From an uncultured Bacteroidia bacterium (GTDB lineage: Bacteria; Bacteroidota; Bacteroidia; Bacteroidales; Prolixibacteraceae), in assembly GCA_903923905.1 (NCBI GenBank), contig CAIXZH010000061.1:1-59639 (forward strand): 59,639 bases of DNA. The letters run 5' to 3'. Every line of letters starts with the position of its first letter. Positions within the stretch are counted from its first letter, which is position 1. A program made the position numbers and the translations under genes. The notes beneath the pieces were generated by a model, which searched no databases, had not been told where the DNA came from, and saw only the letters and a program-made list of their open reading frames with translations. This document shows, in pieces, positions 1 to 59,639 of the stretch.

Positions 1-80
1 ATACACAAAGTTAGCCGATATTCATTTATTTAATTCTTTGTGAACCTTAGTGTTTTCGTGCCTTTGTGGCTGTGAAATAA
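1..80. repeat. Edge copy of a TTTGTG-rich intergenic repeat
   Basis: The stretch at about 37-75 repeats short units of the type CTTTGTG / CCTTAGTG / GCCTTTGTGG. Intergenic repeats of this flavour are common in Bacteroidetes genomes (general knowledge, not checked here). The complementary arm, if any, lies outside the window. No gene is visible in positions 1-142. Confidence 0.35.
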
Positions 81-142
81 GATCATTGCAATTTTCAACT
101 CAGATATAGAAGATAAAATTAAAATACATAAAAATAAGTACA

Positions 143-2548
143 ATGGACTTGTTCAAAAAAGTAATCAAATATTCTGTCGTTTTTGGGCTTATCTTGCTTA
201 TATCGCTATTGGCGGACTCGCTATTTTCGACAGTAAATGGAGCGGGAAAATTCAAAAATCAAAATGGCCGGAACGACTCCTGGGGTTTTGTCGGTGCCGG
301 AGGAGGTGGTGCCATGTTTAATCCGGCTGTTAGCCCTCACAATCCAAAAGATGCCTTTGTTAGCTGCGATATGGGCGGTTCCTTTGTAACCCATGATGGC
401 GGCGAGTCATGGCGGATGTTCAACCTTCATAGCATGGTTCAGTTTTATGTTTTCGACCCGAATAATTCCAATACGATATATACCAGTTCATTGGGATTGT
501 TTAAAAGTGTGGACAAAGGAAATACCTGGAAACTTATCTATCCCGATCCGTCGGAAATAAAGGGATTGGTATCCAAAGGAGATCATGCAGAAGAAGTGTT
601 GATAACAAGAGATGGTTCCGTTCGCAAGGTATTGGCTTTGGCTGTTGATCCAGCCAACTCGGCAAAACTGTATGCTGCCATTTCGATCAATAAATCAATT
701 TCATTTTATGTTTCCAATGATGGTGGAAAACACTGGAAAGCTGAAAGGGATTTGGATTCAGGAGTAAAAAGTATATTTATTGATCCTTCATCCCCCAAAG
801 ATAACCGCACCATTTATATTGCAGGGAACAAGGGAATTGCTCAAAAAGTGAACGGAAACTGGAATGTGAATAAGAACCCCAAAGATGTTTCAAGTCTGAC
901 GATGTTTTCAGGTGGTTTCGATCATAACAAAAAGAAACTGATCATTTATGCCATCTCAGGAAAATCTTACTTCGGTTCAGCAGAAGAGCGTTCAGGTATT
1001 TATTTTACCGAAAATGGAGGAATGACCTGGGAAAGCAGACAGGAAGGTCTTGTTGCCTTAAATAGCAAAGATGCTCCACTGCCTGAATGGCGTACAATCG
1101 CAACATGCGGGCTTCATCCTGAAATTGTATATGTTTCGTACAATAACCTGAAAGTGAACAATGATACAACTTGCATCGGAGTTGCCAAAAGCACTGATTT
1201 CGGGAAGACTTGGAGCCTTGTTTGGAAAGATGTTCAGACAAAGAATGGCTTTACCTCTTCTCCTAATTTTGGAAAAGACTGGATGAACGAGCGATATGGC
1301 CCGGGATGGGGCGAAAATCCATTTGGAATCGGAGTTTCACCGACCAATCCTGAAATATGTTTCGCTACCGATTTTGGCCGTACCATAAAAACCAATGATG
1401 GCGGCAAAACATGGGAACCAGCCTATTCCAGGAATATAAATAATAGGGGCTGGACTTCAACCGGATTGGAAGTAACCACTGGCTATACGATTGTTTTTGA
1501 TCCGTTCGACATAAACCATGTCTATATTCCTACTACTGATATTGGTCTGATGGAAAGTAAAGACGGAACCGCCACCTGGATGAGTGCCACAAAAGCCAAT
1601 GGAGTACCGCGTGAATGGGAAAACACCACATACTGGCTGACTTTCGATCCCGATGTTAAAGGAAAGGCATGGGCAGTGATGAGCGGATCACATGATTTAC
1701 CACGGCCAAAAATGTTCAGAAAGAAGGGAACTTCAGAATTTAAGGGTGGAATTCTGGAAACTGAGAACAGTGGAAAATCATGGAAACCTGTTAGTTCAGC
1801 TATTGGAGAAGCTGCTATGACCCATATTCTTATTGATCCAACAAGCAATAAATTCTCAAGAACCGTATACGCATGTGCATTTGGAAAAGGTGTTTATAAA
1901 TCAATGGATGGAGGGAAAACCTGGATTCAAAAAAACAAAGGAATTGCAGGACCGGAACCCTTTGCCTGGCAAATAACCCGACGGGAAACCGATGGGGCGT
2001 TGTTTCTGGTCATAAGCAGACGAAGTGAAGACGGAAGCATCGGCAATGACAAAGATGGAGCCCTTTACGAATCGGTCGATGGCGCTGAAAACTGGATCCG
2101 GATTTCACTTCCTGATGAAACGAATGCCCCATCCAGCATAGCCATTGATACGAACCATCCCAGACAGCTTGTATTAACTGCCTGGGGAAGAAAAACACAA
2201 GGTCAGTTTAATCCCGATATTGGCGGTGGAATCTTTCTCTCAGGTGATGAAGGGAAGACCTGGAAGCAGGTTCTTTCAAAAGATCAGCATATTGGTGCTG
2301 TTACTTTCGACAAAAGGAATGACAGGTTTTATGCCTGCGGGTTCGAAGGCTCGGCCTGGTATTCTGAAGATGGGGCAAAGAACTGGTTCCGCATTAAAGG
2401 TTACAATTTTAAGTGGGGACAGCGGGTCGAACCAGATCCACGTGATCCGGAAAAAATATTTGTGATCACTTTTGGGGGCGGTGTATGGTATGGGCCGGCC
2501 AAAGGGGATCCCTATGCACCGGAAGATATTATTACTCCTTTAAAATAG
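143..2548 (+). CDS. Secreted Asp-box (BNR) beta-propeller protein, GH74/sortilin-like
   Basis: An 801-residue protein with an N-terminal hydrophobic segment (about residues 8-30) that should act as a signal peptide or anchor. It carries about eleven Asp-box motifs of the form S/T-x-D-x-G-x-x-W, starting with THDGGESW at residues 83-90 and including SVDKGNTW, TNDGGKTW, SMDGGKTW and SEDGAKNW. Repeats like these build the seven-bladed propellers of sialidases, GH74 xyloglucanases and Vps10/sortilin proteins; the length and long spacing between motifs fit GH74-like proteins better than sialidases. No catalytic residue can be assigned by eye, so it may bind rather than cut glycans. It opens the long plus-strand catabolic series, 61 bp before the ROK gene. 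Confidence 0.8.
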   Translation: MDLFKKVIKYSVVFGLILLISLLADSLFSTVNGAGKFKNQNGRNDSWGFVGAGGGGAMFNPAVSPHNPKDAFVSCDMGGSFVTHDGGESWRMFNLHSMVQFYVFDPNNSNTIYTSSLGLFKSVDKGNTWKLIYPDPSEIKGLVSKGDHAEEVLITRDGSVRKVLALAVDPANSAKLYAAISINKSISFYVSNDGGKHWKAERDLDSGVKSIFIDPSSPKDNRTIYIAGNKGIAQKVNGNWNVNKNPKDVSSLTMFSGGFDHNKKKLIIYAISGKSYFGSAEERSGIYFTENGGMTWESRQEGLVALNSKDAPLPEWRTIATCGLHPEIVYVSYNNLKVNNDTTCIGVAKSTDFGKTWSLVWKDVQTKNGFTSSPNFGKDWMNERYGPGWGENPFGIGVSPTNPEICFATDFGRTIKTNDGGKTWEPAYSRNINNRGWTSTGLEVTTGYTIVFDPFDINHVYIPTTDIGLMESKDGTATWMSATKANGVPREWENTTYWLTFDPDVKGKAWAVMSGSHDLPRPKMFRKKGTSEFKGGILETENSGKSWKPVSSAIGEAAMTHILIDPTSNKFSRTVYACAFGKGVYKSMDGGKTWIQKNKGIAGPEPFAWQITRRETDGALFLVISRRSEDGSIGNDKDGALYESVDGAENWIRISLPDETNAPSSIAIDTNHPRQLVLTAWGRKTQGQFNPDIGGGIFLSGDEGKTWKQVLSKDQHIGAVTFDKRNDRFYACGFEGSAWYSEDGAKNWFRIKGYNFKWGQRVEPDPRDPEKIFVITFGGGVWYGPAKGDPYAPEDIITPLK

Positions 2549-2609
2549 GACATTATATCTGTCGAATTACTTAGCTTTATGGCTGAAAATTAACCAACAA
2601 AATCGCACC

Positions 2610-3503
2610 ATGTCAAATATTGTAATAGGAATCGATCTGGGAGGAACGCGAATAAAGGCAGTAGCTACTGATGATTGTGGCAATATTCTGCATCAGTATT
2701 ACCAACCTACCAATGACGGTTATGATGCGATCTGGAAAAAAGCCATTTCCACAGCTGTTGACGAAATTCAAGGTAAACTCAAGTGCCGTGCCAGCTTATT
2801 TGGAATTTCGGCACCTGGCTTACCCGATGCCACTAATTCTGCTATTGCTTTTATGCCTGGTAGGTTATACGGGTTAGAAAATTTTGACTGGACAGAGTTT
2901 CTGAAAACTAAAACCTTTGTGCTTAATGATGCGGTTTCGGCTTTAATGGCTGAAGCAAGGTTTGGCGCTGCAAAAAACAAATCAAATGTGATCATGCTCA
3001 CCTTGGGAACCGGTGTTGGCGGAGCAATTCTCATTCATGGCAAACCCTACCAGGGCTCTTTTCATAAAGCCGGACATATCGGTCATATGGTCATAGACAG
3101 CGAAGGTGACCCGGATATCATCGGGATGCCTGGCAGCCTGGAAGATGCCATTGGGAATTGCTCTATTGAGAAAAGAACCGCAGGAAAATTTACATCTACC
3201 GAACAACTACTTGTGGCTTACCGGAATGGAGATGAATTTGCCGCCAAGGTATGGCTGACATCAGTCAGAAAATTGGCTATAGCCCTTGCAACGCTAACGA
3301 ACATCCTGTCACCGGAAATGATTATTCTTGGTGGCGGGATTACAGAAGCCGGAAAAGATTTATTCGATCCCCTGGAAAAATATATGGAAAACTTTGAATG
3401 GCGTACAGAGGGTAATAAAGCAGAAATAGTGAAGGCTCAGTATGGTGATTTGTCAGGAGCGGTCGGAGCCGCATGTTTTGCGAGGGAGGCTTTTAATGAT
3501 TAA
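2610..3503 (+). CDS. ROK-family sugar kinase or regulator
   Basis: A 297-residue protein of normal length for a ROK sugar kinase, which phosphorylates hexoses or N-acetylhexosamines with ATP in the cytoplasm. The phosphate-binding DLGGT is at residues 9-13, the probable catalytic Asp is in the ND pair at 106-107, and the second phosphate loop TLGTGVGG is at 131-138. It lacks a helix-turn-helix domain, so it is an enzyme rather than a NagC/Mlc-type repressor. Odd point: the zinc-binding CxCGxxGCxE motif usual after the GHIGH segment (156-160) is absent; the equivalent stretch reads GMPGSLEDA. The stop overlaps the start of the DUF5009 gene, so the two are probably translationally coupled. Confidence 0.85.
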   Translation: MSNIVIGIDLGGTRIKAVATDDCGNILHQYYQPTNDGYDAIWKKAISTAVDEIQGKLKCRASLFGISAPGLPDATNSAIAFMPGRLYGLENFDWTEFLKTKTFVLNDAVSALMAEARFGAAKNKSNVIMLTLGTGVGGAILIHGKPYQGSFHKAGHIGHMVIDSEGDPDIIGMPGSLEDAIGNCSIEKRTAGKFTSTEQLLVAYRNGDEFAAKVWLTSVRKLAIALATLTNILSPEMIILGGGITEAGKDLFDPLEKYMENFEWRTEGNKAEIVKAQYGDLSGAVGAACFAREAFND

Positions 3504-4683
3504 TAAAATATCAAATTTCAATATGACAAATATAATACCTGCCTTGGATAATAAGACCAGACTTCTTTCAATTGATGCCCTTCGTGGTTTTGATATGTTC
3601 TGGATAATTGGAGGTGGAACCTTAATTGAAGTACTTTCAAAATGTTTCCCTTCCGGCTTCCTTCAGTCGCTGGCAGCCCAGATGGAGCATGTTCCATGGA
3701 TCGGATTTCATTTTGAAGATCTGATATTTCCTTTGTTTATGTTTATTTCAGGTGCCACCATTCCAATCGCACTGCTTCCAAAATTGGGGAAAGGTAATCC
3801 GAAACGGGATCTGGTCATTAAAGTCACCAGAAGAATGGTCCTATTGATAATATTAGGTATAATTTATAACGGAACCATGCGGAATGGATTTGCCAACGCC
3901 CGTTACGTGAGTGTTCTCGCACAGATTGGGGTCTCCTATTTTATCGCTTCAATAATTTTAATTTATACAAATTCGTTAAAAACCCGTTTATATTGGTTGT
4001 CAGGAATTCTGGCGGGATATGCTATTGTTCAGTTACTGATACCAGTCCCGGGAATTGGAGCCGGCGTTCTGACTCCCGAGGGATGCATTAATGGTTATGT
4101 CGACCGGTTATTCCTACCTGGCAGACTGGCTTATGGTCATGATGGAATGCTCCCATCATCTGGTAACGGGTTTTACGATGCTCTTGGTATCCTTTCCATA
4201 TTGTCGGCAACAGGAATTACCCTAATGGGATATTTTGCCGGTCAGATATTGATTCAGAAAAATTCAGCACCAAGGAAAAAATTTGTCACATTAGTCTCTG
4301 CGGGAACCGGACTTATTCTTCTTGCACTTTGTATATGCCCATTCTATCCGATAATAAAAAATTGTTGGACAACCACTTATAACTTATTGACTGGGGGAAT
4401 AAGTTTTCTTTTAATTGCCCTGTTTTATTTAATCATCGATGTCTGGGAGTTTAAAAAATGGACCTTTTTTTTCAGGGTTATTGGAATGAATTCTATTTTC
4501 ATTTATCTGGTCGTTGTTGGTAATCTGGTCGATGTGAATTCAACGACACTTTCATTGGTTGGGTGGATTTCCGGTAGCCTAAGCCAAAATGGAGGACAAC
4601 TGGTACTAACACTTGGTGACATTACACTTGCATGGCTATTACTCTATTTTATGTATAGAAAAAACATTTTTATTAAGGTTTAG
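3496..4683 (+). CDS. DUF5009 / HGSNAT-like membrane acyltransferase
   Basis: A 395-residue polytopic membrane protein with many hydrophobic segments and the N-terminal hallmark RLLSIDALRGFDMFWI of the DUF5009 / heparan-alpha-glucosaminide N-acetyltransferase-like family. Family members are thought to move an acetyl group across the membrane onto amino sugars; that activity is inferred here. I chose ATG 3496 rather than an upstream GTG at 3442 because a GGGAGG motif lies about 6 bp before it and because it overlaps the ROK stop codon by 8 bp, a classic coupled arrangement. It may acetylate or deacetylate sugars handled by the neighbouring kinase and hydrolases. Confidence 0.8.
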   Translation: MINKISNFNMTNIIPALDNKTRLLSIDALRGFDMFWIIGGGTLIEVLSKCFPSGFLQSLAAQMEHVPWIGFHFEDLIFPLFMFISGATIPIALLPKLGKGNPKRDLVIKVTRRMVLLIILGIIYNGTMRNGFANARYVSVLAQIGVSYFIASIILIYTNSLKTRLYWLSGILAGYAIVQLLIPVPGIGAGVLTPEGCINGYVDRLFLPGRLAYGHDGMLPSSGNGFYDALGILSILSATGITLMGYFAGQILIQKNSAPRKKFVTLVSAGTGLILLALCICPFYPIIKNCWTTTYNLLTGGISFLLIALFYLIIDVWEFKKWTFFFRVIGMNSIFIYLVVVGNLVDVNSTTLSLVGWISGSLSQNGGQLVLTLGDITLAWLLLYFMYRKNIFIKV

Positions 4684-5068
4684 CCACGGATCAAAATCAA
4701 CGATTGATCGATTCTAAATAAGGACATTGCGGTGCTCTGCACCTTACTAAAATATGATTAACGATACTTCTACAAATATTTTGCAGCTCTGCTGTATTGC
4801 ATTTGTAACAAAAGGTGCAGAGCACCGAAATATTTGATTAAAATGGCTCTATATCGAATCGTATGCGTATTTCATTTTATTGTCATTGTGCCACGAAGTG
4901 GCTAAATCTGAATAACCGCGGGTGTTAAACCACGGTTATTAAAATATCACCCTTTCAGTGCGATGAAAAGAGATTCTCCAGGACTGGGATTATTATTTTA
5001 TTTGAGTTACACACATCAAGCGTCATAGAGCCTTTAAAATTAACATAACACATAAATATCAAATCCGT
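4684..5068. repeat. Gene-free gap with several palindromic repeats
   Basis: No convincing ORF lies here. A 16-bp perfect inverted repeat, CGGTGCTCTGCACCTT at 4730-4745 and its complement at 4812-4827, encloses 66 bp; each arm is itself a small hairpin (GGTGC-TCT-GCACC). A second hairpin GCCAC-GAA-GTGGC lies near 4890-4902, and AATAACCG at 4911-4918 pairs with CGGTTATT at 4933-4940. These look like remnants of repetitive extragenic palindromes. The gap also breaks the gene series, so a promoter for the DUF4832 gene may sit in its last 100 bp, though I see no strong box. Confidence 0.6.
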
Positions 5069-6556
5069 ATGAATAATAAATTAATGTCATTGTATTTAGT
5101 CACTTTCCTTCTTGGCATCATTACGCTGCAAGCCCAGGAAAAGCCTGTACTAATTAAGATAAGGCCAAAGGAAATTCAGGATGTTCTCACTAATCCTGGG
5201 ATTGGGTTCACAACTTTTCAGCGGTTTAACGGCGATTCCTTAAATTCGGGGGATCGTTGGACCGAAGGATTACCCATTGTTTATCAAAAGTTTGAAGGTG
5301 ATCTCACTAATAAAAACTATCCGCAAACTACCATTGCCTATTTCAGGGTTGACTGGTCGTTTATGGAACCCGAAATGGACCAATATAACTGGCCCATGAT
5401 TGATAAGGCCTTGCGGACAGCTGCAGAACGGGGACAAACTTTAATGCTTCGGATAGCCCCTTTCGAGGAGGGTGTAAAGGATGTTCCTGCCTGGTACAGG
5501 ACCCTGGTTGGTAAAGAAAAGAAAGGGCCCTCTTTCAAATGGAGGATCGATCCCGAAGACCCGACCTATGTGAAGTATTTCGGGGGTCTTATAAAAGCCT
5601 TGGGAGAACGTTATGATGGCCACCCCGACCTCGAGTCTGTTGATGTTTCCATTGTGGGATTTTGGGGAGAAGGGGATGGATCTCATTTATTGTCAGATCA
5701 TACCCGGTTGGCTTTGCTGAACTGCTATCTGGATAATTTCAAAAAGACGCCGCTCACTTTTCAACCGCTAAACGGTGATGCTCCTGACCCCGGGGTTTTG
5801 GTGAAGGGTACTCCGATTACCGCTTCATGGCCCGATGGCCGGAATAATGGTACCGGACCGCAAATGCGTTACCTGGGCTACCGGATGGATTGTCTTGGTG
5901 ACATGACTACCGATCTCTGGCCTGAAAAGCACTGGAGCCACATGACCGATATTTATCCAAGAGACATTGTTAAAAGCGGTATGAGTGAGGTTTGGAAAAA
6001 GTCGCCGGTGACCATGGAAATATGTTACACGTTTCTTCATTGGCTCGAAACATTGAAATACGATGAAAAAACAGTGAATTACATTTTTGGGGAAGCCCTA
6101 AAATGGCATATAACTTCATTCAATGCCAAAAGTTCGGCGGTCCCTGAAGTGTGGAGTCCGTTGGTGGACAAATGGCTGAACAGAATGGGATATCGATTCG
6201 TTCTTCGTAAATTTGAATATCCTTCGTTTGTAATCCGCCAGGGTCAATTGTCGTTTACTTCATTGTGGGAAAATTTGGGGGTAGCGCCTATTTACAAGGA
6301 TTATAAATTTGCTATCCGATTAAAGAATTCACAAAAAACCCAAATACTAAGCACGAGTGCAGATTTACGCACCTGGTTACCGGGTGATATCGTGCACGAT
6401 GAGAACCTTTATATTCCTTATGATATGCCTTTAGGAACTTACCGTCTGGAAATCGCAATTGTATCTCCTGTCACTTTTGAGCCACGTATTAAACTCGCCA
6501 TTTCAGGAAAAACTGAAGATGGCTGGTATTCTATGGGTGATATCGAGGTCAAATAG
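5069..6556 (+). CDS. Secreted DUF4832-family protein, glycosidase-like TIM barrel
   Basis: A 495-residue protein with a signal peptide (about residues 1-22, ending ITLQAQ). The N-terminal two thirds read like a TIM-barrel glycoside hydrolase: LTNPGIGFTTFQRF near residue 41, a GQTLMLRIAPF strand, and VDVSIVGFWGEGDG, where the Glu is a plausible acid/base. The C-terminal part, from about residue 390, is beta-rich with the LWENLGVAPIYKDYKF pattern typical of DUF4832. Members occur in polysaccharide-degrading loci but are not biochemically assigned, so the substrate is unknown. It stands alone after a 385-bp gap and is followed by a GNAT gene. Confidence 0.75.
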   Translation: MNNKLMSLYLVTFLLGIITLQAQEKPVLIKIRPKEIQDVLTNPGIGFTTFQRFNGDSLNSGDRWTEGLPIVYQKFEGDLTNKNYPQTTIAYFRVDWSFMEPEMDQYNWPMIDKALRTAAERGQTLMLRIAPFEEGVKDVPAWYRTLVGKEKKGPSFKWRIDPEDPTYVKYFGGLIKALGERYDGHPDLESVDVSIVGFWGEGDGSHLLSDHTRLALLNCYLDNFKKTPLTFQPLNGDAPDPGVLVKGTPITASWPDGRNNGTGPQMRYLGYRMDCLGDMTTDLWPEKHWSHMTDIYPRDIVKSGMSEVWKKSPVTMEICYTFLHWLETLKYDEKTVNYIFGEALKWHITSFNAKSSAVPEVWSPLVDKWLNRMGYRFVLRKFEYPSFVIRQGQLSFTSLWENLGVAPIYKDYKFAIRLKNSQKTQILSTSADLRTWLPGDIVHDENLYIPYDMPLGTYRLEIAIVSPVTFEPRIKLAISGKTEDGWYSMGDIEVK

Positions 6557-6645
6557 AATGAATAATTAACCTTCGTAAAAAAATATTAATGATGACTTCG
6601 GTACACCGGTCCGTTCCGATGTCTTGAATAGTAAAAATAAAAACA

Positions 6646-7044
6646 ATGGAAATCATCTACAAATCAGGCATTACGCCGGAAACCGATTCAATTATAGAGG
6701 TATACAACAGTTCAGGGCTGAACAGGCCTACAAGCGACAGGGATCGGATTGTAGAAATGTATGCTAATTCAAATTTGGTGGTCACTGCATGGGTGAATGA
6801 CCAGCTTGTTGGGATTGCCCGTTCACTAACCGACTTTTGTTACTGCTGTTACTTGTCCGATTTAGCTGTAAGAAAAGATTACCAGAAACATGGGATTGGT
6901 AAGCAACTAATTAATCTCACACGTGAAAAAATTGGTCCTAAAACAACCCTTTTGCTTCTGTCGGCACCCTCTGCAATGGAATATTACCCCAAAATCGGAT
7001 TCCGTAAAGTGGAGAATGGGTTTATAATAGACCGGACACAATAA
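6646..7044 (+). CDS. GNAT-family N-acetyltransferase
   Basis: A 132-residue single-domain GNAT. The acetyl-CoA-binding motif A is seen as LAVRKDYQKHGIGKQLI around residues 73-89 (Q-K-H-G-I-G loop), followed by the LLLLSAPSAMEYYPKIGF segment that ends most GNATs of the YitI/ElaA-like type. Size and motifs are normal for a small-molecule or peptide N-acetyltransferase; the acceptor cannot be told from sequence. It lies in the same direction as the catabolic genes but has 89 bp upstream and 58 bp downstream, so it could be a passenger rather than part of the pathway. Confidence 0.85.
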   Translation: MEIIYKSGITPETDSIIEVYNSSGLNRPTSDRDRIVEMYANSNLVVTAWVNDQLVGIARSLTDFCYCCYLSDLAVRKDYQKHGIGKQLINLTREKIGPKTTLLLLSAPSAMEYYPKIGFRKVENGFIIDRTQ

Positions 7045-7102
7045 ATAATTTGGATCAAATCCTTAATAGTCTGAAATTAAACTCTTAATCACTAAGCATC
7101 AT

Positions 7103-8107
7103 ATGAAATTAGCACCCCGGAATTGGCCACTAGGAAAAATATTTCTTCTCTTTGTTGTGCTGATTCAATGTTCCAAGGATCACAAAAATCAGGTTGTAAC
7201 ACCTGTTAGTGATAAGACCTGCATTGTCACAGATATCTCAAAACTGGAACAGATTCAAATCTTTCCGGTCAGCAATCCCATTAACCAGAACATTTCTTTA
7301 GCTCAGGTAGATCCTCGTTCTGACGCGATTATGAGTGTTATCGGAACACCGGGAATCCATCCCGATTTCGGTACCGGACAAATTGGTATTCCGTTCATTT
7401 TGGTCTGTAAAACACAATCCAAAATCCCGGTTTTATTCCGTGCAAATAGCTACGACGGTAATTATGGCAGTGAGAGCGATCCGGGTCCTTATCCTGTCCC
7501 GCTTACAGCACCTATTGAAGGAGGAGGAGCAGCCGGAGGCGACAACCACGTTCTTGCCGTTGACGTAGATAATCAGATTTTGTATGAAATGTATAATGCA
7601 AGTGTTGGCGTAAACCAGTGGGAAGCATCCAGCGGTACAATCTGGAATTTAAAAATAAATTCAACTCGGACGGTGGGCTGGACTTCATGTGATGCTGCCG
7701 GACTGCCGATATTCCCGTTGCTGGTCCGATATGATGAGGTACTCAAAGGTGCTGTAAATCATGCTATCCGGTTTACCCTGACAAAAGCAAAAGCGATGCT
7801 GGCTTTCACTGCCCCTGCAAGCCATTTCAGTTCGGGGTCAAACACCAATCTAAATGCTCCGACACCGATGGGTCTTCGTATTCGCCTAAAAGCTGGTTTT
7901 GATATCAGTTCATTTTCACCCACTAATCAGGTAATTCTTACTGCCATGAAGAATTACGGACTTATCCTTGCCGACATTGGATCTGATCTATTTATTTCGG
8001 GCGCTCCCGATGACCATTGGAACAATGATGATCTACACAATTTGTTATCTGTGAAAGCCACCGATTTTGAGGTTGTTAAAATGGGGGAAATTCTAACAGC
8101 GTATTAA
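7103..8107 (+). CDS. Secreted or lipid-anchored protein of unknown function
   Basis: A 334-residue protein with an N-terminal hydrophobic stretch followed by Cys23 (context VVLIQC-SKD), a loose lipoprotein signal. The body has strong local signatures: VGWTSCDAAGLPIFP, LVRYDEVLKGAVNHAIRFT, PMGLRIRLKAGFDISSF, and a C-terminal GLILADIGSDLFISGAPDDHW. I recognise these as a widespread extracellular family in soil bacteria without an assigned function. It is probably a beta-rich domain exposed on the surface or in the periplasm. Only 2 bp separate it from the creatininase-family gene, so the two are likely co-transcribed and may act on the same substrate. Confidence 0.65.
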   Translation: MKLAPRNWPLGKIFLLFVVLIQCSKDHKNQVVTPVSDKTCIVTDISKLEQIQIFPVSNPINQNISLAQVDPRSDAIMSVIGTPGIHPDFGTGQIGIPFILVCKTQSKIPVLFRANSYDGNYGSESDPGPYPVPLTAPIEGGGAAGGDNHVLAVDVDNQILYEMYNASVGVNQWEASSGTIWNLKINSTRTVGWTSCDAAGLPIFPLLVRYDEVLKGAVNHAIRFTLTKAKAMLAFTAPASHFSSGSNTNLNAPTPMGLRIRLKAGFDISSFSPTNQVILTAMKNYGLILADIGSDLFISGAPDDHWNNDDLHNLLSVKATDFEVVKMGEILTAY

Positions 8108-8109
8108 TA

Positions 8110-8898
8110 ATGAATGAGAAAATGAATGTTAAGCATAAGGTTTTATATGCGGAATTAACCCCGGCAGAATTCCGGACACGATTAGCCGAAGCTCCCATTG
8201 CTTACCTTCCGCTGGGTACCCTTGAATATCATGGTGAGCATATGCCGCTGGGATCGGATGGGATTCAGCCCCTGGAATTCTTTAAGGAAATCGCGGCAGA
8301 AGCTGGTGGCATTGTACTCCCTCCCCTGTTTCTCGGACCTGACAGGGTTGAGATCATTTTGGGTGCTGAATATTATGGAAAGGATAACGGGAATCATAAA
8401 AGTCTTGAAAAACAGCAATATGAGCCTCAGATTCTGACCGGAAGCGCCTACTGGATTTCGGAGGAACTCTTCATTTTAATTATGAAGGGAATCTTAAAAC
8501 AACTGAAAAGACAGGGATTTAAAATTCTTGTTGCCCATGGACACGGGCCATCCACCAGAACTGTGATAAATTATACATCACAATGGGAAGCTGAGTTTGG
8601 AATTAAATTATTTAATCTCTGGAGTTCAGAGAATGATGATTGGAACGGATTTATGTCCGACCATGGTGCTATGCTCGAAACTTCGGTGGTTATGAAATAT
8701 CGGCCAGAACTGGTGCATATGGAGAACCTGTCTCAAAAATCTGATTGCTGGCCTGTAGGCATCCGCGGTTATGATCCGCGTATCCATGCCAGTGCCGAAA
8801 AAGGGGACGAAATCGTTAAAATTCAAAAACAACGAATTGTTGATAAATTGATAACTGCCCTGAATAAGCTCAATTGTCCCAATTTGGGAAGAATTTAA
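8110..8898 (+). CDS. Creatininase-family amidohydrolase
   Basis: A 262-residue protein with the creatininase fold signature LPLGTLEYHGEHMPLGSD (residues 33-50), giving the metal ligands Glu39, His41 and Asp50, then VAHGHGPST (about residues 138-146) with a further His and a SDHGAMLETS segment with a Glu. Family members hydrolyse cyclic amides or act on N-formyl and related groups (creatinine, FAPy nucleotides, mycofactocin peptide). The substrate here is open; the neighbourhood suggests an amide-bearing sugar derivative, which is inference. An alternative start is ATG 8122. No signal peptide is visible, so it is cytoplasmic. Confidence 0.85.
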   Translation: MNEKMNVKHKVLYAELTPAEFRTRLAEAPIAYLPLGTLEYHGEHMPLGSDGIQPLEFFKEIAAEAGGIVLPPLFLGPDRVEIILGAEYYGKDNGNHKSLEKQQYEPQILTGSAYWISEELFILIMKGILKQLKRQGFKILVAHGHGPSTRTVINYTSQWEAEFGIKLFNLWSSENDDWNGFMSDHGAMLETSVVMKYRPELVHMENLSQKSDCWPVGIRGYDPRIHASAEKGDEIVKIQKQRIVDKLITALNKLNCPNLGRI

Positions 8899-8920
8899 TA
8901 TAAAAATTAAATCTATCAAT

Positions 8921-11900
8921 ATGCTAATCAGAATAATCATTTTCGCATTTTTACTCCTTCCTCTGTTTCTGCTGGCACAACAAAAAGCCACCATTACAGA
9001 AGAGAACAGGGAGATGATCACTTATCCTTACGGTGATCCAAATCCGATTCCGATTTTAGCGGATAAGAATTTCAGGACTTACCCCTATTTTACATATGAC
9101 GGATATAGTCAAACTTCACAGAAGCAAAGCTGGAAGGTAATTAAGCTCGAAAACGATTACATCGAAGTATTTATTACCCCCGAAATGGGAGGCAAAGTTT
9201 GGGGTGCCATTGAGAAATCAACCGGTAAAGAATTCATATACAGTAACGATGTGGTCAAATTTAGAAACATTGCTATGCGTGGGCCATGGACCTCAGGTGG
9301 CATTGAGTTTAATCTCGGTTTAATTGGCCACACTCCGGCAACGGCCTCGCCTGTTGATTACATTACCCATGAAAACGCAGATGGAAGTGTGAGTTGTATC
9401 GTTGGGAACATGGATTTACCTTCGCGCACCCAATGGCGCATTGAGATCAGGCTACCCAAAGATAAAGCTTACTTTGAGACAATTCCGTTGTGGAATAATC
9501 CAACTCCGGTGCCACAATCCTATTATTGTTACATGACCGGTGCTGCTGCTGTTTCTGATGATCTGGAATTCTTCTATCCCGGAAACCAGACCCTTGGTCA
9601 TGAAGGAAAGATTCATCCCTGGCCGGTTGATGAAACCGGTCATGATATGTCAAAATATATCAATGACAATTTTGGATCAGATAAATCAAATCATGTTGTA
9701 GGTGATTACAACAATTTTATGGGGGGTTATTACCATAAATCGGAATTTGGGTTTGGCCACTGGGCTTTATACAATGATATGCCGGGCCGTAAACTTTGGC
9801 TTTGGTCAACCGCACGGGATGGGGCAATTTGGACAGACCTGCTAACCGACAAACATGGCCAATATATGGAATTTCAGGCAGGCGGTACCCTAAACCAGTA
9901 TTCTCAGGGCACTTACCGAAGTCCGATCAAGGAAATGCCTTTTAATCCGGGGGTTACAAACCAATGGAAAGAAATTTGGTTTCCCGTTAAGGAAATAGGT
10001 GGTTTGCAGGAAGTCTCACCCGTGGGTGTTTTAAATGTTAAACATGAAAACGGAAAGCTTCAGATTGGAATCAATGCTCTTGGTATCGTTCATGCAAAAT
10101 TGGTGGTAAAAGCCAACGGACAGGTAATTTTTACTGAAGACAAAAGTTTAAATCCGATGGATGTTTATAAGACTTCTGTTGCATTGGATCAAAATTCACC
10201 TTACGACGTGTCGGTCGAAGGAATGGATCTGGAACACCATTCGGTAAACAAAAATTGGATCAAACGTCCGTTTGTTACCACGATTCCTGGCGATCCCACC
10301 AATGCCTCCAGTTTATATCAGGATGGAATACAGTTTAAAGAAAACCGGAATTATATACCGGCAAAAGCGAGTCTGAAAAAGTGTCTGGCTAAAGATCCGC
10401 TTTTCATTGACGCCATGGCAGCTTTATCCGAATTGTATTTTCGCAGCGATTTGCCTGACTCGGCTTTATACTATGCCAATCAGGCTCTGCAGCTCGACAC
10501 CTATCATCCGGCAGCCAATTATTACGCAGGCATTACCTACCGTACCAAAGGTGATTTGATTAATGCACTCGAAACATTTGGATGGGCTGCCCGATCGATG
10601 GAATTTCGTTCTACAGCTTATTCCCAAATGGCGGGAATCGAACTCCAATTGAATAATCTGGCTCTGGCGGAACACTATGCAAATCAGTCGTTAGACTTTA
10701 ATCGCTTTAATTTTAACGCTTTAAGAGTGCTGGCAATTATTTTCAGACTGCGTGGTGAGATAAAACCGGCAGAACAGACCATCGCCACCCTGATTTCCCT
10801 GGATCCACTGAACCATTTCGCTGATTTTGAACGCTACCTGTTGCATCCTTCGCCCGAAAACTTAACCTCGTTCAAAGCAACCATCCGGAATGAATTCCCA
10901 TACCAAACCTTTTTGGAACTGGCTATTGATTATTACAATTCAGGTCAAAAGAAAGATGCAATTCAGGTTCTTGAAAACGGACCAAATCACCCGCTTATCG
11001 CCCTGTGGAGGGCATTTTTAAAAGATGATGCCCCGGCCCTGAAAGAAATTGCCAAAGCATCCCCGGCCTTTGTTTTTCCATACCGGACTGAAACCGTATC
11101 TGTGTTGGATTGGGCGGTATCGAAAAATGACAATTGGAAGTTTAAATATTATCTGGGCCTGAATATGTGGGGTATTCAGCGTGAGGAAGATGCCGGAAAA
11201 TTATTCGCTGCCTGCAAACAGGAACCCGATTTTGCGACTTTCTATCTTTCGAGGGCAATCCTGGGAAAGCAAACCGATCAGAAACAGGAATTAAGCGATC
11301 TTCAAACGGCTCATCAACTTGCCCCGAATGAATGGCGTGCATCGATCCATCTAATTGAAGCATATCTTTCGAGAGAAGATTATAAAACGGCATTATCACT
11401 TGCAATTGAAGCGACTAAAAAATTTCCTGACAATGATAACCTTGCTTTGCAGTGTGCCCGGGTACAGTTAGCAAATAACCAATATGAAGCCTGCCTCAAA
11501 ACGCTCGAAAAAACCCACATCATACCTTTTGAGGGGTCGATACAGGGGAAATATGTTTACGAACAGGCTAATATGCTGTTGGCCATTGATTTAATGAATA
11601 AAAAGAAATACAGGGAAGCTTTGGTTAAACTCGGGAAATCGAAAGAATGGCCCGAAAACCTTGGAGCAGGGGCCCCTTACGAACCCGATAACCGGATGCA
11701 GGATTTTCTGGAAGCTTTGTGCCAGGACAAATTAGGCAAGACTAAGGAGGCAACTGAGCTAAAAGATGCAATTCTTAGTTTTACTACTAATCACTGCAAC
11801 GATTTCAGGCCCACATTTAATAATATTTTCGCTTTAACCATCCTTCAACAGCGGGGAGAAACTGAAAATGCAAATTCGTTGATTCAAAAGATCAAAGGTT

Positions 11901-12037
11901 CCGATCAGGCTACAAAACCAATTCCGCGTTGGGTAGTTGCCTATTTTACCCATGACAAGGCAACCTGCAGCCAACTTGAAAAAGAACTGTTAAAGAATCG
12001 CTATTATTCAATGGTTAAGCATATTTTAGCTTTCTAA
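8921..12037 (+). CDS. DUF5107 domain protein with TPR repeats
   Basis: A 1038-residue secreted protein (signal peptide about 1-19). Residues about 40-350 form the DUF5107 region, a galactose-mutarotase-like beta-supersandwich, with ITPEMGGKVWGAI and GIEFNLGLIGHTPATA as landmarks. Residues about 455-1000 are rich in tetratricopeptide-like helices (for example ALYYANQALQLDTYHPAANYY). This architecture occurs in bacterial carbohydrate loci, probably as a periplasmic sugar-binding or glycan-processing protein; no catalysis has been assigned that I know of. It is 22 bp after the creatininase gene and 11 bp before the VOC gene, so all three are likely in one operon. Confidence 0.85.
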   Translation: MLIRIIIFAFLLLPLFLLAQQKATITEENREMITYPYGDPNPIPILADKNFRTYPYFTYDGYSQTSQKQSWKVIKLENDYIEVFITPEMGGKVWGAIEKSTGKEFIYSNDVVKFRNIAMRGPWTSGGIEFNLGLIGHTPATASPVDYITHENADGSVSCIVGNMDLPSRTQWRIEIRLPKDKAYFETIPLWNNPTPVPQSYYCYMTGAAAVSDDLEFFYPGNQTLGHEGKIHPWPVDETGHDMSKYINDNFGSDKSNHVVGDYNNFMGGYYHKSEFGFGHWALYNDMPGRKLWLWSTARDGAIWTDLLTDKHGQYMEFQAGGTLNQYSQGTYRSPIKEMPFNPGVTNQWKEIWFPVKEIGGLQEVSPVGVLNVKHENGKLQIGINALGIVHAKLVVKANGQVIFTEDKSLNPMDVYKTSVALDQNSPYDVSVEGMDLEHHSVNKNWIKRPFVTTIPGDPTNASSLYQDGIQFKENRNYIPAKASLKKCLAKDPLFIDAMAALSELYFRSDLPDSALYYANQALQLDTYHPAANYYAGITYRTKGDLINALETFGWAARSMEFRSTAYSQMAGIELQLNNLALAEHYANQSLDFNRFNFNALRVLAIIFRLRGEIKPAEQTIATLISLDPLNHFADFERYLLHPSPENLTSFKATIRNEFPYQTFLELAIDYYNSGQKKDAIQVLENGPNHPLIALWRAFLKDDAPALKEIAKASPAFVFPYRTETVSVLDWAVSKNDNWKFKYYLGLNMWGIQREEDAGKLFAACKQEPDFATFYLSRAILGKQTDQKQELSDLQTAHQLAPNEWRASIHLIEAYLSREDYKTALSLAIEATKKFPDNDNLALQCARVQLANNQYEACLKTLEKTHIIPFEGSIQGKYVYEQANMLLAIDLMNKKKYREALVKLGKSKEWPENLGAGAPYEPDNRMQDFLEALCQDKLGKTKEATELKDAILSFTTNHCNDFRPTFNNIFALTILQQRGETENANSLIQKIKGSDQATKPIPRWVVAYFTHDKATCSQLEKELLKNRYYSMVKHILAF

Positions 12038-12048
12038 TATCCCAATTT

Positions 12049-12921
12049 ATGAGAAGACTGGTCATTGTAGGATTGATAATGTCTTTATTCTTTAGGTATA
12101 TTTCGCCTGTCAGTGCACAGAAGGTTCAACGCCCTGCAATCTGGGGCATTGCGAAAGTCACTTTTTTGGTTAGCAATTTCCAGATGGCACGCGATTATTA
12201 CGGCAGGTTTCTGGGATTCGATGAGGCTTTTTCGTATCAGTCTGTCCTAGGTAAAATCATTTCGTTCAAGGTAAACGACCGCCAGTTCCTTGAGTTTATT
12301 GAAGATCATCGGGCCAAAGAGAAAAAACGGTTGGTATCCGTTTCACTTGAGACCGGGAATATTGAGCAAATGCGCCAATACCTGAAGCAACAAGGTCAGA
12401 AGGTCCCCGATCAAACTACAATTGATGGAGCAGGGAACGAATTTTTTTCAATTGACGATCTCTCAGGAAACCATATTGAGTTTTTAGGCTGGAAGAGTGA
12501 TGGATTACATAAGAAATCAGCGGGAAAGTATCTGTCTGAAAGGAGGATATCAAAACGAATTCATCATGTTGGCCTATATACCGAAAAAATTGTGGACAAC
12601 GATCCATTCTATGTTGGCATTTTGAAATTCAGGGAGCTTCTCAGGTATCCGGAGGAGAAAAGTATGGCACCGACTATTCTCTACCTGGGGATGGGTGACT
12701 GTGTTGAGAATATCGAACAATATTCGCCTAACGACCCGAATTTCAGTCATCCCTGCTTTCTGGTCGAAGATATGCAGGAAACGCTCTATACTCTGAAAGA
12801 ACGACGGGGCAGTGAAACTTTGACAATGCCCGTGATTGGGAAAGGGAAAAGGTGGTTACTAAACCTTCTTACCCCGGATCAGACAAAAGTTGAATTTACT
12901 GAAGCACATTGTGTGCGTTAA
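12049..12921 (+). CDS. Secreted two-module VOC (glyoxalase-fold) protein
   Basis: A 290-residue protein with a signal peptide (about 1-24, ending SPVSAQ). Two VOC modules can be seen: the first starts at WGIAKVTFLVSNFQMARDYY near residue 32 and the second at RIHHVGLYTEKIVDNDPFY near residue 170. VOC proteins bind a metal at the centre of paired modules and catalyse isomerisations, dioxygenations or lyase steps. HVGLYT supplies one candidate His ligand and the Glu near the C-terminus (KVEFTEAH) another. A periplasmic VOC protein in a sugar locus is unusual; it may act on an oxidised sugar made by the periplasmic dehydrogenases of this locus (inference). Confidence 0.75.
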   Translation: MRRLVIVGLIMSLFFRYISPVSAQKVQRPAIWGIAKVTFLVSNFQMARDYYGRFLGFDEAFSYQSVLGKIISFKVNDRQFLEFIEDHRAKEKKRLVSVSLETGNIEQMRQYLKQQGQKVPDQTTIDGAGNEFFSIDDLSGNHIEFLGWKSDGLHKKSAGKYLSERRISKRIHHVGLYTEKIVDNDPFYVGILKFRELLRYPEEKSMAPTILYLGMGDCVENIEQYSPNDPNFSHPCFLVEDMQETLYTLKERRGSETLTMPVIGKGKRWLLNLLTPDQTKVEFTEAHCVR

Positions 12922-12943
12922 TCAAACTTTAGACTCATATGGT

Positions 12944-13996
12944 ATGAACGACATTTATTCACGCCGGAAATTTATAAAAGGAACTGTTGGTACCGGCCTG
13001 CTTTTTGCAGGTGCCGGTTTATTGCCTTCATGCTCCATCTTCAGGATGTCAGGAAAAGGTATTAGTCCGGCATATGATGCAAAAGGTTTGCCAACTGTTC
13101 TATTTGGCAAAACCGGCGTTCGTGTGCCACGAATTGTTTGCGGTTTAGGTTCCCGTTTTTGCCATCTGGAAAGTGACGAAGAGGCAGAGCGGCTGCTAAA
13201 CTATACGTTGGATAATGGTCTTTACTATTGGGATACGGCCTGGGCTTATGATAATACAATCGGGGTACCTCCCGGTAGGACAAAAAGTTCACGACTGGTT
13301 ACCAGTGAGGTACGTTTGGGTCCGGTGGTTAATGCCCGCAGAAATGAGATCTTCCTTTCAACGAAAGTGACCAGCCGCGATCCGGATGAAGCCATGCGGC
13401 AAATTGAAACTAGCCTGAAACGTTTACAGACCGATCATGTTGATCAATTGATGATTCACGACGTTCAGTCAATGGCCGATGTGGCCAAACTCAGCGAAAA
13501 AGGGAATCTCATTGATATTCTCCATCGTATGAAAGAGCAGGGACTAACCCGGTTTATTGGCTATTCGGGGCATACCGAAGCTGAAGCCATGAAGGCAATG
13601 GCAGATCGGGGTGATTTCGACACCATGCTCATGGCTATGAACCACTGGAATGCAGCAAACAATCCTCAAAAACGATTTGAGATGGCTGTTCCGGCTGCTA
13701 AAGCTAAAGGGATGGGTGTAATATTGATGAAAGTGGTGCGTCCGAAAGAAACAATTACCACTTTGAAACCTGTCGATTTAATCAGGTATGCCCTTTCGCT
13801 GAAAGGACCAGATGTGATAGTACTGGGTCTTGATAGCATGGAGGTGGTCAAATCTAACATCGAAATCCTGAAAAACTTCCAGCCAATTGACGATTCAGCA
13901 ATGAAAGTGATGGCTCAGCATTTGGTTCCGTTTTTCAACCATGAAAACCTTCCATGGATGGAATCTGGATATTGCGATGGTAATTATTTGGTTTAG
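12944..13996 (+). CDS. Tat-exported aldo/keto reductase
   Basis: A 350-residue AKR. I use ATG 12944, 22 bp after the VOC stop, because it gives a clean twin-arginine signal (SRRKFIKGT at residues 6-14) followed by a lipobox-like GLLPSC. The AKR tetrad is recognisable: Asp and Tyr in DTAWAYD, Lys in FLSTKV, His in MIHDV. A secreted AKR needs its NADP cofactor bound before export, which fits the folded-protein Tat route. Family relatives are annotated as periplasmic oxidoreductases in Bacteroidetes and Planctomycetes carbohydrate loci. It would interconvert a sugar or aglycone carbonyl; the exact substrate is not visible. The downstream ORF6N cassette interrupts the operon after this gene. Confidence 0.85.
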   Translation: MNDIYSRRKFIKGTVGTGLLFAGAGLLPSCSIFRMSGKGISPAYDAKGLPTVLFGKTGVRVPRIVCGLGSRFCHLESDEEAERLLNYTLDNGLYYWDTAWAYDNTIGVPPGRTKSSRLVTSEVRLGPVVNARRNEIFLSTKVTSRDPDEAMRQIETSLKRLQTDHVDQLMIHDVQSMADVAKLSEKGNLIDILHRMKEQGLTRFIGYSGHTEAEAMKAMADRGDFDTMLMAMNHWNAANNPQKRFEMAVPAAKAKGMGVILMKVVRPKETITTLKPVDLIRYALSLKGPDVIVLGLDSMEVVKSNIEILKNFQPIDDSAMKVMAQHLVPFFNHENLPWMESGYCDGNYLV

Positions 13997-14006
13997 ATAA
14001 ACTTCA

Positions 14007-14037
14007 CTCCAGGCGCGACTTTGAGTTGCACCCGGAG
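14007..14037. repeat. Palindrome bordering the ORF6N gene, left copy
   Basis: CTCCAGGCGCGACT and AGTTGCACCCGGAG form a 14-bp imperfect stem (three mismatches) around a TTG loop. The right copy at 14608-14638 has the same orientation and about three quarters of its bases in common. The right arm of this palindrome (14024-14037) is also an inverted match (12 of 14) to 14580-14593, just after the ORF6N stop. Confidence 0.7.
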
Positions 14038-14056
14038 AAATCGAACACAACTCCAT

Positions 14057-14572
14057 ATGCAACTTGAAAAGATTCAAACAAAGATTTATGAAATCCGGCG
14101 GCAGAACGTGATGTTGGATTTTGACCTTGCCGAATTGTATGAAGTTGAAAACCGGGCCTTGAAACAAGCAGTAAAACGGAATATTGACCGTTTCCCTGAG
14201 GATTTTATGTTTGAACTTACAAAAATAGAATGGCAGGAGCTTATCACAATTTGTGATAACCTTCCCTCAGGCATAAAATTCAGTCCTGCCAAACCCTTTG
14301 CATTTACGGAACAGGGTGTATCTATGCTTTCCAGCGTTCTGAAAAGTAAAAAAGCATTACAGATAAATATTGCAATTATGCGGGCATTTGTCTTTATCCG
14401 ACAATATGCTCTGACGCATAAAGATTTAACCGATCGGTTGAAGGGCCTCGAAGCAAAGTACGACAAACAATTTAAGGATGTATATGATGCAATAAACTTC
14501 CTGCTCCAAAAGGATAACCAGGATTCAGAACAAAAACAGCGTAAACGAATAGGATATAAACCCGGAAAGTAA
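14057..14572 (+). CDS. ORF6N domain protein
   Basis: A 171-residue protein starting with the ORF6N DNA-binding domain: the pattern RQNVMLDFDLAELYEVENRALKQAVKRN, with FPEDFMFELT and AFTEQGVSMLSSVLKSKKA, is the family hallmark. ORF6N and related KilA-N domains come from phage and mobile-element regulators. A coiled-coil-like tail (about residues 120-165) ends in a basic stretch (KQRKRIGYK). I chose ATG 14057; the TTG at 14021 would start inside the bordering palindrome. The gene splits two same-strand catabolic genes and is bordered by related repeats at 14007-14037, 14580-14593 and 14608-14638, so it is probably a recent arrival rather than a member of the pathway. Confidence 0.85.
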   Translation: MQLEKIQTKIYEIRRQNVMLDFDLAELYEVENRALKQAVKRNIDRFPEDFMFELTKIEWQELITICDNLPSGIKFSPAKPFAFTEQGVSMLSSVLKSKKALQINIAIMRAFVFIRQYALTHKDLTDRLKGLEAKYDKQFKDVYDAINFLLQKDNQDSEQKQRKRIGYKPGK

Positions 14573-14579
14573 TCTTTCA

Positions 14580-14593
14580 CTCCGGATACAACT
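14580..14593. repeat. Inverted match to the left ORF6N border
   Basis: CTCCGGATACAACT matches the reverse complement of 14024-14037 at 12 of 14 positions. Together they make a pair of short terminal inverted repeats about 540 bp apart with only the ORF6N gene between them. Confidence 0.55.
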
Positions 14594-14607
14594 TTAATAT
14601 GGTCTTA

Positions 14608-14638
14608 CTCCGGGTCCGACTTTGAGTCACCCCCGTAG
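14608..14638. repeat. Palindrome bordering the ORF6N gene, right copy
   Basis: CTCCGGGTCCGACT-TTG-AGTCACCCCCGTAG is a diverged direct copy of the left border at 14007-14037; the ACTTTGAGT core is unchanged. It ends 20 bp before the next gene. Its own palindromy is poorer than that of the left copy. Confidence 0.6.
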
Positions 14639-14658
14639 TTAATAGAAGAAAATATTTT

Positions 14659-16041
14659 ATGATAAAAATTGACAACAAACTTAATCCGGCTGACCTTACA
14701 GGCAAACTGCAACGGTTCTGGCAACTTTCTGAACAGAAAATCCATCTAATTGAAAAACAATACGATAATTCACAGGGCTCTCCTGTATTTACTGTTGATG
14801 GCAGATATTCAACCAGAGGATGGACCGAATGGACTCAGGGATTTCAGTATGGATCTGCTCTGCTACAATTTGATATTTCCGGAGATCCGAAAATTCTGCA
14901 AACAGCCAAAAGCCACGTAATTTCTAAAATGGCCCCTCACGTTAGCCATTTCGGCGTTCACGATCATGGCTTTAATAATGTGAGCACCTACGGAAATTTA
15001 TTGCGTTTAATGAAGGAAGGAAAGATCCCTTTTAACGAATGGGAGAAGAATTTCTATGAGCTGGCACTTAAAATTTCGGGGGCTGTGCAGGCTTCCCGCT
15101 GGACACCCATTCAATCCGGAGGATTTATCCATTCCTTCAACGGGGCACATTCCTTATTTGTCGACACTATACGTTCATGCCGTTCTCTGATAATCAGCCA
15201 TCTGCTGGGTCATATTTCCTATGGTGAAGGGGATGCGAGGATCAATTTGCTGGAACGGGCTGTCATGCACATGCAGACTACTGCAAAATATTCGGTATAC
15301 TATGGCGAGGGACGCGACAATTTTGATGTCTGGGGACGCACTGCTCATGAGAGTATTTTCAATGTGAAGGATGGGAGCTTTCGTTGTCCAAATTCACAAC
15401 AGGGCTATTCAGGTTTTACAACCTGGACCAGAGGACTGGCCTGGGCCATGTGTGGCTTTTCGGAACAACTTGAAGCACTTGATATTATCGACAAGAATGA
15501 ATCTGCTGCACTTGGAGATAAAGATACGCTTTCATCGATGATGCTGAAAGCAGCCAAATCAACCTGCGATTTTTACCTCAAAAATACTTCTGCCGATGGG
15601 ATTCCCTACTGGGACACCGGCGCACCAAATCTTTACAAATTGGGCGATTACCTGAGTAAACCGGCCAACCCATTCAACGACTTTGAACCGGTTGACAGTT
15701 CGGCGGCAGCAATCGGTGTCCAGGGTCTGTTGCGCCTGGGTAGATATCTTTCAGAAAAAGAGGATGCCGAAGCCGGGAAAAAATATTTTCAGGCCGGACT
15801 TACCGTGCTAAATACCTTATTGGATGAACCTTATCTAAGCACAGATGAAAATCATCAGGGACTTTTGCTGCACTCCGTTTACCATCAACCCAATGGCTGG
15901 GATTATATTCCTGAAGGAAGTACAATTCCAAACGGTGAATCATGTATGTGGGGAGATTATCATATACGCGAAGTTTGCTTGTACCTGCAACAAATTATCA
16001 ATAACAAAAATTATTACACTTATTTCAACTGTGTCCAATGA
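14659..16041 (+). CDS. GH88-like unsaturated glucuronyl hydrolase
   Basis: A 460-residue protein without an obvious signal peptide. The fold signature is that of an (alpha/alpha)6-barrel of GH88: STRGWTEWTQGFQYGSALL near residue 51, HDHGFNNVSTYGN near 98, FTTWTRGLAWAMCGFSE near 253, and DGIPYWDTGAP near 313. GH88 enzymes remove unsaturated uronic acid residues left by polysaccharide lyases through hydration of the double bond, using two aspartates; the Asp in HDHGF is a candidate for one. Substrate could be an unsaturated glucuronyl or rhamnogalacturonyl oligosaccharide. Its stop overlaps the next start (ATGA), so the two genes are coupled. Confidence 0.82.
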   Translation: MIKIDNKLNPADLTGKLQRFWQLSEQKIHLIEKQYDNSQGSPVFTVDGRYSTRGWTEWTQGFQYGSALLQFDISGDPKILQTAKSHVISKMAPHVSHFGVHDHGFNNVSTYGNLLRLMKEGKIPFNEWEKNFYELALKISGAVQASRWTPIQSGGFIHSFNGAHSLFVDTIRSCRSLIISHLLGHISYGEGDARINLLERAVMHMQTTAKYSVYYGEGRDNFDVWGRTAHESIFNVKDGSFRCPNSQQGYSGFTTWTRGLAWAMCGFSEQLEALDIIDKNESAALGDKDTLSSMMLKAAKSTCDFYLKNTSADGIPYWDTGAPNLYKLGDYLSKPANPFNDFEPVDSSAAAIGVQGLLRLGRYLSEKEDAEAGKKYFQAGLTVLNTLLDEPYLSTDENHQGLLLHSVYHQPNGWDYIPEGSTIPNGESCMWGDYHIREVCLYLQQIINNKNYYTYFNCVQ

Positions 16042-16871
16042 GTCAGAATCAACTCAAAGATCTTTCCAGGCTGTGCGTCCATACCATCACGACTAAACCG
16101 TGGTGTATTGAAGAGGCTGCGTTGAATTATGCGACAAATGGTATAAAGGGAATTACGGTTTGGCGTGATGCTCTGGCCGGAAGGAATATCCGTCAGACAG
16201 GTCAGATGCTTCGGGACCATGACCTGTCAATCGTCTCGTTGTGCCGGGGAGGATTTTTCCCGAATTCGGATCCGGCAAAAAGGAAACTCGCACTGGATGA
16301 TAACCATAGAGCCATCAATGAAGCTGCCGATTTGGGAACAAAACTGATTGTATTGGTTTGCGGTTCAGATCCGTCACAATCGCTTGAAGATTCCCGCAGA
16401 CAAATTCAGGATGGAATTGCCGCTTTAATTCCTGAAGCATCAGCCGCTGGCGTTAAGTTGGCTATTGAACCGCTTCACCCAATGTATGCTGATTCCCGTT
16501 CAGCCATCAATACCCTTGCTCAGGCCAATGATATGACCGAAGCACTTAACTCTCAGTGGGTTGGGGTGGCAGTGGATGTTTATCATCTCTGGTGGGACCC
16601 AAATCTTGAAAAGGAGATAGCGCGATGCGGGAGAAATGACGCCTTATTGGCATTTCATGTCTGCGACTGGAAAACGCCAACTTCCGATTTCCTGAATGAC
16701 CGTGGTTTGATGGGCGAGGGGTGCATCCCCATCCCGAAAATCCGGTCGTGGGTCGAAGCGGCTGGTTTCAATGGCTTTATTGAAGTCGAGATTTTTTCCA
16801 ACGACTATTGGAAAGAAGATCAGACTCTGTTTCTGCAGAAAATTATAAAAGCATTCAAAAAATGTGTTTAG
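16038..16871 (+). CDS. Sugar phosphate isomerase/epimerase-type TIM barrel (cytoplasmic)
   Basis: A 277-residue AP-endonuclease-2/xylose-isomerase-like TIM barrel. Expected metal ligands appear in order: Glu in LAIEPLHP, Asp and His in VAVDVYHLWWD, His and Asp in FHVCDW, and Glu in GFIEVEIFSNDY. Relatives isomerise or epimerise ketoses, and some hydrate or eliminate 3-keto-sugars. It overlaps the GH88 gene by 4 bp and precedes the SGNH gene by 2 bp, pointing to one transcript. No signal peptide is seen, unlike the second family member at 20955-21968. Confidence 0.85.
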   Translation: MSQNQLKDLSRLCVHTITTKPWCIEEAALNYATNGIKGITVWRDALAGRNIRQTGQMLRDHDLSIVSLCRGGFFPNSDPAKRKLALDDNHRAINEAADLGTKLIVLVCGSDPSQSLEDSRRQIQDGIAALIPEASAAGVKLAIEPLHPMYADSRSAINTLAQANDMTEALNSQWVGVAVDVYHLWWDPNLEKEIARCGRNDALLAFHVCDWKTPTSDFLNDRGLMGEGCIPIPKIRSWVEAAGFNGFIEVEIFSNDYWKEDQTLFLQKIIKAFKKCV

Positions 16872-16873
16872 AA

Positions 16874-17695
16874 ATGAAAAAAATATTCTTATTCCTGGCT
16901 GTTCTGGTCGTTACCAGCTCGTTTTCGTCCAGACAAAAAGTGTGGGTAGCCATCGGTGATTCGATAACCTACCTGAATGATCATGTCGATGAGACAGGAA
17001 ACCGTGTTTCCAAAGGTTACATGACCCGGGTTGCCGGGAATTTAACCGGTATAAAGTATATCAATCAGGGTCATAACGGATGGACGGCAGGCGGTATAGC
17101 AAAAGAGATTGAAAACTTAGGTTTAACCGGGGCACCTATTTATTCCATTTTCCTGGGAACCAATGACTGGTGGAGCGGCCGACCGGTGGGAACGATAGAG
17201 GATTATAAGAACAACCCGGGCAACAATACCTTTTTTGGTTCCTACCGGTTAATAATCAATAAACTCCGTAGCCTAAACAAAAATGCCCGGATCATTTTGG
17301 TCACCCCAATGCAACGCGTAAACTTCGTATACGTGAACGATAAAAAGAATAATGCCTGGGGCTCGTACAAAGAGAAGAACGGACAATCGCTTGAACAATT
17401 TGCCAATGCAGTAGTAGGTATTGCTAAGTTGGAAAACCTGGAAGTGATTGACTTGTACCACAACAAACAATTGAAAATTAAAGATCTGGTCTGTTTTGAA
17501 CGGCTAAAAGATCCTGCAACGGGCAAATATAAAGACTTTAAATATCCCGAATTTGAAAATATTCCTTTCAATCCTGAAACAGATGAATATCCATATCCAC
17601 CAGAAGCAGCAAATATAACTTACGACGGGTTGCATCCCTCAGACAAGGGGAACGAAATAATTGCAAATATTTTAATTAAATTGCTTCGGAAATAG
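16874..17695 (+). CDS. Secreted SGNH/GDSL-type esterase
   Basis: A 273-residue SGNH hydrolase; I use ATG 16874, two bases after the preceding stop, because it gives a signal peptide (MKKIFLFLAVLVVTSSFSS). Block I is AIGDSITY with the nucleophile Ser (about residue 33), block III is FLGTNDWW, and block V is YDGLHPSDKGN with the catalytic Asp and His. Such enzymes remove acetyl or other acyl groups from polysaccharides, which fits an extracytoplasmic role next to a GH88 and a GH172-like protein. Length and block spacing are typical, and I see no missing catalytic residue. Confidence 0.88.
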   Translation: MKKIFLFLAVLVVTSSFSSRQKVWVAIGDSITYLNDHVDETGNRVSKGYMTRVAGNLTGIKYINQGHNGWTAGGIAKEIENLGLTGAPIYSIFLGTNDWWSGRPVGTIEDYKNNPGNNTFFGSYRLIINKLRSLNKNARIILVTPMQRVNFVYVNDKKNNAWGSYKEKNGQSLEQFANAVVGIAKLENLEVIDLYHNKQLKIKDLVCFERLKDPATGKYKDFKYPEFENIPFNPETDEYPYPPEAANITYDGLHPSDKGNEIIANILIKLLRK

Positions 17696-17735
17696 AATTG
17701 TAATTAACTCATAATCAAATGAAATAAAAGCGACT

Positions 17736-19010
17736 ATGATAGTGAAAAGAGAATTGGTCCAAATTAAAAAAAAGATTGTTAACCCAGCTTTTTTGCTTCT
17801 GTTTTCATTCCTGTTTTTTGCAGGATGTCAGCAAGGACGAAAACCGGTATCGTCTTCTGGACTTTATGTGTTCGACAATAACCAGGAGATCCGCTGGAGC
17901 AGTCCCGAAAACCGGAACGGCGAAAAGGGGGCAGGCGGAAAAGCCAACAATGGCGCTAAAGGTCATCCTTTCGACTCTATTGGCACTGGTCAGACAAGGG
18001 TTTTGCTCGATATTCAGGCACAGGGAATCATTAACCGTTTCTGGATAACCATTCGTGACCTTTCACCTGAAATGTTGCGATCCCTTAAATTTGAGATATT
18101 TTGGGATAACGATTTAAAACCGGCTGTCTCTGTTCCGTTTGGCGATTTTTTCAGTGTTGGTCTGGGCAGAACCACGGTGTTTGAAAATGCACTGTTTACC
18201 AGTCCTGAAGGCCGCTCATTTGTTTGCTATATTCCAATGCCCTTCCGCAAAGCGGCAAAAATTTGTATCACAAATGAAAGCAAAATAAGGCTGAATTACC
18301 TCTTTTATGATATTGATTATAGTTTGATGAAGGAATGGAATGAAGATAATTTATATTTTCATGCATATTGGCACAGAGATTCAGCTACACAACCCGGAAA
18401 AGACTTTGAGGTTTTGCCAAAGATAACCGGGAAAGGGAGGTTTTTGGGGACAAATATTGGCGTAAGTGCCGACCTCCGTTATAAGAATGCCTGGTTCGGG
18501 GAAGGCGAAGTAAAAATGTATATCGATGGCGACAAAGAACTGCCAACATTGGTTGGTACCGGAACCGAAGATTATATTGGAACAGGCTGGGGTCAGGGCA
18601 AGTTTATAACCAAATATTCCGGTTGTACGGTCGCCGACGATTCTTTAAAACAATGGGCGTTTTACCGGTTTCATATTCCGGACCCGGTATTTTTCAAAGA
18701 AAATTTGCAGGCTGTTATTCAGCAAATTGGTGGTGATGATTTGGAAGCTGTTGCCGGTTATCAGCAGTCTGGCGCTCCTGTAATTCCAGTTTCCATCAAC
18801 AACGACCACGGCGATATGTTTCCGTTTTATAAAAAAGACACTGTCATTAAGTTAAATCCCAATGCTAAAATCAAGGGTTGGACAAATTTCTATCGTTCCG
18901 ATGATGTTTCCGCCACAGCTTACTTTTATCTCGACAAGACGTCAAGTAATCTACCTGAAATTCAGCCGGTGGGTTTACGCACTAAAAATTTACGCCAACG
19001 AAAATTATAA
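17736..19010 (+). CDS. DUF2961 (GH172-type) lipoprotein
   Basis: A 424-residue protein with a lipoprotein signal (LFFAGC, Cys about residue 31). DUF2961 landmarks are FDSIGTGQTRVLLDIQAQG, INRFWITIRDL, SVPFGDFFSVG and LVGTGTEDYIGTGWGQG. Characterised members of this family are now placed in GH172 and include difructose-anhydride enzymes and arabinofuranosidases; the Glu in GTGTEDY is a likely active-site residue. Cell-surface or periplasmic location is expected. It sits 40 bp after the SGNH gene and 3 bp before the Gfo/Idh/MocA gene, so it likely supplies sugar to the downstream oxidoreductases. Confidence 0.87.
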   Translation: MIVKRELVQIKKKIVNPAFLLLFSFLFFAGCQQGRKPVSSSGLYVFDNNQEIRWSSPENRNGEKGAGGKANNGAKGHPFDSIGTGQTRVLLDIQAQGIINRFWITIRDLSPEMLRSLKFEIFWDNDLKPAVSVPFGDFFSVGLGRTTVFENALFTSPEGRSFVCYIPMPFRKAAKICITNESKIRLNYLFYDIDYSLMKEWNEDNLYFHAYWHRDSATQPGKDFEVLPKITGKGRFLGTNIGVSADLRYKNAWFGEGEVKMYIDGDKELPTLVGTGTEDYIGTGWGQGKFITKYSGCTVADDSLKQWAFYRFHIPDPVFFKENLQAVIQQIGGDDLEAVAGYQQSGAPVIPVSINNDHGDMFPFYKKDTVIKLNPNAKIKGWTNFYRSDDVSATAYFYLDKTSSNLPEIQPVGLRTKNLRQRKL

Positions 19011-19013
19011 TCT

Positions 19014-20159
19014 ATGATACAACACACTGTAGGAATAATCATGAACGGGGTTACAGGTCGTATGGGAACCAACCAGCACCTTATTCGCTCCATTGTAGCA
19101 ATTATGAAACAAGGGGGCGTAATGGTCGGTCCCGGAGAAACGATTATGCCTGATCCCGTTCTGATCGGCCGGGATGAAAACAAGCTGAAAAAGCTATGCA
19201 TACTTACCGGTATAACAAAAATGAGCACCGACCTGGATAATGCACTGAAAAATCCTGAAAACCTGATTTATTTTGATGCTCAAACCACCGGACGAAGGGC
19301 CGATGCAGTTCGAAAAGCGGTAATTGCCGGCAAACATATTTATTGCGAAAAGCCAATTGCTGTAAGTACTTCAGTTGCTTTGGACCTATATGAAATCTGC
19401 ACCAGGGCCGGGCTTAAAAACGGAGTCGTCCAGGATAAATTATGGCTCCCTGGGATGATTAAGCTCAAACGCCTTATACAACAGGGATTCTTTGGCGAAA
19501 TTCTTTCGATAAGGGGAGAGTTTGGGTATTGGGTTTTCGAAGGGGATACAATTCAGGCACAGCGTCCGTCGTGGAATTACCGTAAAGAGGATGACGGCGG
19601 TATTATTGTCGATATGCTCTGCCATTGGCGATATATACTCGATAATATTTTCGGAAAGGTGAAAGCGGTTTCGTGCCTCGGTGCGACTCATATTAAAAAC
19701 AGGGTTGATGAAAACGGGAAGGCCTATAAATGTACCGCTGACGATTCGGCTTACGCCACCTTTGAACTCGAAGGGGGTGTTATCGCCCATTTTAATTCTT
19801 CATGGACAGTTAGGGTCAGGCGAGACGACCTCCTTACCCTTCAGGTTGATGGCACAAAAGGGTCAGCTGTTGCCGGCCTTCGCGATTGTTACATTCAGCA
19901 TTACGGGAATACACCAAAGCCTGTGTGGAACCCCGACATTGCGCAACCCATTAATTTCTTTGAAGGCTGGTCTAAAGTACCCGATCAGGAAACATATGAG
20001 AATGCGTTCAAAGTTCAGTGGGAATTATTTCTGAAACATGTGGTGAAAGATGAACCATTCCCGTGGACACTTCTTGATGGGGCCAAAGGGGTACAGCTGG
20101 CTGAAAAGGGACTGGAAAGCTGGGCAAAGAGATGTTGGGTTGATGTTCCTGAAATATAA
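19014..20159 (+). CDS. Gfo/Idh/MocA-family oxidoreductase
   Basis: A 381-residue NAD(P)-dependent sugar dehydrogenase. The Rossmann region is unusual: it has NGVTGRMG at residues 11-18 and then a long insertion containing the sequence MVGPGETIMPDPVLIGRD before the next helix. The family signature IYCEKPIAVST lies near residue 106 with the catalytic Lys in EKP, and the C-terminal domain carries DMLCHWRYILDNIFGK, where His may complete catalysis. Members oxidise or reduce hydroxyls on sugars, often at C3 of glycosides. The gene starts 3 bp after the DUF2961 stop and is followed 13 bp later by an SDR, so these two dehydrogenases probably act in succession. Confidence 0.87.
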   Translation: MIQHTVGIIMNGVTGRMGTNQHLIRSIVAIMKQGGVMVGPGETIMPDPVLIGRDENKLKKLCILTGITKMSTDLDNALKNPENLIYFDAQTTGRRADAVRKAVIAGKHIYCEKPIAVSTSVALDLYEICTRAGLKNGVVQDKLWLPGMIKLKRLIQQGFFGEILSIRGEFGYWVFEGDTIQAQRPSWNYRKEDDGGIIVDMLCHWRYILDNIFGKVKAVSCLGATHIKNRVDENGKAYKCTADDSAYATFELEGGVIAHFNSSWTVRVRRDDLLTLQVDGTKGSAVAGLRDCYIQHYGNTPKPVWNPDIAQPINFFEGWSKVPDQETYENAFKVQWELFLKHVVKDEPFPWTLLDGAKGVQLAEKGLESWAKRCWVDVPEI

Positions 20160-20172
20160 AAAAATCGTAATA

Positions 20173-20943
20173 ATGAAGCAAATTGCATTAGTTACCGGTG
20201 GCAGCAGGGGAATTGGATTGGGCATTGTCAAACATCTTGCCCGATTGGGTTTTGATCTGGCCATCAACGGTGTTCGACCAGAAGAATCTGTGGGCGATGT
20301 TATCGGGAATATCAAAGCATTGGGTGCCGATGTGATCTATTGTCAGGGAAATATAGCATTACGTGAAGACCGGAAAAGGATCATCCATCAGGTGAGAACC
20401 CATTTCAACCGGTTGAATATTCTGGTAAATAACGCTGGAATAGCACCGCACGAAAGGCGCGACATCCTTACAGCAACCGAAGAAAGTTTTGATGAAGTGG
20501 TTTCCGTAAATCTTAAAGGGAATTATTTTTTGATGCAGGATGCAGCGAACTGGATGATCGAACAAAAACAGGCGGATTCAGGTTTTACCGGGTGCATCAT
20601 CAATGTGTCGTCAATTTCAGCTACGGTTGCTTCTGTTAACCGTGGAGAGTACTGTATATCAAAAGCCGGAATCAGCATGGCCACCCAACTTTTTGCCGTT
20701 CGTCTGGGCGATTTTGATATTCCTGTTTATGAAGTCAGACCCGGAGTAATTGATACTGATATGACTTCAGGAGTTAAAGAAAAATATGATACTCTGATTG
20801 AGCAGGGCTTATGTGTCCAAAAACGATGGGGACAACCTGAAGATGTTGGAAAAGTTATTGGCACATTGGCCATGGGATGTTTCTCATACTCCACAGGGCA
20901 GGTTTTTATGGTTGACGGAGGAATGACAATACCACGCTTATAA
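20173..20943 (+). CDS. SDR-family 3-ketoacyl-ACP-reductase-like dehydrogenase
   Basis: A 256-residue classical SDR. I use ATG 20173 rather than the earlier ATG at 20050, because it follows the previous stop by 13 bp and places TGGSRGIG at residues 8-15, the normal distance. NNAGIA follows near residue 85 and the catalytic tetrad appears as Ser in VSSISA and Tyr/Lys in YCISK. The C-terminus VDGGMTIPRL is typical. Family members reduce beta-ketoacyl groups, but in a sugar locus a polyol or ketose dehydrogenase is more likely (inference). It is tightly packed with its neighbours, 11 bp before the next gene. Confidence 0.88.
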   Translation: MKQIALVTGGSRGIGLGIVKHLARLGFDLAINGVRPEESVGDVIGNIKALGADVIYCQGNIALREDRKRIIHQVRTHFNRLNILVNNAGIAPHERRDILTATEESFDEVVSVNLKGNYFLMQDAANWMIEQKQADSGFTGCIINVSSISATVASVNRGEYCISKAGISMATQLFAVRLGDFDIPVYEVRPGVIDTDMTSGVKEKYDTLIEQGLCVQKRWGQPEDVGKVIGTLAMGCFSYSTGQVFMVDGGMTIPRL

Positions 20944-20954
20944 GAAACAATGAT

Positions 20955-21968
20955 ATGGAACTATCCCGGAGAAATTTTATGTTGAAATCATCGCTGGCGG
21001 CAGCAGGAATTTCATTTGGTGTAAACACTGATTTGCAGGCCATTGAAAACTTCAGGATTCATACTGGTGAGATCCCGAAACCCTGCATGATGGATCAGGA
21101 ATCGTTTAAGATCAGCGTATTTTCCAAACCGCTTCATTGGTTTGATGTACCTGAAATGGCCAGTCGGATGGCAGATTTGGGATTTGATGGAATTGATCTG
21201 ACGGTCAGGCCAAAAGGGCATGTATTGCCTGAAAGGGTTGAGGAAGATCTGCCCAAAGCAGTAGATGCTGCAAAAAAGGCAGGAATTGGCATTTTTACGA
21301 TAGTCACTGCAATTAGTAACGCGGATGATCCGTTCACCGAAAGAATTCTTAAAACTGCCAGTTCATTGGGCATCAAATATTACCGGATGGGTTGGCTGTA
21401 CTATGATGAAGACAAAACTATTGAGGAGAATCTAGTGATTATCCAAAAAGATATGAGTAAACTAGCCGTACTGAATGAAAAATACAAAATACGTGGTGAA
21501 TACCAAAATCACTCCGGAAAGTTTACTCCCCATTCCTATTTCGGATCCTCCATATGGGATTTGTGTACTGTTTTAAAAACCATCAATTCACCCTGGCTTG
21601 GATCTCAGTACGACATCATGCATGCAACTGTTGAAGGTGCATATTCCTGGGAAACTAACTTCAGACTATTGAATCCATTTGTTTATTCGATGAATGTCAA
21701 AGATTTTTTATGGGTGAAAAAGAATAATAAATGGTCTCCGGTAACAGTTCCGCTTGGCGAAGGGATGGTCGATTTTAGTAAATATTTTGATCTGTTAAAA
21801 GAATTCAAAATCATCTGCCCGGTTTCGGTTCACTATGAATACCAATATGGAAGAGCAGATTCTGATGGTCAGCCAACAGCTTTGGAAAAGGGGAAAACCT
21901 TTTTGGCATTAAAAAATGATCTGCAAACACTGAAAAGATATTTCAGGGAGGCTAATCTGATTCATTAA
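20955..21968 (+). CDS. Tat-exported sugar isomerase/epimerase-like TIM barrel
   Basis: A 337-residue protein with a twin-arginine signal (LSRRNFMLKSSLAAAG, residues 3-18). The mature part is a xylose-isomerase-like TIM barrel: DLGFDGIDLTVRPKGHVLPE near residue 75, then RGEYQNHSG, GSQYDIMHATVEG, and VSVHYEYQYG supply Glu, Asp/His and Glu ligands for a metal. Exported members of this family are common in Bacteroidetes and Planctomycetes and include enzymes acting on 3-keto-sugars or 3-keto-glycosides. A hairpin at 21974-22009 directly follows its stop, so a transcript end or processing site is likely here. Confidence 0.83.
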   Translation: MELSRRNFMLKSSLAAAGISFGVNTDLQAIENFRIHTGEIPKPCMMDQESFKISVFSKPLHWFDVPEMASRMADLGFDGIDLTVRPKGHVLPERVEEDLPKAVDAAKKAGIGIFTIVTAISNADDPFTERILKTASSLGIKYYRMGWLYYDEDKTIEENLVIIQKDMSKLAVLNEKYKIRGEYQNHSGKFTPHSYFGSSIWDLCTVLKTINSPWLGSQYDIMHATVEGAYSWETNFRLLNPFVYSMNVKDFLWVKKNNKWSPVTVPLGEGMVDFSKYFDLLKEFKIICPVSVHYEYQYGRADSDGQPTALEKGKTFLALKNDLQTLKRYFREANLIH

Positions 21969-21973
21969 CAATT

Positions 21974-22009
21974 TCTCATCTGCAATGGCCATAACCATTG
22001 TAGATGAGA
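21974..22009 (+). terminator. Strong stem-loop after the isomerase gene
   Basis: TCTCATCTGCAATGG (21974-21988) and CCATTGTAGATGAGA (21995-22009) pair at 14 of 15 positions around a 6-base loop. It starts 6 bp after the stop at 21968. There is no run of T afterwards, so it could stabilise or process the mRNA rather than end it. Confidence 0.55.
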
Positions 22010-22043
22010 CTGTTCAACTAAACTAACCAACAAAAAGCACCTG

Positions 22044-23240
22044 ATGAATATTGAAAAACCAGGTTTAGGACAGGTAAAAGTCACAATCACAGGCTTTTTT
22101 AGTCTATTCTCTATTGTGGGCATTGCCTTTTATGGTCTTCCTTTTTTCTATGATTTTTGGGTTCAGGATTTTGGGTGGTCGCGTGCTACAGTGACTTCCG
22201 GGAATGCTTTCGGTAAAATAATCATCGGGTTGTTTGCCTTTTTTGCAGGATGGATTATCGACCGGTTCGGACCACGAAGAGTGATGATGGTTGGTGTCAT
22301 GATGGGAGGACTTGCTTTGATTGGATTCAGTCTGGTCACCTCATTATGGCAGTTTTATTTTTTCTATTTAATCAGTGCGATTGGTTACATGTGCGGAGGT
22401 CCGCTTCCAAATCAGGTATTGATTTCAAGGTGGTTTTCCACTGCACGCGGAAAAGCGATGGGAATTGCCTATCTGGGAATTGGGTTTGGCGGCATGCTGG
22501 TACCCCAGATCGCGAAAAAACTGAATATGGAATTTGGATGGCACCAGTCACTCATGCTTCTGGGAATTCTGATGATCATCATTGCTTTTCCAATGGTATG
22601 GATGGTCAGAGATAATCCAGAAAGTTCCTCATCAAAAGTGACCATCAAAACTTCAAAACTCCCTTTTGGCACTATTCTTCGTCGCTGGCCATTTTATCTT
22701 CTGCTTATTGGAAGTATGTGCTCCATCGGAGCTGTCAGTGGTACAGGTCAGAACCTGAAGCTATTCTTCAGCATCGATTTGAGGTATACACAGCAGCAGT
22801 CAGCAAATGTTATGTCTCTTGTTCTTGCTGCAAGTATTATTGGACGATTGCTGATGGGCTGGCTGGCCGACAGGGTGCCAAAGAAATATGTGATGATCCT
22901 GATTTATTCCATTGTAGCCGGATCAATACCCCTCCTTTATTTAGCCACTACCCCAGGCGTAATCTATCTTTTCGCCTTCATTTTTGGGATTGGTCTTGGA
23001 GGAGATTACATGATCATCCCATTGATGGCCGCCGAGTTATTTGGCGTTCAGGTGATGGGACGGGTAATGGGACTCATCCTGACTTTTGATGGAATTTCGG
23101 AAGCATTTTCACCAATGATAGTAGGCTGGTTAAGAGATACTGGAGGCAGCTATGCCAACGGATTTGCCTCGTTAATGATCCTTGGCCTTATCGGGACTAT
23201 TGTTGTATTGATGCTGCCACGAGGAAGAGATTTATCGTAA
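22044..23240 (+). CDS. MFS transporter
   Basis: A 398-residue polytopic protein with about twelve hydrophobic helices. Between helices 2 and 3 is the MFS signature GWIIDRFGPRRVM (residues about 64-76), repeated in weaker form as GWLADRVPKKYVM in the second half. The N-terminus FYGLPFFYDFWVQDFGWSRATVTSG and the overall pattern match the monocarboxylate/oxalate-formate antiporter-like MFS branch. The substrate is probably a sugar acid or organic anion. As no SusC/SusD or ABC importer occurs in the window, it is the best candidate for the inner-membrane uptake step of this locus. A strong hairpin separates it from the upstream gene. Confidence 0.87.
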   Translation: MNIEKPGLGQVKVTITGFFSLFSIVGIAFYGLPFFYDFWVQDFGWSRATVTSGNAFGKIIIGLFAFFAGWIIDRFGPRRVMMVGVMMGGLALIGFSLVTSLWQFYFFYLISAIGYMCGGPLPNQVLISRWFSTARGKAMGIAYLGIGFGGMLVPQIAKKLNMEFGWHQSLMLLGILMIIIAFPMVWMVRDNPESSSSKVTIKTSKLPFGTILRRWPFYLLLIGSMCSIGAVSGTGQNLKLFFSIDLRYTQQQSANVMSLVLAASIIGRLLMGWLADRVPKKYVMILIYSIVAGSIPLLYLATTPGVIYLFAFIFGIGLGGDYMIIPLMAAELFGVQVMGRVMGLILTFDGISEAFSPMIVGWLRDTGGSYANGFASLMILGLIGTIVVLMLPRGRDLS

Positions 23241-23309
23241 ATTGTTTGGATCAGATTCATATTTGAAAATAAAATAATAATCTTTTATATACTAAAATTA
23301 ATAATCAAA

Positions 23310-23864
23310 ATGGACTTGCCCGACAAACTCTCCAGACGTCGTTTCATGCGACTTGCGGCACTTAGCGCTGGTGGGATTTATCTTTTTTCGCGATGTGCGG
23401 GACCGACAGCTGAATGGCGTTTTTTTACAAGTTCAGAAGCCCGGCTTATGGATGCCCTGGCAGATCAGATCATTCCTCCTGACGAATGGCCGGGAGGAGG
23501 TGAATCAGGTGTTACGAACTTTATAGATAAACAATTAACCGGACCTTTTCTTCGCTTTCAGTCTGAATACCGGAAAGGACTAAAGGGGATTCAGGATTCA
23601 AGCGAAACCCTTTATCATCAAAGATTTGAAAACCTTAACTGGAAGGAACAAACTTCATTTCTTGAATTGATGGAAGCCGGCAAAATGAATGAACCCGTTT
23701 GGGCAGATGGATTTGATCTTAAATTTTTCGGATTGATCCGCGATCATTCGATGCAGTCGTATTATGGTAGTTCCAGACATGGTGGGAACAGGGATAATAT
23801 AAGTTATAAAATGCTGAAACTTGATTACCCTTTTATCGTTGGTCAAAACCGCTATAAAAGTTGA
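23310..23864 (+). CDS. Gluconate 2-dehydrogenase subunit 3-family protein (Tat)
   Basis: A 184-residue protein with a twin-arginine signal (LSRRRFMRLAALSAGG, residues 6-21). It belongs to the small-subunit family of membrane-linked sugar dehydrogenases, seen in FFTSSEARLMDALADQIIPPDEWPGG and in the Tat signal itself. The subunit helps the flavoprotein fold and carries it through the Tat system. It is 3 bp before the GMC gene, forming the classical small-large subunit pair. In known three-part sugar dehydrogenases a cytochrome c then takes the electrons, which is exactly what follows here at 25534. Confidence 0.85.
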   Translation: MDLPDKLSRRRFMRLAALSAGGIYLFSRCAGPTAEWRFFTSSEARLMDALADQIIPPDEWPGGGESGVTNFIDKQLTGPFLRFQSEYRKGLKGIQDSSETLYHQRFENLNWKEQTSFLELMEAGKMNEPVWADGFDLKFFGLIRDHSMQSYYGSSRHGGNRDNISYKMLKLDYPFIVGQNRYKS

Positions 23865-23867
23865 ATT

Positions 23868-25526
23868 ATGGCAAATCAAAAAGTAAATGTGGTTATTGTG
23901 GGTGCAGGTGCAGGAGGTGGGGTTGTCGCGAAAGAACTGAGCACGGCTGGGATGTCAGTGGTTTTATTTGAACGGGGTAGCTGGATATCTTACGATGATC
24001 ATACCGACGATGAACTCCTTTCCGAACGCAACCCGGTGCTGGGCAATTCGTGCGGACCGGACGACCAGCGTAACCGAAGGGTAAATGTTCACTTTGACGG
24101 AAGCAGCCATATTGTGCTGCCAAGCGAAGGTGATTATAACAATATTTCGGCATGTGTGGGCTCCGGAACAGTCACCTATGGTGCACTGGCCTGGCGTTAT
24201 ATGCGCGAAGATTTTAAAATGAGAAGTACCTACGGAGATGTTCCCGGGTCAACCCTTGAAGACTGGCCAATCAGTTATGAAGACCTGGAGCCCTTTTACG
24301 AGAAAGCCGAATGGGAAATTGGGGTTTCCGGGAATGACAGCCAGAACCTTTTTGCCCCCCCCAGAAAGAAACTACAGCCGATGCCCCCTTTTACACACAA
24401 CAAGGAGGCAACAATTTTAAAGGAAGCTGCATTGAGATTAGGTTATCACCCTTTTTCGTTACCCATGTTACGAAATTCAATTCCCTATGGCGGTCGACCG
24501 GCCTGCTACCGGATGAGAACCTGTATCGGATATGCCTGTCCGGTTGGTGCAAAAGCAGGAACTCACAATACGGTGATTCCGGTTGCATTAAAATCAGGGA
24601 ACTGCGAATTAAGAACAAACTGTGTCGTTTCCGAAATAATCGTAGACGACAGGGGAAAAATCATAGGATTAACCTATTTCGATCAGGATAATAATCGTAA
24701 AACCCAACTTGCCGACATCATTGTTCTTTCTGCCTCTGCCATTGAAACCGCCAGGTTGTTACTAAATTCCAAATCCGGATTTTTCCCGAATGGCATCGGC
24801 AATGAAAATGACTGGGTGGGTAGAAACCTACAGGGTCACGCCTATCCACACGCATTTGGACTGTTTGAGGATGAAATTTATGACGATTTCGGACCGGGTT
24901 CTTCAGTCGGTATTTGTGATTTCAACCATCATAATCCGGGAATTGTCGGCGGTGGTTATCTGGCAAACTCTTTCATACGAATGCCCTACAGCTTTTCAGG
25001 GGTAAGACCTCCGGGAGAAAAACTATGGGGAAAGGAACACAAGGTATTTCAGCGGGAAAATTTTAAGCGGATGGCGGAAGTCCATGGCCCTTTTCAGGAG
25101 ATCCCGAATTTTCACCAACGTGTCGATGTAGATCCGAAAGTTAAAGATTTCTGGGGAATTCCCGTTGCCCGCCTCTCCGGAAAAACTCATGACGAAAACA
25201 TTCCAGGATGCACCTTTATGGCAGACAAGGCTGAATTGTGGCTAAAAGAAGCCGGTGCCGTAAAAACCTGGAAGGGGTTGGGCATTGCTGACGGCGTAAG
25301 TGCAGGTCAGCACCAGGCAGGTACATGCCGCATGGGCAATGATCCGAGGAGTTCTGTGACCGATAAATTTGGCAGGGTTCATTCCACACCAAATCTCTTT
25401 GTGGCTGACGGCAGCCTTCACGTCACCAATGGCGGGTTTAATCCCGCACTGACCATTATGGCTCTCGGCTTCCGGATTGGCGGTTACATCGCTTCCGAAT
25501 GGAATAAAGGGAACCGATTTAAATAA
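23868..25526 (+). CDS. GMC-family FAD-dependent sugar dehydrogenase, large subunit
   Basis: A 552-residue flavoprotein of the gluconate 2-dehydrogenase / glucoside 3-dehydrogenase type. The FAD-binding loop VIVGAGAGGGV is at residues 9-19. GCP-like Cys motifs occur at AGTCRMG, near residue 485, in the segment QHQAGTCRMGND that carries the active-site His; the second catalytic position is the Asn of GGFNPALT near residue 525. It lacks its own signal and would be exported with the Tat-carrying small subunit. It oxidises a sugar or glycoside hydroxyl in the periplasm and passes electrons to the cytochrome encoded 7 bp downstream. Oxidation at C3 is a hypothesis from the gene content around it. 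Confidence 0.88.
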   Translation: MANQKVNVVIVGAGAGGGVVAKELSTAGMSVVLFERGSWISYDDHTDDELLSERNPVLGNSCGPDDQRNRRVNVHFDGSSHIVLPSEGDYNNISACVGSGTVTYGALAWRYMREDFKMRSTYGDVPGSTLEDWPISYEDLEPFYEKAEWEIGVSGNDSQNLFAPPRKKLQPMPPFTHNKEATILKEAALRLGYHPFSLPMLRNSIPYGGRPACYRMRTCIGYACPVGAKAGTHNTVIPVALKSGNCELRTNCVVSEIIVDDRGKIIGLTYFDQDNNRKTQLADIIVLSASAIETARLLLNSKSGFFPNGIGNENDWVGRNLQGHAYPHAFGLFEDEIYDDFGPGSSVGICDFNHHNPGIVGGGYLANSFIRMPYSFSGVRPPGEKLWGKEHKVFQRENFKRMAEVHGPFQEIPNFHQRVDVDPKVKDFWGIPVARLSGKTHDENIPGCTFMADKAELWLKEAGAVKTWKGLGIADGVSAGQHQAGTCRMGNDPRSSVTDKFGRVHSTPNLFVADGSLHVTNGGFNPALTIMALGFRIGGYIASEWNKGNRFK

Positions 25527-25533
25527 AAATGTC

Positions 25534-26598
25534 ATGGCTGGAAAATCTATACTACACAAAATATTAATACTGGCAATCCCTTTATTCCTGATAGTGAGCA
25601 TTGGATTTGGATTATTCTATGGTTATTGGAATTCTGCTTCCCCAAAAAAAACCTGTGCCTCATGCCACGAAATCAGCGCTTCTGTTGAGATGATCACTCA
25701 GTCAGCTCATCGAAATCTTGCCTGCAAGGAATGTCATGGTACTGCATTGAGTAACGGAGTCAATAGTTTGAGAGAAAAAGGGATGATGATCATTAACCAT
25801 ATTAAAGGGGTAGCTGATGAAGATGTAAAGCTAAATGAAGTGCAAATCCTGGGAGTAATGGACAACTGCACCAGATGTCATAAAACCGAGCAGGCAAGAT
25901 GGCTCTCCGGAGGGCATTCTGCCAGATATCAGGATATTTTCCTGAATGCGAAACATAATAAAACCGAACAGCTCAATTTCGATTGCTTACGATGTCATGG
26001 CATGTTTGCTGATATGAGCATTGGGAATATTGTAGAACCTCTTGATACTACAGGGCCATGGAAATTTAAAATAAATTCCGTATCCGCGCGTCCTGTCATT
26101 CCATGTCTGGCTTGTCACCAAATCCACCTTGCGGGCATGCCACAGCCAAGACCGGATTATTCAAATCCTCAAAACCTTTTCTATGGCAGAATAACCAGCA
26201 ATTCCTTAGTCAGCTTTTATACTCGTCACGACAAAATACATGTATCAGCCGGGAATCTTCCTATCTTGAAACTTTGGGAAGGAGTGCGACTTGTAAAGGT
26301 TTCTTCTGATCCAATCATGAGAAATTGCATCCAATGCCATGCCCCCAACGCCGGACACCAAGCCGGAACCAGTGACGACCGAACCCCAAGAGGTGTTCAC
26401 GAAGGATTCTCCTGCATAACCTGTCACGATCCCCATTCAAACAATGCAAGACAAAGTTGCAACAAATGCCATCCGGCAATTTCACACTGCAAAATCGATG
26501 TTAAAACAATGAATACCAGCTTTTTAAATCGATCGAGTCCCAACAACATTCATTGGCTATCCTGTACTGATTGTCATAAAGGAGGACGCCGGAAATAG
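25534..26598 (+). CDS. Membrane-anchored nine-haem cytochrome c
   Basis: A 354-residue protein with one N-terminal membrane helix (about residues 7-30) and nine CxxCH haem-binding motifs: CASCH, CKECH, CTRCH, CLRCH, CLACH, CIQCH, CITCH, CNKCH and CTDCH. The first part resembles NapC/NrfH quinol-linked cytochromes. I chose ATG 25534, 7 bp after the GMC stop, as it begins just before the anchor helix. It probably accepts electrons from the GMC flavoprotein and passes them to the membrane or to other cytochromes. Nine haems is far more than the one to three found in well-known sugar dehydrogenase cytochromes, so this is an unusual partner. Confidence 0.87.
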   Translation: MAGKSILHKILILAIPLFLIVSIGFGLFYGYWNSASPKKTCASCHEISASVEMITQSAHRNLACKECHGTALSNGVNSLREKGMMIINHIKGVADEDVKLNEVQILGVMDNCTRCHKTEQARWLSGGHSARYQDIFLNAKHNKTEQLNFDCLRCHGMFADMSIGNIVEPLDTTGPWKFKINSVSARPVIPCLACHQIHLAGMPQPRPDYSNPQNLFYGRITSNSLVSFYTRHDKIHVSAGNLPILKLWEGVRLVKVSSDPIMRNCIQCHAPNAGHQAGTSDDRTPRGVHEGFSCITCHDPHSNNARQSCNKCHPAISHCKIDVKTMNTSFLNRSSPNNIHWLSCTDCHKGGRRK

Positions 26599-26682
26599 CT
26601 TTGGATTTTTCTGATAATAGAAGCACGAATAGCCTCCGATGATCCGAATAGACTGGCAAAAATTTATTAACAATCTTTACTC

Positions 26683-26721
26683 TTTGTTAGAAAGATTTTC
26701 AATAAACAGAGCCTATCTTGC
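26683..26721 (+). promoter_or_regulatory. Possible promoter for the small downstream gene
   Basis: TTTG at 26683-26686 and TATCTTGC at 26714-26721 resemble the Bacteroidetes -33 and -7 boxes, but the spacer of 27 bp is longer than usual and the -7 box lacks one T. It lies about 33 bp before ATG 26754. Confidence 0.25.
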
Positions 26722-26753
26722 ACCTAATGAATTTTATTTAAATCTTTAAGCAC

Positions 26754-27065
26754 ATGGAAAATTTAAATTCACTCCCCAAAGGCACCGTATCTGTTGATAA
26801 GTTATTCCATTTACATGATGTTACTGATCTCGAATCTGAACTTTTTGATGCAATTCTTTCATCACCATCCAATTTTTCTTTTAAAGAATTCTGTAAGAGT
26901 TATGTCAAACGGAAATACACTGAGGATCAAATATGTAAAGCTTTACAAGCATTGATAAATAAGAAGCTTTTATCCTATGACAGTCAGTTTCGAAATATTA
27001 AACTGCACATACAATCAGTTTTCCCTTATAGCACTCCCCAAATTTCAGATCACTGGTTAGGTTAA
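26754..27065 (+). CDS. Small hypothetical protein, possibly winged-helix-like
   Basis: A 103-residue protein that I do not recognise. The middle (residues about 40-80) alternates charged and hydrophobic residues as in a helical bundle, with KEFCKSYVKRKYTEDQICKAL followed by INKKLLSYD, a pattern that could be a winged helix. Its flanks show no operon partner: 155 bp after the cytochrome gene and convergent with the GH29-like gene. A regulatory role is a guess. Supporting it as real are a reasonable start, possible promoter boxes upstream and no better overlapping frame. Confidence 0.4.
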   Translation: MENLNSLPKGTVSVDKLFHLHDVTDLESELFDAILSSPSNFSFKEFCKSYVKRKYTEDQICKALQALINKKLLSYDSQFRNIKLHIQSVFPYSTPQISDHWLG

Positions 27066-27338
27066 GATGGATACATTTCTCACAGTGACCTATTTTAAGA
27101 AAGCAAATTCATTTGATGAAGGCTGAGAATTTAGTACTTAACATTTTATTCCCCTGTGATATAGTTTCTCACTTTTTCGGTTTGGGATGTGAATATTGAC
27201 ACGAATGAAGGTAAGCGAAAAGGAGTTATAACAATGGTTATGGCTCCTTATTTTATGATATCAAATCCCCAAAGCCTAACTTCTCTAACTTATTTCTTTC
27301 AAAACTCCTCTGCCAGTGAACTTATTAAGGGTGCTGCA

Positions 27339-28685
27339 CTATTCAAGTATAATTATCGTATCAAGGTCTTCCCATCGATCAGTTGAATTGAGAGTCAGAT
27401 ATACTGCATATTCTGTTTGTTGCAGACCAATTTTATGATTATTCGAAAATAATCGCGCAGAATTGAAACGTCGCTGATCTGCCGGCACCGGAAGTTCCAG
27501 TCGTTGCCCTTTCGGCGGTAAAAAAACATGCAGGTAAGTTTTATTGCCATCAGGTGATTCAGTTGCTACATATTGGGTGCCTAATAGGGGCTGACCTTCT
27601 TTCGTAATGTAAGCCCTGGCTGGCCGGGTTCCAAAAAGTGACTCGCGAGCATTGTCAATAAAATATCCTAAATCCTTACAAAAGGAGCGGACACCAGGTT
27701 CCCACCGACCACCCGGATGTGGGCCAAAAGACCAACAGGTTCCTCCGCCCGTCCTGTTACTTAAGGCTGCCTGAAGTAATGTATATCGGTAAGCCATTTC
27801 AGGATTAAACATAACATTATTTGCCTTCGCCCACCACTCCCCGCTGATTCGTTGGCATCTAACCCAGCTCGTCGCCGGAAAAGGCGGAATCATATTATCT
27901 TCCTTCGCTGAAAAGTCAGCTAATAAAGGGTTGTCGCCGCTGTTTTGAATGATCCATGACTCAGGATAACGGTCAATGATAGTTTTTCGTAAACGTGCAG
28001 CATCGACTTGTTCCGGAAGGCCTCCGTCTATAAAATATCCGGAAATATCTTTCCCATATTTGCCTACCAATTCACCTAAAAATTCATTTACAAAATCGTT
28101 CCAGTGGGTATAGGGTGCATCATTGTTCCATCCAACAAGTTCCTGGTCCTCCCTGGAAAGATCATGTCCGTCACTTGGATGAAAGTAAAGCAACAAGCGA
28201 ATATTTTTCCCCTTTAATACATTTATAAGATCCTGAATTACATCACGTTTCGATGTGTGTCCTGGTAGTTGATGGCTCATTACAGCACTGGGATAGAGCA
28301 CCATCATATTGGCATGAAAAGGAGTAAAGACAACATACTGCGCCCTCATGGAAGCAGCTGTTTCGGCTATATCATTAACATCAAGGTTATCAGCCAGTTC
28401 ATCAATACTCTTAACTTTTGAGGTGTCAGCCCACATTGTTGAACCCCATCGATAGGATTTCCCGGCATAGGTGTAATGGATGAACATGCCCAAATGCATT
28501 TTCTGAAACGCGCAGCTCTTGGCGGAGGCCACCATATTTTGAGTTAACCCTTCATTTGAGGTTAGAAACGATACATCGCTGCAGTATCTGCCATAACCAT
28601 TATTCCCCGCTGATAAATGATGCCCATTTATTGCTGCAAAAGTCAGGGTGCAAGCCAAAAGTGTTAATCTGCTGAAATTTCTCAT
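27339..28685 (-). CDS. GH29-like alpha-L-fucosidase family protein
   Basis: A 448-residue secreted protein (signal peptide about 1-25) on the opposite strand to its neighbours. It shows the GH29 pattern: MHLGMFIHYTYAGKSYRWGSTM near residue 60, VFTPFHANMM, LLYFHPSDGHD, and GYFIDGGLP, where the Asp is in the place of the GH29 nucleophile. GH29 enzymes normally have HHDGF/W after the first strand; here FTPFHANMM replaces it, so substrate specificity may differ from that of fucosidases. The N-terminal Tyr in GMFIHY instead of Trp is another deviation. It probably cleaves an alpha-linked deoxy sugar in the periplasm, but activity should be treated as unproven. Confidence 0.72.
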   Translation of the reverse strand: MRNFSRLTLLACTLTFAAINGHHLSAGNNGYGRYCSDVSFLTSNEGLTQNMVASAKSCAFQKMHLGMFIHYTYAGKSYRWGSTMWADTSKVKSIDELADNLDVNDIAETAASMRAQYVVFTPFHANMMVLYPSAVMSHQLPGHTSKRDVIQDLINVLKGKNIRLLLYFHPSDGHDLSREDQELVGWNNDAPYTHWNDFVNEFLGELVGKYGKDISGYFIDGGLPEQVDAARLRKTIIDRYPESWIIQNSGDNPLLADFSAKEDNMIPPFPATSWVRCQRISGEWWAKANNVMFNPEMAYRYTLLQAALSNRTGGGTCWSFGPHPGGRWEPGVRSFCKDLGYFIDNARESLFGTRPARAYITKEGQPLLGTQYVATESPDGNKTYLHVFLPPKGQRLELPVPADQRRFNSARLFSNNHKIGLQQTEYAVYLTLNSTDRWEDLDTIIILE

Positions 28686-29043
28686 AGAATTATTTTGATT
28701 TTATTTCACCATTAGCCGGACCAATCAGTCCGGAAGGTAGAAGAGGTGAGTCTGGTTTATAGGATATGACATTTGTATGGGTTTTCCTTTTTTCCATAGG
28801 CAGTAAGGCATCCCCAACAAATCAGTTTGGACTGCGATTGACGATTATTGTCCAGGTTTGTTTCTAAAATCTGCAAATATACAAACATTGCTTTTCGAAA
28901 AGTTACAGATAACAGGCTTCCTTTGTAATTATTTCAATGTTAATCCGTAAAAGGAAGATCATCTCAGTATTCAATTCGTATTACCCAACTCAGCCGTGAA
29001 GAATATTCTTAATTATTTAAAGGAAAAAACAACCTAAGTGGTT
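28686..29043. other. Divergent intergenic region with one hairpin
   Basis: A 358-bp gap between the divergent GH29-like and GNAT genes. It holds the inverted repeat CCGGAC (28716-28721) / GTCCGG (28728-28733) in the probable 5' leader of the GH29-like gene, and one perfect TAnnTTTG box on the minus strand at 28874-28881. I see no ORF. Confidence 0.5.
28874..28881 (-). promoter_or_regulatory. Bacteroidetes -7 box, minus strand, upstream of GH29-like gene
   Basis: On the minus strand the sequence is TATATTTG, a perfect match to TAnnTTTG. No good -33 TTTG stands at the usual distance. It would give a leader of about 185 bases, which includes the hairpin at 28716-28733. Confidence 0.35.
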
Positions 29044-29652
29044 ATGATAAAACATGATACCGATCCGGATTTTTTATGTCAAATCACCAATGAACCTCTG
29101 ACCAGAAGCAATTGGGATAAATTTGTCAGGTTGTTCGGGAATAACGGAGCTTGCGGAAACTGTTGGTGCATGTATTACAGACTTAAAAAGGCTGACTACA
29201 AAGAAGGAAAATCTGAAGATGGGAATAAGCTGGCCATGAAGGAAATCGTTTGGAATGATAAGCCGGCCGGAGTTCTTGGTTTTTATGAAGACCAGCCAAT
29301 TGCCTGGTGTGCCTTTGCCCCCCGTGAAGACTTTGTTAAACTGGAGAAATCGCGTGTGCATAAACGTATTAATGACCAGCTGGTTTGGTCAATACCGTGT
29401 TTATTCATTCATAAAGAGTTCAGAAAGCACGGGGTTGCGGCACAACTTTTGAAAGGAGTAACCAGATTTGCCAAAGAGCATGGAATCGGGATCATAGAAG
29501 CCTATCCGGCAATACCCACCCGGGAAAAACTGTCAGACTCCTTTCTTTGGATTGGGGTTTATAAATCATTCGAAAGTGCCGGATTTAAGATTGTGGATCA
29601 AACGTCAAAAAAGCGGCCAATGGTGAGGTATTATACTGAAGAACATCCCTGA
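29044..29652 (+). CDS. GNAT-family N-acetyltransferase
   Basis: A 202-residue GNAT (ATG 29044 preferred to GTG 29038 two codons earlier). Motif A is CLFIHKEFRKHGVAAQLLKGV, with R-K-H-G-V-A as the pyrophosphate loop, followed by AKEHGIGIIEAYPA and the C-terminal FKSFESAGFKIVD. The CGNCWCMYYRL segment near residue 38 is a Cys-rich feature seen in a subgroup of Bacteroidetes and Firmicutes GNATs. The acceptor is unknown. It is transcribed away from the GH29-like gene and is followed after 160 bp by a DUF3795 protein, with no clear operon partner. Confidence 0.85.
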   Translation: MIKHDTDPDFLCQITNEPLTRSNWDKFVRLFGNNGACGNCWCMYYRLKKADYKEGKSEDGNKLAMKEIVWNDKPAGVLGFYEDQPIAWCAFAPREDFVKLEKSRVHKRINDQLVWSIPCLFIHKEFRKHGVAAQLLKGVTRFAKEHGIGIIEAYPAIPTREKLSDSFLWIGVYKSFESAGFKIVDQTSKKRPMVRYYTEEHP

Positions 29653-29679
29653 TCATAATAAAAAGCGTAGTCTGTATCG

Positions 29680-29687
29680 TATATTTG
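29680..29687 (+). promoter_or_regulatory. Bacteroidetes -7 box upstream of the DUF3795 gene
   Basis: TATATTTG is a perfect TAnnTTTG match, 125 bp before the DUF3795 start. A convincing -33 box is not visible. Confidence 0.35.
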
Positions 29688-29812
29688 TATTGGCTGGTCA
29701 GAATTTTGTGCTTTAAAGAATTCAGTATTAAAATAATTAGTGAATAGTTTAGTCTGACAGACACCAAACCGGACAACTTTTAGTTTTCATATAACAATCG
29801 GAGTCTATTTGC

Positions 29813-30184
29813 ATGATAATGAATAAAATGATAGCATATTGCGGATTAACTTGTGACAGCTGCCCTATTCATCTGGCTACTTTAGAGAAGAATAAATCGA
29901 CTCAGCAAACTATGAGAGAGGCAATAGCTGAGCTATGTTCAAGGATCTACCGAATTCAACTTCAGGCAGACGATCAGATGGATTGCGACGGATGCCGCAC
30001 TACAGCCGGAAGATTATTCTTCGGCTGTTTCGGTTGTAAGATCCGGGGATGTGCGAGCCTGAAAAAAATTGAAAACTGCGCATATTGTGGTGAGTTTGCC
30101 TGCGTCAGACTGAAAAAACACTTTTTAATGGAGCCGGGAGCCCTCGCTAATCTTGAAGAGATCCGAAAAACCATGGACTTCTGA
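29813..30184 (+). CDS. DUF3795 Cys-rich protein
   Basis: A 123-residue protein of the DUF3795 family. The N-terminus MIAYCGLTCDSCPIH and the later DCDGCRTTAGRLFFGCFGCKIRGC and NCAYCGEFACVRL give eleven or so Cys in CxxC pairs, pointing to a metal site, zinc or an iron-sulfur cluster. The DUF is widespread in anaerobes with no established function. Translation may start at ATG 29813 (MIMNKM) or at 29822 (MNKM without the first residues). It stands between a GNAT and the gldA-like gene with no tight linkage to either. Confidence 0.8.
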   Translation: MIMNKMIAYCGLTCDSCPIHLATLEKNKSTQQTMREAIAELCSRIYRIQLQADDQMDCDGCRTTAGRLFFGCFGCKIRGCASLKKIENCAYCGEFACVRLKKHFLMEPGALANLEEIRKTMDF

Positions 30185-30347
30185 TGATACCGCGAGCTGG
30201 CTTATTTACACCAGAAGATTAAAAAAAGTATGGTTAAAACACTTTTAAAGTTAACTGAAACGCACTAATAACATGAATGACAGGTTCATTTTGTCGGAAT
30301 CCCGACACGAAGCAATGAATGTTTTAACATCCAAAGATCCTGACAAA

Positions 30348-31457
30348 ATGGAATTAAACTATTCCAAAAACTTTACGGCAGCCTTTCCTGGCAAATACAT
30401 TCAAGGTGAGAATGCCCTCGCTGAGTTGCCAAATATGATCAGGTTGCTGGGGAAAAAAGGGCTTTTGATTGTCTCGCCAACCGTAAAAAGCAAACTGCTG
30501 GCTGGAACCCCCGGAAAGGAATATGAAGAGTGGATTTTTGTCGAAGAATTTCGCAGGGAGTGTTGTGAAAAAGAGTTAGCCCGATTGTCTGGGATAATCA
30601 GGGATCTTAAGGCAGACATCGTTGTAGGAATGGGTGGAGGCAAGACGATTGATGCGGCCAAAATCGTCGCCGACAGAGCTTGCATCCCGGTTATTATTGT
30701 GCCATCTATTGCTTCAAATGATGCCCCATGTAGTGGGTGTGCCGTTATTTACTCGGAACACGGAGTTTTTGAATCGGTTTATTACCTGAAGATGAATCCT
30801 CAGATTGTCCTCATTGATACCAATGTGATCGTAGATGCTCCGGTCCGCTTTCTGGTTGCCGGCATGGGAGATGCCTTGTCTACATGGTTTGAGGCCAGAT
30901 CGTGCGATCGCTCTCATTCACTGAACGAGTGTGACGGATACAGCACAATGACCGGATTGAATCTGGCAAAACTTTGCTATGACACTTTAATTCGCTATGG
31001 ATCAGCAGCTAAATTGGCCTGTGAAAATAAAATTATAACACCGGCTCTGAACCATATTATTGAGGCAAATATACTTCTTAGTGGTATCGGATTTGAGAGT
31101 TCAGGACTTGCAACCGCTCACTCCGTTCATAACGGATTAAGTGCACTGGAAGAAACCCATTCTTACTATCATGGAGAAAAAGTCGCTTTTGGGGTATTAA
31201 CAGGACTTCATCTCACCGATGCCTTACCGGAAGAGATAGAAACGGCGTATTCATTCTGTGAGGAAATAGGATTGCCAACCACATTCTCCGACATAGGTAT
31301 CCGGGGCATCCGTCGGGCAAGGCTGATGGAAGTGGCATTAAAAAGTCTTGCACCCAATGAAGGGATTCATCATGAGGTATTCCACCTCACCCCCGATAAA
31401 GTCATAGATGCTATGATTGCAGTCGATGCCCTGGGGAAAATCAGAAAAAATAAATGA
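30348..31457 (+). CDS. gldA: Glycerol dehydrogenase-like Fe/Zn alcohol dehydrogenase
   Basis: A 369-residue protein, close to the 367 of Escherichia coli GldA, oxidising glycerol to dihydroxyacetone with NAD. FPGKYIQGENAL near residue 13, GMGGGKTIDAAK at 94-105 for NAD, and metal ligands Asp175 (GMGDALSTW), His in TAHSVHNGL and His in YHGEKVAFG agree with the family. A longer frame opens at ATG 30273; I prefer 30348 because it restores normal family length and N-terminus. In this setting it may act on a related polyol or on a sugar fragment. Its stop overlaps the start of the nucleoside-hydrolase-like gene (ATGA), so both are coupled. Confidence 0.82.
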   Translation: MELNYSKNFTAAFPGKYIQGENALAELPNMIRLLGKKGLLIVSPTVKSKLLAGTPGKEYEEWIFVEEFRRECCEKELARLSGIIRDLKADIVVGMGGGKTIDAAKIVADRACIPVIIVPSIASNDAPCSGCAVIYSEHGVFESVYYLKMNPQIVLIDTNVIVDAPVRFLVAGMGDALSTWFEARSCDRSHSLNECDGYSTMTGLNLAKLCYDTLIRYGSAAKLACENKIITPALNHIIEANILLSGIGFESSGLATAHSVHNGLSALEETHSYYHGEKVAFGVLTGLHLTDALPEEIETAYSFCEEIGLPTTFSDIGIRGIRRARLMEVALKSLAPNEGIHHEVFHLTPDKVIDAMIAVDALGKIRKNK

Positions 31458-32494
31458 AAAATATGAATAACCTTCTGATTCATCTCTTTTGGGGTGTTAA
31501 TCTATTGGCTGGATTAAGTCTCCCGGCTCAAAGTAAATCTCTTTTCCCGGAAGATCAGATTAAACCTCGAATTCGGGTAATTATCGACAATGATTTTGGA
31601 GGCGATCCCGATGGGTTGTTTCAATTGGTCCATCAGATATTGTCTCCTTCAGCAGAAATCAAGGGGATAATCGGGTCATTTATTAAACCCGGAGGTTTTG
31701 GCGGAGCATCTGAAACTGCTGCAAGCGCCTGCAAATCGGTGAATGAGGTGCTGAAAATAATGGGGTACAGCGACAAGTTTTCTGTTTATGAAGGGGCAAA
31801 TTCGGGATTTTCAGATTTGAAAACCCCTATTATCTCAGATGGGGTAAAAGCAATCGTGAAAGAGGCAATGAGGGAAGATACCAGTTTGCCTTTGTACATT
31901 GTTTGCGGTGCCGGATTAACAGATATTGCAAGCGCTTACCTTATGGAACCGAAAATTGCCGGACACCTCACATTAATCTGGATCGGAGGTTCCGAATACA
32001 GCGATCTGGCTTCTCCGCCGCCAGGAGCTTCAAGTGTAGAGTACAATCTGGGCATTGATCTCAAAGCGGGCCAAATCATTTTTAATAATTCGGACATTGC
32101 AATATGGCAGGTTCCGAGAAATGCATACCGTCAAGCTTTATTGTCTTATTCAGAATTACTGCTTAAGGTAAAAACTCAGGGGAAAATCGGTGAATACCTG
32201 TCCCAAAAAATAGAAAACGTCATGAAAATGACTCAGAAGTTCAATTATCTGATTGGTGAAACCTATATTCTGGGAGACAGCCCATTGGTACTTTTAACCG
32301 CACTTCAATCTTCTTTTGAGGCAGATCCTTCTTCAAGCAAATACGTCCTGAAACATGCTCCAAAAATTAATGATTCAGGTTTGTATGAAGAGATTCCTTC
32401 ATCCCGCAATATCCGGGTATATACGAATCTGGACATCCGGCTGATGTTTGAAGATTTTTTTTCCAAACTCACCTTATTTAATAAACACGATTGA
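31454..32494 (+). CDS. Secreted nucleoside hydrolase-like protein
   Basis: A 346-residue protein with a signal peptide (about 1-27, ending LSLPAQS). The nucleoside-hydrolase calcium site is present as IDNDFGGDPDG near residues 44-54, a variant of the usual DxDxxxDD; the insertion is worth noting. IVCGAGLTDIASAY and TLIWIGGS match the second family region. It would remove the base from ribonucleosides outside the cytoplasm, or act on a related N-glycoside. Translational coupling with gldA suggests a joint function, perhaps breakdown of a glycosylated polyol. Confidence 0.75.
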   Translation: MKNMNNLLIHLFWGVNLLAGLSLPAQSKSLFPEDQIKPRIRVIIDNDFGGDPDGLFQLVHQILSPSAEIKGIIGSFIKPGGFGGASETAASACKSVNEVLKIMGYSDKFSVYEGANSGFSDLKTPIISDGVKAIVKEAMREDTSLPLYIVCGAGLTDIASAYLMEPKIAGHLTLIWIGGSEYSDLASPPPGASSVEYNLGIDLKAGQIIFNNSDIAIWQVPRNAYRQALLSYSELLLKVKTQGKIGEYLSQKIENVMKMTQKFNYLIGETYILGDSPLVLLTALQSSFEADPSSSKYVLKHAPKINDSGLYEEIPSSRNIRVYTNLDIRLMFEDFFSKLTLFNKHD

Positions 32495-33213
32495 GAAACT
32501 GTTTAACAAATTCCCGTTGGGATAATCTTACAATAGAAATAAGAATTTAGGACCTTTGTTTTGTCCCATACGGACAATGCTGTTAAATTAACTAACGTGG
32601 TTGTGTTTGTAACGGGAAAAATAGTCTTTAAGACATAGTGCACGATTAAACTATTTAAATTTCTCCATAGGAGATCAATATTCATAGAAGGTTATAATTC
32701 AGAAAATAAATTTCCCGTCAGGGAATTAACCGTTTACCTGTTAATGTTCTAACGGACAATGGTATTTCCTTGATTTGATTTTCTATTGAAATGGATGCCC
32801 TACGGGCAAATTAGATTTAAATATAATTTTTAATCATTCTCTAAGTTTCATTCGTATAAATAAAGATTAACTTACTATGATTTTAATAATTGATACTCAT
32901 GGAACCCTTATAAATTTTATACATCTCCTTTTGGCTCGGGTGCAAGAGGGTTTCACAGAGTAATGAGTATCGCAAATCCTTAATATAATGACATTGCCCG
33001 TACGAGACAAATAACCCGCACATTTAAAATTTTTCTATCCGTCGGTTGATGAATTCCTAACAGAGTCTTATCTTCCAATCATTAAATAATTCTCAAATAA
33101 TTAATGGAAGTTGCACACTCCATTTGGTTGTGTATGGTTTTTCCTTATTTTTAGAAGCTTTGAAAGCTAAGTTACATAACCCCGAATTTAGTTCGATTAG
33201 AAAATTCAACCTT
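32495..33213. repeat. Gene-free gap with a run of short palindromes
   Basis: No real ORF is seen in these 719 bp. At least seven short near-palindromes follow one another: TTCCCGTTGGGATAA (32511-32525), TGTCCCATACGGACAA (32562-32577), TCTCCATAGGAGA (32662-32674), TTCCCGTCAGGGAA (32712-32725), TGTTCTAACGGACA (32745-32758), TGCCCTACGGGCA (32796-32808) and TTGCCCGTACGAGACAA (32994-33010). They share a centre of the form CC-N-TA-N-GG or close variants. They look like decayed copies of a palindromic extragenic repeat. Confidence 0.65.
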
Positions 33214-36200
33214 ATGATTCTGAATAATTTAAAAACATCTCTGTTTTTTATCGCGGTCATCGCAGCCTATTCCAACTCCAATGCAGCCAAATACGATTTG
33301 ACAGTTAATTGGAAATACCGCATCGTGGCTCCTGAAGGACGGTCACCAGGAGTCGGCAGTCCATTACCCTTCCCAAATGCGGAACATCCCAACAGCATAA
33401 TTCTAAGTGTGGGATATGGGGTTGTGCGACTTGATGGCAATGGAAAAGAGCTGTTCAACTTTGTGACAGCCGAAAATGTGATGACCCCGGCTGTTGGAGA
33501 CATTGACGGGAATGGGAAGTCAGAGGTTGTGATACCGACAGATGCTGGGGTAATCTATTGCATTGATGAAAAAGGGACCCTCCTCTGGAAAACCGATCTT
33601 AAAGACAATCTGTACAACTTCGGAAGTGCTGTCATTGCAGATATTGATGGTGATGGAAAGATGGAAACGCTCCTCAATGCCCGGGAGGGAACAATTTATT
33701 GTCTGAACTCCGATGGTTCGGTCCGCTGGAAGGTTCTCGCAGAACCCAGGGTCTGTAGTCCGGCAGTTGGCGATGTAGACGGAGACGGGAAAGCTGAGAT
33801 CTATTATGGTACCGATGTAGGCAAAATATTTTGTCTCGACTACCAGGGACGCTACCTGTGGCATACCGAGATTCCTGACAGGGTCTTTGGGCGTTCGGCT
33901 CCCATCCTGGCTGATCTGGAAGGTGACGGCCATTACAAATTATTGATGCCTCACAGCAACACCACCCCTTACCCGGCCATTGTTGCGCTGGATGCTCATT
34001 CGGGTAAGCTTGTGTGGACCGGGAACACGGTCATGCAGAACTACGGCGGGACAAGTGTGGTTGATCTCAATCACGACGGGAAGCTGGATGTAATTGTTGT
34101 TGATAAGGGCAATGTTGTCAATAACTTCGGCCACAATGGAAAAATTAAATGGCAGACTACCCTTAGCGGCCATGGGGTATTCTTTGCAGCGGGGGTTGCC
34201 GACTTTTTTAATGATGGTCATTATGAGTTGATGTGCGGCTGCCGTCAAACAGGCCCTGAAGGAGAAACCATGTTTCTGCTCAGCGACCAGGGGAAGGTTC
34301 TCAGAGTATACAAGGATGGCGGAGACCGGGAATCATCGCCGATGATTGCCGATCTGAATGGAGACGGGATTCCTGAAATTTTCATATCTGACGGTGGTTC
34401 TGAAAAATATGTGGCGAGCTATTCCCTTGAAGGTTCCAAGGCTGGCGGAAATATTCCCTGGCCGTGCTGGAAACGAACTTCTACCAATAACGGTTTTATC
34501 CCTTCCTTATCGAAAAAAAAGGTGGCAATTGATTACCAATTGCCTGCAAGGATCAAACAGGCAGAGCCTCAATCCGCCTTCATTGGCAAAAACATTCAAA
34601 CCATTTCTTTACCGGTCACCTGTAAAGGCAATGAAATTATAGCTGAGACCCGTGTTACTGATAGCAAAAATACCACCTCATCAACTTTCAGCTGGCTGGA
34701 AAACAAGAATAATAATCTGGAGTTACCCTATAATCTTGGAACGCCAGATGATCATGACCTCGAATTTATTATTCGTGACCGGAAAAGCCACCAGATCATT
34801 GTCCAAAAATCGATGAAGATAAGTGCTGCAGAGTACAAAAGCGATAAAGATTTTGTAACGAATGCCGCCAATGAATTAAATGGAATCCGGAAGCAGCTTC
34901 CAGCTACCGATTATTCATTGGCCAGTAAATTGTCTGCTGATATCAACCAAATGTCTGCAGTTTTCTCTGGAATTGATACCCTAAAGTCCGGTGAAGAACA
35001 AAATGCAGCCAATATCATGATTGAAAACAACCGCAGGAAAATTGATATAAGCCTCAGGTATGCCCAATTTCTAAACCGAATTCGCAAAAAGGGGAATCAT
35101 GGGACTTTCTATGTCTGGCAAAATCCAAATCAGTGGGACGAAATTAAAGCATATGATAAATATCCTTCCAGCTCCGAGGCCGACACCGCAAAAGTTTCAA
35201 TTTTAGCCATGGGCAATGAAACGGAGGCACTCTCCTTTTATATCACAAACCTTAACGAGTCATCTCAAGAGGTAAAAATATATCCCTATGATATTATTGA
35301 GAGCAATGGCAAGACAATTAATATTCAGGATGTCATAGAGTTACGTGAACCTATTAATACCCCTGACGCGAGTGGAAAAGAGGTTGACGAGGTCCTTCCC
35401 AGGTTAAATGAAGGAAATACCATCTACCTTGCTCCGTACGACAGCCGGAAACTGTGGGTCAATTTCAAAACCAGAACGCTGGCTCCCGGTAAATATACTA
35501 TTCTACTGGGTTTCGAATCGGTAGGTATGGTTGAATCAGTTCAGACTGTCAAGGTAGACCTGGTAGTCAGCAGTGTCCGGGTGCCCGATAAAAGTGAATT
35601 TGCCTTTAACACCTGGAGTTCCATTTCAATCAGTAATGATACCCTGAGGGCAAAGGTTGTTAAAGACCTGATTGATCATAAAGTAACCGTCTTGCCACAA
35701 ATGTCGGGTCCACGGTTCTATTTTGACAAAAACAAGAAATTAGCTGAGGACTGGTCGCAATGGGATAAATATTATACCCCACTCAAGGATCTGATAATCT
35801 GTTTTGTCCTCAATCCCCTCTCTGTTGAAATTAAGGAAAAGGAGTTTTTAAAAGAGCAATATGCTGCCCTGCTGAGAGAAGCCTATTCGCGCACCTCCAA
35901 AGGGATGGCTGAACGGGGGATTGGAAAAAGCCAGTGGGCCATTTATGTCAAGGATGAACCTGGTTTAACGGGATATCCCAGCATTGAAGAGGGTGTTAAA
36001 ATAGCCAGAGAAATCAGGGAGGCCTCTCCGGATGTGGAACTTTTCATTGATCCCGCAGGAATGGTATCGCCGAAGTCGATGAAGGGTTTTGAAGGGCTTA
36101 TCGATATTTACAGCCCTCAGGTTGATCTTTTAAAAGATCCTGAAGGTAAACTGGTCAGTTATTTTCACAGTTTAGGTAAGCGCAACTGGTTTTATGAGGC

Positions 36201-36690
36201 TCCAAGTCCGGCACGTACCTTCCATCCACTGGGACATTACCGGATACAGGCCTGGCTGGCTTTTGATCTGGGATTCACCGGCAGTGGTTTCTATTGTTAT
36301 CACTACAACAGCAAAGACAACCTGTGGCGGATCAAATCGGCCTACCCCTCACCCAATGACAATTATTCGGTAATCTATAATGATGGCATCAATGTAATCC
36401 CATCCCGCCGATGGGAAGCCAGTCGTGACGGCAGTGAAGATTATCACCTTTTAATGATGCTGAAACGAAAAATAGCAGAATTTAAAATTGGCACCAAAAA
36501 TCAAGCTGAGCTTGCTACTGAAGCTGAAGGAGTAATGTTAAAAATTGTCCGTCAGATCACCGCAAACGTGAAAAAGATACAGGAAATAAACCGGGAATTT
36601 GTCCCGTATGATGTCGATTACTCCCTTTTTGTGGAAGGTAGAAAACAGCTTATCGGCTACCTGGAAAAGATGAACCAATTACAAAATTAG
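33214..36690 (+). CDS. Large secreted beta-propeller / DUF4091 protein
   Basis: A 1158-residue protein. A TTG at 33124 would add 30 residues, but ATG 33214 gives a sharp signal peptide (LKTSLFFIAVIAAYSNSNAA). Residues about 30-430 form a repeat array of VCBS/FG-GAP and PQQ-like blades: GDIDGNGKSEVVIP, ADIDGDGKMETLL and GDVDGDGKAEIYY are calcium-binding D-x-D-G-x-G motifs. From about residue 850 the chain turns into a TIM-barrel-like DUF4091 region, ending in SRRWEASRDGSEDYHLLMML. DUF4091 proteins are suspected glycoside hydrolases. The fusion of a propeller, which could bind glycans, and DUF4091 suggests a surface enzyme; the substrate is unknown. Confidence 0.85.
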   Translation: MILNNLKTSLFFIAVIAAYSNSNAAKYDLTVNWKYRIVAPEGRSPGVGSPLPFPNAEHPNSIILSVGYGVVRLDGNGKELFNFVTAENVMTPAVGDIDGNGKSEVVIPTDAGVIYCIDEKGTLLWKTDLKDNLYNFGSAVIADIDGDGKMETLLNAREGTIYCLNSDGSVRWKVLAEPRVCSPAVGDVDGDGKAEIYYGTDVGKIFCLDYQGRYLWHTEIPDRVFGRSAPILADLEGDGHYKLLMPHSNTTPYPAIVALDAHSGKLVWTGNTVMQNYGGTSVVDLNHDGKLDVIVVDKGNVVNNFGHNGKIKWQTTLSGHGVFFAAGVADFFNDGHYELMCGCRQTGPEGETMFLLSDQGKVLRVYKDGGDRESSPMIADLNGDGIPEIFISDGGSEKYVASYSLEGSKAGGNIPWPCWKRTSTNNGFIPSLSKKKVAIDYQLPARIKQAEPQSAFIGKNIQTISLPVTCKGNEIIAETRVTDSKNTTSSTFSWLENKNNNLELPYNLGTPDDHDLEFIIRDRKSHQIIVQKSMKISAAEYKSDKDFVTNAANELNGIRKQLPATDYSLASKLSADINQMSAVFSGIDTLKSGEEQNAANIMIENNRRKIDISLRYAQFLNRIRKKGNHGTFYVWQNPNQWDEIKAYDKYPSSSEADTAKVSILAMGNETEALSFYITNLNESSQEVKIYPYDIIESNGKTINIQDVIELREPINTPDASGKEVDEVLPRLNEGNTIYLAPYDSRKLWVNFKTRTLAPGKYTILLGFESVGMVESVQTVKVDLVVSSVRVPDKSEFAFNTWSSISISNDTLRAKVVKDLIDHKVTVLPQMSGPRFYFDKNKKLAEDWSQWDKYYTPLKDLIICFVLNPLSVEIKEKEFLKEQYAALLREAYSRTSKGMAERGIGKSQWAIYVKDEPGLTGYPSIEEGVKIAREIREASPDVELFIDPAGMVSPKSMKGFEGLIDIYSPQVDLLKDPEGKLVSYFHSLGKRNWFYEAPSPARTFHPLGHYRIQAWLAFDLGFTGSGFYCYHYNSKDNLWRIKSAYPSPNDNYSVIYNDGINVIPSRRWEASRDGSEDYHLLMMLKRKIAEFKIGTKNQAELATEAEGVMLKIVRQITANVKKIQEINREFVPYDVDYSLFVEGRKQLIGYLEKMNQLQN

Positions 36691-36729
36691 AGGGAATTGT
36701 CGTGGCGATATAACCTGTCAATCAGATAA

Positions 36730-37989
36730 ATGAATCTCAACACTTTCAGAGCATTCAGCAGCCGTAATTTCAGACTCTATATCACCGGACAGTCAATCTC
36801 ACTGATTGGGACCTGGATGCAGCGTACAGCCGTCTATTGGCTGATCTATACACAGACCCATTCAGCGTTTATGCTGGGTGTTGCTGTTTTGCGACCCAGT
36901 TCCCGTCATTTTTATTCTCTCCGCTTGGCGGGGTGATTTCTGACAGATATAACCGGTACCGGGTGCTATTGACCACGCAGGTAGCTTCATTGGTTCAGGC
37001 AACATTGCTCGTTGTTCTGGTTGTTTATACCAATTATATGGTTTGGGAAATTCTTGCGCTCTGCACCCAGCTGGCAACATTAAATGCTTTTGATGTTCCA
37101 GCCAGGCATTCCATGGTGAATGAAATGGTTGAAAACAAGCCGATCTGTCAAATGCCATAGCGCTCAATTCATCGATGGTCAATCTGGCAAGGCTGATCGG
37201 GCCAGCAATATCAGGTCTGGTACTGGAAAACCTCGGAGCTGGAATTTGCTTTCTTCTAAATGCCCTAAGTTTTGTCTCAGTAATTGCGTCTATTTTGCTC
37301 ATGAGATTTCCTGAGTATATTCCGGTTCCACAACCGAAAAAGGTGATCCGGGAGTTTAAAGAAGGGCTGAAATATCTAAAAAGGACCCGCTCCATCGGTT
37401 ATATCATGTTAATGCTTGCCTGCGTTAGCTTAATGGTCCTGCCGTTTATCACCTTACTGCCGGCTTATGCTAAAATTATTTTTAACGGAAATGCCTCAAC
37501 TTTTGGCTACCTCAACAGCACTATCGGGTTGGGAGCAATCGGAGGGGCAATTTTTTTAGCCTCATTAAGACCAGAAATTGAACTGAAAAGAATTTTATTT
37601 ATTAATCTGATCATTTTTGGGGCAGGTTTGATGCTGTTCTCTCATTTAACCTGTTTCCCGTTAGCATTGTTTGCAGCCATGCTTTCGGGATTCGGGATGA
37701 TGTCGCAATCAGCAACACCATCATTCAAACAAATGTATCCGGTGAAATGCGGGGTCGGGTGATCAGTTATTTTGCAATGGCAATTTTAGGAATGCAGCCA
37801 TTGGGTGGATTATTGATCGGAGCAATATCCCAAATTGTTGGTGCACCGGATACCATTTTGGCTGAAGGAATTACAGTCATCCTGATAGCTTTCTTATATC
37901 TCCCTTTTCTGCTAAAAAATTTCCTGAAAGCAGAGGATAAAATAGCCCTCACCGAGCTGGAAGAGCCGTTAGTGAATTCAAACCTGTAA
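36730..37989 (+). pseudogene. MFS transporter broken by three frameshifts
   Basis: The pieces 36730-36936, 36837-37160, 37175-37762 and 37747-37989 read consecutively as one MFS protein of about 420 residues, similar to the EntS/DUF894-like drug-exporter branch (FRLYITGQSISLIGTWMQRT, GGVISDRYNRYRVL, MRGRVISYFAMAILGMQPLG). Each junction needs one extra base to restore the frame, near 36890 (a run of four T), near 37142 and near 37717. Three single-base losses in one gene suggest either a decaying gene or sequencing/assembly errors. The gene lies 39 bp after the DUF4091 gene and converges on the LLM gene. Confidence 0.8.
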
Positions 37990-38092
37990 AGACATAAGTA
38001 ATTGTCAATGAATAATGTTCAATTTTCAATGTTATTACGAATTGATTATCTGAGATATAGAAAGATATAGTTGCGACATTAAATCATTCCAC

Positions 38093-39082
38093 TTACTTAA
38101 GGGCATCGTATAGAACAGAGAATGATCTCAATTTTGCTTGAGGATCAAAAATATAACTGGCTGCCATCAGTTCATCAATTCCGGTTTCCTTAATAAATCC
38201 GGAAAGATCATTTCTCAGCGTATCTTGGTTACCGGTAAAGGTGCAGGACAACATACTGTTTACAAAAGCTCTCACATCAGGGTTTTGATAACTTTCCGGC
38301 AAGTCACCGGGTGGCTGGAGCGGATTTCGGGTGTTAGTGATGATTCCGACAAATAACCGGATCAAACTGCTCTTCAGGAATTGAGCCTCTTCATTGGTTT
38401 CGGCACCGATCACATTTACACAGGCCATCACATAAGGAGAATCAAGCTGTTTCGACGGTTTGAAATTATTCCGGTAAATAGCTATTGCTGAGCGGAATTG
38501 TGCCGGAGCGAAATGTGCGGCAAAAGCATAGGGCAGCCCCATTTGTGCGGCCAGATAGGCACTGTCCGTGCTGGACCCTAAGATCCAAAGGGGTATTTCC
38601 AAACCTTCCCCCGGGAAAGCGCGAACCCTTGCATTGAAGTTGTCATTACTGAAATAGGTTTGAAGTTGCCTGACATCAGCAGGAAACTCAGAGGAAGTGC
38701 TCATATTGTTGCGCCTCAGAGCCATGGCTGTAAATTGATCCGTTCCCGGAGCCCGGCCTAAACCTAGATCAATTCTTCCGGGATAAATGGTTTCGAGGGT
38801 CCCGAATTGTTCCGCAATAACGAGTGGACTGTGATTGGGCAGCATAATTCCACCCGATCCAACTCTGATCGTATTTGTCTTGCCGGCAACATGACCAATC
38901 AGGACCGAGGTGGCGGAACTCGCAATATGCTTCATGTTGTGATGCTCGGCCATCCAGATTCGCTGATATCCCAGAGATTCGGCATGTTTAGCCACTTTAA
39001 CCGTGCCGGCTATGGCTGTTCCTGGATTTCCCCCTTCGGTGACTGTAGCCAGTTCAAGGACAGATATCGGTATTTTTCTCAT
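38093..39082 (-). CDS. LLM-class flavin-dependent oxidoreductase
   Basis: A 329-residue luciferase-like flavoenzyme of the MsnO8 type, using FMN/F420-like reduced flavin for monooxygenation. Landmarks are [29 protein letters not shown] near residue 41 and [37 protein letters not shown] near residue 80. Its start overlaps the stop of the neighbouring LLM fragment by 4 bp (ATGA), so the pair was once or still is translationally coupled. The gene looks intact. Substrate unknown; the surrounding region is a cluster of NAD(P)/flavin oxidoreductases. Confidence 0.87.
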
Positions 39083-39447
39083 GAATTGCTGAATGAGTTC
39101 TTTAGTGAATTAATTGCCTTTTTAACTTCCGGGACAACCCGGGTGCCAAAAAGCTCTATTGATTTCATATTAATTCCGATTTGCAGGAGATCCGGATCAC
39201 TTCCCATCGCTATTGCTGTTTCTTTATAAAGATTGATAAACGGCGTAAACTGTTCAGGCATTCCGCCAATGTTAGCCAACATCAATGGTAAACCCAGGGT
39301 GGCCGCCCTCACCGCCGAAGCCGGGGTGCCGCTAGTTGCCAGCTTTATCTCCTCCATGAGATCCCTGATTCGCTGACGGGCTTTCACCGAACTTCCGGAT
39401 TGAGATTCCGGATTCATATCGGCAAAGGTCATTAATCCAAATTCCAT
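39079..39447 (-). pseudogene. LLM-class flavoenzyme with two internal deletions
   Basis: A 122-residue ORF. The start MEFGLMTFADMNPESQSG...RIRDLMEEIKLA (residues 1-36) is the N-terminus of an approximately 340-residue luciferase-like oxidoreductase. The chain then jumps to a segment from the family's second half (GTPASAVRAATLGLPL...NIGGMPEQFTPFINLYKE) and jumps again from GIN to the C-terminal helix SIELFGTRVVPEVKKAI. About 150-170 residues and about 80 residues seem to be missing, both without loss of frame. The flavin-binding core is gone, so the product should be inactive as an LLM enzyme. The stop remains coupled to the intact LLM gene (ATGA). Confidence 0.7.
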
Positions 39448-39465
39448 CCTGTTTGAGTAAAAATG

Positions 39466-40419
39466 TCATAAATCACTGGCTGTATCCAGTCTGGCCATTT
39501 GCTCATTTGTTAAAGTCAGCTTTGTAGCATGCAGAAGGTCACTCAACTGATGCTCACTCGTTGCGCTGGCAATAGGTGCCGTGACCAGCGGTTTTTGCAA
39601 TATCCAGGCGATAGCGATCTGAGATAGCGGGACATTTTGTTCCCTGGCAACCACATCCATTGCTGTCAAGATTCCAAATCCCCTGTCATCCAGGTATTTC
39701 TGTACACCTTGCCCGCGTTTACTCTTATCCAGGTCGTTAACACTCCTGTATTTCCCTGATAAGAAACCGCTTGCCAATGAATAATAGGGAATCACTCCCA
39801 ACGATTCTTCCAGGACCAATTGTGAATATTCGGTTTCAAATTTTTGCCGGTCATATAAATTATACAATGGCTGCAGACATACATATGGTGCGAGATGACC
39901 GGTCCGGGCAAAATCATTGGATGCCTTGATTCTCTCCGCGCTGAGATTTGATGCCCCGATATATCTTACTTTTCCTCCTTTAACCAGTTCATTAAATGCG
40001 CTCATAGTTTCTTCTACAGGTGTTTCAGGATCATCCACATGTGATTGATACAGATCTATATAATCGGTTCCCAATCTTTTTAAGGAAGCTTCAACAGCCT
40101 GTTTCATATAATTGGCACTTAACCCCTTCTTCCCTTCTCCCATATCGATCCCGAGTTTGGTGGCGAGGATCACATCCTTCCTTTTCCCCGACTTCTTCAG
40201 CCATTTACCGATTACGGTTTCCGATTCTCCTCCCTTATTTCCGGGAGCCCACATCGAATATACATCAGCAGTATCAATAAAATTAAAACCTGCATCCAGA
40301 AATGAGTCCAGTATTTTAAAAGAGGCTGATTCATCCAGGGTCCAGCCAAATACATTGCCTCCAAATGCAAGCGGGGAAATCCATAAGTCGGAGCTTCCTA
40401 ATTTTTTTCTATTTTCCAT
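39466..40419 (-). CDS. Cytoplasmic aldo/keto reductase
   Basis: A 317-residue AKR of the YajO/TAS-like type, reducing aldehydes or ketones with NADPH. The tetrad is visible: Asp and Tyr in FIDTADVYSMW, Lys in ILATKLGID, His in LYQSHVDDP. Other family markers are RKKLGSSDLWISPLAFGGNVFGW at the N-terminus and VRYIGASNLSAERI. No signal peptide, in contrast to the two Tat-exported AKRs of this window (12944 and 55315). It begins the minus-strand oxidoreductase cluster with 39 bp to the SDR gene upstream and 18 bp to the LLM fragment downstream, so shared transcription is likely. Confidence 0.9.
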   Translation of the reverse strand: MENRKKLGSSDLWISPLAFGGNVFGWTLDESASFKILDSFLDAGFNFIDTADVYSMWAPGNKGGESETVIGKWLKKSGKRKDVILATKLGIDMGEGKKGLSANYMKQAVEASLKRLGTDYIDLYQSHVDDPETPVEETMSAFNELVKGGKVRYIGASNLSAERIKASNDFARTGHLAPYVCLQPLYNLYDRQKFETEYSQLVLEESLGVIPYYSLASGFLSGKYRSVNDLDKSKRGQGVQKYLDDRGFGILTAMDVVAREQNVPLSQIAIAWILQKPLVTAPIASATSEHQLSDLLHATKLTLTNEQMARLDTASDL

Positions 40420-40458
40420 ATTAATAACTTTTCGTGTTTGTATATGATTTTAAAGTTT

Positions 40459-42012
40459 CTACCAGCTTATCGGGAAATAGTCCTTCAGGAACTTTCCACA
40501 CCAGTGTTTCCCTGTATTTGCACCGTCAATGAAAGGATCGCACACACGGGCTGCCCCGTCTACGATATCCAGGGGTGGCTGAAAATCATGAACCAGCTGT
40601 TTATGTGTGGCCAGGTCAGCAGGATCTTCATCGGTGACCCACCCGGTATCAACTGCATTCATATAGATCCCATCCTTGGCAAGATCACTGGCAGCGGTAT
40701 GAGTCAGCATATTAAGTGAAGCTTTCGCCATGTTGGTATGCGGATGGCGGTCAGCTTTCTTGAAACTGTGAAACTTCCCCTCCATGGCCGAAACATTCAC
40801 CACATGTTTCTTCCCCGTATAATCCTTTCGCATTAGTGTAGTGAGCCGATTGCAGAGCACAAACGGGGCGATGGAATTTACCAATTGTACTTCCACCATT
40901 TCGAGGGTTTCGATCTGACCAAGCTTCAACCTCCAACTATTGGTTTTCCGTAAATCAACCTGCTGAAGATCTGCATCCAATTTTCCTTCCGGGAAAACCT
41001 CGCGCGTTTCAATCGAATTGTCAAAAGTATAAGGGACCTGCGAAAGTTGTGCAGAAGCCCGGATACCTATACCCGGTGCCTGTCCGTTCCAGGAAACGGG
41101 CAATACACGTTGATTTTCAGGATCCTGGTTATTAAATTCGTCAATTTCCATTAAACATTGCCGGTGATGAGTGAGCAGCAGCTGCACCTCCTCAGAATGG
41201 TGATGAAACGGAAGGGCCTCATTACCCATTAAATGGGAATAGAAACCCGCGGGTCTTCGCACCGTTTGGGCTGCATTATTTATCAGAATATCAAGTCTTT
41301 CATACTTCCGCTCGACATACGAGGCAAAAAGCTCCACACTGGGAATGTGCCGCAGGTCAAGCCCATAAATATGTAGGCGGTGGCCCCATACAGAAAAATC
41401 CTTTTCTTTAGCAAACCGGATGGCCGAGTCAGCGGGGAAGCGTGTAGTCGCGATAACCGTAGCTCCTGAACGGAGCATCATTAAAGTGGCATGATATCCT
41501 ATTTTGAGCCTTGACCCGGTAATAAGCGCAACCTGACCGGTCATATCACAGGTCTGAAAACGCTTGGCATAATTTAGGTCGCCACACTCCTTACACATCG
41601 AGTCATAAAAATGATGAATCTCGGTATATAGCTTTTTGCAGACGTAACAATTCTGTTCAGAGACAAGATATCTGGTTTCATTGATAAGAACAGATTCAGG
41701 CAAGGCGATCTGAACCGGTGCTTCAAAAACTGCGGATGTCCGTGCACTTCGGATACTGGTGGCTGCACGTGCATTTCGGTTGTGCGTACTCTCTGCCTGC
41801 TTCCTTGCAACCTTAACACTCTTGTTCCTTTTATAAATCTCGGCCTTATCTGGCCGGGTAAGCTGACCAGCAGCTTTCATTAATCTAAGAAACTGATCCT
41901 GTGATAATTGAATGAGCTGATCGCCATTTTGAAGCAAATGTTCCAAAACCGAAATACAGCTATCGATATCTTCCCCTGTTATTTTATCCTGTTGTTCCGT
42001 CCTGTTCTCCAT
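40459..42012 (-). CDS. Large SDR-fold protein with N-terminal zinc ribbon
   Basis: A 517-residue protein, about twice the size of a plain SDR. Residues 1-115 are helical and charged; Cys122, Cys125, Cys140 and Cys143 form a CxxC...CxxC zinc ribbon. The SDR domain begins with [13 protein letters not shown] (about 162-174), followed by LINNAAQTV. The catalytic position usually held by Tyr in YxxxK reads HTNMAK, so Tyr is replaced by Thr. This points to altered chemistry or a non-catalytic role. A perfect -7 box lies 26 bp upstream. I know of no biochemical assignment for this architecture. Confidence 0.85.
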
Positions 42013-42037
42013 TAACTACTCGTTCATTTTAAAGGTG

Positions 42038-42045
42038 CAAAGATA
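42038..42045 (-). promoter_or_regulatory. Bacteroidetes -7 box of the large SDR gene
   Basis: The minus-strand sequence is TATCTTTG, a perfect TAnnTTTG, 26 bp before the start at 42012. A matching TTTG at -33 is not seen. It would drive the SDR gene and possibly the aldo/keto reductase and LLM genes behind it. Confidence 0.45.
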
Positions 42046-42076
42046 AGGATTGGAACAGTTGTGCAGATCATTTTCT

Positions 42077-42763
42077 TCATCCATTGCTGCTGCCACTAGC
42101 CAATATCTTTATGTCTTTTACCTCCAGGATATTTTTGGAGTATCCGGTTAACGATGAATTAATCATAGCATTGGCCAAATCCTTCAGATTGATAACAAAA
42201 TTCGGGTAGATCACCTCCATCAGCGGAAAAAGCCAGGCAACATATTTGTAGGTTTTGTAAAAAGTCTGGGAAGGTTTTAACGGTAAAAATGGTCTGATCC
42301 CGGCTGGCCTGAAATTAAAGACCTTTTTAAACGGCAATTTTATCAAATCATTTTCTGTTTTACCTTTTACACGGGCCCACATGGTTCGTCCTTTCTCACT
42401 GCTGTCGGTTCCGGCACCCGAAACGTAACAGAAAGCCATTTCCGGATTAAGCGTTGCAAGTGTTGTAGCAAAGTTCATGGTCAGGGTATAGGTTAACCGG
42501 GTATATTCTGCTTCATTTTTTCCTAGGGATGTGACACCAAGACAGAAATAACAGGCATTGTAGCCTGATAGCTGGTTATTGAGCGCTGAAATACCGGAGA
42601 AATCCGTAATGATGATTTCTGTCAGTTTGGGATGGATATAACCACAACTATGGCGTGTGATCACAAGTATCTTTTCTATTTCCGGGTGGTTCAGACTTTC
42701 GTAAAGTACCCCTTCTCCAACCATTCCGGTTGCGCCAGTAATAATGACTTTAAGCTTATTCAT
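42077..42763 (-). CDS. NAD(P)-binding oxidoreductase, HTATIP2/epimerase-like
   Basis: A 228-residue atypical SDR. The Rossmann start KVIITGATGMVGEGVLYE (residues 5-22) has the TGxxGxxG motif of NAD-dependent epimerases. CYFCLGVTSLGKNEAEYTRLTY and CYVSGAGTDSSEKGRTMWARVKGKTE match the HTATIP2/YbjT-like group, with WARVKGKTE replacing the catalytic YxxxK. Members are usually predicted NADPH-binding regulators or reductases. A short loose space of 28 bp separates it from the next SDR upstream, so the two are probably co-transcribed. Confidence 0.85.
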   Translation of the reverse strand: MNKLKVIITGATGMVGEGVLYESLNHPEIEKILVITRHSCGYIHPKLTEIIITDFSGISALNNQLSGYNACYFCLGVTSLGKNEAEYTRLTYTLTMNFATTLATLNPEMAFCYVSGAGTDSSEKGRTMWARVKGKTENDLIKLPFKKVFNFRPAGIRPFLPLKPSQTFYKTYKYVAWLFPLMEVIYPNFVINLKDLANAMINSSLTGYSKNILEVKDIKILASGSSNG

Positions 42764-42791
42764 TGTATTTTATTGCCTTAAAATATAAAAA

Positions 42792-43604
42792 TTACCTCAT
42801 CAGACTTAACATCAGGCGGTCGAACATCCTGTCTGACAACAGCTTCTTCACAAATAAAATAATTTTTGCCCCGCCCCCAGTAGCATACCGGGTTTTTGGC
42901 CGTTTGCAGGATGCTGCCTTAACAATTGTTCGGGCAACTACGATCGGAAGTGAACCTTTTTGATCTGCCATTTCCATCATTTTTACATGTTTGGCTGCCA
43001 GAATTTGATAATCGGTGTTCCCCGAGACTTTCAGCAGGTTTTCCCTTGCAATGGTATTCCATTCTGTCAGGATGGCTCCTGGTTTAATAATAACCACATC
43101 GATGCCAAATTGTTTAAGTTCCATGCGCAGGCAATCGCTCAAACCCTCTACCGCAAATTTTGTGGCATGGTACCACGATCCATGGGGCTCACCTAAACTT
43201 CCCCCTATGGATGATATATTAATGATCCTACCGGAATGCTGTTTTCGCATTGCAGGAAGAACAAGCTGGGTCAACCGTGCCAATCCAAAAATATTGACCT
43301 CGAACTGGTACCTGGCTTCCGGAATTGGAACGTCCTCCAATGCACCGAATGATCCATATCCTGCATTATTGACCAAAATATCAATCCGTTTCTCCTTATC
43401 CAGGATCGTTTTGACTCCAGATACCATAGAAGCATCATCAGTGACATCCATTTCAAGGAGTTTAACACCTGCCTCCTTCAGATCCTTCATCTTCTCCAGC
43501 CTTCTGGATGCGCCATAAACGGTATATCCCTTTTGAACAAATAATTTTGCACTCTCTTTTCCGATCCCGGATGAGGCCCCTGTTACCAAAACTATTTTTA
43601 CCAT
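42792..43604 (-). CDS. Classical SDR oxidoreductase
   Basis: A 270-residue short-chain dehydrogenase. TGASSGIGKES (residues 8-18) binds the cofactor, ASRRL favours NADPH, NNAGYGSFG is normal, and the catalytic residues are Ser in ISSIGG and Tyr/Lys in YHATK. The C-terminal extension (about 215-270) with VVARTIVKAASCKRPKTRY and a hydrophobic end is typical of oxidoreductases annotated as DltE/retinol-dehydrogenase-like. The promoter would lie in the gap 43605-43889, shared with the divergent sulfur operon. Substrate unknown. Confidence 0.9.
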   Translation of the reverse strand: MVKIVLVTGASSGIGKESAKLFVQKGYTVYGASRRLEKMKDLKEAGVKLLEMDVTDDASMVSGVKTILDKEKRIDILVNNAGYGSFGALEDVPIPEARYQFEVNIFGLARLTQLVLPAMRKQHSGRIINISSIGGSLGEPHGSWYHATKFAVEGLSDCLRMELKQFGIDVVIIKPGAILTEWNTIARENLLKVSGNTDYQILAAKHVKMMEMADQKGSLPIVVARTIVKAASCKRPKTRYATGGGAKIILFVKKLLSDRMFDRLMLSLMR

Positions 43605-43774
43605 ATTTGTTTTTATAATTGAAAGGATTACTTAAATTGATATCTATTTTGCAAGGTTACCCACTTTAATTTCCATTTGCAAACATTCATGTTCAGATTA
43701 ATAAATAAGCCCTACCCTATTTATGGTATATAATATGCCTTAATTACGGGATTTCATAAGATCATTTTTCTTCT

Positions 43775-43782
43775 TATTTTCG
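43775..43782 (+). promoter_or_regulatory. Imperfect -7 box before the sulfur-carrier operon
   Basis: TATTTTCG differs at one position from TAnnTTTG. It lies just upstream of the direct repeat ATTAGTTAAG, so the repeats would fall close to the transcription start and could be an operator. Confidence 0.3.
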
Positions 43783-43787
43783 CAAAC

Positions 43788-43810
43788 ATTAGTTAAGACA
43801 ATTAGTTAAG
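43788..43810. repeat. Tandem 10-bp direct repeat, candidate operator
   Basis: ATTAGTTAAG at 43788-43797 is repeated exactly at 43801-43810 with ACA between. Copies 13 bp apart start to start, near a possible promoter, are reminiscent of a dimeric regulator site, but this is speculative. Confidence 0.4.
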
Positions 43811-43889
43811 CCGGGAACACTGGCAAATATTGAAAATATGAGTACATATTTTATAGAATATAGTTCACTTACAGAACAATAAAAGAGAA

Positions 43890-44105
43890 ATGGGAAGTAT
43901 TTTGGTAAATGGTAAGGTTCAGGAGATGGAAGTGCCCATCTCTCTTATCGATTTGATAAAGAATAATAAGGTCGAACAGCCTGAAATGGTCTCTATTCAG
44001 GTAAATGGTGAATTTGTGGATCGCGATAGTTTTGAGACCACACAAATAAACACCAATGACGAAGTCGACTTTCTCTATTTCATGGGAGGAGGTTCCCGAT
44101 GTTGA
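43890..44105 (+). CDS. hcyS: ThiS-like sulfur carrier with C-terminal tail (HcyS-like)
   Basis: A 71-residue ubiquitin-fold sulfur carrier. The N-terminal half is MoaD/ThiS-like (SILVNGKVQEMEVPISLIDLI; IQVNGEFVDRDSF). Unlike ThiS and MoaD, the chain does not end in GG: it reads FMGGGSRC, so three residues (Ser69, Arg70, Cys71) follow the Gly triad at 66-68. In HcyS of Wolinella succinogenes a terminal residue is removed by a JAMM protease before the carrier is adenylated and sulfurated; the JAMM gene at 47049 would do this here. The GGA-GGA-GGT codons also place a strong Shine-Dalgarno sequence before the metY-like start, which overlaps this gene. Confidence 0.8.
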   Translation: MGSILVNGKVQEMEVPISLIDLIKNNKVEQPEMVSIQVNGEFVDRDSFETTQINTNDEVDFLYFMGGGSRC

Positions 44106-45343
44106 AACCCAAAGGGTTCACAACCAGGATAATTCACACCCCATATGCCAGGGAAGATGCAAATCATGCGTTGCATCAACCCATTTACAGTAATGCAGCT
44201 TTTGATTTTGAATCGGCAGAACAAATGGAACTGGCTTTTCAAGGACGGTTACCTGTTCATGCCTATTCACGCATCACCAATCCGACGGTTGAGAATTTTG
44301 AACTGCGCATCAAGCAGATAACGGGTGCACTCAATGTAACTGCCCTAAGTTCGGGAATGGCAGCCGTTTCGAATGTAATATTTTTGCTTGCATCTGCTGG
44401 CACCAATATAATCGCATCCAGGCACCTTTTTGGAAACACGTATGTCTTTTTCGAATCAACTATTAAAGAGTTTGGCATTGAGACGAGGTTTTGCGATCTG
44501 ACGAACCAGGAAGAAGTAAAGGCCAATATTGACAGTAATACCGTTGCCATATTTGTGGAAACGATCACCAATCCTCAACTCGAGGTGGTCGATCTCAAAA
44601 GTCTTTCACAGACCGCGCATGAACAAAATGTACCGCTGATTGCCGATTCAACGCTAACCCCTCCGAATGTATTCAATGCCAAAGAGTTTGGAGTGGATAT
44701 TGACGTAATTTCAAGTACGAAATGTATTTCAGGTGGCGGTACCAGTATTGGCGGGCTAATTATTGACTATGGCACCTTCAGCTGGAGTAAATCGAAGAAG
44801 CTGGCCACACTTTCTAAAAAATTCGGACCTTATGCTTTCAATTACAAATTAAGGCGGGAGATTTTCCGCAATCTTGGTGCCTGTATGTCACCATTTGCGG
44901 CCTATCTTCAAAGTTTAGGGCTCGAAACTCTCCAGATGCGTTTTGAAAAGGCAGCAACAAACTGCCGGGAGCTTGCCGCCTTCCTGGAAACTATGCCAAA
45001 GGTCACTGCCGTTAACTATCCTGGCAAACAAGGTTCTGCATTTGAAGCGATCAGCAGGCAACAATTTGGCGACTATCCCGGAGCGATGCTTACGTTTGAT
45101 TTTGCAACAAGGGAAGCGTGTTTCGCCTTTATGAATAATCTGGAGCTAATCAGGCGTGCAACAAATGTCTATGACAACAAAACCCTGATCCTCCATCCGG
45201 CTTCGACGATCTATTGCGATTTTGACCGGGAAACGCGTGAAGTCCTCCATGTGTTTGATACGACACTCAGGCTATCTCTTGGAATTGAAGACATTGAGGA
45301 TTTAAAAAGTGACCTTATGCAGGCCTTAAATAAAATAGAATAA
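44099..45343 (+). CDS. metY: O-acetylhomoserine sulfhydrylase (MetY-like)
   Basis: A 414-residue PLP enzyme of the Cys/Met-metabolism family. Conserved residues are visible: Tyr56 and Arg58 in AYSRITNP, Asp183 in ADSTLTPP, and the PLP lysine Lys208 in SSTKCISGGGTSIGG. It exchanges the acetyl group of O-acetylhomoserine for sulfur; in the protein-thiocarboxylate route the sulfur donor is a carrier protein thiocarboxylate, not free sulfide. Its start lies 7 bp inside the carrier gene, behind the GGAGGAGG sequence, so it is translationally coupled to it. Cys209 directly after the lysine, where His/Tyr is common, is a small deviation. The next gene starts 3 bp later. Confidence 0.88.
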   Translation: MLKPKGFTTRIIHTPYAREDANHALHQPIYSNAAFDFESAEQMELAFQGRLPVHAYSRITNPTVENFELRIKQITGALNVTALSSGMAAVSNVIFLLASAGTNIIASRHLFGNTYVFFESTIKEFGIETRFCDLTNQEEVKANIDSNTVAIFVETITNPQLEVVDLKSLSQTAHEQNVPLIADSTLTPPNVFNAKEFGVDIDVISSTKCISGGGTSIGGLIIDYGTFSWSKSKKLATLSKKFGPYAFNYKLRREIFRNLGACMSPFAAYLQSLGLETLQMRFEKAATNCRELAAFLETMPKVTAVNYPGKQGSAFEAISRQQFGDYPGAMLTFDFATREACFAFMNNLELIRRATNVYDNKTLILHPASTIYCDFDRETREVLHVFDTTLRLSLGIEDIEDLKSDLMQALNKIE

Positions 45344-45346
45344 ACG

Positions 45347-46159
45347 ATGGATTTTACTGAAGATCAAATACAAAGATACAGCCGCCATATCCTGCTTCAG
45401 GATGTTGGGGTTGAAGGACAGGAAAAAATAAGTAACGGGAAAGTACTGATTGTGGGTGCCGGTGGCTTGGGTGCCCCAGTGGCGCTTTATTTAGCAGCTG
45501 CCGGTGTCGGGACAATCGGAATTATCGATGGAGATGTCGTTGATCTGTCAAACCTTCAGCGGCAGGTGATCCATTTCACACCGGATGTGAACAAGGCTAA
45601 GGTGCTTTCTGCAAAAGAGAAAATAAACTTATTGAACCCGGATGTCAAGGTTATCACCTATTATGACCTTCTTACCGCAGCCAATGCATTGGAGATTATT
45701 AAAGATTATGATTTTGTAGTGGATGGAACCGATAATTTTCCGGTGAAATTTTTAATCAACGATGCCTGTGTAAATGCCGGAAAACCTTTCTCGCATGGTG
45801 GAATATTGCGCTTTGATGGACAGGCAATCACGGTCATACCAGGAAAAACTGCCTGTTACCGGTGCGTCTTTCATGCTCCTCCTCCTGCAAATGCCGTACC
45901 TACCTGTTCGCAGGCTGGAGTTTTGGGGGCCATTGCCGGAATTCTGGGAACCATACAAGCCACTGAAGTTTTAAAATATCTTACCGGCGTAGGTGATCTG
46001 CTGACCAACAGACTCCTGACATTCAATGCCAAAACAATGGAGTTTCGCAACATTAAGGTGAAACACAATCCGAAGTGTCAGGTGTGTGGCGATCATCCGA
46101 CAATTACTGAACTGGTCGATTATGAACAGGCAACATGTGAAATTAAGAACAATCATTAA
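45347..46159 (+). CDS. hcyF: ThiF/HesA-type E1-like activating enzyme (HcyF-like)
   Basis: A 270-residue E1-like enzyme that adenylates the C-terminal Gly of a sulfur carrier with ATP. The nucleotide loop GAGGLG is at residues 37-42, IIDGDVVDLSNLQRQ runs through 59-73, and the four zinc cysteines are C170, C173, C244 and C247. Cys187 in PTCSQAGVLG is the candidate active-site Cys. Size is that of the MoeB/ThiF group, without a rhodanese domain at the C-terminus. The position between metY and dsrE, right behind the carrier, points to the homocysteine carrier system. Spacing to the next gene is 2 bp. Confidence 0.9.
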   Translation: MDFTEDQIQRYSRHILLQDVGVEGQEKISNGKVLIVGAGGLGAPVALYLAAAGVGTIGIIDGDVVDLSNLQRQVIHFTPDVNKAKVLSAKEKINLLNPDVKVITYYDLLTAANALEIIKDYDFVVDGTDNFPVKFLINDACVNAGKPFSHGGILRFDGQAITVIPGKTACYRCVFHAPPPANAVPTCSQAGVLGAIAGILGTIQATEVLKYLTGVGDLLTNRLLTFNAKTMEFRNIKVKHNPKCQVCGDHPTITELVDYEQATCEIKNNH

Positions 46160-46161
46160 AA

Positions 46162-46674
46162 ATGGGAATTACAGAACTTAATATACTAACCGAACCTAAA
46201 GATCCGAAAAAGCTTTCGATCATCAGTTTCAGCGGAGACTTTGACAAGCTGGTGGCAACTTTTACCCTGGCAACGGGTGCAGCCGCAGTCGGTTATGAGG
46301 TTAATATTTTCTTTACCTTCTGGGGCCTCGATGCCATTAAGCAGAAACAGGGACGCTCTTTTGTTGGAACTGGCTCCCTGCCAAAACTTTTTGGTTTTTT
46401 TATGGGAGGACTGAGAAGCGCACCCGTAAGCCGGCTTAACTTTTGCGGTATTAGCCCAAAGATATTCCGCTACCTGATGCGCAAGAAAAATGTAGCTACT
46501 CTGGAAGAGCTGGTCGAAGCTGCCAAAGCTCTGGAAGTTAATATGTATGCCTGCGAGATGGCTATGCATATCCTTGGCCTTCAGAAAAGTGACTTTATTC
46601 ACGAAGTTAGGGACGTACTGGGAGTTGCAACGTTCCTTGACATTTCTGAAGGTGGAAGAACATTGTTCATTTAA
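46162..46674 (+). CDS. DsrE/DsrF/DrsH-like sulfur-transfer protein
   Basis: A 170-residue protein of the DsrE-like family (also called peroxiredoxin-family in some databases). The conserved Cys131 lies in NMYACEMAMHILGL, as expected for the persulfide-carrying Cys; the N-terminal half has VATFTLATGAAAVGYEVNIFFTFWGLDAI. DsrE-like proteins bind a persulfide and hand it to TusA-type partners; DsrE and TusA together form relays such as in sulfur oxidisers. The gene is 2 bp after the E1 gene, and a TusA gene follows after a 138-bp gap holding a hairpin. This pair is absent from the Wolinella HcyS cluster as I recall it. Confidence 0.85.
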   Translation: MGITELNILTEPKDPKKLSIISFSGDFDKLVATFTLATGAAAVGYEVNIFFTFWGLDAIKQKQGRSFVGTGSLPKLFGFFMGGLRSAPVSRLNFCGISPKIFRYLMRKKNVATLEELVEAAKALEVNMYACEMAMHILGLQKSDFIHEVRDVLGVATFLDISEGGRTLFI

Positions 46675-46703
46675 TGAACGAGAAACAACTTTGGCTTTGA
46701 GCA

Positions 46704-46754
46704 GCTGGCCACCGGCTTCCGGCATTTAGCAGTATCTGCCAAATACCGGCCAGC
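46704..46754 (+). repeat. GC-rich imperfect hairpin between dsrE-like and tusA-like genes
   Basis: Outer arms GCTGGCC (46704-46710) and GGCCAGC (46748-46754) and inner arms CCGGCATTTAGCAG (46719-46732) and CTGCCAAATACCGG (46736-46749) pair around a TAT apex, with an unpaired bulge on the left side. The segment is far more GC-rich than its surroundings. It may be a repetitive palindrome or an RNA processing element that sets the level of the distal genes. Confidence 0.6.
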
Positions 46755-46812
46755 CGCAAGTTGCCGGCCGCCAATAGCCTTAAATTTTTAAATATTAAAA
46801 CCAATTAATTCC

Positions 46813-47037
46813 ATGTCCACAGTTAAATTAGATATTACCAAAGAGCATTGCCCGATGACTTTCGTAAAAACAAAAATCGCATTATCAAAACTACAAAAGG
46901 GCGATATCCTCGAAGTTTTGCTTGTTGAAGGTGAGCCGCTTCAAAATGTACCTAAAAGTTCGAGAGAACAGGGATATAAGGTTCTGGAGGTATCGCATGT
47001 TGAAGGGCAGGTACACAAAGTTTTGATTGAGAAATAA
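46813..47037 (+). CDS. tusA: TusA-family sulfur carrier
   Basis: A 74-residue TusA-like protein. Cys13 in EHCPMTFVKTKIAL replaces the usual CPxP by CPMT, keeping Cys-Pro but losing the second Pro; this variant is common in non-tRNA TusA homologues. The C-terminal QNVPKSSREQGYKVLEV segment is the normal end of the fold. TusA proteins receive persulfide sulfur and pass it on, so this one may connect the DsrE-like protein to the sulfuration of the carrier. It lies 138 bp behind dsrE, an otherwise tight operon's largest gap, and 11 bp before the JAMM gene. Confidence 0.87.
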   Translation: MSTVKLDITKEHCPMTFVKTKIALSKLQKGDILEVLLVEGEPLQNVPKSSREQGYKVLEVSHVEGQVHKVLIEK

Positions 47038-47048
47038 TCCCAAACAAG

Positions 47049-47444
47049 ATGCTTAGAATTCCGCAACAGATAATAGATCAACTATTTGTGCATGCTCAAA
47101 ACGGCTTGCCGGAAGAAGTATGTGGCTATCTTGCCGGTATCGACCACGACGTCACCAAACATTTTCCGCTCACAAACATCGATCACAGTCCCGAACATTT
47201 TTCTTTCGATCCTGCCGAACAGTTCCAGGTAGTGCGAGAGGTACGGAAAGCAGGCCAGGTAATCCTTGCCAACTACCATAGTCACCCCGAAACGCCGGCA
47301 AGACCCTCTGTAGAGGACATCCGGCTCGCATTTGATCCGGAGATCAGTTATGTCATAGTTTCACTTGCAGCAGAAATACCAGATATAAAATCATTCAGGA
47401 TTCGGAACGGTGAAGTTGAAAAGGAGGAGATTCAGATTGTCTGA
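47049..47444 (+). CDS. hcyD: JAMM/M67 metalloprotease (HcyD-like)
   Basis: A 131-residue zinc metalloprotease. The JAMM motif is complete: Glu23 in PEEVCGYLAG, His77 and His79 in HSHPETPARPSVED, Ser87 and Asp90. In Wolinella HcyD removes the terminal residue of the carrier and later frees homocysteine from it; in mycobacteria Mec+ plays the same part for CysO. This one should process the SRC tail of the carrier at 43890. Its stop TGA directly abuts the TGA (read as TCA on this strand) of the TonB receptor gene, so the operon ends with no room for a terminator. Confidence 0.88.
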   Translation: MLRIPQQIIDQLFVHAQNGLPEEVCGYLAGIDHDVTKHFPLTNIDHSPEHFSFDPAEQFQVVREVRKAGQVILANYHSHPETPARPSVEDIRLAFDPEISYVIVSLAAEIPDIKSFRIRNGEVEKEEIQIV

Positions 47445-49958
47445 TCAATAATATAATCTTAACGATATTCTGGGAGAAAATGGAACAGCCTGGGAATAAA
47501 TATTAAGCGTAGTTGACTGATTAACAGGTACTCTTTCAAAATTGGAGTACCAGATATTTTTAGCATTAAACAAGTTTAAGATTGACAATCCTGCCTCACA
47601 GGCAATCTTCCCAACATCAAAACGGTAATTGGCAGCAATATCCACCCGATTATAGACCTGATAGTTGTAGTTAGGGTTAAGAATTGATCCGCTTGTCAAA
47701 GGAAAGCCAGATCCAAAAACATATATTGCCGAAAAATTAAATGGCTTGACATTGAATAATGTAGCTACCTTTACTTCGTGTCGCTGATCCTGGGGGGCCG
47801 GAAGATACTCACTCTTTGGAAAGTACGAAAAATTCTCCTCGGTTTTACTCAAGGTATATGAAATCCAGGCTGAATGTCCTTTGAAATCTTTTCTGACAAA
47901 GAAATCAATTCCGTAACTCCTCCCTCTACCATTATAAATCAAATTGTTATAATTCAAATCCTTGTTAATATACCGGGTTAATCCGTCGGTACTTTTGTAG
48001 TAGGTTTCAATACTCACGGTTAAATCATCCTGGTGGTATGAACCACCTGCAACCCAATGAACAGCTTTAAGAACAGGAATCTGCTTATTATCACAGGTTG
48101 TCCAAATATACCGGTAATTCCCCTGATTATCTATTACCGAACTCTTGGATATAAACTGATTATAAATCCCCCATGCGGCATTTAGTTTGGCAAATTCGCT
48201 AAGTCGGATACTTGCAGACAAACGTGGTTGAACATAAATCCTGTTAAGAGATAATGGAAGATCTGAACGTAAACCATATTTTACCTCTATTTCACCGGGT
48301 AGGGTGACATGGTCCTGCAAATATCCATTAACTCGCGTCATTTGAGACTTAAGGTTAGTTTGATTATAACCAAAAGAATCGATCCGTAATCCAACCTCAT
48401 TTTGATCAAATCCAATCCCTGCCTCTAGCATATGGGACTGAGACAGTTTGAAAAAATTGTCGATGCGTTCAGAATATTCACCTATTTTATTATAAATCTG
48501 GTCGTTATTTAATTGTTGAAATACATTTTTGGATCGCTCAATACTCTGGATATTCGATAAGTCCGTTTCGAGTGAAGACCATGAGGTGGTGAAATTGGTA
48601 ATATTTCCATTCTTCCAGGTACGACCATAAAAAGCAGAGGCACCGTATTGATAGTTATTTTCGGCATCGATTTTAAAAAGACCATTCAGACCGACATATG
48701 GATTAATAAGATATCTGAAGCGGTCCTGACTCCCCAGGTAACTGATATAAAAAAGCCCTCCATGGTTATTTCTTGCGGTATATCTGACATTAATATCCTG
48801 GTAATTATAATCAGGGAGCACGGTATAGTCAATTGCGGAGCTTGACACATTAACTGGTGTAATAACATTTTGATTATTTGCCGGAAGAACATCTTTCCCC
48901 TTGTACAAATTAAAATAAGTCTGCCGAAAAGAGACTAAAATTGAACTGTTTCTCCATAGTGGGACTTCAGCCATTCCATTCATAGTTACATTATTAATAT
49001 TCAAGCTAAAAGAAGGTTTTACCATATTCGCGGTCTTTCCGGAAATATTAACAATACCTCCTATCCTGCCCCCATGACCGGCATCATATCCCCCCTTTAA
49101 CACTTCAATCTCTTTTGCAATTAAAGGATTTACGGCGTTGATTTCATCATTGAAACTTTTTAAACCCCATATCGTAAATCCATCGAACAGGATCTGGCTA
49201 TGTCCTTCATATGAACCCCATATTATCAATCCATTTGATTGTTCACTGGAAGCCAGGATACCTGGCATGAGTCTTAATATGGTAAATACCGAATTATCCC
49301 CACTCCCAGGCAAATAATTAGCAATCTGATGATTAACCTTTATTACACCCGCTTTATTTCCAATATGAGTCGATTTGTCAAAAGATCGGTCCTTGATCAC
49401 TATTTCCCTTAGTCCTATTACCGATGGGATTAAGTAAAAACGATGGTATATACCTGCAACTACAACAGTATCCAGAGGAAAGTATCCCAAATGAGATACG
49501 CGTATATGAAAAACACTATCAGTGGTACTTTGATAAGTAAAGCTCCCTTTAAGATCCGAAACTAGCATCCGGTTATTGACGTAAAGTTGGGAGAATGCCA
49601 GTGGTTCAGTGGAATTGGCCTCAGAGACCTGTCCGAGTAAGAGATAGTTGTGCAATACAACCTGTTTTTTTTCAGGAAGTATCAGAAATATATCTCCTTG
49701 TTTCCTGTAAATCAACGGGAACTTACTGATAATTGATCGGATCGCATCTTCCGGAGAAGCCCATTGATTGGTGATGGTCAAATTATACCGTGAAAGCAAT
49801 TGATCGTCAAACGAAAACTGCAATCTGTATTTATCACGCAATTCAATTAGAATCTGATTCAATGGAGTATTAACAACAGCAATATCAATCTGTTGGGAAA
49901 AGCAGGATATTGCTGTCAAGTGAAAAAACAGGATAAAAACTATCAATCGTTGGTTCAC
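47445..49958 (-). CDS. STN-domain TonB-dependent receptor (FecA-type)
   Basis: An 837-residue outer membrane receptor. Signal peptide about 1-22; STN (secretin/TonB short) domain about 24-95, seen in IDIAVVNTPLNQILIELRD; carboxypeptidase-like regulatory domain about 105-180; plug about 215-310 with the GGYDAGHGGRIGGIVNI pattern; barrel to the C-terminal RISLRLYY. The STN domain is the part that passes a ligand signal to an anti-sigma factor, and the FecR and sigma genes lie upstream in the same direction. There is no SusD partner, so a small chelate or cofactor is more likely than a long glycan. A sulfur compound is conceivable because of the convergent neighbour, but that is only proximity. 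Confidence 0.88.
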   Translation of the reverse strand: MNQRLIVFILFFHLTAISCFSQQIDIAVVNTPLNQILIELRDKYRLQFSFDDQLLSRYNLTITNQWASPEDAIRSIISKFPLIYRKQGDIFLILPEKKQVVLHNYLLLGQVSEANSTEPLAFSQLYVNNRMLVSDLKGSFTYQSTTDSVFHIRVSHLGYFPLDTVVVAGIYHRFYLIPSVIGLREIVIKDRSFDKSTHIGNKAGVIKVNHQIANYLPGSGDNSVFTILRLMPGILASSEQSNGLIIWGSYEGHSQILFDGFTIWGLKSFNDEINAVNPLIAKEIEVLKGGYDAGHGGRIGGIVNISGKTANMVKPSFSLNINNVTMNGMAEVPLWRNSSILVSFRQTYFNLYKGKDVLPANNQNVITPVNVSSSAIDYTVLPDYNYQDINVRYTARNNHGGLFYISYLGSQDRFRYLINPYVGLNGLFKIDAENNYQYGASAFYGRTWKNGNITNFTTSWSSLETDLSNIQSIERSKNVFQQLNNDQIYNKIGEYSERIDNFFKLSQSHMLEAGIGFDQNEVGLRIDSFGYNQTNLKSQMTRVNGYLQDHVTLPGEIEVKYGLRSDLPLSLNRIYVQPRLSASIRLSEFAKLNAAWGIYNQFISKSSVIDNQGNYRYIWTTCDNKQIPVLKAVHWVAGGSYHQDDLTVSIETYYKSTDGLTRYINKDLNYNNLIYNGRGRSYGIDFFVRKDFKGHSAWISYTLSKTEENFSYFPKSEYLPAPQDQRHEVKVATLFNVKPFNFSAIYVFGSGFPLTSGSILNPNYNYQVYNRVDIAANYRFDVGKIACEAGLSILNLFNAKNIWYSNFERVPVNQSTTLNIYSQAVPFSPRISLRLYY

Positions 49959-49970
49959 GATCCACTTGGA

Positions 49971-50828
49971 TTAATTAACCAGATATACGGTATCTGATTT
50001 TGCATCAAATTTAATCCCTAATGAGGTACAAACCAAATCGAGCACCTCTTTTCCCGACAATGATCTTGAAAAATTTCCTGTGTAAGTCAAACCTGGATTG
50101 GCCTTGAAATTAATTTTTATATTATATTGGCGTTCAATCTCCTGCAAAACTGTAACGATTGGAGAACTTGTAAAAACAAACATATTATCTCTCCAGGACT
50201 TAACAATTTTTGTGTTGACTTCCTGAGCAAAGCGTAAAAATCCATCTTTTGTAATAAAAGCTTTCTCATTAGGGTTCAATAATACCCGTTCATTTTTTCC
50301 TGCAGAAACCACCCTTACCTTGCCGGTAAAACAGGTTACACTATAATCATTATCCCTGGAATAAATATTAAAACTGGTTCCGAATACCGAAGTTTCACCT
50401 AATTTGGAAACTACTTTAAAACCTGGGCCCTTCTGTACTGTAAAAAAAGCCTCCCCATCAAGTGTTATGGCCCGCGCGACACTAAACCAATAGGGGTGAT
50501 AACTTACAACAGACTGGGCATTCATTTCAACTTTTGAGTTATCGGGTAACAGATAGGTCAAATGTTGACCGGAGGGTACGTAAATCGTTCTGGTATATAG
50601 CCGAAGAAATCCGGTAACACTAAAAATTATTACAATGGAGGCCGCAGCAGCAACTCTGAACAAAAGATTGCGTGAAATAGCAAAGTGATGAATCTTTGGC
50701 TTATCCATTTGATGCAACAGATTTTCCCAGACTTTATTCTCAGAAACCGAATAATGGATCTCGATTTCCGGGAACTGGTCTATCTTGTCAGTTGAACTAA
50801 AATCTCTATGTAAATTTATTTTTTTCAT
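49971..50828 (-). CDS. FecR-family anti-sigma factor
   Basis: A 285-residue inner-membrane regulator. One transmembrane helix lies at about residues 54-78, so about 50 residues face the cytoplasm and the FecR domain (about 85-180, PSGQHLTYLLPDNSKVEMNAQS) faces the periplasm. The C-terminal DUF4974-type domain (about 212-285, TGNFSRSLSGKEVLDLVCTSLGIKF) probably meets the receptor's STN domain. Its start overlaps the sigma stop by one base (TAATG read on the minus strand), and 12 bp separate it from the receptor gene. The cytoplasmic part is rather short for an ECF-binding domain. Confidence 0.9.
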   Translation of the reverse strand: MKKINLHRDFSSTDKIDQFPEIEIHYSVSENKVWENLLHQMDKPKIHHFAISRNLLFRVAAAASIVIIFSVTGFLRLYTRTIYVPSGQHLTYLLPDNSKVEMNAQSVVSYHPYWFSVARAITLDGEAFFTVQKGPGFKVVSKLGETSVFGTSFNIYSRDNDYSVTCFTGKVRVVSAGKNERVLLNPNEKAFITKDGFLRFAQEVNTKIVKSWRDNMFVFTSSPIVTVLQEIERQYNIKINFKANPGLTYTGNFSRSLSGKEVLDLVCTSLGIKFDAKSDTVYLVN

Positions 50829-51313
50829 TAATCTCCGATTGCCTTTCGTAAATATTCCAAGGCGTTTTTCATTCGTTTTTCAACCGCTTTAATGCTTAAG
50901 CCAAGGCTTTCAGCAATTTCAAAATATTTCATCCCCTCCATCCTGCTCAGGAGAAAAACGGTTCTTTGTTTTTCCGGCAGTCGTTCCAACGCTTTCTCAT
51001 AATTCTTTAGCAACTCCTGATAATGCATCAAATCGTGAGGACTCTCTCCAAATTGCTCATCCACAACTTTTGCCTTATACTTCATTACTACATTGCGCTT
51101 TCGTAACTGAGAAATTAACAAGTCACCCGCAATTTTATAAAGAAGTGCCCTGGTATTGCTATTTACCAATTCGAAATTCTTTTCCCACAGCCTGATAAAA
51201 GTCTCCTGCGCTACATCAGTCGCCAGATCCTGATCACCTGACCGGTAGTAAACGTAGTTACGAACACCTGCAAAATGGGTATTAAATATATTTTTAAATT
51301 CTTCTCGCGTCAA
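50828..51313 (-). CDS. ECF RNA polymerase sigma factor (Bacteroidetes type)
   Basis: A 161-residue ECF sigma factor. Region 2 (EFKNIFNTHFAGVRNYVYYRSGDQDLATDVAQETFIRLW) spans about residues 5-43 and region 4 (LPEKQRTVFLLSRMEGMKYFEIAESLGLSIKAVEKRM) about 115-151. No ATG lies near the region-2 start; the likely initiation codon is TTG at 51313, since a stop is found eight codons upstream and the next in-frame Met lies after region 2. A perfect -7 box is present at 51338-51345 just upstream. It is the first gene of the sigma/FecR/receptor module, probably transcribing that module in response to a ligand. Confidence 0.88.
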   Translation of the reverse strand: MTREEFKNIFNTHFAGVRNYVYYRSGDQDLATDVAQETFIRLWEKNFELVNSNTRALLYKIAGDLLISQLRKRNVVMKYKAKVVDEQFGESPHDLMHYQELLKNYEKALERLPEKQRTVFLLSRMEGMKYFEIAESLGLSIKAVEKRMKNALEYLRKAIGD

Positions 51314-51337
51314 AGTTTCAATTACTTAAATGTAGTA

Positions 51338-51345
51338 CAAAACTA
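51338..51345 (-). promoter_or_regulatory. Bacteroidetes -7 box of the sigma factor gene
   Basis: On the minus strand TAGTTTTG matches TAnnTTTG perfectly, 24 bp before the TTG start at 51313. The likely leader is therefore very short. This supports the non-ATG start. Confidence 0.5.
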
Positions 51346-51486
51346 CAAAAAGGTTTCAACTATTGATACCAGCTTCCGGTCAGATGTTCCGGAGATCAGA
51401 AGCTCCTCACCCAGTGAATATTATAAATTACTCCCGTATTTTGATCTCTTACTGCATGCTTTTGATTCTATCCAGATTATACCAAT

Positions 51487-52512
51487 TCAGGAATTATCAT
51501 CTCTGATGGCAGAAAAATTTTTATCTACATTAATTCTGAAACGGTACGATTCCGGATGTTTTAAAGATCGCGTACTTATCCACGTATCCTGTAGGAACGC
51601 GTTAAAATAGTAGTTTATCAGCTTCAAATAAACTTTATTTGAAACCATTAAACGTTTATTTGAAAATAAAATCAATCCAGGAATGGCTGAAATGAATCCC
51701 AATACCAGATTATTTAAAATTAATAAAGCATGCATCAACACCTCTTTTAAACCATTCTCATGCAAAGAGATATACTCATGATGCGAGATTAAAATCTCCG
51801 TCTTGGTAAGTACTTTAATTTCAGTATCAGATCTGGACGAACCACCAGGATTATGCACCAAAGCTACGTTTTTTAAAACGACTATAACTCCTCCCAGGTC
51901 TTTAGCCCTGCGGCATAAATCGACATCTTCATAGTACATCCAGAATCTTTCATTCCATTTACCAATAGAATTGAAGCTCATTTTACTCATCATCATAACC
52001 GAGCCGGAAACCCAGTCAGGAAAAATAAAACGATCGCTCTGTAAAGGCTTAGCAATCAATTTGAAAGCTTTGGCCAAAGTAGTTGTCCAACCAAACAATG
52101 ACAGGGGAGATGGGAAATCACCATATGGTCTGTCTTCTACTCCATTTGCCCTTAATTGTCTGCATGAGATGATTGAATTGGCTCGGCTGACCTTTGCCTG
52201 GTCGAGCATGGCCAACAGCGTCCTCTCTGAAACCATAGTGTCAGGATTTAAAAACAGAAGATATTTCCCATTGGAATTTGCAGCACCAAGGTTATTTCCA
52301 TTTGCAAATCCGTAGTTCCCGGAATTCAAAATAAAATTGAACTGTGGAAATAAACCCCTGAATTCATTTAATTTTTCAACCTGTGACGAATTTTCGACTA
52401 CAATCACCTCAAAAGAAAAATAGGTAGCTGGAATTGAGGCTAACGAATCAAGACATTGGGTAAGCATATCCCAACTTCGATAATTGACTACTATAATTGA
52501 CAGGTCTTTCAA
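51487..52512 (-). CDS. Family 2 glycosyltransferase (rhamnosyltransferase-like)
   Basis: A 341-residue GT-A glycosyltransferase. It opens with LSIIVVNYRSWDMLTQCLDSL, and the DxD-like acceptor motif appears as LFLNPDTMV near residue 92; NERFWMYYEDVDLCRRAKDLG holds the catalytic base and is typical of WbbL-like rhamnosyltransferases. A hydrophobic tail segment (about 265-290) could bind the membrane. The role would be addition of a sugar to a surface polysaccharide or lipid-linked intermediate. It stands alone on the minus strand between the sigma gene and the thioesterase gene, with no other cell-surface genes near it. Confidence 0.88.
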   Translation of the reverse strand: MKDLSIIVVNYRSWDMLTQCLDSLASIPATYFSFEVIVVENSSQVEKLNEFRGLFPQFNFILNSGNYGFANGNNLGAANSNGKYLLFLNPDTMVSERTLLAMLDQAKVSRANSIISCRQLRANGVEDRPYGDFPSPLSLFGWTTTLAKAFKLIAKPLQSDRFIFPDWVSGSVMMMSKMSFNSIGKWNERFWMYYEDVDLCRRAKDLGGVIVVLKNVALVHNPGGSSRSDTEIKVLTKTEILISHHEYISLHENGLKEVLMHALLILNNLVLGFISAIPGLILFSNKRLMVSNKVYLKLINYYFNAFLQDTWISTRSLKHPESYRFRINVDKNFSAIRDDNS

Positions 52513-52696
52513 AATAAATCGTGCTTAAAGGATCTATAAAATGACAGTTTCAAATAATTTAAAGAATCGTAATCAAACGATTCGATAAATCCTTGTTTCC
52601 CACTGTTATTTACTTACCGCTTCAAATGCTTTTTACCCTACCGGAAAGAAGAAATAAAACCGGCAATAAAACCTATCCTACGGGTTTTCTTAAAGA

Positions 52697-53443
52697 TCAG
52701 GAATAGTTAAGTAATGTTTCCCAGGTTAGAACTGCTTTAAATAGTTTTGTTGATGAGGTCGATTCAATCGCTTCAACAGCAGAATTCAGAAAATCATTTC
52801 CAATATGAAGTTCAATTTCATCACCCCAATGGGTTTCAGCCAAAAACTCAAGTGAAAATCCTGTAAGCCGATGATTCTGATAATGCTTAAGTTTAAAGCA
52901 ATCTGTGGCCCAATCGAGGTAACGCGTATTGTTGACATGAAGATTCTGGTCAATTTCATTGTATGCCACTTTTTTATTGAAGGCTACCTGCTCTGTTTGG
53001 GCGGTAAGTCTTTCAGGGAAATAGGCCAGTGACTTCCTCCCATTATTGAATGGCAAATCAATGCCGAGCATGGAAGGGCGCTGTGGACGAAGTGTCTGTG
53101 CCGCCAACAATAACCAACCTGATACAGCCCGAATGATTATCTGGTGATCCTTATCATAAACAATAAAATCACGCCTGAAAAAGAGTCCCTCACTCCCGCA
53201 GGGCCAGGTTTCGATCAGAATCGATTCGCCCCACCGCGGCATTCTGCCAATTTCAACAGTCAGCCTCGACAAAGCCCAGAACAATTCCCTTGAGATTAAT
53301 GCATCATAACCAGCCCCAAGCTCCGCTGCATGGTTGGAAGCAACCTCCTGAAAAAATTGCATCAAGGCAGATGGCTTAGCATTTTGCTGAAAATCAACAT
53401 TATATGATTTAATATCAAAATCTTCCTTCCAAATAGTTTCCAT
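52697..53443 (-). CDS. Acyl-ACP thioesterase (FatA/FatB-like)
   Basis: A 248-residue protein with two hot-dog domains, hydrolysing acyl-ACP to release fatty acids. The N-terminal NVDFQQNAKPSALMQFFQEVASNHA and the second-domain VAYNEIDQNLHVNNTRYLDWATDC are family landmarks; Asn and His of the NxHVNN stretch act in catalysis. Members in Bacteroidetes supply free fatty acids for envelope lipids. It starts 18 bp after the MutS-like gene and is transcribed with it, a pairing without an obvious logic unless the operon serves membrane maintenance. Confidence 0.88.
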   Translation of the reverse strand: METIWKEDFDIKSYNVDFQQNAKPSALMQFFQEVASNHAAELGAGYDALISRELFWALSRLTVEIGRMPRWGESILIETWPCGSEGLFFRRDFIVYDKDHQIIIRAVSGWLLLAAQTLRPQRPSMLGIDLPFNNGRKSLAYFPERLTAQTEQVAFNKKVAYNEIDQNLHVNNTRYLDWATDCFKLKHYQNHRLTGFSLEFLAETHWGDEIELHIGNDFLNSAVEAIESTSSTKLFKAVLTWETLLNYS

Positions 53444-53461
53444 ATAGTATTAATTTAAACA

Positions 53462-55267
53462 CTATGAGTCCATGATAATCCCCATTTTCTTCATTAAAAA
53501 AGTGGCGTTCAGATTTTTACAAACCCCTTCCTGCAATTTGTAATCAATATTCATATTATCCTCTATTATCTGGATTTCAAAACAAAGGTTATGAATATTG
53601 TCCGGATAATCTTTGACCAGATCACCTAAAATAAGATCATGTGTGGCAATTAATCCAACAGACTGATATTTAGTGAGCTGTTCCAGAAGAGCCACCGATC
53701 CGACCTGCTTATCCTTCGAATTGGTCCCTTTTAGAATTTCATCAAGCAATATAAAGGTTCGCTGTCCGGTCTCAAGTTCCAAAATAATCTGTTTCAACCG
53801 TTTAAGTTCTGCATAAAAGAATGATTCTTTCCGGGCCAGTGAATCATTGGTGCGGATACTGCTATGCAAAACTACCGGACAAAATATAAATTTCGTGGCA
53901 TATACCGAAGCTCCAAGCATAGCCATCACATAATTGGTTCCAACTGTTCGTAAAAAGGTACTTTTCCCCGACATATTTGCCCCCGTTATGATACAATACT
54001 GATTCCATCCATTAATCGAAATATCATTGGTAACACATTCATCTTTGGAAATAAGTGGATGACCCAGATTAATGGCTTCAAAAAGAAATTGGTCTTTTAT
54101 TGGAACAGGATAAATAAATTCCGGGTTATTTGCTGCAAAATTGGCCAATGAAGCCAGTGCATCGATCTCTCCGATGGTTGCAAACCAACGCGGAATATCC
54201 TCACGATACTTTTCTTTCCATTTTTCCACTTCGGCCAACACATGGAGATTGAACAAAAAAAGTCCATTCAAAATAGTTGAAACCAGGATATTCAGGTTGG
54301 TATCCATCCAGCTTAATAACCGGAACAATTTCCTGATGATCTTTGAAGGTGGCTCAATCCCATCATGTGAAAGTTGTTGTGTCAATTCAACCAGGTAACT
54401 TGATATGAAGCGGCCTTTTTCGACCAAAAGGAGAAACTGAGCATATTTTGAAATTGTTCCAACCTTTGAGGAGAGAAGAGACTGAACCCTGATTGTTTTC
54501 CGGGCATAGGCCGAAACAATTAGCAACTGTAAAACAACCATCATTATAGGGAGCTGAACAACTACTATTCCAAACAGAGACATTACAATCAATAAACTGG
54601 TAATCATGGGAAAGAGATATCTGAAGCTATTAAAGATTTGGCTTTGCAAAAGCTTGTTTTCACTATCCAGCCATTTACTCAACTCAATCCGATCTACTTC
54701 ATTACTCTTTTGTCCATAGAAAACCAATTGCAACTGTAGCCGGAAATCAGGATCTTCAGATAATTCCAGGATCGCCTTTTGTCTCTCTATGATATAATCC
54801 TTAAAATTAAATGCATCTTTAAGGTACTCTGCTAACCTGTTTTTGCCGAAAATGGTGACAGTCCGGTTTATCGCGTGGAACAGGGATTTCTTTCCAAACA
54901 GGTCCAAATCGTAAGTGTAACTATGGTCCGGATCGACATATTCATCACCCGGATCAAAAGGGGAAAAATCACCATTGATGCCTCTTATCTCATTCCTGAG
55001 TATCTGAATCAAACGGTCACAATACTCAATTTTCAGTTTTAAATAATGATCCAATACAGACAAAAACACAAACAAGATTAGTGCAGCTATGGATCCATAG
55101 ACAAAAACCAAATCGTTTACAATCAGAAAATTAAAAAATGAGATCAGCATTAAAAGGAAAACCACAAGTCTTAATGCAGGCAAATAATGCCTCTTTTTTG
55201 CCTGCTTATCCCGTTCCATTCCGGACGCGACAATGTGATCTTCATATTCCTGCAGGATTTGGGGCAT
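53462..55267 (-). CDS. Membrane-anchored MutS-like ATPase
   Basis: A 601-residue protein with the MutS core and ATPase domains but no mismatch-recognition domain I. Two predicted helices at about 32-72 and two more at about 218-255 lie in the membrane. Walker A is GANMSGKST (429-437), the Walker B Asp-Glu is in FILLDEILKGTNSKD near residue 505, and the signature SSIRTNDSLARKESFFYAEL precedes it. Such membrane-bound MutS homologues (sometimes called MutS-related or MutS5-like) are common in Bacteroidetes and have no settled role in repair. A perfect -7 box lies 29 bp upstream. Confidence 0.87.
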   Translation of the reverse strand: MPQILQEYEDHIVASGMERDKQAKKRHYLPALRLVVFLLMLISFFNFLIVNDLVFVYGSIAALILFVFLSVLDHYLKLKIEYCDRLIQILRNEIRGINGDFSPFDPGDEYVDPDHSYTYDLDLFGKKSLFHAINRTVTIFGKNRLAEYLKDAFNFKDYIIERQKAILELSEDPDFRLQLQLVFYGQKSNEVDRIELSKWLDSENKLLQSQIFNSFRYLFPMITSLLIVMSLFGIVVVQLPIMMVVLQLLIVSAYARKTIRVQSLLSSKVGTISKYAQFLLLVEKGRFISSYLVELTQQLSHDGIEPPSKIIRKLFRLLSWMDTNLNILVSTILNGLFLFNLHVLAEVEKWKEKYREDIPRWFATIGEIDALASLANFAANNPEFIYPVPIKDQFLFEAINLGHPLISKDECVTNDISINGWNQYCIITGANMSGKSTFLRTVGTNYVMAMLGASVYATKFIFCPVVLHSSIRTNDSLARKESFFYAELKRLKQIILELETGQRTFILLDEILKGTNSKDKQVGSVALLEQLTKYQSVGLIATHDLILGDLVKDYPDNIHNLCFEIQIIEDNMNIDYKLQEGVCKNLNATFLMKKMGIIMDS

Positions 55268-55295
55268 TTCTACTAAGTGATTCTATGGTATTCTG

Positions 55296-55303
55296 CAAAG
55301 ATA
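55296..55303 (-). promoter_or_regulatory. Bacteroidetes -7 box of the MutS-like operon
   Basis: The minus-strand sequence TATCTTTG is a perfect TAnnTTTG. TTGG, 16 bp further upstream (55320-55323), is one base from the -33 TTTG. It lies within the 47-bp gap behind the aldo/keto reductase gene, 29 bp before the ATPase start. Confidence 0.5.
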
Positions 55304-55314
55304 AAGAATTCCTG

Positions 55315-56817
55315 CTACACCAATTGGGGTTCAGACTGGGCAATTCTGTTTTTCTTATCCACAACTTTTACCACATATTGTTTAGGAGATATATTGCTGT
55401 AATAATCAGTAAACAGATAGGGTGTTTTAGAGATTTGAGGAACATGAGTAAAATTAGCCACCTTAACCCCATCGCGCCAGATTTCATAATGGTCAATTGC
55501 GGCATCACCGGCATAAGCAGTATGCCAGGTAATTACAGACTTTTCACCTTTGATCACCTCGACTTTTAGTTCCCTGGGAGCGGTAAGGTCCTGATATAGT
55601 TTCTGGAAATAGTTCGTTTTCCCACCTTTTGAATTTAATGCCAGAGTCTCGATTTTTCTTCTCTCCACCTCGCTTAAAGCCTCTGAAGTTACCTGGGCCC
55701 CGATCAAATTCTGTGTCAGCTGGCAATGTTGAGGCTCATCATTGATTTGTCCAATACCGATAATTGCGGTATGGATCCCCGGAGTAGACAACGAATACCT
55801 GATGAGTTCATGTGCCGGCAATTCGGGGCTGCTTACCTGAAGTACAACGTGTTCAGGTGTGTTTGACCATTCGGCTTTCTTGGTATACATTGCTCCATCT
55901 GCAAAAACCTTCATGGCAATGATCCCCATGTTTTTGGCCGCTGCCACAGGTATGACATTATACTGCATATTGAAGAAAAGCTTATCATTTGCATTGATAG
56001 CCACAAGCATTCCGTCGAGCAGGTTCTCAGTATCACGTTGAATCATTTCGATCATTACGGCTGCATCCTTATGTCCGGAGAGACCAATATGATGAATCAG
56101 CTTTTCATGCTTTGGGTTCAGTCCCGTCCGGTTTGATCCGTCCCTTACATCCCGCAATGCCGCTAGTGCCCCAATGGTCTTTTCTTCAGGATTCGGATTA
56201 TCATATCCTTCATAAAGGGCATCGACTTCACCCATACTATTAAGGGTATGAATCAGCACCATATCCAGGTAAGCATCAGGCGGATAAGTATCTATTCCAT
56301 TCCCAAATACCTGTGTGAGAGTTCTTCGAACATCATCGATGGCTTTTGAGCCTGCCGGACCGTTTGTCCCGCCATGGACCTCTTTGCGGTCGTCTCCCCC
56401 TTTACCAAAACGAAGACCAGTTTTTGAAGTAACAAAAATTGCCTTTCTTTTTATTTGACTATAATTTGGCTGGCCCGGAACAAGGCCTAGCTGACGGAAA
56501 GCTTTTCCATAATTCAGCTGGCTTGGACCATAATAATTTGAAGTATCATAATAGTTGATTCCCAATTGGTAAGCCTTTAGGATTATTGCAACCGGATCTA
56601 TTCCGGTGGGAGTCCATTGAATGGAAGCCTGCCCTCCCAACCCAAGGGTGGTCACCTCAAAATCGATTTTCCCGAAACGCCTTTTTAAAAGTGTCTCCGG
56701 AACAGAATTACTGCCGGCCTGCAACATATAGGGAACCATGGTTAACCCAACCGATGCCACACAGGTGGTTTGTATAAACTTTCTGCGGGTCTGAGAAGAA
56801 AGGATATTTTTTGCCAT
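55315..56817 (-). CDS. Tat-exported aldo/keto reductase with C-terminal beta domain
   Basis: A 500-residue protein, about 150 residues longer than a normal AKR. The twin-arginine signal is TRRKFIQTT (residues 10-18). AKR landmarks are DTSNYYGPSQ (Asp and Tyr), FVTSKTGLRFG (Lys) and MVLIHTLNS (His). From about residue 415 a fibronectin-III-like domain follows: LKVEVIKGEKSVITWHTAYAGDAAIDHYEIWRDGVKVA. This could tether the enzyme to a polymer or to the cell surface. It is similar in design to the exported AKR at 12944 but lies far from it and on the other strand; its substrate is unknown. Confidence 0.87.
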   Translation of the reverse strand: MAKNILSSQTRRKFIQTTCVASVGLTMVPYMLQAGSNSVPETLLKRRFGKIDFEVTTLGLGGQASIQWTPTGIDPVAIILKAYQLGINYYDTSNYYGPSQLNYGKAFRQLGLVPGQPNYSQIKRKAIFVTSKTGLRFGKGGDDRKEVHGGTNGPAGSKAIDDVRRTLTQVFGNGIDTYPPDAYLDMVLIHTLNSMGEVDALYEGYDNPNPEEKTIGALAALRDVRDGSNRTGLNPKHEKLIHHIGLSGHKDAAVMIEMIQRDTENLLDGMLVAINANDKLFFNMQYNVIPVAAAKNMGIIAMKVFADGAMYTKKAEWSNTPEHVVLQVSSPELPAHELIRYSLSTPGIHTAIIGIGQINDEPQHCQLTQNLIGAQVTSEALSEVERRKIETLALNSKGGKTNYFQKLYQDLTAPRELKVEVIKGEKSVITWHTAYAGDAAIDHYEIWRDGVKVANFTHVPQISKTPYLFTDYYSNISPKQYVVKVVDKKNRIAQSEPQLV

Positions 56818-57135
56818 ATTATTAAACGTTAAAAACTTTAGATTTTAAAGGATAACGTATAAACATCATGATTGTTTTGAAGAAAAATCTCAGCAGAACT
56901 ATTTCAGACCATCTCTGGTAAGTCTGATCAGAACCACACATGAAGAGGGTGTCTAAAAAGGTGAAGAAATAAACCGCAAAGATCGCAAAGTCCGCCAGAT
57001 GGCGGATCGCTATGGTCGCAAAGACCACAAATACAATATTTTACCTTTGCGTTCTTTGCGCTACCTTTGCGCACTTTGCGGTTAAAATAGACTTCTTGGA
57101 CACCCTTCTTCTATTCCTGCTATCGCGAATCAAGT
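56818..57135. other. 318-bp gap containing a long-hairpin repeat element
   Basis: No ORF of note is present. Most of this gap (56942-57111) is a repeat with long complementary ends, described separately. The remainder next to the aldo/keto reductase gene (56818-56941) shows no clear promoter box. Confidence 0.6.
56942..57111. repeat. Long inverted repeat, MITE- or REP-like element
   Basis: The left arm (56942-56990) and the right arm (57065-57111) are complementary over about 46 bp with mismatches; GGGTGTC/GACACCC and AACCGCAAAG/CTTTGCGGTT are the best blocks. The arms contain the unit CGCAAAG, repeated three times on the left and as CTTTGCG four times on the right. A perfect 6-bp hairpin TCCGCC/GGCGGA lies at 56991-57006. 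The whole could fold into a hairpin about 170 nt long in RNA, or be a non-autonomous mobile element. Confidence 0.7.
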
Positions 57136-59256
57136 TTAGTTCAGCCCTCTGCTTTTCAGAAGGGGTTCAATTGAAGGCTCCTTGCCTCTGAAATTTACAT
57201 ATAATTTCAGCGCCTCATCAGTTCCTCCACGTTCCAAGATATTGGTGCGGAATGATTTGGCTACTTTCGGATCAAAAATACTGCCGGCTTCCTTGAATGC
57301 CTCAAAGGTATCACAATCGAGTACCTGGGCCCATAAGTAGCTGTAATAACCACTGGAATACTCCCCTCCTCCCGAAAAAGTGTGGGCAAAATAGGTCGAT
57401 TTATAACGGGGAATGATTTCAGGAATCAAACCCGCCTTTTCCATAGAGTTCTTTTCAAATCGCTCAACATCAATATCTCCGATTTTGGTAATTGTGTGGT
57501 AATCCATGTCGAGAATGGCCGCTGCCAGGTATTCAACAGTGGCAAAACCCTGATTAAACTTTCCTGCCTTTACAATCTTATCAACCAAAGACTGCGGTAT
57601 GATCTCACCTGTTTTATAATGTTTTGCATAGATTTGGAGCACTTCAGGCTCTGATGCCCAATGTTCCATCACCTGAGAAGGAAGTTCAACGAAATCACGG
57701 GAAACACTTGTCCCGGAGATCTCCTGATAATGACATTTTGATAACAAACCGTGCAGACTATGGCCAAATTCATGGAAAACCGTTTCAACCTCATCGAAAC
57801 TAAGCAAGGCGGGCAGATTTCCGGTTGGCTTGGAGAAATTGGTAGTTACCGAAACGACCGGACGGATATCATTTCCATCTTTATCAATATACTGATCCCG
57901 ATAATTGGTCATCCATGCGCCCCCTTTTTTAGAAGCCCGATTATAGAAATCCATATACAAAATCCCCATTCCCGTACCATCTCCGTCTTTCACTTCATAA
58001 ACTTCGCAATCGGAATGGTATAAAGGCATATTTTTCAGTGGTGTGAAGGTAAGGCTGTATAATTTATTGGCAACGGCAAAAGCACCTTCACGCACATTAT
58101 TCAGTTCAAAATAGGGGCGGGTCTGTTCTTCATCAAGGTCGTATTTTTCCTTTCTGACTTTTTCGGAATAATACCACCAATCCCAGCTCTCCAGTTTAAA
58201 ATGGCCACCCTCCTTTGCTATCATAGCCTGCATATCCTTTGACTCCTCTTTAGCTTTGTGAATAGCCGGAGTCCATACCTGATGAAGCAATTTATAGACA
58301 TTAGCCGGTGTTTTGGCCATACAATCATCCAGAACATAAGCTGACCAGCTTTCAAAACCCATCAAATTAGCCTTTTGAAGCCGAAGGTTTACCAATTTAT
58401 TGATAACTATTTTATTATCATGTTCATTATTATTGTTCCCCCGATTATACATCGCCTTATAGATCTTCTCGCGAAGAGTCCGGTTTTGGGCATAGGTAAC
58501 AAATGGGATCCAGCTTGGCTTTTGAAGAGTGAAAACCCATTTTCCCTCCAATTTCAGCGCTTTGGCTTCTTCAGCCGCTGATGAAATCATGGACTGGGAC
58601 AATCCGTTAAGATCTTCCTTCCTGTCAACCACCATTTGAAAGGCATTTGTCTCAGCCAGCATATTATCCCCAAACTTAAGATCAAGCAAAGCAAGTGCTT
58701 CATTTACCTTCTTTAACTGCAGTTTCTTATCGGCAGAGAGATTAGCACCTCCACGTACAAAATGTTTGTAGGTTTCTTCGAGTAATTTGGATTGCTCCTG
58801 ATTGAGATGGAGCGAACTTCGGCAATCGTAAACGCCCTTTACCTTGGCAAAAAGTGGTTCATTCAGATTTACTTCATCGCTGTGTTGAGACAACATTGGT
58901 GCCACCAAACGTGCAATCTCCTGGATTGAATCATTGGTCACAGCCTCCTTAAGGTTGGAGAAAACATGGTTCACACGGCCCAACAATGAACCGCTCATAT
59001 CGAGTGCTTCAATGGTATTGGCAAAACCGGGTACCTCGTGCGAATCGGTGATACTTTTAATCTCAGCATTATGCTGTTTGATCCCCTCCTCAAAGGCCGG
59101 TAAATAATGCTTATTCATAATTTTATCAAAAGGGGGAACTTCAAACGGGGTATTGTAAGCTTTTAAAAATGGATTCATTATCGTGTTATTTTTCACTTGT
59201 TGGGTACATGATGCCAATAAAAAAATGACGCCCAAAGATAATAGTAATTTCCCCAT
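57136..59256 (-). CDS. dcp: M3-family peptidyl-dipeptidase (Dcp-like) lipoprotein
   Basis: A 706-residue zinc metallopeptidase of the M3 (thimet/Dcp) family. The zinc motif HEFGHSLHGLL (HExxH) lies about residue 465, with the downstream Glu in the CHYQEISGTSVSRDFVELPSQ segment. I use ATG 59256, giving a lipoprotein signal (LLASC, Cys about residue 17); the longer ATG at 59313 would place the promoter box (59293-59300) inside the gene. Dcp removes C-terminal dipeptides from peptides; lipid-anchored copies act in the periplasm or at the outer membrane. The protein is full length for the family. Confidence 0.9.
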   Translation of the reverse strand: MGKLLLSLGVIFLLASCTQQVKNNTIMNPFLKAYNTPFEVPPFDKIMNKHYLPAFEEGIKQHNAEIKSITDSHEVPGFANTIEALDMSGSLLGRVNHVFSNLKEAVTNDSIQEIARLVAPMLSQHSDEVNLNEPLFAKVKGVYDCRSSLHLNQEQSKLLEETYKHFVRGGANLSADKKLQLKKVNEALALLDLKFGDNMLAETNAFQMVVDRKEDLNGLSQSMISSAAEEAKALKLEGKWVFTLQKPSWIPFVTYAQNRTLREKIYKAMYNRGNNNNEHDNKIVINKLVNLRLQKANLMGFESWSAYVLDDCMAKTPANVYKLLHQVWTPAIHKAKEESKDMQAMIAKEGGHFKLESWDWWYYSEKVRKEKYDLDEEQTRPYFELNNVREGAFAVANKLYSLTFTPLKNMPLYHSDCEVYEVKDGDGTGMGILYMDFYNRASKKGGAWMTNYRDQYIDKDGNDIRPVVSVTTNFSKPTGNLPALLSFDEVETVFHEFGHSLHGLLSKCHYQEISGTSVSRDFVELPSQVMEHWASEPEVLQIYAKHYKTGEIIPQSLVDKIVKAGKFNQGFATVEYLAAAILDMDYHTITKIGDIDVERFEKNSMEKAGLIPEIIPRYKSTYFAHTFSGGGEYSSGYYSYLWAQVLDCDTFEAFKEAGSIFDPKVAKSFRTNILERGGTDEALKLYVNFRGKEPSIEPLLKSRGLN

Positions 59257-59292
59257 GCTTCCAGAGTTAGATGTAGATTGAATATTTCCAGG

Positions 59293-59300
59293 CAAAATTA
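59293..59300 (-). promoter_or_regulatory. Bacteroidetes -7 box of the dcp gene
   Basis: TAATTTTG on the minus strand matches TAnnTTTG perfectly, 37 bp before ATG 59256. This supports the shorter start. A TTTG at -33 is not visible. Confidence 0.5.
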
Positions 59301-59552
59301 CGAAAACGATCACTATTCGTCTGTTTTAATAATATGACTTATTTCATGTTTGCAACCCTTTGGAAAGAAATTGGAATACAAGAGAAACCATTTCATTGCC
59401 TGAGTGACCATTACAACACCAATGGATCAATTGAAAATCAATTTATAAAGCATTAAAATACTCCTTCTGAACATCCCTAATCCGGGCTGGTGTTGGGTCT
59501 TAAATGGTTTACCAATGATTATAACAATGGTTCGTTCAAAAAGTAGATATAT

Positions 59553-59639
59553 TTAAGCGGCTATAGTGCCGAAATTCAATAGTTCCTTGACATGCTGATG
59601 ATTTTTGATTGAGTTCGGGTTAATGGCGAACAGGCAGAA
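59553..59639 (-). CDS. 3' end of an unidentified gene cut by the window edge
   Basis: On the minus strand a frame runs in from outside the window for 28 codons and stops at TAA (59553-59555): it reads INPNSIKNHQHVKELLNFGT and then IAA. The sense codons look like normal coding sequence, but 28 residues are too few to name a family. A transposase C-terminus is one possibility given the repeat-rich surroundings. The gap 59257-59552 contains no other ORF that I trust. Confidence 0.35.
   Translation of the reverse strand, partial: FCLFAINPNSIKNHQHVKELLNFGTIAA

Follow-up and report, generated by a model that had tools for sequence, protein, structure and literature searches.

Which donor supplies the sulfur to a six-gene operon that most likely loads sulfur onto a ubiquitin-like carrier and then makes homocysteine? 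The question is raised by the window, a stretch of 59,639 nucleotides analysed as a whole, from an uncultured Bacteroidia bacterium of the Prolixibacteraceae (contig CAIXZH010000061.1). Its forward strand encodes, in this order, a ThiS-like sulfur carrier of the HcyS type (43890..44105; PF02597 ThiS, 42 bits), an O-acetylhomoserine sulfhydrylase, MetY, of the 3ri6 kind (44099..45343; Cys_Met_Meta_PP, 329 bits), an E1-like adenylyltransferase of the HcyF type with 270 aa (45347..46159; PF00899 ThiF, 282 bits), a DsrE-like protein (DrsE_2; 46162..46674; PF13686, 135 bits), TusA (46813..47037; PF01206, 72 bits) and a JAMM metalloprotease of the HcyD type (47049..47444; PF14464 Prok-JAB, 86 bits). 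The Pfam scores of all six products exceed the family cut-offs. The carrier and MetY genes overlap by 7 bp, and the later gaps in the ORF coordinates measure 3, 2, 138 and 11 bp; both the ORFs and the Pfam matches bear out the six genes and the order given in an earlier note on this DNA.

In Wolinella succinogenes, homocysteine is reportedly made by a protein-thiocarboxylate chemistry that involves HcyS, HcyD, HcyF and MetY, and sulfide is said to be the sulfur source. Among solved chains, the window's MetY is closest to PDB 3ri6 (436 bits; the next chain scores 278 bits), which we take to be the Wolinella enzyme, and it reaches 355 bits against TIGR01326, below the cut-off of 495. In the alignment, K208, presumably the PLP lysine, sits in an SSTK motif. 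A loop of 18 residues in both the window's MetY and 3ri6 comprises 35 residues in four ordinary MetYs, and a tree of 28 rows groups the window's MetY with 3ri6, apart from the genome's ordinary MetYs and 8sf5, with a support of 99/98. Related loci were counted in a set of 83, made up of the 80 relatives (of 493) with the most similar JAMM proteins, to which L039, L040 and the window were added; in this 83-locus set, all 21 MetYs of the 3ri6 kind, the window's included, have a loop of 18–20 residues. Because the MetY is closest to 3ri6 and has its short loop and its grouping, we place the protein-thiocarboxylate homocysteine route at the core of the operon. A check of the genome for further metY genes, proposed in the earlier note, returned two ordinary MetYs elsewhere, and MetA is also present.

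The assignment of the HcyS, MetY, HcyF and HcyD counterparts agrees with the 3ri6-type MetY, the tail past the GGG of the carrier, the rhodanese-less E1 and the JAMM residues; a tailed ThiS-like carrier, an E1 lacking rhodanese, a JAMM protein and a MetY with 3ri6 as its closest solved relative are common to the window and the Wolinella pathway. The window differs from that pathway in having DsrE inside the operon, and in that sulfite reductase, cysD and cysN are unlinked. The carrier ends in FLYFMGGG-SRC, of which FLYFMGGG is shared with its best solved relative (2k5p/3cwi); the tail past GGG would have to be removed. In the 83-locus set, the GGG column is kept in 65 of 65 aligned carriers, and none of the 65 ends directly at GGG, each tail having one or more further residues. 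The E1 has no rhodanese match in Pfam and scores 182 bits against MoeB (1jw9); its C187 aligns with a MoeB cysteine and is kept in 72/72 aligned rows of the 83-locus set. Rhodanese is present in all six scanned E1s from more distant clusters. JAMM proteases carry the motif E, HxHx10D and S, and the window's protein, with 2kks as its best solved relative, has E23, H77, H79, S87 and D90; within the 83-locus set, E23 is kept in 82 of 83 aligned rows and each of the other four in 83 of 83.

It is highly improbable that the carrier serves thiazole synthesis as an ordinary ThiS or tags proteins in the manner of ubiquitin, even though it scores above the cut-off of the NCBIfam ThiS model (52.6 versus 37.45) and the JAMM protein and E1 match desampylase and SAMP-activating models, respectively, both below the cut-offs. 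The overlap of its gene with that of a 3ri6-type MetY argues against such roles. Thiazole synthesis in particular is unlikely because the carrier is the sole PF02597 protein found in the genome, whose assembly is 97.8% complete, and because the sole ThiG match is a nitronate monooxygenase. This marginal candidate scored 22.7 bits, or 23.1 with neighbours, at a cut-off of 23, and 208 bits against NMO (Pfam).

The DsrE-like protein and TusA, encoded by adjacent genes and each with a conserved cysteine, look like a hand-to-hand sulfur relay. In DsrE, whose best solved relatives are 2qs7 and 3pnx, C131 lies in the motif YACEM and is kept in 45 of 46 aligned rows of the 83-locus set, the remaining row having a gap. 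In TusA, C13 lies in CPMTFVK and is kept in 48/48 aligned rows of the set, in which all 48 free TusAs from such clusters contain CPMTFV[KR]. Where a MetY of the 3ri6 kind adjoins E1, at 17 of the 83 loci, DsrE accompanies them in 15 cases and free TusA in 16 cases, and one of the exceptions retains a DsrE remnant; this count includes L070, which is too short for the MetY tree, and excludes L064, L082, L092 and L095, whose MetYs are not of the 3ri6 kind in the tree. Carrier, E1 and JAMM occur together at 65 loci of the set, and at 63 of these DsrE and free TusA are either both present or both absent; the exceptions are L088, where the contig breaks off within DsrE, and L080, where a remnant of DsrE is left. 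The two genes are therefore conserved with the set, rather than found "only sporadically" beside it, an outcome that the earlier note had named as speaking against a relay. These linkages rest on few events, because DsrE changes only 6 times on the E1 tree and independent-pair tests are powerless (median p 1).

Part of this arrangement is in print. The text of Iyer et al. 2006 (PMC1779556) describes a class 4e in which ThiS/MoaD, JAB, a rhodanese-less E1, SirA (TusA) and an O-acetylhomoserine sulfhydrylase occur together, names Wolinella among the genomes, and proposes for SirA a rhodanese-like role, as a substitute for rhodanese. The window is alike in having TusA and an E1 without rhodanese, but that class lists sulfate genes, and none is linked in the window. 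Clusters of class 4c in the same text likewise place a sulfur-acceptor enzyme next to E1 and JAMM; they differ in the rhodanese on their E1 and in their acceptor, which is cysteine synthase. The word DsrE is absent from the main text of PMC1779556, and a literature search, partly by title, found DsrE in no such cluster. Of the two proteins that the earlier note had considered additions to the known set, DsrE thus keeps this status as far as these sources go, whereas TusA had appeared as "SirA" in 2006. A DsrE-family protein and TusA are also neighbours in Metallosphaera, where, according to excerpts of the published account (PMC4175335), DsrE3A hands thiosulfate to TusA; the flanking genes there are Hdr-like, whereas in the window the pair shares an amino-acid operon with a ubiquitin-like carrier.

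The best reading of the locus, to which we give a probability of roughly 60%, is an HcyS-type thiocarboxylate route to homocysteine with a built-in two-protein persulfide relay. The JAMM protease would cut the SRC tail off the carrier and expose the glycines, and E1 would adenylate the carboxyl end. A persulfide on C13 of TusA would be passed to the activated carrier, probably via C187 of E1, as a stand-in for the fused rhodanese domain of related E1s. C131 of DsrE may give a persulfide to TusA or take one from it; we infer the order and direction of these steps. The 3ri6-type MetY would then move sulfur from the carrier thiocarboxylate, its putative donor, to O-acetylhomoserine, which the genome's MetA can supply. 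If this is true, persulfide sulfur would stay protein-bound throughout on its way to homocysteine, and DsrE-TusA pairs, known from sulfur oxidation, would have a role in amino-acid synthesis. Counting against this reading are that the genome makes sulfide by CysJI and that no linked persulfide source was found in the window.

The earlier note had seen no gene for sulfate or sulfite reduction in the window, and this stands: whole-genome profile searches gave no match to PF01077 or PF01507 on its contig, and no reductase, CysD or CysN was found by profile within 36001–53000. The genome as a whole does have such genes: CysD with CysN (twice), a CysH-like reductase, CysJ and CysI are encoded elsewhere in it. 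Because of these proteins, MetA and the two ordinary MetYs, the claim that homocysteine is made without free sulfide is not supported. Furthermore, in 10 of the 83 loci (L039, L040, L064, L074, L075, L076, L106, L113, L114 and L117) a sulfite reductase gene is found on the same strand no more than 9 kb from DsrE; 7 of these belong to the 65 loci that have carrier, E1 and JAMM. The DsrE-TusA pair is therefore no simple substitute for sulfite reduction.

These ten loci and the sulfate genes of the window's own genome favor an alternative in which the sulfur comes from sulfate assimilation: TusA would collect sulfide or bound sulfur from the reductase, DsrE would buffer or tune the flow, and the relay would extend sulfite reduction. 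Some other relatives combine carrier, E1 and JAMM with a sulfite reductase that bears a fused TusA domain instead. Across the 83-locus set, 28 of 37 sulfite reductase profile matches bear or are TusA; a TusA domain sits on 26 sulfite reductases, and a separate TusA gene follows two more. By title, the papers found on TusA/SirA domains with sulfite reductase concern selenium. Where both DsrE and free TusA are lacking, a sulfite reductase lies within 9 kb in 21 of 29 loci of the set, which favors the persulfide relay; against the relay, DsrE, free TusA and a nearby reductase are all absent from 8 of the 65 loci, two of which end close by. We nevertheless consider a sulfate-fed set rather unlikely for the window, which, like its nearest relatives (L057, L058, L059, L061 and L069), has no linked reductase. 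The genome's sulfite reductase is an ordinary CysI of 566 aa, above the CysI cut-off, encoded on a contig that holds neither of the two TusA matches in this genome. The alternation between free TusA and TusA fused to sulfite reductase offers a ready test of carrier loading.

Next to an HdrA-like gene, the genome encodes another DsrE-TusA pair, so that such pairs serve several paths. Together with sulfide as the source reported for Wolinella, this pair would suit a role of DsrE and TusA as a sink or regulator for excess persulfide, the carrier being loaded from sulfide. Such a role is improbable: a donor fits better than a sink, because different families keep the pair in the operon, and because in sister sets TusA forms one protein with the reductase that produces the sulfur.

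In other relatives, the DsrE-TusA version of the cluster adjoins a family-2 encapsulin and its cysteine desulfurase. Among the 18 encapsulin loci of the 83-locus set, DsrE was found in 17, the remaining contig starting at TusA, and the persulfide-making desulfurase in 16, which favors the relay; a same-strand reductase within 9 kb was found in none, which also speaks against feeding by sulfate assimilation. Three of the encapsulin loci (L094, L103 and L109) have DsrE, TusA and JAMM without a linked carrier or E1 despite more than 8 kb upstream, which counts against the relay reading, and at L063 encapsulin and desulfurase occur together with CysK and MetY. Also against that reading, a search that detected encapsulin in three positive genomes found none in the window's genome or in two close relatives. 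Among the papers listed for encapsulin, ThiF and sulfur carrier, none dealt with such a cluster by title. As a tentative extension of the persulfide relay, the loci may reflect a modular, protein-bound sulfur assimilation, in which carrier, E1 and JAMM work with exchangeable donors (DsrE-TusA or TusA-sulfite reductase) and acceptors (MetY for homocysteine or CysK for cysteine); in Bacteroidales, persulfide that the encapsulin and desulfurase make or store would return to cysteine without free sulfide, and the window would be an encapsulin-free homocysteine branch. A relay in the window, if real, would hint at a purpose for the family-2 encapsulins that occur with cysteine desulfurase in Bacteroidales.

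The six-gene order, which the earlier note had suggested searching for across Bacteroidetes, was recovered in L039 and L040, from two genomes of one family in another class of the same phylum. Among 296 genomes sampled evenly from the phylum, one of them the window's, a JAMM protein with at least 46% identity (all others at most 41%) and a DsrE with at least 59% identity (next, 43%) occurred in just these two and the genome of the window, and the two genes lie side by side in all three. The gap between DsrE and TusA in the window (46675..46812, forward strand) contains a strong hairpin (−43.8 kcal/mol, z −4.0). Hairpins with z < −3 occur in 13 of 28 DsrE-TusA gaps of the 83-locus set, in 1 of 21 E1-DsrE gaps and in 5 of 14 carrier-E1 gaps. 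The window's gap has no BLAST match among the related loci beyond its own place, and its alignment with three near relatives shows a loose likeness with a mean column identity of 56%. As a minor observation, the MetY of L173 lies on the contig of L081, 12 kb downstream of the JAMM gene of L081.

Open reading frames for the carrier, MetY, E1, DsrE, TusA and JAMM proteins lie in that order at 43890–47444 (+), and all six proteins exceed their Pfam cut-offs. The genes and order reported in the earlier note are thus confirmed, and its interpretation, a DsrE–TusA persulfide relay loading a carrier for homocysteine synthesis, is partly supported overall. The intergenic gaps along the operon, from the ORF coordinates, are −7, 3, 2, 138 and 11 bp. 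The carrier belongs to the ThiS family and has the C-terminus FMGGG-SRC; in a search of solved structures, its best relative is 2k5p/3cwi and that of the JAMM protein is 2kks. The motif residues of the latter are conserved in an alignment with relatives. E1 is 270 aa long, and Pfam profiles found no rhodanese match in it.

Compared with solved chains, the window MetY scored 436 bits against 3ri6, presumably the Wolinella enzyme, and 278 against the second-best chain. In a MetY tree of 28 rows, a branch with 99/98 support places the window protein, 15 other cluster MetYs, the relatives L171–L174 and 3ri6 on one side, and 8sf5, both ordinary MetYs of the own genome, L064, L082, L092 and L095 on the other. 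A loop measured from a tryptophan to the next AF-like pair, at positions after the PLP lysine, has 18 residues in the window protein, 3ri6 and 18 other MetYs of the 3ri6 kind, 20 in L039 and L040, and 35 in four ordinary MetYs (L064, L082 and those on own-genome contigs C50 and C67). It has 16 in L092 and L095, which are neither 3ri6 kind nor ordinary and form a long branch in the tree. We sought a 3ri6-type MetY in the genomes of 13 relatives. Those of L063 and L057 yielded their cluster copies, and those of L093 (58% identity) and L124 (53%) a copy on another contig, away from the carrier cluster. At L081, the match (48%; one stop noted in the frame) lies 12 kb downstream of JAMM on the same contig, after CysD and CysN. 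The L089 genome has one (49%) on a 6.5-kb contig, and the L107 genome a partial one (52%) on a 3-kb contig, behind a sulfite reductase end. No MetY match at that level was found in the genomes of L104, L130, L132, L099, L135 and L119.

The own genome (119 contigs; completeness 97.8%, contamination 4.5%) encodes CysI (798 bits) and CysJ (706 bits), both above cut-off, a siroheme-synthase N-terminal domain, CysD with CysN on each of C101 and C52 (profile matches) and, on C77, a 232-aa protein with a PAPS-reductase domain. When other metY genes were looked for, two ordinary ones were found: one (666 bits) adjoins an acetyl-type MetA (487 bits; cut-off 460.5), and the second lies on C67, which also carries a CysK. 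Because of this MetA and these MetYs, the operon is a second route to homocysteine in this genome, not the sole one. The carrier is its one PF02597 protein. The sole ThiG match was marginal and was rejected, the protein being in fact a nitronate monooxygenase; a search with three positive controls found no encapsulin. On C66, the stretch 8862–19337 holds a second DsrE–TusA pair, followed by an HdrA-like protein, two iron–sulfur proteins and a weakly matching Pyr_redox_2 protein.

The identical six genes in identical order occur in two genomes of another class of the same phylum. A JAMM-alignment scan of the genome collection gave 493 relatives, and the best 80 of these, with the window, L039 and L040, made 83 rows that were examined with profiles on all frames. 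A 3ri6-type MetY adjoins E1 in 17 of them (the window, L039, L040, L057, L058, L059, L061, L063, L067, L068, L069, L070, L073, L074, L076, L080 and L106). Conservation of the two extra genes with this set was borne out, DsrE being present in 15/17 and free TusA in 16/17. Between its E1 and TusA, L080 retains no more than the tail end of a DsrE frame, which may reflect gene loss or misassembly; L073 has neither gene, and what follows there is a sulfite reductase bearing a TusA domain. Carrier, full E1 and JAMM were seen together in 65 of the 83 rows: 34 with DsrE and free TusA, 29 with neither, one with DsrE alone (L088, where the contig ends) and one with TusA alone (L080).

A same-strand sulfite reductase lies within 9 kb in 29 of the 65 rows, 7 with DsrE and 22 without; at L110 it is on the opposite strand. 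The 29 rows lacking both DsrE and free TusA include 21 with a reductase and 8 with none, two of which (L126 and L129) end close by. The motif CPMTFV[KR] is present in 48/48 free TusAs. The reductase profile gave 37 matches. In 28 of these a TusA with CP[MIF]N[FY]V is involved: 26 are fusions ending in it, and two, in L039 and L040, are such TusAs encoded as genes of their own. The remaining nine are the L039 and L040 reductase bodies and seven that either are cut short or lack TusA (L074, L083, L107, L110, L113, L117 and L119). A TusA tree of 79 short rows, weak because of its few columns, places the free TusAs in one group and the reductase-linked ones in another (supports 75 and 79), both together apart from three others (support 91). 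The fused frames, L124:5582–7930 and 25 others with a C-terminal TusA domain (CPMNFV), measure 755–841 aa where uncut by a contig end and adjoin carrier–E1–JAMM; several loci also have cysD, cysN and siroheme synthase genes.

Family-2 encapsulin shell genes adjoin DsrE–TusA–JAMM at 18 of the 83 rows (L063, L077, L084, L088, L091–L095, L098, L103, L105, L108, L109, L111, L131, L133 and L135), together with carrier and E1 in 13. These 13, among the 65 complete rows, all have DsrE, and none has a same-strand reductase within 9 kb. Across the 18, DsrE occurs in 17 (the exception, L098, is on a contig starting at TusA), a SufS-like cysteine desulfurase of the encapsulin-cargo kind in 16, CysK in 13, CysE in 5 and such a reductase in none. 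Of the five without carrier and E1, L091 and L098 are cut by a contig end, and L094, L103 and L109 have no linked copy within more than 8 kb of upstream sequence. The set is rearranged or split in L088 and L108. Mapped on a 72-row E1 tree, DsrE shows 6 changes, the reductase 11, encapsulin 5 and MetY 5; well-supported branches provide 3, 1 and 2 independent pairs, with significance beyond the reach of any sign test. The linkage is clear, but few events underlie it.

When 296 genomes sampled evenly across the phylum were searched, JAMM matched in 99 (E 0.001), with at least 46% identity only in the own genome, G188 and G074, and DsrE in 74 (E 1e-8), with at least 59% only in the same three and 43% in the next. 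The surroundings of 16 weaker JAMM matches contain an E1 of 379–507 aa and a cysteine synthase in 15, L047 having neither; all six E1s scanned carry a rhodanese. DsrE and TusA occur at one of the 16, L046, where cysteine synthase, JAMM, a ThiS–E1–rhodanese fusion, TusA and DsrE are consecutive (3461–7335, −); this is a separate pairing of DsrE–TusA with a carrier system. DsrE-like matches at G230:C4:220046–220513 and G238:C1:584084–584536 lie within open frames of ~840 aa, perhaps multidomain fusions.

The earlier note held both DsrE and TusA to be foreign to the known cluster. For TusA this does not stand: clusters of SirA, a rhodanese-less E1, JAB and O-acetylhomoserine sulfhydrylase are already described by Iyer et al. 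2006 (PMC1779556), who assigned SirA the rhodanese role. It holds for DsrE as far as the main text of that paper goes, where the term has 0 occurrences. Serine acetyltransferase and rhodanese are given as enriched neighbours of encapsulin desulfurase systems in PMC8346489; supplementary neighbourhood tables apart, its text has 0 occurrences of ‘ThiF’ and ‘DsrE’, and that of the encapsulin paper PMC8049743 0 of ‘sulfur carrier’ and ‘rhodanese’. Among the papers listed, mostly from outside subscription journals, none by title links DsrE–TusA to a thiocarboxylate or encapsulin to TusA.

In the proposed mechanism, JAMM would trim the carrier, E1 would activate it, a TusA persulfide would supply the sulfur, and MetY would apply the carrier thiocarboxylate to O-acetylhomoserine. 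The relay step is suggested by gene linkage, the conservation of cysteines and the replacement of rhodanese by TusA. A natural guess for the persulfide source in the own genome would be a cysteine desulfurase encoded elsewhere.

The DsrE–TusA gap of the window (46675–46812) holds a strong hairpin (z −4); z is below −3 in 13/28 such gaps, 5/14 carrier–E1 gaps and 1/21 E1–DsrE gaps. Downstream of the operon, at 47445–51313 (−), are genes for a TonB-dependent receptor, FecR and a sigma factor. Homologues (~60–80% identity) follow the cluster in the same order at L057, L058, L059, L061, L069, L070 and L071, and others (40–48%) lie upstream of it at L074.
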